Source: an uncultured bacterium (GTDB lineage Bacteria > Hydrothermota > Hydrothermia > UBA1063 > CAJXJZ01). From it: 34,028 bases of DNA. Position 1 is the first letter of the stretch. Each line of letters starts with the position of its first letter. The DNA lies in the NCBI GenBank assembly GCA_913055745.1, contig CAJXJZ010000015.1, positions 1 to 34,028 on the forward strand, given 5' to 3'. Position numbers and translations under genes: made by a program. Below, piece after piece: positions 1 through 34,028 of the stretch. The notes under the pieces were generated by a model. That model saw only the letters and a program-made list of their open reading frames with translations. It was not told the origin of the DNA and did no database searches.

Positions 1-60
1 GGGAAAACTACTAAAATTCCCCCTTCCGTAGAAGGGGGTGTCCCGAAGGGACGGGGGATG
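1..60. repeat. Tandem-hairpin, REP-like intergenic palindrome
   Basis: CCCCCTTC(19-26)-CGTA-GAAGGGGG(31-38), then GTCCC-GAA-GGGAC and another GGGGG tract (about 54-58). On the minus strand the first hairpin is capped by a cUACGg (UNCG-type) loop and followed by AATTTTAG downstream of coaE. Confidence 0.55.
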
Positions 61-162
61 TTTCAATCGCATTTCCTCTTTAATTTTCTCAACATCTCAC
101 CTTAATGTATTTTTATGATTTTAAGTTTAATGCTTTAGAGAGCAGAAAGAACTCAATATACA

Positions 163-780
163 CTACGAGATTTCTAAATGAAAGTCTTTTAATATCTTTT
201 TTATAAGAGAATAGGAGGCAAAAAGAAAATCATTTAATGCACCCTGATTATAAATAGTGTAATCAAAAAAGCGTCCCTTATATTCATTTTTCTGTTTTTT
301 TAGAACTTCATATATAAACTCATCATCCATATCTCTTTTCTTAAGCCGTTCTTTTAATAACTCCGTAGGAGATTCAATTTTAATGATTACATCGCAAAGT
401 TTATCAATTCCAATGGTAAATAAAATAGCGGCATCAATAATGCATACTCTTTTTTGGGATTTTTCTATCTCTTTTAATAAGAGTTTATAAATAGCAGGGT
501 GTGTGATCTTCTCTAACTTTTCCCAATCCTTTTCTGTCTTAAATTTTTTTCTTAAAGCCTTTCTATTTACCTTATTGTATTCATCTATAACATCATTGCC
601 AAACACCTTTTTTATTTGTTCTTTTTCCATATCAAGCGCCTTATGCCCTAACTCGTCCACCAATATGACGCAAAACCCTTTTTCTTTTAAGTAATTTGAG
701 AGTGTAGTCTTTCCAGAGCCAGCAGGGCCAGTAATACAGATAATAAGTTTATTTTTTCTTTTGTTGTTTTTTAAAGGCAT
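163..780 (-). CDS. coaE: Dephospho-CoA kinase
   Basis: P-loop CITGPAGSGKTTLSNYLKEKG, VDELGHKAL, THPAI, and overall CoaE-like layout and length (205 aa). Confidence 0.85.
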   Translation of the reverse strand: MPLKNNKRKNKLIICITGPAGSGKTTLSNYLKEKGFCVILVDELGHKALDMEKEQIKKVFGNDVIDEYNKVNRKALRKKFKTEKDWEKLEKITHPAIYKLLLKEIEKSQKRVCIIDAAILFTIGIDKLCDVIIKIESPTELLKERLKKRDMDDEFIYEVLKKQKNEYKGRFFDYTIYNQGALNDFLFASYSLIKKILKDFHLEIS

Positions 781-2434
781 GTTTTATAATCTGATAATGC
801 TTTTTTATTATTTTATCGTTTGTGTGTTTATAAGCGTATTTACACAAGGTATAAGCCTTTTTTATATCACCTTTTTTAAATAAAAGCCATGCATAGGAAT
901 CTACTATGTATGGGTCCTTTGGTGAAAGGTGATAGGCTTTTTTTATGTATTTTTCCGCTGTATCCAAATTTCCATGCTCAAGATGAAGGTAGCCGAGATT
1001 GTTGTAATAAAGTGGTTCCTTGGGATTCTTTGTAATGAGCGATCTATATAAGGAATCTGAAAGTTTTACATAACCTATAACTTGTGATGCAAAAGCAAGG
1101 TCAAAGATATCGTCATTATCGGTCAATGTTAAATTCTTCACTGTATCAACCACCATTTTAAAGAAACCTGTATCCTTTGAAACTGTTATAAGGCCAAGAA
1201 TGGGGATATATCTTCTCGGATGTGTTGGGTCTTTAAGGATAGATTTTTTTAAATATGAAAGGGACAATTTTCTTCTCTGCATGCCTTTTAGAACAACACC
1301 TGCAAGATAAAGATAATAGGGGTCATTCCTGCCTCTTTGTTTCCACACAAGTAGTTCTCTTGCAGCGTCATCAAACATACCCATCTCGTAAAGAATAAAT
1401 ACCTTTAAAAGGGCATAGGAATAGTTTTTTTGTATAAGAAGTGCCTTGTTTATGCTCCTAAGTGCGTCTTTATAATCCTTTTTCCTTACAAGCACCCTTG
1501 CAATGTAATAATGTATCTCAGCATCATTTTTTGCAAGGCTCTGCGCAATTAAGTAATGGATCAAACTTGAGTCATAATCCTCTAACATAAAATAGATATA
1601 ACCTGCCAGTTTTCTGATGTTATAATCAAACGGTGCACTTTTTAAAAGGATTTGAACAATGTCTTTTGCGTTTTTATAATATCCCTTTTTTATATATAGC
1701 GAAAGCAAGATTTTAAAGAGGTTAAGGTCCATATTACCATTGGATTCCATATATTGGGAAAGATAGAAAAGCGCGCTATCAGGGTTGTTAAGTTCGTTAA
1801 AATAAATGCCCTTTAATTTTAAAAAGTCCAATCTTTTCTGTCCTTTTAATGGCTTTTTTGATAATGTATTAAATATGGAAGTAATTTTGCTATACTGCTC
1901 TTTTTTGTAAAAGTATTCTGCAAGTTCAAAGAGCACATCAGGGTCTAAATCATTTAGATTAATGTCTCTTCGGGATAGAATATTATTCACTAAGCTGGAT
2001 ACTTTGTTTTTTGCAGCGTAATATAGGATGACCTTTACAAGGTCTGGCCTTTTTTCGAACCTTTTGTATAATGTTTTAAGTTCTTTTTGCATCTTGTCGT
2101 TTTGCTTGATGTAGATTGTAGCATGGAGAAAGTTATCTAATAGTGTGTCATAGACATACCATTTTTTAGAATAGATCTCAAAGATGCTATCTATGTATGG
2201 CGTGCCCTTTGATATTTGGTTGAGTTTGCCTAAAAAGTCATTTACTGTCATATTGCTTAGTTTATCCTTGGCATAGTTTATTGTAATATCACATAAGGCA
2301 GAGTCAGGATGCGTTTTGACCATTTGATAGATGGATGAGAGGGCACTGTCAAAGGGCATTTTCTCCATAGAGTATATGGCATCAAAATATGTTTTGTTAA
2401 AACCAAGTAAGAATAAAAGGATAAATACACTCAT
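749..2434 (-). CDS. Tetratricopeptide-repeat protein with N-terminal signal/anchor
   Basis: Multiple TPR-like units (e.g. PLYYNNLGYLHLEHGNLDTAEKYIKKAYHLSPKDPYIVDSYAWLLFKKGDIKKA); hydrophobic N-terminus; overlaps coaE by 32 nt. Confidence 0.8.
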   Translation of the reverse strand: MSVFILLFLLGFNKTYFDAIYSMEKMPFDSALSSIYQMVKTHPDSALCDITINYAKDKLSNMTVNDFLGKLNQISKGTPYIDSIFEIYSKKWYVYDTLLDNFLHATIYIKQNDKMQKELKTLYKRFEKRPDLVKVILYYAAKNKVSSLVNNILSRRDINLNDLDPDVLFELAEYFYKKEQYSKITSIFNTLSKKPLKGQKRLDFLKLKGIYFNELNNPDSALFYLSQYMESNGNMDLNLFKILLSLYIKKGYYKNAKDIVQILLKSAPFDYNIRKLAGYIYFMLEDYDSSLIHYLIAQSLAKNDAEIHYYIARVLVRKKDYKDALRSINKALLIQKNYSYALLKVFILYEMGMFDDAARELLVWKQRGRNDPYYLYLAGVVLKGMQRRKLSLSYLKKSILKDPTHPRRYIPILGLITVSKDTGFFKMVVDTVKNLTLTDNDDIFDLAFASQVIGYVKLSDSLYRSLITKNPKEPLYYNNLGYLHLEHGNLDTAEKYIKKAYHLSPKDPYIVDSYAWLLFKKGDIKKAYTLCKYAYKHTNDKIIKKHYQIIKHAFKKQQKKK

Positions 2435-3393
2435 GGCAAGAGGGATAAGAGGATATAGTTTTTTATTATCTGTTCATTGCGCAAGGATGTCTTCGTAGCG
2501 TATTCTATTTTAAGTAACCTTGAAAGCACCTTTGCGGCATCTTTTGTGGTGTGAAGCATTTTGTGTCTTTTGTAAGGTGATATGCGCCATGAAGAGCGGT
2601 ATCTATCCGAAAAGAAGGTATTTAAGTTCGCGTCTATAATTCTTGCAAAATGCGCCTCTATTTCATATATTAACTGGTTGGACCTTTTATCACTCATGGA
2701 TTTTGCTATTTTTGATAGATTAAATTTTTCATAACCCATTATATCCAATAAGATGCCTTGAAGACTGCTCCAGGATTCGTAACTTAGTACCTCTAAATGA
2801 TGCATGTCAAGAAAATGGTCTTCTCCCATATATAAAAACAACTTTCTAAGTTCTATATCTGCCAATGTTAGGTTTTGTGGCAGTCTCTTAATAAGTGCAT
2901 TGAAGGTTTTATCGTCTGCTTCTTTGTTGTTTTTTTTCAGCCTGCTTTTAACCCATACTTTAAATCCATTGAAATCCAGTGTAGAGAATTCATAAACAGT
3001 TAGGTGTTTAAGATTTTTATATTTTTTAAGCAGGTCTTTTGTTTTTTTCTTATCGTATGAGGAAGAGATAATAAGTATAATATATGTTCCAGGAGATGGA
3101 CGCATTTTAAATATTTCGTCTTTTTGTTTTAGTTTCTCAAATTCATATATTACAATAACTCTTTTAGGACTGAATAAACCTTGATTGGATGCAACTTCTG
3201 CAATCTCTTCTATTGTTGTGTCATTACCAAAAAAGGATATTCTTTTTGCATCAAGAAATTTATCAATCCTTTGAATTGCTACTCGTTTTAAATAATCTTC
3301 ATCGCCCCAAAACAGCAAAAATGGAGTAGAGGGCCCTTTTGTCCTCAGCGTATTAAATAGGTGGTTGTAATGTGATATACTGTTTTTAGCCAC
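2431..3393 (-). CDS. holA: DNA polymerase III delta subunit
   Basis: HolA-like: LLFWGDEDYLKRVAIQRI, mid-region ELRKLFLYMG, C-terminal LLKIEYATKTSLRNEQIIKNYILLSLL. GTG start. Confidence 0.75.
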   Translation of the reverse strand: MAKNSISHYNHLFNTLRTKGPSTPFLLFWGDEDYLKRVAIQRIDKFLDAKRISFFGNDTTIEEIAEVASNQGLFSPKRVIVIYEFEKLKQKDEIFKMRPSPGTYIILIISSSYDKKKTKDLLKKYKNLKHLTVYEFSTLDFNGFKVWVKSRLKKNNKEADDKTFNALIKRLPQNLTLADIELRKLFLYMGEDHFLDMHHLEVLSYESWSSLQGILLDIMGYEKFNLSKIAKSMSDKRSNQLIYEIEAHFARIIDANLNTFFSDRYRSSWRISPYKRHKMLHTTKDAAKVLSRLLKIEYATKTSLRNEQIIKNYILLSLLP

Positions 3394-3399
3394 AAGTAA

Positions 3400-3428
3400 A
3401 TTTTAAAGGCAACTCTTTAACCTGACAA
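3400..3428 (-). promoter_or_regulatory. Candidate sigma70 promoter for holA operon (TTGTCA-N17-TAAAAT)
   Basis: Minus strand TTGTCA (3428-3423), 17-nt spacer, TAAAAT (3405-3400), then 6 nt to GTG start at 3393; no SD present. Confidence 0.5.
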
Positions 3429-3508
3429 ATAGATTAAAGAGGTCGTATGTATTTTGTATTGCCTCTATAAAAAATTGAGAAACATTTCCTTTTATGTGGA
3501 TTAATTTC

Positions 3509-3537
3509 TTGAAAAAATGTATTCCTTCCCTTATACT
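3509..3537 (+). promoter_or_regulatory. Candidate sigma70 promoter for tRNA-Glu (TTGAAA-N17-TATACT)
   Basis: TTGAAA 3509-3514, 17-nt spacer, TATACT 3532-3537, 14 nt upstream of the tRNA 5' end. Confidence 0.65.
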
Positions 3538-3551
3538 ATTTACCACACAGA

Positions 3552-3626
3552 GGCCTCGTCGTCTAGCCTGGTCTAGGACACCGGCCTTTCACGCCGGCGA
3601 CAGGGGTTCAAATCCCCTCGAGGCCA
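3552..3626 (+). tRNA. tRNA-Glu (anticodon TTC)
   Basis: Acceptor GGCCTCG/CGAGGCC, anticodon arm CCGGC-CTTTCAC-GCCGG (anticodon TTC), T arm CAGGGGTTCAAATCCCCT, discriminator A; CCA not encoded. Confidence 0.95.
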
Positions 3627-3635
3627 CTTACCAAG

Positions 3636-4940
3636 ATGAAAAAATTATTTATACAGTTCATTCTTACCATATTTATTCTCTTTATTGCCTCTTTGGTAAT
3701 TCTTCATGTGCTATCTCAAACACCAGATTCAAAGGTGCCAGGTCTTACGCCTTTGCATTTAATACCATCACGGGGCTTTTTAAATGCTGTTATTTTCTCC
3801 AATGAGCACATTATAAAGGAGTTTTGGGTAGATGATTCCATTTCTGATACATTTTACCGTTATGCGTCTTCTTTCCTCCCTGCAAGTTTCTATTCAGTTA
3901 AGTATTCAATGTTGGTAAAAAACGCCATTGGAAAGTATGTAGTGTTTGCAAGGTACAACGATGGAAGTTTTATCTTGGTTACAAAGCCAAGATTCAGGTT
4001 AAAACTGCTTAGGTATTTTCAAAGTGGTGAAAAGAAGGATTATGAAGGTATCCCTACATACAAAACTAAAGACCTATACTATTATTTCGTAGAGGACTAT
4101 CTTGTAATTACTCCAAATCTTGAACTTCTGAAACGTTCATGCGATATTGCGGTTGGAAAGAGGATGGGAAGCGTATTTGATGATGTAGGAAACATTGATG
4201 ACTATGATTTTACATATATCTTTCAAATCAAAGATGCTCTTTTGGTCTTAGATCCTGTTGTCCTTGGCATTTCAAGGGACAAAATGTTTATTAAAGCAAA
4301 GATTGCATCATCTGTTATTTTTGATGCTATGAAGGGGGGCAATTTGCCTGATTCTTTGCCAAAAACTCGTGTATTTTTAGGACTTGGAATGCCATATCTT
4401 GAACTCTATGATGCTTATGTATCCCATTATCCAAATGACGAACTTGACCTTGCCTCAATTTTTTGGGATATAGGCGGAAATGGATTTTTGTGGTGGGACG
4501 GCGCCTCAGGATTCCTTATTTCACTTCTGGCAAGGGTACCTGAAGAGAGGCTTGTTTCTGATATATTTACGTATTTAAAGATGAAAGATAGGGCAGATAG
4601 CGTTGTACCTCAGCCTGCCCTGCATCTTTACGCATTCAAAAAAGGCGATTCTACTTGCTATTTATTGCAATACATAAACGGTGTTAATGAGAACCGTTTT
4701 GTATTAACAAATAAAAAGTCGTTTTATGATGCCTTCGGCAAACATGAATACACTAAAGACGATGGATTTTTATATCTTGGTAATGATTTTGGATTTGTTT
4801 TAAAAAAGTCTTCATATTTAAATAGTCTTATTAATTGGTATATGGAGAAAGACAGTCTAAATAATACAGATTGGCGTCTTGATATTAAAGAGTACAGAAA
4901 AGGGTTGTACATAGAAGGTAAAAGGAGTTCAAAGAAGTAG
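3636..4940 (+). CDS. Hypothetical membrane-anchored protein (DUF3352-like appearance)
   Basis: 434-aa ORF with N-terminal TM helix (KKLFIQFILTIFILFIASLVILHVL); starts 9 nt after the tRNA 3' end. Confidence 0.75.
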   Translation: MKKLFIQFILTIFILFIASLVILHVLSQTPDSKVPGLTPLHLIPSRGFLNAVIFSNEHIIKEFWVDDSISDTFYRYASSFLPASFYSVKYSMLVKNAIGKYVVFARYNDGSFILVTKPRFRLKLLRYFQSGEKKDYEGIPTYKTKDLYYYFVEDYLVITPNLELLKRSCDIAVGKRMGSVFDDVGNIDDYDFTYIFQIKDALLVLDPVVLGISRDKMFIKAKIASSVIFDAMKGGNLPDSLPKTRVFLGLGMPYLELYDAYVSHYPNDELDLASIFWDIGGNGFLWWDGASGFLISLLARVPEERLVSDIFTYLKMKDRADSVVPQPALHLYAFKKGDSTCYLLQYINGVNENRFVLTNKKSFYDAFGKHEYTKDDGFLYLGNDFGFVLKKSSYLNSLINWYMEKDSLNNTDWRLDIKEYRKGLYIEGKRSSKK

Positions 4941-7244
4941 TTTTTTGATGATCTTAAGCGAGTAAAGTTCTTCCCTTTTTTTGTTTGTTATCTCCTCTAA
5001 TATTTTATAAATGCCCTTGTTTTTTAATGGTATTATCTTTGTATAATCGCCAGAAGGTAAAACCTTGAAATATTCATCCTGTATAGTTTGTGAGGTTAGT
5101 TTTGGTCTTATTTCATAGTACACCTTAAATGACCAAAGGTCCTTTTTTGTGCCTTCAAAGATATTTTTTATTTCAAGACCATCTGGCATGAACCTATTTA
5201 TGAATGACGGCGTCTTCTCTATTCGACCTTCGGTGCGAATGTGTATAAGTTCTGCTTCGCTTTCTATGCCCAGGGGTGTGGCATCCTTCATGGATATCAT
5301 CCAGTGCCTTTTAAAACCAGATTTTTTACCCACTTTAATGCCACTTCTATGTAGGGCAGCGATAAGTGCCTCTACGGTATCCGTATGGCCAATAAGAGAA
5401 AAATTTCCCTTTTTACTGTATAACACTATATAGTCATAATACTCTTTAGTTGTATCTTTTTCTATTTTGTTAAAGTTAATAACTGCTCTTTTTACTTTTA
5501 GGGGCAGACTCTTGCAAAGGTTATAGTCTTTTATCCATATTCCACATCCCCTACATCCTGTATACTCACAGTTTTGAGTATACAGGGCTTTTTTTGCATT
5601 TTCAAACTCCCTTTTTAAGAATCTTTTGTGAACACCTGTATCTATCACATCCCATGGCCTATTTCCATCGGTGCAAGCGGTATTGAATTTGAATATATCT
5701 TCGCCTATGCTGTATGCTGCCTTTTCGTATTTTTTAAAATCAAAAAACTCTTGCCGTTCATCAAAAAACGCTCCATGTTCAAATGCACTGAGAATAAGAT
5801 GTGATGTTTCTCTGTTTCCCCTTCCTAAGATGCCTTCAATAAGTGATTGGTAAGGGTTGTGGTATGACATGTAAACACCTTTTATCCTTTTGATTTCTTC
5901 TTTTAGATAGCGGATTTTATCCATAATTACCTTGGGTCTTTCTTGCTCTATGCATTCAAACGGTGTGTGCGGTCTTGGCACAAAGGGTGAAAACTTTGCG
6001 TGAAACACGATATGTTTGGACATCTTTCTTAGTTCTCTCAAAAAACGAGGTATCTCTTTCACATCTTCAAACTCTTCAAAGGGAAGACCAAGCATGAAGT
6101 ATAGTTTTATATGGTTGTAATGGTATTTCTCAGCGAGTTTAATGGTTCTTTCAATGGTTTCAAGTTTTACATTCTTATTGATGACACCCCTCAATTTTTC
6201 AGATACCGTCTCAGGTGCAAGTGTTATGTTAAATCTTTTCATAGAATCTAAGAGTTTGAAGAGTTCCTCTGTTAGTGCATCTGTGGGCAAGGATGGCAGG
6301 GATATGGAAATATCTCGGAATCTGTTTTTTATTTCAAAGAGCAGTTTTTCTAAGAAGGGATAATCGCTTGTTGTAAAGGCAAGTAATGATACATCATTTA
6401 ATCCCGTGTTTTTAATACCATCACCAATTATTTTCAAAACATCCTCAGAACTTCGCCATCTTAAAGGCCTATAGGTAAATCCTCCCTGACAGAATCTACA
6501 TCCCCTTGTGCACCCTCGCATAATTTCAACAACAAGCCTCTTATGAACAATGTTTATATTGGGCACTATCTGTTTTATGGGGTAGTCCTCAATATTTAGT
6601 TCATAAACAGTACCTTTTAAGGTCTTTTTGGATTTTTGGGGCACATAGATCCCTTGTATGGAAGAGATACTCTCAAGAAACTCGCTTTTTGTCATTTCTT
6701 TGCGCTTGTAACCTCTAAGATAAGGGACAAGTTGCTTTACAACATTTTCACCCTCTCCAACAACAAAAAAATCCACAAACGCCTCAAGTGGTAGGGGATT
6801 CATGCTGGCTGGCCCACCTACTATAACAAGAGGCATATCCTCTTCCCTTTGTGCACTAAAATAAGGTATATTGGACAATTTAAGCCCTTGTAGCAGGTTC
6901 GTATAATTAAGTTCGGTATGAAGGGAGACACCTATAATGTCCATCTGATTTAATGGTGTATAGGTCTCAAGGGTGAATAAGGGAATATTTTCTTTTTCCA
7001 TAAAATTTATGGCATCAATCCATGGCAAAAAAGCCCTTTCAGCATAAACATCAGGGATATTGTTTAGAATATGATAGATGATTTTCATGCCGAGATTGGA
7101 CATACCTATCTCGTATATTTCAGGATAAAAGAGCGCAACACGTATTGTATTGGGTTCTATATTTTTATGAACTTCATTAAATTCCCTTCCAATGTATCTT
7201 GCTGGTGTTTGAAGGGACTTAAGGCTATTTCCAAAAGGATGCAT
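4929..7244 (-). CDS. B12-binding radical SAM protein (TIGR03960-type) fused to C-terminal DUF2344/TIGR03936 domain
   Basis: Radical SAM motif RGCTRGCRFCQGGF; N-terminal cobalamin-binding-like VALFYPEIYEIGMSNLGMKIIYHIL; C-terminal half with KGNFSLIGHTDTVEALIAALHRSGI. Confidence 0.85.
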   Translation of the reverse strand: MHPFGNSLKSLQTPARYIGREFNEVHKNIEPNTIRVALFYPEIYEIGMSNLGMKIIYHILNNIPDVYAERAFLPWIDAINFMEKENIPLFTLETYTPLNQMDIIGVSLHTELNYTNLLQGLKLSNIPYFSAQREEDMPLVIVGGPASMNPLPLEAFVDFFVVGEGENVVKQLVPYLRGYKRKEMTKSEFLESISSIQGIYVPQKSKKTLKGTVYELNIEDYPIKQIVPNINIVHKRLVVEIMRGCTRGCRFCQGGFTYRPLRWRSSEDVLKIIGDGIKNTGLNDVSLLAFTTSDYPFLEKLLFEIKNRFRDISISLPSLPTDALTEELFKLLDSMKRFNITLAPETVSEKLRGVINKNVKLETIERTIKLAEKYHYNHIKLYFMLGLPFEEFEDVKEIPRFLRELRKMSKHIVFHAKFSPFVPRPHTPFECIEQERPKVIMDKIRYLKEEIKRIKGVYMSYHNPYQSLIEGILGRGNRETSHLILSAFEHGAFFDERQEFFDFKKYEKAAYSIGEDIFKFNTACTDGNRPWDVIDTGVHKRFLKREFENAKKALYTQNCEYTGCRGCGIWIKDYNLCKSLPLKVKRAVINFNKIEKDTTKEYYDYIVLYSKKGNFSLIGHTDTVEALIAALHRSGIKVGKKSGFKRHWMISMKDATPLGIESEAELIHIRTEGRIEKTPSFINRFMPDGLEIKNIFEGTKKDLWSFKVYYEIRPKLTSQTIQDEYFKVLPSGDYTKIIPLKNKGIYKILEEITNKKREELYSLKIIKKLLL

Positions 7245-7247
7245 GAA

Positions 7248-8267
7248 TTATATGGAAAATCTTATGTTTATCACATCCCTGTGTTGCACGATATAATCTT
7301 TACCTTCAAGATGCATTAAATGGAGACTTTTTGCCTCTTTGTGTGAACCTGCCTTGATAAAATCCTCATAATGTATTACTTCTGCCCGAATAAATCCGCG
7401 TTGAATATCAGAGTGTATCTTCCCGGCTGCCTCATAAACAGTTGATCCCTTTTCCAAAAGCCAGGCACGGGTTTCCTTTTCTCCTACAGTGTAAAAGATT
7501 ATAAATCCCAGTTCCTTTAATATGGTGTGCTCAAGTTTTACAAGAATGCTCTCTTTCAGTCCGTATGCATCTAAGAGTTCTTTTCTTTCATTTTCATCAC
7601 TTATCTCCGCAAGTTCCTTCTCAATATTTAATGGTGCAGATATTAGAGGATAATTCTTGTATGCCTTTTCATTGATATCCACATTTGCATCTTCGTTTAT
7701 GTTCTTTAAAACAATGCGAGGCTTTATTGTGAGGAATGGATATCCTGCAATGACTTTTTTCTCATCTTCAGTAAGATGAAGCGATGAAATGGGTTTTTCT
7801 TCTAATAGAACCTCATGTATCCTTTTTAATATATCAAGTTCCCTCTCTTGTGCGCTCTTTGCCTGTACTTTTTTCTCTAATTTGGGTATACGTCTTTCTA
7901 CAAACTGTAAATCAGAAAAGATGAGATTCATATTGATCTCTTCAAAATCACTCTCTGCATCCTCTGTAGAAAAGGCATTAACTACCTGTATGAGTGTGTC
8001 ATAGGTAATAAGTTCTTGAAGAATCTCACCTGTTTTTTTCTCCTTCCATAACCTGCCAAAACCGTCAAAATCACCGACTTCGTATTGGGCAGGTGTAATT
8101 TTTTTTGCACCAATGAGGTGTCCGAGTTCAAAAACCCCCATGTCCTTTGATACGAAAGTCCCTATTTGAGAAAAATACCCATGTGCTTTTGAAAAATGCC
8201 CATCTACAAGTGCGTAGAATAGAGATGACTTACCGGATGCCGTATTTCCAATAATAGCGAGTTTCAT
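7248..8267 (-). CDS. Divergent YchF/OLA1-like P-loop NTPase with TGS domain
   Basis: P-loop GNTASGKSSLF; NMNLIFSDLQFVERRIPKLEKK; C-terminal KGSTVYEAAGKIHSDIQRGFIRAEVIHYEDFI...LEGKDYIVQHRDVINIRF matches the YchF TGS end. Confidence 0.8.
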   Translation of the reverse strand: MKLAIIGNTASGKSSLFYALVDGHFSKAHGYFSQIGTFVSKDMGVFELGHLIGAKKITPAQYEVGDFDGFGRLWKEKKTGEILQELITYDTLIQVVNAFSTEDAESDFEEINMNLIFSDLQFVERRIPKLEKKVQAKSAQERELDILKRIHEVLLEEKPISSLHLTEDEKKVIAGYPFLTIKPRIVLKNINEDANVDINEKAYKNYPLISAPLNIEKELAEISDENERKELLDAYGLKESILVKLEHTILKELGFIIFYTVGEKETRAWLLEKGSTVYEAAGKIHSDIQRGFIRAEVIHYEDFIKAGSHKEAKSLHLMHLEGKDYIVQHRDVINIRFSI

Positions 8268-8273
8268 AGTATG

Positions 8274-9125
8274 TTAAATCTTGCCCCTTTGTTTCATGCC
8301 ATAAAGGGTGTTTAAAAGCAACATGTAAGTTGTCACAGGTCCAACCCCACCGGGAACAGGTGTAATAAACTTAAGGTCCTTCTCATCCTTTTCAAATTCT
8401 TCATAATCAATGTCCATATCACCAACTATTTTACCATCTACTACATTTATCCCTACATCTACCAAAAATGAGGCATTTTCCACCATGTCCTTTGTTATAA
8501 GGTGTGGAACGCCGGCAGCAGAGATTACAACATCAGCCTTCTCTGTATATTTTTTGATGTTGTCTGTTTTAGAATGACAGACTGTAAGAGTAGCATCCTC
8601 TCTTAAAAGCATGAAAAAGAGTGGAAGGCCCACTGTTTTACTTCTTCCAACAATCACTGCATGCTTGCCTCTTAATTTGTAATTGACTTCCCTAAAAAAC
8701 TCCATAACAGCCAATGGCGTTGCTGGATATAAGCCATCCTCATTTTTATAAAGGGATATCATATTCCAATCAGTCTGACCGTCAATGTCTTTCCATTTAT
8801 GAATGCGGTTTATAATGTCTTTTTTCATTCTCGTAACATAGGGCCGTGTGACAATGATACCGTCTATATTATTATCAGTAGATAAGGCGTCAATTATTTC
8901 AATAAGTTCATCCTCTGTGGTATTGTTATCTACTTTGTATAGACTAATGTTAAACCCATTTTTTTCTGCTGTCTTTTGTATACTCTTTACATAGGATTTA
9001 GATGGTTCATCTTCCATGTTTAGTATAATACTTATGTGTGGCACGCCATTATATGAGGATAATTGCTCTTTTATATCCTCTTTTAACCTTGATATAATCT
9101 GCTTACCGCTTATTATCATGCCCAT
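8274..9125 (-). CDS. folD: Bifunctional methylenetetrahydrofolate dehydrogenase/cyclohydrolase
   Basis: IDGQTDWN, GKHAVIVGRSKTVGLPLFFMLL, TPVPGGVGPVTTYMLL motifs. An alternative start Met lies at 9119. Confidence 0.93.
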   Translation of the reverse strand: MGMIISGKQIISRLKEDIKEQLSSYNGVPHISIILNMEDEPSKSYVKSIQKTAEKNGFNISLYKVDNNTTEDELIEIIDALSTDNNIDGIIVTRPYVTRMKKDIINRIHKWKDIDGQTDWNMISLYKNEDGLYPATPLAVMEFFREVNYKLRGKHAVIVGRSKTVGLPLFFMLLREDATLTVCHSKTDNIKKYTEKADVVISAAGVPHLITKDMVENASFLVDVGINVVDGKIVGDMDIDYEEFEKDEKDLKFITPVPGGVGPVTTYMLLLNTLYGMKQRGKI

Positions 9126-9154
9126 ATTATACGGTGATATATCCGAAACGTAAA
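9126..9154 (-). promoter_or_regulatory. Candidate promoter for folD (TTTACG-N17-TATAAT)
   Basis: Minus strand TTTACG (9154-9149), 17 nt, TATAAT (9131-9126); TATAAT is 6 nt from the second ATG (9119). Confidence 0.45.
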
Positions 9155-9167
9155 ATTTTAACAGTTC

Positions 9168-9196
9168 TTGCTTATACCCTTTATCTGGTATATAAT
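9168..9196 (+). promoter_or_regulatory. Candidate sigma70 promoter (TTGCTT-N17-TATAAT)
   Basis: TTGCTT 9168-9173, 17-nt spacer, TATAAT 9191-9196, upstream of AAGGAGG and ATG at 9226. Confidence 0.65.
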
Positions 9197-9225
9197 AATT
9201 TCAAAACGCAAAAAAGGAGGTGCGT

Positions 9226-12200
9226 ATGGGGTGGTCCCCTAAAAAATATATGATAGCGCTCCTTGTGGGAGGAGTGGCCATGCTGCAGGCTGGCGTGAAA
9301 AAGCCAGCAAGGAAGGATACACAAAAAAGGATGCCTATGGTATCTCACATAAGTATACCGCAGGTAAAAAAGACGACCAATGCACCAAAGACATATAAAG
9401 CAGTGCTTGATGAAGGGTTTGAAGGTGGAGTTATACCTGACGGTTGGACAGTAATAGATAGAGACTCAGATGGCAATCAATGGTTCGCATATAATGATAC
9501 AAGTTATGCACATACAGGCTCATACTCTGCTGCAGTTCAGTGGAATAGTAATGGAAACGACGACTGGCTTATAACCCCAGCACTTTTGCCTCAAGCAAAT
9601 GATTCCTTTACATTCTGGGCAAGATCACATGGTAGCAACTATCCTGAAGATTTTGAAGTCCTCGTGTCAACAACAACCCCAGACCCTGATTCATTTACAC
9701 GAATTGATAGTGTGGGAGCAGTGCCAGAGACATATACCCGGTATGCGTATGACCTCTCATCCTATGCTGGAGAGACCATCTATGTTGCCATAAGGTGCGT
9801 TTCAGTTAACGAATGGTATCTTCATATAGATGATGTAAAAGGCCCTGAGATGCATATAGTTGATACCACAGGACCATCAATTAGTATTATACAGGGTCCT
9901 ATCCCTCATTTCTATACAGGTGTTGACGATCCTGTCGCTGCTATTATATCTGATATATCAGGTGTAGCATCTGCCACTCTGTATTATAGCACAGACCAGG
10001 GCGCAAACTGGAATACTGTGGGTATGATATCTGTAAATGGTGATACATTTGCAGCATCCATCCCAGCCCAACCAAAGGGAACAAAAATACTATGGGCTAT
10101 TGTGGCACAGGACTCTATTGGTAATACGAGCCAATCCAATGGCTATTATTACACAATAATGCCTTCTGGAGATAACCTCGTTGCCTTTCAATACTCTTCT
10201 GAGGCAGGTCCGCTCCTCTCTGCATTGATAGACAATAATATAGACCCTTTCCCAGATTATATGTTTTATACAGATTTCTATACCTATCAGGATTCCCTCG
10301 CTTTGTGGAAGACCATATACTTTGGTGCAACATCAAGTCTCGGAGATACGGTGGTTGATGCATTTGACAAGTTCCTTACATCCGGGAATGATACCAATAG
10401 AAAATCTGTTGTTATCTTTGGAGATGATATAGCCTACTATGCAAATAGTGGTGGGTATTTGGACAAACTTCACAGTGTTTTCAGGGTAGATTACATACAG
10501 GATGATTATTCTCAGAGCACGGATACAGATACTATAGTGGGTGTACCTGGCGATCCTATCTCTGATAGTATTCCACAGTTCACAGTAAGTTCTAATTATC
10601 CTGATATGGTTGAGCCGTGGTCCCCATGGCAGGGAGCTGATATGCCATGGAAGTTCCTTATAACCACAACTGGTGATTCCGCCAATACAGCCGGTGGTGT
10701 TGCATACAATGGACTTACAAGACAGGTATTCTACATGCCTTACCAGGTATCAGAAATAGACTCCCAGTCTTTTGTTGATACACTCATAGCGAGGATACAT
10801 AACTATATAACAAGCAATGTGATGCCTCCAACACCTGATTGGTGTGGTATCCAGTGGCCACAAGCAGATACCGTTACCATTGGTGTTGATACGCTTTCTT
10901 CTATGATATATGGTCAGGTATATGAGAGTGGTGTCACAGATGTGGATACGCTCGGTAAGGATAGGTTCGTTGTTCAACTTGGTATAGGACCTGCAGGCTC
11001 AACGCCTGATGATGCAAACTGGACATGGACCGATGCAGTGTTTAATTCAGACCATGGGAATAGTAATAACAACTATGAGTACATGGCACAGATTGATGTC
11101 AGGAATCTCACACCTGGTGTGTATGACTATGCATTCAGGTTCTCTATTGACGGTGGACCATGGGTATACGCAGACTGGGGACAAAGTGGAGGCTCATCTG
11201 ATGGTTATCAACCAGAGAATGCAGGAAAACTATATGTAATGGCAGGCTCTCCAATCGTTTCTATTTATGATGTACAGGATACCACTGATACCACTTTTGG
11301 TGGTGATACATCCAACCTGTATGGTGACACCGTTACAGTATTTGGTGTTGTGACAGGTGTGTACCAGCACGGATTCTTCCTTGAGGATCAGCAAGGAGGA
11401 CCATGGAGTGGTGTTTGGATTCACTTAAATGGTTCTGATACATTGTACAATGTAGGTGATTCCCTTGCAGTGGAAGGTTTAGTAGACGAATACAACGGTC
11501 TTACAGAGATTGCACCTGATACCATAATTGTTTGCGCTCAAGGTGTTATGCTCCCTTCACCTATTGAGGTTACAACAGGTGCTGCAAATGACGAACAATA
11601 TGAAGGTGTGCTCCTCTCAGTAAATAAAGCCACATGTACCAATCCTGACCTTGGATATGGTGAATGGGAGATAAACGATGGTTCTGGTGCATTAAGGGTT
11701 GATGATATGGGATACGCATTCACACCAGATTCAGGAACCATGTACAATGTAATAGCACCTCTTTATTACTCCTATGGGAATTACAAACTTGAGCCAAGAG
11801 ATTCAAACGATATATCTGTATTTACATATCCACAGGTCGTAATAAACGAACTCTACTACGATTCACCCGGTACAGATCAGGGTATATTTGTTGAATTAAA
11901 AGCAGCACCAAACACGCCATTGGACAATATCCATGTCTTTGGTGTAAATGGCACTGATGGCTCAATTTATAATGATGTTGATTTAACAGGGCATATTGTG
12001 GGACCGAGTGGATACTTTGTCCTTGCACAGGACAGCACTGTGCCTAATGCTGACACCATAACAGGACTGGATTATCAGAATGGTCCTGACAATCTCGTTC
12101 TTGCATATATTGATGGTACAGATACCGTTCGCCTTGACGCCCTTGGATATGGAGACTTTAGTAGTGCAGTATTTGTTGGAGAGGGCTCACCGGCACCAGA

Positions 12201-13833
12201 TGTAAATGCAGGCTTATCCTTGCAGAGAATACCTGATGGCTCTGATACAGACGACAACAGCGCAGACTTTATTGGCATTCCACCAACGCCAGGCATGGAG
12301 AATGGAACCTATGTAGTGTTTGAAGATAACTTTGATACCGATACAATGAAATGGACAGGAGATTGGGCAAAGACAGGCGCCACTTATCATAGCCCTGATT
12401 CTTCATTCACAGATTCACCTACAGGAAACTATCCTAATAATGATACTTTGGTAGGTGAAATTAATCAGGATATAGACCTTACAAACTACTATAGCGCGAA
12501 GATGGAATTCTGGACAAAATACCATGTAGAAGAAGGGTGGGATACTGTTCATCTTCAGGTTTCAACGGATAGTGGCGCGACCTGGACGGATGTAAAGGCT
12601 TATTCTGGTGAGGTAACAGACTGGACAAAAGAGTCAGTTGACCTTGGCGCTTATGCAGGCAAGGTGATAAGAGTGCGTTTTGTACTTATCAGTGATGGTG
12701 CTGTGAACTTTGATGGTATGTATGTGGATGATGTTGTTATAACAGGTAATATCTTTGACTTTAGCGCACCTGCTATTCATCACACACCGCCTGCTATAAG
12801 TGATGATATTACAGGTGACTTCACAGTAGTCGCTTCAATCATAGACCCATCACCCATTGCTATTGATTCTGTTTACTATAAAGCAGACACAATGAGTGAT
12901 TTTGCTTCTATTGCACCTGACAGCGTAGTGGATACATTATCCTACTTCACCATACCTGCACAGAGACCTGGCGCAAGGGTGGACTACTATATAGTTGCAG
13001 CAGATACAGCGATGAACAGGACGCAGACAGGTGTCTATACCTACTATCAGGGCATTAAGTTTATCTATGATGATGGTGACCCACAATACTATATGCCTAT
13101 GCACCAAGGAGACAAGTATGCTGTTAGTATTATAGCACCTCAGGATACAGGTGTGGCTATAAGCGCCATGATGGTTCTTCACTACTACTCACCTTCACAG
13201 GGTGTAACTGGTGGGGCATATATCATCCATGTTTATGATAACACTTTCCAGGATAAAATAACGCCTGATACAGTGTATGAGGATACGACAGAGGGTAATG
13301 TGTTCTGGAAGGTAATAGACCTTACAGCACTGAATAATGGAGAGCCCATCTATCTTTCCTACAATGATACCATATATCTCGGAGTAGAGGGAATAGACTC
13401 TACTGTTGCACTTATGCTTGATCAGCCAGGCAATTATTATCATACCTTCATGTATAACCCAGATTCTTCAGCATGGTATCAGGTTGATGCAGACCTATTT
13501 GTAAGAGGTATTGGAGATTATGTATCCGATGTAAAAGAGCATATACAAAAGCCTTTGAGATTTGCTGCGCTTGTGCCAATGCCTAACCCATTCAAAGGAC
13601 ACACAGTGATTAAGTTTGCACTTCCAGAAAAAGAGAATGTTAAACTTGATATCTACGATATAAATGGAAGGCGGATAGCGCGTCTTGTAAATGGAAAACT
13701 CAATGCAGGCTGGCATACAGTTTCCTGGAACGGAAAGGATACACGCGGAAGGAAGGTAAAGTCTGGCGTATACTTCTACAGACTCAATGCTGGAAAGTAC
13801 AGGAAGACCGTAAAGATGATGCTTGTGAGATAA
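9226..13833 (+). CDS. Large secreted multidomain protein with C-terminal FlgD-like/T9SS-type sorting domain
   Basis: Signal peptide MGWSPKKYMIALLVGGVAMLQAG; choice-of-anchor-J-like modules near both ends, a lamin-tail-like segment (VINELYYDSPGTDQGIFVELKA), C-terminal PNPFKGHTVIKFALPEKENVKLDIYDINGRRIARL...GVYFYRLNAG. Start moved from GTG 9220 to ATG 9226 because the SD (AGGAGG 9215-9220) overlaps the GTG. Confidence 0.85.
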   Translation: MGWSPKKYMIALLVGGVAMLQAGVKKPARKDTQKRMPMVSHISIPQVKKTTNAPKTYKAVLDEGFEGGVIPDGWTVIDRDSDGNQWFAYNDTSYAHTGSYSAAVQWNSNGNDDWLITPALLPQANDSFTFWARSHGSNYPEDFEVLVSTTTPDPDSFTRIDSVGAVPETYTRYAYDLSSYAGETIYVAIRCVSVNEWYLHIDDVKGPEMHIVDTTGPSISIIQGPIPHFYTGVDDPVAAIISDISGVASATLYYSTDQGANWNTVGMISVNGDTFAASIPAQPKGTKILWAIVAQDSIGNTSQSNGYYYTIMPSGDNLVAFQYSSEAGPLLSALIDNNIDPFPDYMFYTDFYTYQDSLALWKTIYFGATSSLGDTVVDAFDKFLTSGNDTNRKSVVIFGDDIAYYANSGGYLDKLHSVFRVDYIQDDYSQSTDTDTIVGVPGDPISDSIPQFTVSSNYPDMVEPWSPWQGADMPWKFLITTTGDSANTAGGVAYNGLTRQVFYMPYQVSEIDSQSFVDTLIARIHNYITSNVMPPTPDWCGIQWPQADTVTIGVDTLSSMIYGQVYESGVTDVDTLGKDRFVVQLGIGPAGSTPDDANWTWTDAVFNSDHGNSNNNYEYMAQIDVRNLTPGVYDYAFRFSIDGGPWVYADWGQSGGSSDGYQPENAGKLYVMAGSPIVSIYDVQDTTDTTFGGDTSNLYGDTVTVFGVVTGVYQHGFFLEDQQGGPWSGVWIHLNGSDTLYNVGDSLAVEGLVDEYNGLTEIAPDTIIVCAQGVMLPSPIEVTTGAANDEQYEGVLLSVNKATCTNPDLGYGEWEINDGSGALRVDDMGYAFTPDSGTMYNVIAPLYYSYGNYKLEPRDSNDISVFTYPQVVINELYYDSPGTDQGIFVELKAAPNTPLDNIHVFGVNGTDGSIYNDVDLTGHIVGPSGYFVLAQDSTVPNADTITGLDYQNGPDNLVLAYIDGTDTVRLDALGYGDFSSAVFVGEGSPAPDVNAGLSLQRIPDGSDTDDNSADFIGIPPTPGMENGTYVVFEDNFDTDTMKWTGDWAKTGATYHSPDSSFTDSPTGNYPNNDTLVGEINQDIDLTNYYSAKMEFWTKYHVEEGWDTVHLQVSTDSGATWTDVKAYSGEVTDWTKESVDLGAYAGKVIRVRFVLISDGAVNFDGMYVDDVVITGNIFDFSAPAIHHTPPAISDDITGDFTVVASIIDPSPIAIDSVYYKADTMSDFASIAPDSVVDTLSYFTIPAQRPGARVDYYIVAADTAMNRTQTGVYTYYQGIKFIYDDGDPQYYMPMHQGDKYAVSIIAPQDTGVAISAMMVLHYYSPSQGVTGGAYIIHVYDNTFQDKITPDTVYEDTTEGNVFWKVIDLTALNNGEPIYLSYNDTIYLGVEGIDSTVALMLDQPGNYYHTFMYNPDSSAWYQVDADLFVRGIGDYVSDVKEHIQKPLRFAALVPMPNPFKGHTVIKFALPEKENVKLDIYDINGRRIARLVNGKLNAGWHTVSWNGKDTRGRKVKSGVYFYRLNAGKYRKTVKMMLVR

Positions 13834-13860
13834 AGACGCCTTTGGCGTTTGGTTAAAAAA

Positions 13861-13885
13861 GCGGGGCGTATGCCCCGCTTTTTTT
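13861..13885 (+). terminator. Rho-independent terminator
   Basis: GCGGGGC-GTAT-GCCCCGC followed by a T run, preceded by AAAAAA (could work bidirectionally); a smaller hairpin ACGCC-TTT-GGCGT lies just upstream. Confidence 0.9.
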
Positions 13886-13900
13886 ATTTTAGGTTTATTA

Positions 13901-13929
13901 TTGAGCATACACGCATAATGCCATATAAT
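13901..13929 (+). promoter_or_regulatory. Candidate sigma70 promoter of rnf operon (TTGAGC-N17-TATAAT)
   Basis: TTGAGC 13901-13906, 17 nt, TATAAT 13924-13929, upstream of SD AAAGGAGA and ATG 13958. Confidence 0.65.
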
Positions 13930-13957
13930 TTTTGCACATAAAAGGAGACTGGTATTT

Positions 13958-15274
13958 ATGGTAAAGTTCACCTTTAAAGGGGGTGTGCATCCAGAGTACA
14001 ATAAGATTACAACCGGGGTCCCTATAGAACCTCTCCCTCTTCCAAAAGAGTTATATGTACCTATATTACAACACCTTGGAAAGCCAGCAAAGGTTTTAGT
14101 AAAAAGGGGAGAGGTGGTAAAAAAGGGGCAGATAATAGCACAGGCTGATGGTTTTATCTCGGCAAACATACACGCTCCAACCTCAGGAAAGGTAAAAAAA
14201 ATATGGCCAGTACTACATCCTGTAACACATGTCAATGTAGATGCCGTTGTAATAGAACCCGATGGAGAAGATGAATGGGCAGATGGTGTAGAAGAGGACA
14301 AAAACTACAAGGATATATCACCTAAGGAGATAATAGAACGCGTAAAGAATGCAGGCATAGTTGGACTTGGTGGGGCCACATTCCCAACACATGTAAAACT
14401 CTCTCCTCCCAAAGACAAACCCATTGACACAGTTATAATAAATGGCGCAGAGTGTGAACCCTATCTTACTGCTGATGATAGACTTATGCAGGAGCGACCA
14501 GAGGATATAAAAGAGGGTGCATATCTTATAAAGAAGGCACTTTCAGCAAAGAAGGTGATAATTGCCATTGAAGACAATAAACCAAAGGCTATATCAAAGA
14601 TTGAGGAGGCCATCAAAGGTGAGAATTGGATTTCCGTTGCAGTTACCAAAACAAAATACCCAGAAGGAGGCGAAAAACAACTTATATGGGCTCTTTTAAA
14701 GAGGGAAGTGCCATCAGGTGGGCTTCCTATGGATGTTGGCGCACTTGTTCAGAATGTGGGCACAACGATTGCCATTTACGAGGCAGTAAGATATAGAAAA
14801 CCTTTAATAGAAAGGGTGTTAACCCTTTCAGGAGACCTTCCTAAGAAGAAAGGAAACTACCTTGTAAGACTTGGAACATTATTTAAGGATGTGATAGAAC
14901 TTGCAGGCGGGCTTTTAGATGATCCATACAGGGTAATTATGGGGGGCCCTATGATGGGTATCGCGCAGCATAGTTTGGATGTTCCTGTTATTAAAGGAAC
15001 AAGTGGTATTCTTGTATTCTCAGAAGAAAATACCCACTATCAGGAGCCCTATCCATGCATACGCTGTTCAAGATGTGTGGATGTATGCCCCATGAATCTT
15101 ATGCCTCTATTTCTGGTTGATCTTATTAAAGCAAAGAGGTTTGAGGATGCAAAAAAGATTGGACTTTTAGATTGCATAGAATGTGGGTCCTGTGCTTATA
15201 TATGTCCTTCACATATAAGACATGTTCAACTCATTAAATATGGTAAGCAAGAACTCAGGAGGCTTAAAAAATGA
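13958..15274 (+). CDS. rnfC: Rnf complex subunit C
   Basis: GLGGATFPTHVK, two ferredoxin motifs CIRCSRCVDVCP and CIECGSCAYICP, first gene of an rnfCDGEAB series. Confidence 0.95.
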   Translation: MVKFTFKGGVHPEYNKITTGVPIEPLPLPKELYVPILQHLGKPAKVLVKRGEVVKKGQIIAQADGFISANIHAPTSGKVKKIWPVLHPVTHVNVDAVVIEPDGEDEWADGVEEDKNYKDISPKEIIERVKNAGIVGLGGATFPTHVKLSPPKDKPIDTVIINGAECEPYLTADDRLMQERPEDIKEGAYLIKKALSAKKVIIAIEDNKPKAISKIEEAIKGENWISVAVTKTKYPEGGEKQLIWALLKREVPSGGLPMDVGALVQNVGTTIAIYEAVRYRKPLIERVLTLSGDLPKKKGNYLVRLGTLFKDVIELAGGLLDDPYRVIMGGPMMGIAQHSLDVPVIKGTSGILVFSEENTHYQEPYPCIRCSRCVDVCPMNLMPLFLVDLIKAKRFEDAKKIGLLDCIECGSCAYICPSHIRHVQLIKYGKQELRRLKK

Positions 15275-16236
15275 GTGAAAAACTCCTTGTAGTTTCCACC
15301 TCTCCACATATATTTACAAGGGAAGATACAAAAAAGATCATGTGGAACACTGTGTTATCTCTTCTTCCACCTGTGCTTGGAGCCCTCTATTTCTTTGGTA
15401 TAAGGGCACTCTGGGTGATACTTGTTTCAGTAATAAGTGCTGTTATAACAGAGGCAATATGGCTCTATTTAAGGAAAATGCCTCTTTCTATGTCATTGGA
15501 TGGAAGTCAGGTGATAACAGGCATCCTGCTTGCCCTTACATTGCCCCCTTCCATACCACTATGGATGGTCTCCTTAGGTTCAATTTTTGCCATCATCTTT
15601 GGTAAGCAGGTATTTGGTGGAATAGGGCAAAATATCTTCAATCCCGCACTTATTGGAAGGGCCTTTTTAATGGCTGCTTTCCCAGTAGAACTTACCACAT
15701 GGGCTGTGCCTCACACCGGATTCCCTATGCATTTTGATGCCACTACATCTGCTACGCCCCTTGCACTCTGGAAGTTTTCACACCAGATGACATCATATAA
15801 GGCACTCTTTTTGGGTAATGTAGGCGGTTCCTTGGGTGAGACATCTGCACTTCTAATTCTGATAGGCTTTGCCTTTCTTGTTGCTAAAAAGTATATAGAC
15901 TGGAAAGAATCTGTCTCTTATGTTGGAACTGTGTTTGTTCTTGGGGGTATCTTCTGGTTAATAAATCCTTCAAAATACCCGGACCCATTGTTTCATATCC
16001 TCTCAGGTGGTCTTATGTTAGGTGCCGTGTATATGATAACGGACATGGTAACAAGCCCTGTGACCTCAAAGGGAAGGATTATTTATGGTATTGGTGCAGG
16101 TATTTTGGTAATCCTTATAAGGCTCTTTGGTGGATATCCTGAAGGTGTAATGTATTCCATACTCCTTATGAACCTCACAAGGCCATGGATTGATAGGTTA
16201 ACTATTAGAAGAAGATTTGGGGAGGTAAAAAGATGA
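15271..16236 (+). CDS. rnfD: Rnf complex subunit D
   Basis: Multi-TM; flavinylation-type motif DATTSATPLALWKF; ATGA overlap with rnfC. Confidence 0.93.
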   Translation: MSEKLLVVSTSPHIFTREDTKKIMWNTVLSLLPPVLGALYFFGIRALWVILVSVISAVITEAIWLYLRKMPLSMSLDGSQVITGILLALTLPPSIPLWMVSLGSIFAIIFGKQVFGGIGQNIFNPALIGRAFLMAAFPVELTTWAVPHTGFPMHFDATTSATPLALWKFSHQMTSYKALFLGNVGGSLGETSALLILIGFAFLVAKKYIDWKESVSYVGTVFVLGGIFWLINPSKYPDPLFHILSGGLMLGAVYMITDMVTSPVTSKGRIIYGIGAGILVILIRLFGGYPEGVMYSILLMNLTRPWIDRLTIRRRFGEVKR

Positions 16237-16784
16237 AATTGGGCGTAAAAATGATCGTTGTGTTAACCTCCATAGCGCTTTTAAGTGGCCTTTTCCTGTC
16301 ATATACCTACAAATCCACAGAGCAAGATATTAAAAGAAATAAGGAGCGGGAGAAGGAAAGGGCTATAAAGGTCGTAATTCCAGAAACAGATAGTTTTAAA
16401 GAAAGGGTTATAGATGCAAAAAACTCCCTCCTTACATCCTATGACAAAAATGGACATATCGTTGGCTATGCAATACTTACAGAAGGCACAGGATTTCAGG
16501 GACCTATAAAACTCATGGTTGGATTTGATACGACACTTTCTAAGATTAAAGGTTTGGAGATTCTTGAAAATGTTGAGACGCCAGGGCTTGGAAACAGGAT
16601 AACCGAGAATTGGTTTAAAGAGCAGTTTAGAGGCAGACTTGCGCCAGTGGGCTATGTAAAGGGTAAAAAGCCCCAGGACCCTCACAAAATACAGGCTATT
16701 TCAGGTGCTACAATTTCGTCTCGTTCTGTTGTAAAAATAGTTAATCAGACTTGGGAACTTTTGAAAAAGGAGTTGAATAGATGA
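16233..16784 (+). CDS. rnfG: Rnf complex subunit G (FMN-binding)
   Basis: Single N-terminal TM helix, ETPGLGNRI, SGATISSRSVV FMN-attachment motif. Confidence 0.93.
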   Translation: MKLGVKMIVVLTSIALLSGLFLSYTYKSTEQDIKRNKEREKERAIKVVIPETDSFKERVIDAKNSLLTSYDKNGHIVGYAILTEGTGFQGPIKLMVGFDTTLSKIKGLEILENVETPGLGNRITENWFKEQFRGRLAPVGYVKGKKPQDPHKIQAISGATISSRSVVKIVNQTWELLKKELNR

Positions 16785-17389
16785 AAAAGCATTCCTTATT
16801 CTATGAATTTAAAAAGGGCCTTGTATCTGAAAACCCTGTACTTGTTATGGTATTGGGCCTTTGCTCAACCCTTGCAGTTTCAAACAAGGCAATAAATGCC
16901 GTTGCCATGGCACTCTCAGTGTTCTTTGTATTGTTTTTCTCCTCATTGATCATAGGCATTATTAAAGACCTCATACCTGACCAGGTAAGAATACCCTCAT
17001 TTATACTCGTAATAGCGACTTTTGTTACCATTGTAGACCTGTTTATGCGGGCAAAATTCCCTGGGATTTCAAAGGCACTTGGTCCATACATCCCTCTTAT
17101 TGTTGTGAACTGTATAATCTTGGGAAGACAGGAGGCGTTTGTATCAAAAAATCCGCTCTCTGCGTCTTTAATGGATGCCATTGGAATGAGCTTAGGATAC
17201 TTCTGGGTTATAGTCCTTTTGGGTATTGTTCGTGAGTTTCTTGGATTTGGTACGGTATTTGGTTTTAGGGTACTTGGCTCATGGTTTAAGCCATGGCTTG
17301 TAATGGTATTACCGCCTGGGGCATTCCTTACACTTGGTGTTTTTGTTGGTGTCTTGAACCTCATAAGGCCAAAGGGAGGTAAAGCATGA
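16781..17389 (+). CDS. rnfE: Rnf complex subunit E
   Basis: KGLVSENPVLVMVLGLCSTLAVS...PYIPLIVVNCIILGRQEAF, RnfE/RsxE signature. Confidence 0.95.
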   Translation: MKKHSLFYEFKKGLVSENPVLVMVLGLCSTLAVSNKAINAVAMALSVFFVLFFSSLIIGIIKDLIPDQVRIPSFILVIATFVTIVDLFMRAKFPGISKALGPYIPLIVVNCIILGRQEAFVSKNPLSASLMDAIGMSLGYFWVIVLLGIVREFLGFGTVFGFRVLGSWFKPWLVMVLPPGAFLTLGVFVGVLNLIRPKGGKA

Positions 17390-17970
17390 TACAGAAAGCG
17401 ATCATCATATTCCTCGCCGCTGTATTAACCAATAATTTTGTCCTCACCTATTTTTTAGGATTATGCCCATTTTTTGGTGTATCAGAGCATGCATCATCTG
17501 CCATTGGTATGGGTTTTGCCTCCACCTTTGTTATGACCCTGACGGCTATAACAGCATGGATAATGGATTGGCTTGTTTTAAGACCCCTGCATCTTGAGTT
17601 TCTCCAGACAGCTGTTTTTATCCTTGTCATAGCATCCCTTGTCCAATTTGTTGAGATGTTTATTAAGAAAACATCTAAAGAGCTCTACAAGGCGCTCGGT
17701 ATTTATCTCCCGCTGATTACAACAAACTGTATAGTGTTTGGTCTTGCCATAATTGGTTCAATGAAGAACTACAACCTTCTTGAGAATACCATGCTGGGTT
17801 TTGGTGCTGGAGTAGGATTTACCCTTGCTCTTGTTCTCATGGCTGGTATAAGGGAAGAATTGGAGTTTAAAAATGTTCCAGAGCCTCTAAAAGGTACAGG
17901 TATTGCACTTATTGTTGCAGGACTTATGGCACTTGCCTTTATGGGTTTTTCAGGAATGGTTTCACTTTAG
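17386..17970 (+). CDS. rnfA: Rnf complex subunit A
   Basis: VLTNNFVLTYFLGLCPFFGVS...LGIYLPLITTNCIVFGLAI. Confidence 0.95.
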   Translation: MIQKAIIIFLAAVLTNNFVLTYFLGLCPFFGVSEHASSAIGMGFASTFVMTLTAITAWIMDWLVLRPLHLEFLQTAVFILVIASLVQFVEMFIKKTSKELYKALGIYLPLITTNCIVFGLAIIGSMKNYNLLENTMLGFGAGVGFTLALVLMAGIREELEFKNVPEPLKGTGIALIVAGLMALAFMGFSGMVSL

Positions 17971-17979
17971 GAGGTAAAA

Positions 17980-18792
17980 ATGAATACCATTTTACTTTCA
18001 GTTATTGTAATGGCAGGAATGGGCATATTTTTTGCAGTATTTCTCCTTGTATCCTATAAAAAACTTTCAGTGGAAGAAGACCCGAGGATAAAGCAGATAG
18101 AAGAAATCCTGCCCGGTGCAAACTGTGGTGCATGTGGTTTTGCTGGTTGTGCCGCCTATGCAGAAGCCATTGTGCTTGAGGGAGCAGAGGTGAATAGATG
18201 TGCACCTGGAGGACCTGATGTTGCAAAGAAAATAGCAGAACTAATGGGGGTTCAAGTAGAAGTGAAAGAAGCACCTGTGGCCCACCTTATGTGCCAGGGA
18301 TCCCGTGATGTGGCGGTTCAAAGGAGCGTGTATGTAGGTGAGCCATCCTGTCGTATTGAGGATTTTACAACAAAAGGAGACAAGGCGTGTACTTATGGAT
18401 GCTTGGGCCTGGGCGATTGTGTTAGGGCGTGTCCCTTTGATGCCATGTACATGGGAGAGGATGGCCTTCCAAAAATAATAGAAGAAAAATGTACAGGGTG
18501 TGGTATTTGTGTTGAAGAATGTCCAAGGGATATACTTGCCCTTGTGCCAAGAGACCAGAAAACCTTTGTGGCATGTGTAAATAAGGATAAGGGTGCTATA
18601 TCCCGTAAGGTGTGTAAGGTCTCATGCATAGCATGTGGTCTGTGCGTTAAAAAGGCGCCAGAGGGATCAATGGAACTTAAGAATAACCTTGCTGTTATTC
18701 TTGATTATAAACAGGTTGATACAAAGAGTGAGGAGGTATACGCTGCCTGTCCAACCAAGGCTATAGAACTTAAAGAGGAAAAGGATGGCTGA
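17980..18792 (+). CDS. rnfB: Rnf complex subunit B (ferredoxin-type)
   Basis: LPGANCGACGFAGCAAYAEAI, CTYGCLGLGDCVRACPFDAM, CTGCGICVEECP. Confidence 0.95.
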   Translation: MNTILLSVIVMAGMGIFFAVFLLVSYKKLSVEEDPRIKQIEEILPGANCGACGFAGCAAYAEAIVLEGAEVNRCAPGGPDVAKKIAELMGVQVEVKEAPVAHLMCQGSRDVAVQRSVYVGEPSCRIEDFTTKGDKACTYGCLGLGDCVRACPFDAMYMGEDGLPKIIEEKCTGCGICVEECPRDILALVPRDQKTFVACVNKDKGAISRKVCKVSCIACGLCVKKAPEGSMELKNNLAVILDYKQVDTKSEEVYAACPTKAIELKEEKDG

Positions 18793-19180
18793 AACAACTG
18801 GGATAGTTAAAGAAGTAAAAGGTAATAAGGTCATTGTTACAACATCAAAGGGGGCATGTACAACATGCCCCCTTTCAAAGGTTTGCAGTATTAACGAGAT
18901 AGAAGAAATAGAGGCTATAAAGGGTGAAGATTTAAAGGTTGGAGATAAGGTTTTGCTCTATAATTCAGAATCAAGCCTCATTATATTCGCCTTTGTGCTA
19001 TTTATATTACCTCTTATTGTCCTTGTTTCAGTGTATGCACTTTTGCCAAATGGTTTAAAAGAGGGGATAAGGATGCTCATCGCACTTTTTGTAATGGGAT
19101 TGTATTTTGTTTTACTTGGGATTTTTGAGAAAAAATTCAAGGATAGATTTATATTACCCATTGCCAGAAAAGAGCGGTAA
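18785..19180 (+). CDS. rseC: SoxR-reducing system RseC-family protein
   Basis: GIVKEVKGNKVIVTTSKGACTTCPLSKVCSI followed by two TM helices; position directly after rnfB. Confidence 0.8.
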   Translation: MAETTGIVKEVKGNKVIVTTSKGACTTCPLSKVCSINEIEEIEAIKGEDLKVGDKVLLYNSESSLIIFAFVLFILPLIVLVSVYALLPNGLKEGIRMLIALFVMGLYFVLLGIFEKKFKDRFILPIARKER

Positions 19181-19235
19181 ACCTTTTAAAATCCCGACAA
19201 ACATTCTGCATGCTTGCCATTTTGGTGCCTTTAAA

Positions 19236-19264
19236 TTGATTGACTTTTCATTGGGTCTTATAAT
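19236..19264 (+). promoter_or_regulatory. Candidate sigma70 promoter of dxs operon (TTGATT-N17-TATAAT)
   Basis: TTGATT 19236-19241, 17 nt, TATAAT 19259-19264. Confidence 0.65.
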
Positions 19265-19298
19265 TTATTAGATATCTTTGTTGAATGGAGGGTATTAT

Positions 19299-21173
19299 AT
19301 GGCTATACTTGATGGCATAGAAAATCCAGGGGATCTTAAAAAATTAAATATAGAAGAACTTAAGCAACTTGCTGAAGAGATAAGAGAGTACATGATAGAT
19401 GTTTTATCAAACATAGGTGGACATATTGCTCCAAACTTAGGCATAGTTGAACTTACACTTGCACTGCATTATGTATTTAATTCTCCAGAAGATAAAATAA
19501 TTTGGGATGTCGGGCATCAATCTTATCCGCATAAGATAATAACTGGGAGAAAGAACCTACTTCCAACTATAAGGCAGTTTGGTGGTATAAGCGGTTTTAC
19601 AAAAAGGGATGAGAGCCCACACGATATCTTTGGCGCAGGTCATGCATCAACATCGCTTTCTGCCGCCTTAGGACTTGCTACTGCAAGAGACCTTCTTGGC
19701 CAAAATTTCCATGTTATAGCAGTAATTGGTGATGGGGCGCTTACAGGTGGCATGGCGCTTGAGGCATTGAACAACATTGGGCAACTCAAAAAGGATATGA
19801 TTGTTATTCTCAATGATAATGATATGTCCATAGCGGAGAATGTGGGTGCTGTTTCAAGTCATCTTTCTAAACTCGTTTCTCTACCTCTCTATTTTAAATT
19901 CAAAGAGCACTTATGGGAACTTTTGGACAAATTGCCTTCTGAAACACTTTCAAAGAAGGCTAAGATTCTCACCAAAAAACTAAAGGAGGGCCTTAAAAAT
20001 CTTGCTATCCCAACCATTGTTTTTGAAGAGTTTGGTTTTGAATATATAGGACCCTTAGATGGGCATGATATTAAACTTCTCATTGATACATTGGACAAAA
20101 TTAAAGAAGCAAAAGGTCCTATCCTTATCCACATATTAACGAAAAAGGGTAAGGGATATAAACCAGCAGAAGAGAAAACAGAACTATTTCATGGTCTTGG
20201 TCCATTTAATAAGGATACAGGAGAGCCCATAAAAAAACCTGGTCCTCCGAGGTATACAAAGGTATTTGGTGATGCAGTGGTAGAACTTGCGAAAAGGGAT
20301 GATAAGGTTGTTGCTATAACGGCTGCAATGCCACTTGGTACAGGCCTTGACAAATTTAGGGAGGAGTTTCCTGATAGGTTCTTTGATGTAGGGATTGCAG
20401 AGCAGCATGCTGTTACATTCGCAGGTGGACTTTCTTTACTTGGTATAAAGCCATTTGTTGCCATTTATTCCACTTTTTTGCAGAGGGCATATGACCAGAT
20501 AATACATGATGTGGCGCTTCAGAAATTGCCTGTTAAGTTTTTCATTGATAGGGGAGGCCTTGTCGGTGAAGATGGTCCCACACATCACGGTGCTTTTGAC
20601 TTATCATACCTCAGACTTATTCCCAATATGGTAATTATGGCACCAAAAGACGCAGATGAGTTTAGAAATATGATTTATACTGCATACAAATACAACAAGG
20701 GCCCGATTGCATTAAGGTATCCAAGGGATAGGGTACCCAAAGAACCAGATGGTACTGAGTTTAAAGAAATCGCCATAGGAAGTTGGGAGATGCTCAAGGA
20801 AGGAGGTGATGCCATAATACTTGCTGTTGGCACAATGGTTTTGCCTTCCCTTAGGGTATCTTTGGAACTTGAAAAAGAAGGCATTAGTATAGGTGTTGTA
20901 AACGCGAGGTTTGTAAAGCCTATGGATGTTGAAATGCTAAGAAGTATTGCAGAAAAATATAATAATATTATAACTATTGAAGAGAATACCAAAGTCGGTG
21001 GTTTTGGAGCAGGTGTTTTAGAGAACCTTGCAGAGATGGGTTATAAGGGACGGGTTAAGTTGATAGGTATACCTGATACATTTATAGAGCACGGGAATCG
21101 TAAGAAACTCCTTGAGGTTGTTGGCCTTGATGAACAGGGTATAAAAAAACAGGTATTAGATTTTATAGGATGA
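19299..21173 (+). CDS. dxs: 1-deoxy-D-xylulose-5-phosphate synthase
   Basis: GHQSYPHKIITGR, GDGALTGGMALEALN, DVGIAEQHAVTFAGGL, DRGGLVGEDGPTHHGAFD. Start placed at ATG 19299 with GGAGGG 6 nt upstream rather than TTG 19278. Confidence 0.95.
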   Translation: MAILDGIENPGDLKKLNIEELKQLAEEIREYMIDVLSNIGGHIAPNLGIVELTLALHYVFNSPEDKIIWDVGHQSYPHKIITGRKNLLPTIRQFGGISGFTKRDESPHDIFGAGHASTSLSAALGLATARDLLGQNFHVIAVIGDGALTGGMALEALNNIGQLKKDMIVILNDNDMSIAENVGAVSSHLSKLVSLPLYFKFKEHLWELLDKLPSETLSKKAKILTKKLKEGLKNLAIPTIVFEEFGFEYIGPLDGHDIKLLIDTLDKIKEAKGPILIHILTKKGKGYKPAEEKTELFHGLGPFNKDTGEPIKKPGPPRYTKVFGDAVVELAKRDDKVVAITAAMPLGTGLDKFREEFPDRFFDVGIAEQHAVTFAGGLSLLGIKPFVAIYSTFLQRAYDQIIHDVALQKLPVKFFIDRGGLVGEDGPTHHGAFDLSYLRLIPNMVIMAPKDADEFRNMIYTAYKYNKGPIALRYPRDRVPKEPDGTEFKEIAIGSWEMLKEGGDAIILAVGTMVLPSLRVSLELEKEGISIGVVNARFVKPMDVEMLRSIAEKYNNIITIEENTKVGGFGAGVLENLAEMGYKGRVKLIGIPDTFIEHGNRKKLLEVVGLDEQGIKKQVLDFIG

Positions 21174-21661
21174 GTATGCATAAAGAGTTATGTGAAATAT
21201 GCGGTAAAAGACCCGCAGAAGTAGAATTTGTAGAAATAGTGGATGGTAAAAAGGTTGTGATGCATCTTTGTAAAATATGTGCCAATCGCAAGGCAAATGG
21301 CTTACCCTTGTTGCTTACAGAAGAGATTGAGGAAGATAGTGCTCTTGTATGTCCCAATTGTGGGACATCGCTCTCCCAAATAAAACAAACCCTACAGGTT
21401 GGTTGTCCTGTGTGTTATGATACATTCCGTGGTGCTATAAAGGACCTTTTAAAGAAACTTCAGGGAAGCGCCTCTTTTTCCGCCCAAATAGACCTAAAAA
21501 CTTCAGAAGAAAAGGACCTTATAGTTATGAAGTATAGATTAAAAAAAGAATTGGATGAGGCGGTAAAGAATGAAGATTTTGAAAGGGCGGCAAAATTAAG
21601 GGATGAAATAGAAAATATAGACAAGAGGCTCAAATGGCTTGGTACGAACCCTATAGAATAA
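21170..21661 (+). CDS. mcsA: McsA-like zinc-finger/UVR-motif protein
   Basis: CEICGKRPA...CKICANRK...CPNCGTSLSQIKQTLQVGCPVCYDTF, C-terminal UVR motif EAVKNEDFERAAKLRDEIENI. Confidence 0.9.
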   Translation: MSMHKELCEICGKRPAEVEFVEIVDGKKVVMHLCKICANRKANGLPLLLTEEIEEDSALVCPNCGTSLSQIKQTLQVGCPVCYDTFRGAIKDLLKKLQGSASFSAQIDLKTSEEKDLIVMKYRLKKELDEAVKNEDFERAAKLRDEIENIDKRLKWLGTNPIE

Positions 21662-22665
21662 CACCTCCATGGTGGCAATCGCAAGGAAAAATAGTTGCAT
21701 CCACAAGGGCGAGATTTACAAGGAACATAGAAGGTCATAGATTCCCTCAGAGGATGGATGAAAAGGAAAGAGAGAGTATTTTAAATGAGATTATACTTTC
21801 TATCAAAGATGTGGTGTCAGGATTCAAAAATACTGTAATTGATACGAATATAAAGAGAGATTTTTTCGTTGAAAGGCATGTATTGAGTAAGGATAGCCAA
21901 AAAAATATAGCCCTTTTTACGGATCATACCGAAGAAGAGAGTTATCTTATAAACGATAGAGATCATCTAAGATTCCAAATAACAATGCCCGATAATGCAC
22001 TTTTTGATGTTTTTTCTTTAGCAAGGGAAAGATTGAGAACATTGGAAAAAGAGTTTAATTTTAGTTATTCTGATACATTTGGTTATCTTACCTCCTCTCT
22101 TACAAATACTGGAACAGGCTTTAGGCTTTCCGCTCTTATGTTTATACCAGGCATTTTTCTTGCAAGAGAGACAGAGAAAATATTGGCGCTTTTGGTTAAG
22201 GCTCCAATTGTTTTAAGGGGACTTTTTGGCGGTCATAGCGAGATAAAGGGAAATTACCTCCAGATATCCACAAAATTTACCCTCAGTATGGGTATTGAGG
22301 ATGATCTGAGGATGCTTGATGAAGTAGTGAAGGCACTTTCTGAAACAGAAGAAAAATCAAGGAACATATTGCTTTCTGAGGCGCATCTTGAACTTGAAGA
22401 TAGAATATCAAGGTCACTCGCCATACTTGAAAGTGCAAGGATAATGTCTTATGATGAGTCCTTAGAACATCTTTCTATACTAAAATTTGCCTCTCAACTG
22501 GGTTTTGAGGGTATTCCAGATGAAAAAACAATTAACAGATTGATTTTTTGGTCTTCTCCTTCGCATATAGCATCATTGGAGGATTTTGAATTGAAGGATG
22601 AAGAAATTGATATAAAAAGGGCAGATTTTATTAGAAAACATCTTTTTAGAGATTATGAAGATTAA
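21634..22665 (+). CDS. mcsB: McsB-like guanido kinase family protein, probable pseudokinase
   Basis: ASTRARFTRN, NDRDHLRFQ, GYLTSSLTNTGTGFRLSALM, RGLFGGHSEIKGNYLQIS align with McsB motifs but with catalytic substitutions; adjacent to mcsA. Confidence 0.85.
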   Translation: MAWYEPYRITPPWWQSQGKIVASTRARFTRNIEGHRFPQRMDEKERESILNEIILSIKDVVSGFKNTVIDTNIKRDFFVERHVLSKDSQKNIALFTDHTEEESYLINDRDHLRFQITMPDNALFDVFSLARERLRTLEKEFNFSYSDTFGYLTSSLTNTGTGFRLSALMFIPGIFLARETEKILALLVKAPIVLRGLFGGHSEIKGNYLQISTKFTLSMGIEDDLRMLDEVVKALSETEEKSRNILLSEAHLELEDRISRSLAILESARIMSYDESLEHLSILKFASQLGFEGIPDEKTINRLIFWSSPSHIASLEDFELKDEEIDIKRADFIRKHLFRDYED

Positions 22666-23908
22666 AATGCTAATTGATGAGATTGAGGAACTTGTAACGC
22701 CCAAGGGGAGCGCTCCTCTGAGTGGCAAAAGACAGAAAGAGATTGAGAAGATCCACAATGCTGCCATCTTAATTGATGAAAATGGTACAATAGTTGATGC
22801 TGGAGAGCGAGAGAAGGTCTTACGAAAATATCGTATCACTCCCTCAACCTATCTTATTTCTGCAAAGGGTAAAACAGCCATACCAGGACTTGTTGATCCA
22901 CATACACATCTTGTATACAAGGGATGTAGGCATTGGGAGCTTGAAGAGAGGCTAAGGGGAAGAGAGTATATAGAGATACTCAAGATGGGAGGTGGCATTC
23001 TGAATACTGTAGAAAAGACAAGAGAAGCTGATGAAGAGGAATTGTACGATTTGGCATCAAAGAGGCTTGATATAATGCTTTCTTATGGGACGACATCTTT
23101 GGAGATAAAATCTGGCTATGGACTTTCAAAGGAGGCTGAGAGAAAGATATTAAGGGTTATAAATAGATTGAAAAAAGAAAGGGGGCAGGTTATAAGTTCC
23201 ACATTCTTGGGCGCCCATGCAGTACCGATGGAGTATCGGGATAAGCCTCATAAATATGTGGACTTGATAGTAAATGAAATGCTTTTGGAATTTAAAGACC
23301 TTGCCGAGTTTGTGGATGTTTTTCTTGAGGAGGGTGCCTTTGGTTATGAAGATGCAGAAAAGATCTTGAGGAGGGCAAAAGAACTCGGTTATGGTATAAA
23401 AATACATGCTGATGAGATTACAGATTCCAAAGGGGCATGTCTTGCTGCTGAACTTAAGGCACAGAGCGCAGACCATCTTTTGCATGCTTCAGATAGATGC
23501 CTTGCAAGGATGAAAGAAGCAGGTACTATTGCTGTTTTACTTCCATCAACAGCATATTTCCTCAAAAAGCCCTTTGCCAATGCAAGGAAGATGATAGATA
23601 TGGGCATCCCTGTTGCCATCGCAACAGATCATAATCCAGGGACTTCTCCACTTTATTCCCAGATGCTTAATATGTCTTTTGCGGTATTCCTCATGGATAT
23701 GCTACCTGAGGAGGCATTGGTTGCAGCCACGCTTAATGCGGCTTGTGCTATAGGTAGGGGCGATATAATAGGTACTATAGAAAAGGGTAAAAGGGCTGAT
23801 ATTGTGCTTTTAGATGCGCATTCATTTATGCATATTTTTTATGAAACAGGGCATAATATTACAGATACAGTTATACTCAATGGCAAAGTTATCCGAAAGG
23901 ATGGTTGA
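22655..23908 (+). CDS. hutI: Imidazolonepropionase
   Basis: VDPHTHLVYKGCRHWELEERLRGREYIEILKMGGGI, STFLGAHAVPMEY, IHADEITDSKGACLAAEL, ATDHNPGTSP. Confidence 0.9.
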   Translation: MKIKMLIDEIEELVTPKGSAPLSGKRQKEIEKIHNAAILIDENGTIVDAGEREKVLRKYRITPSTYLISAKGKTAIPGLVDPHTHLVYKGCRHWELEERLRGREYIEILKMGGGILNTVEKTREADEEELYDLASKRLDIMLSYGTTSLEIKSGYGLSKEAERKILRVINRLKKERGQVISSTFLGAHAVPMEYRDKPHKYVDLIVNEMLLEFKDLAEFVDVFLEEGAFGYEDAEKILRRAKELGYGIKIHADEITDSKGACLAAELKAQSADHLLHASDRCLARMKEAGTIAVLLPSTAYFLKKPFANARKMIDMGIPVAIATDHNPGTSPLYSQMLNMSFAVFLMDMLPEEALVAATLNAACAIGRGDIIGTIEKGKRADIVLLDAHSFMHIFYETGHNITDTVILNGKVIRKDG

Positions 23909-23932
23909 GTTTGTTAAAAAATAAACTTGTTC

Positions 23933-23961
23933 TTGATTGTTCATGCTACAGAACTTATAAT
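23933..23961 (+). promoter_or_regulatory. Candidate sigma70 promoter of hdr/frd cluster (TTGATT-N17-TATAAT)
   Basis: TTGATT 23933-23938, 17 nt, TATAAT 23956-23961; AAGGAGG at 23986-23992 precedes TTG start at 23999. Confidence 0.65.
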
Positions 23962-23998
23962 TGAGTAGTGTTGACTTTGTAAAATAAGGAGGCGAGTT

Positions 23999-24403
23999 TT
24001 GGGTGTCCTTAAGTTAACAAAAGAGAAGTTCCGTAAAGTTGACCTCATAAATCGTATTAGCGGTCAAAATGTTTATGACTGCTATCAGTGCGGACGGTGC
24101 ACATCAGGTTGCCCCAGCGCTGATGAGATGGATATTGTACCTTCACAGACTATGAGATTTTTACAGATCGGAGAAGTAGACAAGGTTGTAGAATCCAACA
24201 CTCCATGGGTGTGTCTTACATGTCTTATTTGCTCAGTCAGATGTCCAAAGGGAATAGATATCGCGGCAATTATGGAAGCATTGAGGCTCGTTAAATTGAG
24301 AACTAATTACGACTTTATACACCCTAACAAAATACCAGAGGAAGATCTTGAAGAACTTCCTCCAATTGCACTTGTTGCAGCGTTCCGCAAGATGACTCCA
24401 TAA
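23999..24403 (+). CDS. hdrC: Heterodisulfide reductase subunit C-like (2x[4Fe-4S])
   Basis: CYQCGRCTSGCP and CLTCLICSVRCP; TTG start with AAGGAGG 6 nt upstream; followed by hdrB. Confidence 0.88.
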   Translation: MGVLKLTKEKFRKVDLINRISGQNVYDCYQCGRCTSGCPSADEMDIVPSQTMRFLQIGEVDKVVESNTPWVCLTCLICSVRCPKGIDIAAIMEALRLVKLRTNYDFIHPNKIPEEDLEELPPIALVAAFRKMTP

Positions 24404-24414
24404 AGGAGGCTAAA

Positions 24415-25299
24415 ATGACGATAAAAATACCTTATTATCCCGGCTGTACCTTGAAGACCACGGCAAAGAATTTTGAAGATACAGCAAAACTTGTAGCAGG
24501 GGTGTTTGATTACGAGTTTGATGAACTTTATAGATGGAATTGTTGTGGTGCGGTATACGGACTGTCAGAGGATAATGTTATGCATAAGGTTGCACCAGTT
24601 AGAAATATGTTAAGGGTTAAAGAGGTTGGAGAAAAGAGGATGCTTGTTCTTTGCTCAATGTGTTTTAATACACTTAAGAGGGCAAACTATTATGTGAGAA
24701 GGAATAAAGATAAACTTGAGGTGATAAATGCCATTATGTATCTTGAGAATACCACGTACGACGGCAGTGTTGAGGTTGTACATCTACTTGAGCTCTTAAG
24801 GGATGAGATAGGGTTTGATAGAATAAAAAAGGCTGTAAAAAAGCCACTTCGGGGTATAACAGTGGCCGCCTATTACGGTTGCCTTCTTTTAAGGCCAAGT
24901 GAAATTGCTATAGACAGTGTGGAACAGCCAACTGTTATGGAGGATTTAGTGGAGGCATTGGGAGGTAAAGTTATTGATCTTAATGTTAAAACTGAGTGCT
25001 GTGGCTCTTATCAAACAGTGAAAAGGAAAGATATAGTTGCTGATAGAACCAATTTTATTATTGGAGAGGCAAGGAAACAGGGTGCAGATATGCTCATCAC
25101 ATCATGCCCATTATGTCATTTTAATCTTGATAGAAGGCAAAAGGAGGCAAAAAAACGACATCCTGATTTCAAAGAAATGCCCATACTTTATTTTACTCAA
25201 CTTATGGCACTTGCCTTTGGCTTTGAAGAGGATAAACTCGGATTTGAACCCCATTATGTAGATCCAAGGCCTTTATTAAAAGAAAGGGGGTTATTATAA
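24415..25299 (+). CDS. hdrB: Heterodisulfide reductase subunit B-like (two CCG domains)
   Basis: YYPGC...NCCG...CSMC and YYGC...ECCGS...CPLC, both CCG motifs complete. Confidence 0.93.
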   Translation: MTIKIPYYPGCTLKTTAKNFEDTAKLVAGVFDYEFDELYRWNCCGAVYGLSEDNVMHKVAPVRNMLRVKEVGEKRMLVLCSMCFNTLKRANYYVRRNKDKLEVINAIMYLENTTYDGSVEVVHLLELLRDEIGFDRIKKAVKKPLRGITVAAYYGCLLLRPSEIAIDSVEQPTVMEDLVEALGGKVIDLNVKTECCGSYQTVKRKDIVADRTNFIIGEARKQGADMLITSCPLCHFNLDRRQKEAKKRHPDFKEMPILYFTQLMALAFGFEEDKLGFEPHYVDPRPLLKERGLL

Positions 25300-27323
25300 T
25301 GGCAGAAAAGCCCAGAATTGGTGTATTTGTCTGTCACTGCGGCCTTAATATCGCAGGTGTTATTGATGTAAAAAAAGTGGCAGAAGAGGCAAAGAAGATA
25401 CCTGGAGTGGTATTTTCTACAACCTATGTTTACATGTGCTCAGAACCTGGCCAACAACTGGTAATAGATTCTATTAAAAAATACAAATTAAATGGTGTTG
25501 TAGTCGCAAACTGTTCACCTACCTTACATGAGAGAACATTCAGAAACGCTGCTGCAAGAGCAGGGCTCAATCCTTACAGGGTAGAAATAGCCAATATTCG
25601 TGAGCAGGTTGCATGGCCACATGAACACGAGCCTGAGATTGCGACAAAGAAGGCTATTAGAATCGTTAAAGCCACTGTGGAACGTGTAAAGAACAACATG
25701 GCTTATGTCCCCTATGAAATCTCTGTTAACAAAAAGGCGTTAGTTATAGGTGGTGGAATTGCAGGCATTCAGGCGTCCTTAGATATTGCAGAGGCTGGAT
25801 ATGAGGTCTACCTTGTTGAAAAGTCGCCATCCATAGGCGGCAAGATGATACTTCTTTCTGAGACATTTCCCACACTTGACTGTCCTCAGTGTATTGAAAC
25901 GCCTAAGATGACGGATGTATCTCAAAATCCCAGGATTCACCTTATGACATATTCAGAAGTTGAATCTGTCTCTGGTTACATGGGCAATTTTAAAGTCAAG
26001 GTGAGACGTAAAGCAAGATATGTAGATGTGGATAATTGTCTCGGATGTGGTGCTTGTGTAGAGGCTTGCCCTGTAAAAAATATCCCATCTGAAGTAGACA
26101 GGGGTCTTACTAATAGGAGGGCTATTTATATTTCATTTGATCAGGCGGTCCCTCTCGTTCCGGTGATCGATGCGGATCATTGTATAAAATTAACATATGA
26201 GAAAAAGGTTGCAGAAGGTAAAATAAAGAGGCGTTCAAAACCTGGCACTGTTAAAATATGCGAAAAATGTCAGGATGCCTGTGAGCCAAAGGTGATAAAC
26301 TTTAAGGATACGGATAAGATTGAAGAGATTGAGGTTGGTGCGATCATTGTTGCAACCGGATTTGACCTTATGCCAATGGAGAAACTTCCCGAATATGGAG
26401 GAGGTAAGATACCAGATGTCATTGATGCGCTTGCTTTTGAAAGATTACTTGCTCCCTCAGGTCCCACTCATGGTGTTCCCAAAAGACCTTCAGATGGTAA
26501 AATACCAAAGACCGTCGTATTTGTATCCTGTGCAGGTTCAAGGGACCCTGCTCATGGTGTTGCATACTGCTCAAGGATATGTTGTATGTATCTTGCCAAA
26601 CAGGCAATGCTTTATAAACACGCAGTGCCAGATGGCATGGCTTATAACTTCTACATTGATATCCGTTCAAACGGAAAGGGATATGAAGAGTTTGTTCAAA
26701 GGGTGAGAGAACAAAGAGACCTAATTTATTTAAGGGGTAAGGTTTCAAAGATTTTCCAGAGAGGAGACAAAGTGGTTGTATGGGGAGCAGATACATTAAC
26801 AGGTCAGAAGATTGAGATTGAGGCAGATCTCGTTGTTCTTTCTAATGCCATGGTGCCTTCGGAAGGAGCAAAAGAACTTGCCCAGAAACTCAGAATTCCA
26901 CAGGATGAGTATGGATGGTTTAATGGTGCGCACTTGAAATTGAGGCCACTTGAAACCGTAACAGCAGGTATATTTATTGCGGGTGCTGCACAGTTTCCAA
27001 AGGATATAACAGATACAGTTTCCCAGGCATCAGGTGCTGCTGCGAAGGTAATCTCCATGTTTGCTAAACCTAAATTAACGAAAGAGCCACTCATAGCCAA
27101 TGTGGATACAGAAATATGTGCAGGTTGTGGTATATGCAAAGAACAGTGTGCCTATGGTGCTATCACTATTGATCCCAAGAAGAAGGTATCCGTTGTAAAT
27201 GAGGCATTATGTGAAGGGTGTGGCGCTTGCGCTGCTGTCTGTCCATCTGGTGCGATGCAACTTAGGAATCTCAATAGCAAGCAGGTCATAAGAATGGTAG
27301 AAGTATTAACAGAGGATTATTAA
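25299..27323 (+). CDS. hdrA: Heterodisulfide reductase subunit A-like flavoprotein
   Basis: RIGVFVCHCGLNIAGVIDV, VIGGGIAGIQASLDIAEAGYEVYLVEKSPSIGGKM, CLGCGACVEACP, C-terminal CAGCGICKEQC and CEGCGACAAVCP. Confidence 0.95.
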   Translation: MAEKPRIGVFVCHCGLNIAGVIDVKKVAEEAKKIPGVVFSTTYVYMCSEPGQQLVIDSIKKYKLNGVVVANCSPTLHERTFRNAAARAGLNPYRVEIANIREQVAWPHEHEPEIATKKAIRIVKATVERVKNNMAYVPYEISVNKKALVIGGGIAGIQASLDIAEAGYEVYLVEKSPSIGGKMILLSETFPTLDCPQCIETPKMTDVSQNPRIHLMTYSEVESVSGYMGNFKVKVRRKARYVDVDNCLGCGACVEACPVKNIPSEVDRGLTNRRAIYISFDQAVPLVPVIDADHCIKLTYEKKVAEGKIKRRSKPGTVKICEKCQDACEPKVINFKDTDKIEEIEVGAIIVATGFDLMPMEKLPEYGGGKIPDVIDALAFERLLAPSGPTHGVPKRPSDGKIPKTVVFVSCAGSRDPAHGVAYCSRICCMYLAKQAMLYKHAVPDGMAYNFYIDIRSNGKGYEEFVQRVREQRDLIYLRGKVSKIFQRGDKVVVWGADTLTGQKIEIEADLVVLSNAMVPSEGAKELAQKLRIPQDEYGWFNGAHLKLRPLETVTAGIFIAGAAQFPKDITDTVSQASGAAAKVISMFAKPKLTKEPLIANVDTEICAGCGICKEQCAYGAITIDPKKKVSVVNEALCEGCGACAAVCPSGAMQLRNLNSKQVIRMVEVLTEDY

Positions 27324-27343
27324 AGGAAATAGGGAGGCTTTTA

Positions 27344-28069
27344 ATGGCAGAGAAAGAAGTTTTAAATGAAGAAGAAAAAGAGCCCCAGGCAAAGATGATT
27401 CCTGTTTTTATAATGGGGCAGAAGTATGAAGTGCCTGAAGGCTCCACTATATTGAACGCCATAGAATACGCTGGATACCAACTCAAAAAAGGTGTAGGGT
27501 GTAGAGAAGGCTTCTGTGGTGCATGTGCAACCGTTTACAGGCTTCCAGGAGACTACAAGTTAAGGGGCGGTCTTGCATGTCAAACCGTTGTGCAACCTGG
27601 TATGTATCTCACACAGATACCATTTACCCCAGCACAAAAGGCAATATACGACATAGATGAGGTAAAACCTGATATCAGTACCTTCCAGAAATTCTACCCT
27701 GAAGTATTCAGGTGTCTTGGATGTAATGCATGCACAAAGGTATGTCCACAGGAACTTAAGGTAATGGATTACATTCAGGCTATAATGAGAGGTGATATTG
27801 AACTTGCCGCTGATTTATCCTTTGACTGCATTATGTGTGGACTTTGCACAATGAGATGTCCTGCAGAAATGGCACAGTATAATATAGCCCTACTTGCAAG
27901 AAGACTTTATGGAAAATACATGATGCCAAAGCCCGAGTTTGTCTATAAGCGTATTGAAGAGATAGAACAGGGAAAGTACGAAAAGGAATTTGAGGAGATT
28001 ATGTCCCTTTCAAAAGAAGAACTCGAAAAAAGATATACAGAAAGAGACATCAACTTTGATATAACATAG
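27344..28069 (+). CDS. Fumarate reductase/succinate dehydrogenase-type iron-sulfur subunit (TfrB N-terminal-like)
   Basis: [2Fe-2S] CREGFCGAC...GGLAC; CLGCNACTKVCP and CIMCGLCTMRCP. Confidence 0.85.
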   Translation: MAEKEVLNEEEKEPQAKMIPVFIMGQKYEVPEGSTILNAIEYAGYQLKKGVGCREGFCGACATVYRLPGDYKLRGGLACQTVVQPGMYLTQIPFTPAQKAIYDIDEVKPDISTFQKFYPEVFRCLGCNACTKVCPQELKVMDYIQAIMRGDIELAADLSFDCIMCGLCTMRCPAEMAQYNIALLARRLYGKYMMPKPEFVYKRIEEIEQGKYEKEFEEIMSLSKEELEKRYTERDINFDIT

Positions 28070-28078
28070 GGGGAGAAA

Positions 28079-29788
28079 ATGAAGAGTTTTCCAGGATATC
28101 CTGAAAGCATGTGGCCATCCTTGGAGATGGTTGAGAAGACAAGGCCTAAAAGGGTAGAGCTTGCGAAACAGGGGCTTATAAACTTCCTAAAACCCATGAG
28201 CCTTGAAGAGAGGGAGGATGTTTTAAGTAAGTACCATCCAGATTACCAGCCAGATGCAGAAAAAGAGATACATGTTGGGCCAAATAAGGGTGAAAAATTA
28301 ACAGCAAAGGTTGTAGAACTCCTTGAATCCCATGCTCGTATAAAACCTGAGGAAGTTGACCTATCTAATCCTGACTTTGATGTGGATGTACTTGTTATAG
28401 GTGGTGGTGGTGCTGGGTCACAGGCTGCAATATGGGCAATGAAGGAAGGTGCAGATAGCATAGTTCTTGCAACAAAACTCAGAATTGGCGATGCCAATTC
28501 TATGATGTCACAGGGTGGAATGCAGGCTGCAGTAAATCCACATGATTCCCCTGTGATACACTACCTTGATATAATAGGTGGTGGTCATTTTGCCAATAAG
28601 CCGGAACTCGTAAAGGTACTTGCTTCAGAGGCTCCATTTATAGCAAAATTCCTTATGGAGTTGGGTGTTATGTGGGACAGAGATGAGACAGGTCATCTAC
28701 AAACAAAGCCCGGTGGTGGAACGTCAAGAAGGAGGATGCTTTCTGCTCGTGATTATACAGGTGCTGAGATTATGAGGGTGTTAAGGGATGAGGTTAAAAA
28801 CCATCCTGATAAGATAACACTACTTGAATACTCACCTGCTATAGAACTTTTAACAGATGAAGAGGGTAGAGTGGCTGGTGCCATTTTAATGCAGACAGAG
28901 ACAGGTGAGTTTATAGTTGTTAGGGCAAAGTCCACAGTTATTACAACAGGTGGATTTGGAAGGCTCCATATTAAAGGATTTCCAACAACAAACCATTATG
29001 GGGCGACAGCAGATGGTCTTGTACTTGCTTATAGGGTTGGCGCAAGATTAAGGGATATGGATACAGTTCAGTTTCATCCCACAGGTGCTGTTTTCCCTGA
29101 GCAGGTATGGGGATTCCTTATAACAGAGAAGGTAAGAGGACTTGGTGGTCAGCCTGTAAATAAAAACGGTGAACTCTTTGTATATCCCCTTGAGCCAAGG
29201 GATGTTGAGGCGGCATCCTTTATAAGAGAATGTGCAAAAGGGCTTGGCGTAACAACGCCAACAGGTAAAGTTGGGGTATGGCTTGATTCACCTGTTATAG
29301 AAGAACTTTCAGGGCCTGGTACCATAGAAAAACAACTACCTGCCATGTTGAGACAGTTTCATAGGTTTGGGATTGATATAAGAAAGACGCCCATGCTTGT
29401 TTATCCAACGCTACATTATCAAAATGGTGGTATTGAAATCAACGAGAGAACTGAAACCAATGTGCCCAATCTCTTTGTTGGAGGTGAGGCATCTGGTGGG
29501 GTTCATGGCAAAAACAGGTTGATGGGCAATTCTGTTCTTGATTATAATGTTTTTGGCAGAAGAGCAGGCATTTTTGCTGCCAGAAATGCTAAAAAGAACA
29601 ATATTGGAAAGAAATTGACACTACAACATGTGGAAAAATGGGAGAAAGAACTAAAAGAGGCAGGAATAGAGACAAAGAGAATAAGTCCCATACTCTTTCC
29701 TGATTACAGAAATAAGGAGATACTTAAAAAACACCGGAATGAGTTTGACCCATTTATAGGGTTTGCATTGACAGGGTGGCAGGAATGA
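28079..29788 (+). CDS. Fumarate reductase/succinate dehydrogenase-type flavoprotein subunit
   Basis: VIGGGGAGSQAAIWA, DTVQFHPTGAV...LITEKVRGLGG, PRDVEA, PTLHYQNGGIE, GVHGKNRLMGNSVLDYNVFGRRAG. Confidence 0.9.
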   Translation: MKSFPGYPESMWPSLEMVEKTRPKRVELAKQGLINFLKPMSLEEREDVLSKYHPDYQPDAEKEIHVGPNKGEKLTAKVVELLESHARIKPEEVDLSNPDFDVDVLVIGGGGAGSQAAIWAMKEGADSIVLATKLRIGDANSMMSQGGMQAAVNPHDSPVIHYLDIIGGGHFANKPELVKVLASEAPFIAKFLMELGVMWDRDETGHLQTKPGGGTSRRRMLSARDYTGAEIMRVLRDEVKNHPDKITLLEYSPAIELLTDEEGRVAGAILMQTETGEFIVVRAKSTVITTGGFGRLHIKGFPTTNHYGATADGLVLAYRVGARLRDMDTVQFHPTGAVFPEQVWGFLITEKVRGLGGQPVNKNGELFVYPLEPRDVEAASFIRECAKGLGVTTPTGKVGVWLDSPVIEELSGPGTIEKQLPAMLRQFHRFGIDIRKTPMLVYPTLHYQNGGIEINERTETNVPNLFVGGEASGGVHGKNRLMGNSVLDYNVFGRRAGIFAARNAKKNNIGKKLTLQHVEKWEKELKEAGIETKRISPILFPDYRNKEILKKHRNEFDPFIGFALTGWQE

Positions 29789-32472
29789 AAAAGCATGTTG
29801 TAATCTATGGGACCAACTTAGCGGCGCTTAAAGCAGCGGCTAATTTCGGCAAATCTGGATATTCTGTGCTTTTGTTGAATAAGGGCCGCTTCATAGGGGA
29901 TGTGCCAAATCTTTTGTCGTCCTCCTCTCCGCGCAATGTATACTATCCGAGTTTGAGCGTCTTCGTAAGTAAATTACCTACTGTTGAAGTGTGGCACAAT
30001 GTAGAACTTGATAATGTAAGTGCCGATAAAAATGTTGTGAAGATTACCTTAAAGAGAAAAATGCCTTTTGTAGACGAGCGAAAATGTATTGTGTGTCAAA
30101 AATGCGTAGGAAAAGGTGTTCGCTATATAAGGAGGCCCGGCGGAATATTCATAAGGGATGATGATACCTTGGAAAATGCAGATGAACTTGAGTCACTTTG
30201 TCCTGTTGGGGCAATAAATACAAAAGAAGAGATTGTAAGTGAACAAATTGAGAGCGATATATTTCTTATTGGGACGGAATTTGAAGTAAGTAAGGAAGAA
30301 CTTGAAAAATATGGATATGGCACTATAGATAATGTAATTACTCTTAAAGAAGCAGAACACTTGATTTTTGGTGGTAAGACTAAAGAAGAAGCATTTAGCA
30401 AGGATGATGGAACGCTTATAAACAAGGTTGCTTTTGTTCTTCCATATACCCTGGAAAATGAGGGGTATCTTAGCAATTATCCTTTCTTTAAATTGGCAGA
30501 AACACCACTTGCCTTTAAGGAATTACATCCTGATATGGACATTACAGTATTTTATAACTTGCCCAATTTCTATGGAAAAGGAAATGTTGCCATTTTAAAG
30601 GAGGCCAAAGAGCGTGGAATAAAGATTGTAAAAACAGATGATATCAAAGTGGAGGAAGGCCCGAAGGTCAACGGTGAGGATTTTGAACTTGTTGTTCTTG
30701 GACTTTTGGAAAAAGCACCATCCGAACTTAAAGACCTTTCAGAGAAACTCCATCTTAGGATGCTTGATTCAGGGTACATCTGGACCTCTCCTGACTCACT
30801 AAAGACAAGTGTTGATAGGGTTTTTGTCGTAGGAGAGGCACATACTGCAAAACCACCTATAGATAGTTTGTATGATGCTGCATTGGTAATAGTAGAAAGT
30901 CTTGAGTATCTATCTCCACCCATAAAGATGCAGCCCCAAAAGATGGAATTTCCTAATTACGATGAGGTGGATGAACCCAATATAGGGCTTGTAATTTGCC
31001 GCTGTGCTGCAGAATACCATGGAAATAAAGCAGAAGAACTTAAAGAGAGAGAAAAACCATATTACAAGGATGTTAAGATTATAGATTACCTATGCACAGA
31101 GAAGGGACAGTCAGAACTTATTTCATTTATAAAAGATAATGATCTTCATAGGGTGGTTATTGGTGCATGTTCACCGAGGTTAAAACAACCTGCTATAATG
31201 AATACTGTAGCAAGGGCGGGTCTTGACCCTGTTTATGCAGATGTTGCGCAACTTAAAGAGTATGGCAATGCCCTTGATGTTCAAGAAAGACTAATCGCAT
31301 TCTCAAGAAAAAAGGTTCTTGATAGAAAGCAGTGGCCTATGCCTGTAGAAGACTACGACAATAAAACAATTATAATAGGAACATCCACTGCTGCTTTGTC
31401 TGCTGCGTTATCTATTCAAAGGGCTGGGTTCCCTGTATTAATTGTTTCAGAAAATAGGATTATTCCTGAGACACCTATGCAGGATAGACTATTGAACAAA
31501 TTAAAGGATCAAAAAGATGTTCGGATGCTTGAGAAGGTTAATATAGAAGGCCTTGAGGGATATGCCGGGCATTTTGTTCTAAACTTCTCTCAAGGAGAAA
31601 GTGGAGAAAAAACATATAGTGAAAAGGCAGGAGCAATTTTATTTGCACCATCCGTGAAAGTTGATATAGGTGCAGAAGATTTCAATGATAAAGAGCATAT
31701 TGGTATAGTTTGTGGACTCTTAAAGGGTAATATAACTTCTACTTCAAGGGCTACCTGTAATAAAGCACTTATGCTTGTCGAAGAACTTCTTGAGAAGGGT
31801 AAGAAGGTAACAGTGGGCACGCCAGTGTCATGTATCAATGGTACAAATCAGGATAAAGTGAAGTTGCTTTTAAAGAAGGGATTGGATCTGGAGTTCTTTG
31901 ATCCATTTTCCAATGAAGAGAGTATAAGTGATGCACTTAAAGAAAGAGGTGCTGACATTGTTATTAAGATTGATGTAAACGCAGAAGATGCAGTAAAATT
32001 AGCAAACAAATTGGGATTTAAAACAGATCCGGATGGACTTTTTACCTTCCTTGATGGTCCTTATGATGAGGTAAACATTAGATTGAGGATACATGACCTT
32101 GCATCCAACGGTATATTCGTTGCAGGTTACATGCACAAGCCTATGACAGAAGAAGAAGAGATAAAGGATGGAGAAGCACAGGCATTCTCAATTTTACAAC
32201 TCGTATCAAAAGGCAAGATGACACCACATCCTGAGGCAGGGAGATTTGTCTCATATACCAATTATAGAAAATGCGCGGGTTGTGCCCTGTGTGTTAATGC
32301 TTGTGAATATGACGCAAGATATATTGATCCTATTGAAAAGGTAGCAAAAGTTAGAGAGATTTTATGTGATGGTTGTGCTGCCTGCGTAAATGCCTGTCCA
32401 TCAGGCGCAGCACAGGTGAGATCTCTTGAAACCAAAACAATGCTTGAAATAATTAATGAATCTGTGAAATAA
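29785..32472 (+). CDS. Large HdrA-like protein: two HdrA-type units, both with degenerate Rossmann motifs
   Basis: Unit 1 HVVIYGTNLAALKAAANFGKSGYSVLLLNKG; unit 2 NIGLVICRCA... then IIIGTSTAALSAALSIQRAGFPVLIVSENR; C-terminal CAGCALCVNAC and CDGCAACVNACP. ORF track start is 29776; ATG 29785 overlaps the previous stop as ATGA. Confidence 0.85.
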   Translation: MKKHVVIYGTNLAALKAAANFGKSGYSVLLLNKGRFIGDVPNLLSSSSPRNVYYPSLSVFVSKLPTVEVWHNVELDNVSADKNVVKITLKRKMPFVDERKCIVCQKCVGKGVRYIRRPGGIFIRDDDTLENADELESLCPVGAINTKEEIVSEQIESDIFLIGTEFEVSKEELEKYGYGTIDNVITLKEAEHLIFGGKTKEEAFSKDDGTLINKVAFVLPYTLENEGYLSNYPFFKLAETPLAFKELHPDMDITVFYNLPNFYGKGNVAILKEAKERGIKIVKTDDIKVEEGPKVNGEDFELVVLGLLEKAPSELKDLSEKLHLRMLDSGYIWTSPDSLKTSVDRVFVVGEAHTAKPPIDSLYDAALVIVESLEYLSPPIKMQPQKMEFPNYDEVDEPNIGLVICRCAAEYHGNKAEELKEREKPYYKDVKIIDYLCTEKGQSELISFIKDNDLHRVVIGACSPRLKQPAIMNTVARAGLDPVYADVAQLKEYGNALDVQERLIAFSRKKVLDRKQWPMPVEDYDNKTIIIGTSTAALSAALSIQRAGFPVLIVSENRIIPETPMQDRLLNKLKDQKDVRMLEKVNIEGLEGYAGHFVLNFSQGESGEKTYSEKAGAILFAPSVKVDIGAEDFNDKEHIGIVCGLLKGNITSTSRATCNKALMLVEELLEKGKKVTVGTPVSCINGTNQDKVKLLLKKGLDLEFFDPFSNEESISDALKERGADIVIKIDVNAEDAVKLANKLGFKTDPDGLFTFLDGPYDEVNIRLRIHDLASNGIFVAGYMHKPMTEEEEIKDGEAQAFSILQLVSKGKMTPHPEAGRFVSYTNYRKCAGCALCVNACEYDARYIDPIEKVAKVREILCDGCAACVNACPSGAAQVRSLETKTMLEIINESVK

Positions 32473-32483
32473 GGAGGTTTAAA

Positions 32484-32903
32484 GTGGGCGAGTTTGAACC
32501 CAAAATAGTGGGATTTTTCTGTAACTGGTGTACCTCAAGTGCTGCGGATCTTGCAGGAACATCAAGGCTTGAGTATCCTGCCAATATAAGGCCCATAAGG
32601 GTTCCGTGTAGCGGAACCGTTGATCCTGTCTACCTTTTGAGGGCATTGAGAGAAGGTGCAGATGGCGTAATGATAGGTGGGTGCCATCCTGGGGATTGTC
32701 ATTACATAACGGGTAATCTTAAGGCAAGGAGAAGGGTTAAGATAGTGAAAACCATACTTGAGTCCCTTGGACTTCCACATGAGCGTGTTCTTCTTGCGTG
32801 GATAAGTGGAGCAGAAGGAGCAAAGTTTCAGAGGGTCGTGACAGAATTCACCAATAAACTTAAAGAAATGGGTCCCGCAGACCTTTCTAAGAAATGGCAA
32901 TAG
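32484..32903 (+). CDS. mvhD: MvhD/HdrA-partner [2Fe-2S] subunit (hydrogenase iron-sulfur subunit family)
   Basis: IVGFFCNWCTSSAADLAGTSR...VPCSGTVDPVYLLRALREGADGVMIGGCHPGDCHY; GTG start with AAGGAGG. Confidence 0.93.
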   Translation: MGEFEPKIVGFFCNWCTSSAADLAGTSRLEYPANIRPIRVPCSGTVDPVYLLRALREGADGVMIGGCHPGDCHYITGNLKARRRVKIVKTILESLGLPHERVLLAWISGAEGAKFQRVVTEFTNKLKEMGPADLSKKWQ

Positions 32904-32914
32904 GAGGCATTTAA

Positions 32915-33991
32915 ATGTCAAAAGGTGCATGGATAAAGACAAAAAAAGATCCCAATGAGGCAGCAGGCTGGTTTTTGGCAGAGTTGAGAAGAAAGGATAT
33001 TGTAAAGGGCGTAATGGCTCAAAAAGAGATGTATCCAGGGCAGGGTGCATGGCATTATCTACTTAAAAACCCAGAAGATATAGAGAAAACAAAGGTCTTT
33101 ATACCGTTTATGGGTTCAAGTGGTGCCACAGCGCTTTCTAAACTTACAAAGGACAAACCTCTCAAAGACCCAGTTGCTATGGTGCTTCGGCCATGTGAAG
33201 TAAGGGGTGTTGTAGAACTTACAAAGTACAAGCAAATCCAACTTGACAATGTCATAATAATCAGTTTTGATTGTGTTGGTACTTATGAAAGAACAACTTA
33301 CCTTGAGGGTCCCACCTATCTTCCTGAGGATGAAGAAAAATTAAGGGGTGCGTGTAAGAGGTGTAAGAGGTTCACGCCTAATTTTGGGGACATAACCTTG
33401 ACTTATCTTGGTATAAGTGAAGGTATTATGGCCATTCCTACCTCTGAAAAGGGAGAAGAGATACTAAAATCCCTTGGTTTTGAACTTGTGGAAGTTCCAG
33501 CAGAAAGAGAGAAGAAACTTGCAGAACTTCAAGAAAAAAGAGAAAAGGCAAGAGAGGAGCAGTTTACAGAGTTCAAGAAAGAGTACAGTGGTATGGAAGG
33601 GCAGTTAAAATTCTTTGGAAAGTGCATAAACTGTAAAAACTGTATGGAAAACTGTCCTATCTGTTTCTGCAAAGAATGCTTCTTCAAATCGCCTTCTCTT
33701 ACGTGGGATTCAGAGGTTTATATGGATATGCTTGATAACAAAGGTGCAGTCAGAATGCCAGAAGATCCCATTTTCTTCCAGTGGGGAAGGCTTGCACACA
33801 TAACACCGTCATGTATAGGCTGTGGCCTATGTACAGAGGCATGTCCGGTTGGCATAGATGTTGGGCTCATTTTCTCCTATGTAGCAGAACATGTTCAGGG
33901 TGCATTTGATTATGAGGCAGGTAGGTCCCTTGATGAGTCTCCAATTCTTATGGAGTTCAAAGAAAAAGAATTGGAAGACCTTGCAATGTAA
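32915..33991 (+). CDS. FrhB/FdhB-like flavin/iron-sulfur oxidoreductase subunit
   Basis: AMVLRPCEVRGVVELTKYKQIQLDNVIIISFDCVGTYE (FrhB-like), GACKRCKRFTPNFGDITL, CINCKNCMENCPICFCKECF and CIGCGLCTEACP. Confidence 0.8.
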   Translation: MSKGAWIKTKKDPNEAAGWFLAELRRKDIVKGVMAQKEMYPGQGAWHYLLKNPEDIEKTKVFIPFMGSSGATALSKLTKDKPLKDPVAMVLRPCEVRGVVELTKYKQIQLDNVIIISFDCVGTYERTTYLEGPTYLPEDEEKLRGACKRCKRFTPNFGDITLTYLGISEGIMAIPTSEKGEEILKSLGFELVEVPAEREKKLAELQEKREKAREEQFTEFKKEYSGMEGQLKFFGKCINCKNCMENCPICFCKECFFKSPSLTWDSEVYMDMLDNKGAVRMPEDPIFFQWGRLAHITPSCIGCGLCTEACPVGIDVGLIFSYVAEHVQGAFDYEAGRSLDESPILMEFKEKELEDLAM

Positions 33992-34028
33992 GGTATAAAA
34001 ATTAAAAAATTAAAATTTGCAAAGATTA

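Follow-up and report, generated by a model that had tools for sequence, protein, structure and literature searches.

The window analysed here, 34,028 nucleotides long, is a whole contig of a WOR-3 genome (1.79 Mb, 95% complete), and eight open reading frames lie on its + strand between 23999 and 33991 with intergenic gaps of -13 to +20 nt, matching the eight tightly packed same-strand genes described in an earlier note on this DNA. Gene names were backed by Pfam, NCBIfam and PDB searches. The cluster opens with HdrC (23999..24403; two [4Fe-4S] clusters, an electron relay between HdrA and HdrB), HdrB (24415..25299; two CCG motifs of the non-cubane [4Fe-4S] type) and HdrA (25299..27323; a FAD/Fe-S hub of the bifurcating type). 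These are followed by FrdB (27344..28069; a [2Fe-2S] and two four-Cys [4Fe-4S] motifs), the soluble fumarate reductase flavoprotein FrdA with non-covalent FAD (28079..29788), a degenerate tandem HdrA-HdrA-like protein of 898 aa (29776..32472), the [2Fe-2S] connector MvhD/FlxD leading from the input arm to HdrA (32484..32903), and an FdhB/ElpB-like (FrhB-like) electron-input subunit with 15 Cys (32915..33991). An imidazolonepropionase-like gene is adjacent.

The upstream gene ends at 23908, 90 nt before the cluster, and hdrC starts with a TTG codon that is preceded by an AAGGAGG site. The earlier note placed all eight genes behind one promoter. A -10/-35-like site does lie ahead of the cluster at 23933-23961, although shuffled sequence yields such matches at least as often (21 observed vs 25.7 expected), and it is the gene packing that would suggest a single promoter. 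Transmembrane-like segments were missing from all cluster proteins, the 19-residue Kyte-Doolittle means reaching at most 1.53, and the scanned ORFs of the window included no catalytic subunit of a hydrogenase or formate dehydrogenase, both as previously stated. The note had proposed reading beyond 34028 for further subunits; the contig ends with the window, and in relatives the locus also stops after the FrhB-like gene, so no subunit has apparently been cut off. The window additionally contains an Rnf operon that had gone unmentioned, ~5 kb upstream of the cluster and also on the + strand (13958..18789; RnfC, D, G, two RnfA/E-type subunits and B). Rnf is a probable user of reduced ferredoxin and may in this way be functionally linked to the cluster. 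Elsewhere the genome encodes a class I fumarase, a Flx-Hdr locus (FlxABC is absent from the window cluster) and NadA; it also has UbiA family matches, which are no sure sign of quinone synthesis.

All seven dicarboxylate (fumarate-site) residues of FrdA were invariant among 74 orthologues, as were the 12 Cys of FrdB among 68 sequences. Because the active site is invariant and a class I fumarase is adjacent in relatives, the substrate of FrdBA is very probably fumarate/succinate, and the link to this couple drawn in the earlier note is upheld. FrdA carries a conserved N-terminal extension of ~100 aa, Asn in place of the FAD-linking His in 74/74 orthologues, and Gly in place of the NadB active-site Glu121 in both the window protein and 74/74 orthologues. 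The missing membrane anchor and the His-to-Asn change set the cluster apart from a quinone-linked fumarate reductase or succinate dehydrogenase. L-aspartate oxidase (NadB) was ruled out by the Glu121-to-Gly change together with the genome's own Asp dehydrogenase, which would make FrdA dispensable in that role. No other FrdA/SdhA/NadB homologue was found in the genome at E<=0.001. The best-scoring NCBIfam family of FrdA was TfrA, at 362.9 bits against an unreached cut-off of 718. Within the 488-position TfrB model, FrdB corresponded to positions 19-110, HdrC to 128-222 and HdrB to 354-472, so by alignment the fused TfrB appears to be a natural fusion of the proposed FrdB/HdrC/HdrB wire. Among the loci examined, no adjacent HdrB-FrdB or FrdA-HdrC pair shared a reading frame. 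An AlphaFold model of FrdB-FrdA, with the in-frame stop read through, gave a pTM of 0.70 and served for the FrdA fold match only.

The Hdr-type proteins were similarly well conserved, with 8/8 invariant Cys in HdrC (33 sequences), 10/10 in HdrB (40 sequences) and 5/5 in MvhD (45 sequences). Both CCG motifs of HdrB were intact in all 40 sequences. Together HdrA, HdrB, HdrC and MvhD hold the FAD domain, Fe-S ligands, CCG and [4Fe-4S] motifs of an HdrABC-MvhD electron-bifurcating module, and the cluster ligands to be expected of HdrA and MvhD are present. HdrB presumably forms the end of the high-potential branch, as partner of either FrdB or a disulfide. HdrA, HdrB and HdrC scored below the NCBIfam cut-offs for CoB-CoM heterodisulfide reductase (751 vs 1100, 181 vs 345 and 65 vs 160 bits, respectively), which marks them as homologues and not the methanogen enzyme. 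HdrA is the only intact bifurcating-type FAD/Fe-S hub among the cluster proteins. The 898-aa protein is HdrA-like, as claimed before, and retains its Fe-S Cys, but both dinucleotide-binding GxGxxG motifs are lost; on this ground a role as second bifurcating HdrA is improbable, and its sequence points to a probable Fe-S scaffold or relay.

The homology of the last protein to FrhB was borne out, but FrhB is less close to it than are the FdhB/ElpB subunits that accompany Hdr, its model finding its best structural match in ElpB of the solved Elp-Hdr complex (8rvu_E, TM 0.75). In that complex ElpB passes electrons to the MvhD homologue and on to HdrA (PMC12350162). The cluster contains no FdhA/ElpA partner for this subunit, and none of the input subunits encoded in it has a site for NAD(P)H or F420 that could be recognised. 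The F420-type donor of the earlier note is unlikely, as is an F420 enzyme in the FrhB-like protein, because no F420 ligase was found in the 95% complete genome by a search whose positive controls worked. In homologues of HdrA from the same genus, an NfnB/GltD-like NAD(P)H domain is inserted at the place of the 23-aa linker of the window HdrA.

FrdBA forms a distinct family, with FrdA present in 83/133 genomes of the WOR-3 phylum and in many other phyla, and absent from four near-complete genomes of the sister family. Across phyla, FrdB, HdrC, HdrB, HdrA and MvhD were all present in 38 of 52 long loci, which often also hold 2-oxoacid:ferredoxin oxidoreductase and the NADH module FlxABC. Synteny of FrdBA with HdrCBA-MvhD, in altered gene order, was found in WOR-3, Caldisericia, Aminicenantes, Cloacimonadota, Gallionellaceae and tubeworm symbionts. 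The NAD(P)H modules of relatives are either the HdrA-NfnB insert or FlxABC. Fumarase alpha and/or beta (class I) adjoins FrdBA orthologues in WOR-3, and malic enzyme does so in Caldisericia and Delongbacteria. Evolutionary distances of FrdA tracked those of FrdB and of HdrA, B, C and D (Spearman 0.55-0.85, reached by 0/200 permutations, shared phylogeny not being corrected for). The exact eight-gene set was confined to the genus and close relatives (loci L036, L037 and L039; cut off in L040), and a locus of the same order, L038, lacks the sixth protein, so that the eight-family synteny expected in the earlier note held only at this depth. Hdr genes adjoined FrdBA in 8 of 20 WOR-3 loci; the other 12 had fumarase, ETF or other genes as neighbours, and in some WOR-3 loci ETF-alpha and an acyl-CoA dehydrogenase-like gene lay alongside. 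Because FrdBA stands beside fumarase or ETF in some relatives, Hdr in cis is not needed, and its frequent lack of Hdr neighbours shows FrdBA to be a modular pair, not permanently tied to one assembly. The genes are thus supported as a conserved functional unit, though not an obligatory one in WOR-3, and the single soluble assembly previously proposed is a putative one.

We propose, with a probability of roughly 0.58, that the product of the cluster is a soluble fumarate reductase built around HdrA and operating through flavin-based electron bifurcation. Its functional core is HdrCBA, MvhD, the FdhB/ElpB-like input subunit and FrdBA. A mid-potential donor would deliver electrons to the FdhB/ElpB-like subunit, from which they would pass through MvhD to the FAD of HdrA; this donor would be NAD(P)H in relatives with the HdrA-NfnB insert or FlxA. 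One electron of each pair would leave by the low-potential branch, through the ferredoxin domains of HdrA to ferredoxin, and the other would travel through HdrC/HdrB to FrdB and the FAD of FrdA, where fumarate would be reduced to succinate. Reduced ferredoxin could then serve Rnf in ion pumping or 2-oxoacid:ferredoxin oxidoreductases. By our own estimate from textbook potentials, the reaction of 2 NADH with fumarate and 2 ferredoxins is exergonic by ~33-49 kJ/mol. The more specific version, in which fumarate is the sole high-potential acceptor, HdrB feeds FrdB directly without a thiol carrier, an ElpB-like subunit independent of F420 takes up the electrons and the tandem HdrA is a catalytically dead scaffold, is rather doubtful. 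Were this version true, FrdBA would be a plug-in acceptor module that lineages have fitted to Hdr, ETF or other donors.

Several observations speak against a bifurcating complex, namely the 12 Hdr-less WOR-3 loci, some with ETF-alpha, the four sister-family genomes without FrdA, and the input arm of the window cluster, in which no obvious binding site for NAD(P)H or F420 is encoded. The intact CCG motifs of HdrB also resemble those of a disulfide reductase, and a thiol carrier may take the place of FrdB as its partner. This would fit two enzymes joined by a diffusing dithiol/disulfide carrier and no direct HdrA-to-FrdA wire: HdrCBA-MvhD-FrhB would reduce, or bifurcate to, a disulfide, and the thiol would return electrons through HdrB to FrdBA, as in a thiol:fumarate reductase. 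The affinity of FrdA to TfrA, the TfrB segments matched by FrdB, HdrC and HdrB, and the ability of FrdBA to stand without neighbouring Hdr are consistent with this arrangement, which we nevertheless consider unlikely, since the single hdrB of the cluster would have to both oxidise and reduce the carrier and these bacteria have no known thiol cofactor. FrdBA might instead be an independent soluble fumarate reductase fed by ferredoxin, flavodoxin or ETF, the Hdr-like enzyme only supplying the carrier. In several WOR-3 genomes the pair does stand by itself beside fumarase or ETF genes, and Hdr is adjacent in the minority of loci given above, but the recurrence of HdrCBA-MvhD linkage in distant phyla with changed gene order, the correlated distances and the natural TfrB fusion make this improbable as well.

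Running the bifurcating system in reverse as a confurcation, with succinate and reduced ferredoxin co-oxidised to yield NAD(P)H, would close an oxidative TCA-like route. Hdr-system electron transfer is reversible in principle, many clusters contain 2-oxoacid:ferredoxin oxidoreductase genes, and ETF and acyl-CoA dehydrogenase-like neighbours occur in some relatives. The FAD-linking His is required for succinate oxidation in studied enzymes, however, and is Asn in every orthologue; by our own estimate the standard reaction would be uphill by ~33-49 kJ/mol, and this direction is quite improbable. A different substrate for FrdA, either aspartate (NadB-like) or urocanate, is most improbable: FrdA is the only member of its superfamily found in a genome that has NadA, and the imidazolonepropionase-like neighbour would suit urocanate, but the invariant fumarate-site residues, the loss of Glu121, the Asp dehydrogenase and the fumarase beside FrdBA in relatives all argue for fumarate.

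If the bifurcating fumarate reductase is correct, cytoplasmic fumarate reduction yielding reduced ferredoxin would be common to many uncultured anaerobes (WOR-3, Aminicenantes, Caldisericia, Cloacimonadota) and some iron/sulfur oxidisers, and the ferredoxin could supply Rnf or the fixation of CO2 through the reductive TCA cycle. Given the presence of the FrdA family in 83/133 WOR-3 genomes, this would stand at the centre of energy metabolism in that phylum, and a proposed but biochemically unproven enzyme class would become testable. No assay of fumarate-dependent ferredoxin reduction by a purified complex was found in the literature searched.

Among known systems, the soluble NADH-fumarate reductase FrdABCDE of Hydrogenobacter has five subunits. 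The methanogen thiol:fumarate reductase TfrAB is akin to the cluster in that TfrA is the best family of FrdA and segments of TfrB correspond to FrdB, HdrC and HdrB; unlike TfrAB, the window FrdA misses the TfrA cut-off, the parts of TfrB are three proteins, and HdrA, MvhD and the input arm are extra. The Elp-Hdr and Fdh-Hdr complexes of methanogens (PMC12350162; PDB 8rvu, 7bkb) have HdrABC, MvhD/ElpC and the FdhB/ElpB fold in common with the cluster, which lacks ElpA/FdhA, adds an FrdBA output arm and lies in a genome without F420 ligase. The tandem architecture of the 898-aa protein resembles ANME HdrA-NfnB/tandem HdrA and Desulfobacterium autotrophicum HdrL (PMC9012536, PMC2702500), but its dinucleotide-binding motifs are lost, and the NAD(P)H-domain insert of this type is found in same-genus HdrA homologues and not in the window HdrA. 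The earlier note named no characterised complex with this combination, yet close published proposals exist (PMC7282089, PMC6315080, PMC11636981). The 'succinate operon' of Pseudoclostridium thermosuccinogenes comprises fumarase, Flx-Hdr and fumarate reductase (PMC7282089); there too a fumarate reductase is encoded with an Hdr-type bifurcation complex and coupling of fumarate and ferredoxin reduction was proposed, whereas by gene content the window has the FdhB/ElpB-like input, the degenerate HdrA-like protein and its fumarase elsewhere. The rTCA cluster of tubeworm symbionts and Thioflavicoccus is flxABCD-hdrABC-korABCD-tfrAB (PMC6315080, PMC11636981). By sequence the loci of the Lamellibrachia symbiont (L098) and RIFOXYD12 (L115) contain the same FrdBA family, with FrdA identity of ~61%, along with HdrCBA-MvhD; the rTCA clusters include KorABC and FlxABC, and the window cluster has neither. 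Measured against the Hdr-coupled fumarate reductase of the literature, the window holds FrdBA, HdrABC and MvhD/FlxD and lacks FlxABC in the cluster. Hdr-Flx/fumarate reductase systems have thus already been proposed elsewhere, and the window presents an unusual version of them, not a new kind of enzyme.

Eight open reading frames lie on the forward strand at 23999-33991, separated by gaps of -13 to +20 nt, and encode HdrC, HdrB, HdrA, FrdB, FrdA, an 898-residue HdrA-like protein, MvhD and an FrhB-like protein, each name being backed by Pfam and NCBIfam. Searches of the PDB matched HdrA best to HdrA of the Elp-Hdr/Mvh-Hdr complexes (639 bits), HdrB to HdrB, FrdA to fumarate reductase/succinate dehydrogenase and the FrhB-like protein to Hdr-associated FdhB/ElpB. 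The earlier note described a cluster lacking a membrane anchor, and a transmembrane-looking segment was indeed absent from all eight proteins. As for its single promoter, the promoter-like site at 23933-23961 was no better than chance. The window takes up all of contig C15. The further subunits that the note considered past the cluster's end were not seen in a same-genus comparison locus (L036), where the gene after the FrhB-like one is of the citrate-transporter family and not a redox subunit.

By sequence, FrdA is a distinct family. Its orthologues share 54-93% identity over full length, including an N-terminal extension of ~100 residues, with a clear gap to generic homologues at ~35%; of those tested, one was NadB and one SdhA/FrdA. 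Among WOR-3-phylum genomes that are at least 80% complete, 83 of 133 carry the family, as do 59 of the 93 high-quality ones; it was not found in four near-complete sister-family genomes. A scan of GTDB genomes gave 255 relatives, the best 80 of which include Aminicenantes, Caldisericia, Cloacimonadota, Delongbacteria, Gallionella/Sideroxydans, Hydrogenophilales and a tubeworm symbiont.

Fumarate/succinate is very probably the substrate, because the counterparts of E. coli FrdA H232, T244, E245, R248, R287, H355 and R390 show no variation across 74 orthologues, the NadB E121 position is Gly in 74/74, an aspartate dehydrogenase for NAD synthesis is encoded in the organism's genome, and fumarase or malic enzyme neighbours FrdBA elsewhere. 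Fumarase genes directly adjoin FrdBA in WOR-3 relatives without adjacent Hdr (both parts in L156 and L163, the beta part in L168, and likewise in L154, judged from raw ORFs), and malic enzyme lies downstream in other loci; the organism itself encodes a class I fumarase. The FAD-linking H44 is replaced by Asn in all 74 orthologues. Loss of this histidine, as in H44 mutants, favours reduction, and by analogy its absence here favours the reductive direction.

The 12 cysteines of FrdB, which do not vary in 68 sequences, make up one [2Fe-2S] motif and two four-Cys [4Fe-4S] motifs; HdrB keeps both CCG motifs (40/40) and HdrC two [4Fe-4S] motifs (33/33). FrdB, HdrC and HdrB matched successive segments of the TfrB model, so thiol:fumarate reductase has this chain in one polypeptide, which is the best indirect evidence that the three would be physically coupled. 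The 898-residue protein has a tandem HdrA-HdrA layout in which both GxGxxG motifs are gone (now GTNLAA and GTSTAA) and the N-domain Cys and C-terminal clusters are kept. It is diverging fast, with a within-genus identity of 67% and 39% versus 85-94% for its neighbours. Its most likely role is that of a scaffold or Fe-S relay.

The FrhB-like structure model (mean pLDDT 80, pTM 0.82) was closest to ElpB of the Elp-Hdr complex, in which HdrA is fed by ElpB and by ElpC, the homologue of MvhD, and hydrogenase/formate dehydrogenase activity is absent (PMC12350162). An F420 ligase was not found in the window organism's genome (1.79 Mb, 95.4% complete; nearest named relatives WOR-3/Hydrothermota MAGs), so the donor must differ from that of Elp-Hdr. 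Most non-WOR-3 clusters carry FlxABC, and in two same-genus genomes HdrA bears an NAD(P)H domain resembling NfnB/GltD, which separates the first Cys of a ferredoxin-domain cluster from its other three; at this place the window HdrA has a linker of 23 residues. NAD(P)H is the likeliest donor across the family, a reading that leaves the window cluster aside.

Across 52 loci, each with at least 12 kb of total flank and with contig or flank ends explaining some absences, we found FrdB in 52, HdrA in 48, HdrB and MvhD in 46 each, HdrC in 39, KorABC in 37 and FlxABC in 31-34; FrdB, HdrCBA and MvhD occurred together in 38. Lineages differ in gene order, which argues for selection over simple inheritance of one operon. 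The conserved synteny expected of all eight families was seen as the exact octet in the genus and close relatives (L036, L037, L039; L040 truncated) but not elsewhere, and the 898-residue protein is missing from L038, of the same order. The L037 octet (WFSJ01000046) sits on a MAG contig labelled Acidobacteria with FrdA 83% identical to the window genome's, possibly through misbinning or recent transfer.

Among 20 WOR-3 loci from well-assembled contigs, FrdB and FrdA were always paired yet had adjacent Hdr genes in only eight, so FrdBA is a modular acceptor unit. Loci without adjacent Hdr carried fumarase, glutamate dehydrogenase (L160), or ETF-alpha with an acyl-CoA dehydrogenase-like gene. 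In the last case (L155:6790-11615 and L164:6685-11517, other WOR-3 genomes) FrdBA, ETF-alpha, a 4Fe-4S protein and the acyl-CoA dehydrogenase-like protein form an apparent operon, which gives this FrdBA family another electron partner.

An Rnf operon at 13958-18789, made up of RnfC, D, G, two subunits of the RnfA/E type and B and followed by an RseC-like gene, lies ~5 kb upstream of the cluster, and the genome encodes NfnAB-like genes, two 2-oxoacid:ferredoxin oxidoreductases and a group 3-type [NiFe] hydrogenase; an [FeFe] hydrogenase was not found in it. Ferredoxin that the complex reduced would have users. With E0' of +33 mV for fumarate, -320 mV for NADH and -420 to -500 mV for ferredoxin, we calculate that NADH-driven bifurcation would release about 33-49 kJ for each mol of fumarate.

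Elsewhere in the genome an Hdr-Flx locus adjoins malic enzyme. The second Hdr locus (contig C1, L134:8808 to L135:11562) encodes a 1485-residue HdrA-HdrA fusion bearing an NfnB-like insert, MvhD, Flx-like subunits, a 918-residue HdrA-like protein, HdrC and HdrB. These are followed by small, possibly DsrE-like proteins (one weak DsrE2 match), by a lipoate carrier of the GcvH family and by malic enzyme. On contig C31 (L140:1767-8408) the NfnAB-like genes adjoin a Nuo-like module with a 602-residue NuoI-GltD-type fusion. Contig C2 (L146:2229-5477) encodes a SucC-like ligase with a fused C-terminal ferredoxin-like domain, a SucD-like subunit and an adjacent citryl-CoA lyase, possibly a Ccs/Ccl-type citrate-cleavage system. 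In the window, between dxs and an imidazolonepropionase-like gene, a UVR-motif protein and an ATP:guanido phosphotransferase-domain protein (21170-22665) resemble mcsA-mcsB (protein-arginine kinase).

Hdr-coupled fumarate reductases have been proposed for P. thermosuccinogenes (PMC7282089) and for tubeworm symbionts/Thioflavicoccus (PMC6315080, PMC11636981), a group to which L098 and L115 belong. HdrA-NfnB fusions are known from ANME archaea, as are tandem HdrA proteins and clusters in which HdrA is accompanied by FdhB alone (PMC9012536). A WOR-3 survey names fumarate reductase, HdrABC and Rnf, and the portion of it considered here does not discuss the Hdr-Frd cluster (PMC12542636). What is new in the window cluster is an ElpB-like input in the absence of FlxABC, Kor and F420, together with a degenerate tandem HdrA.
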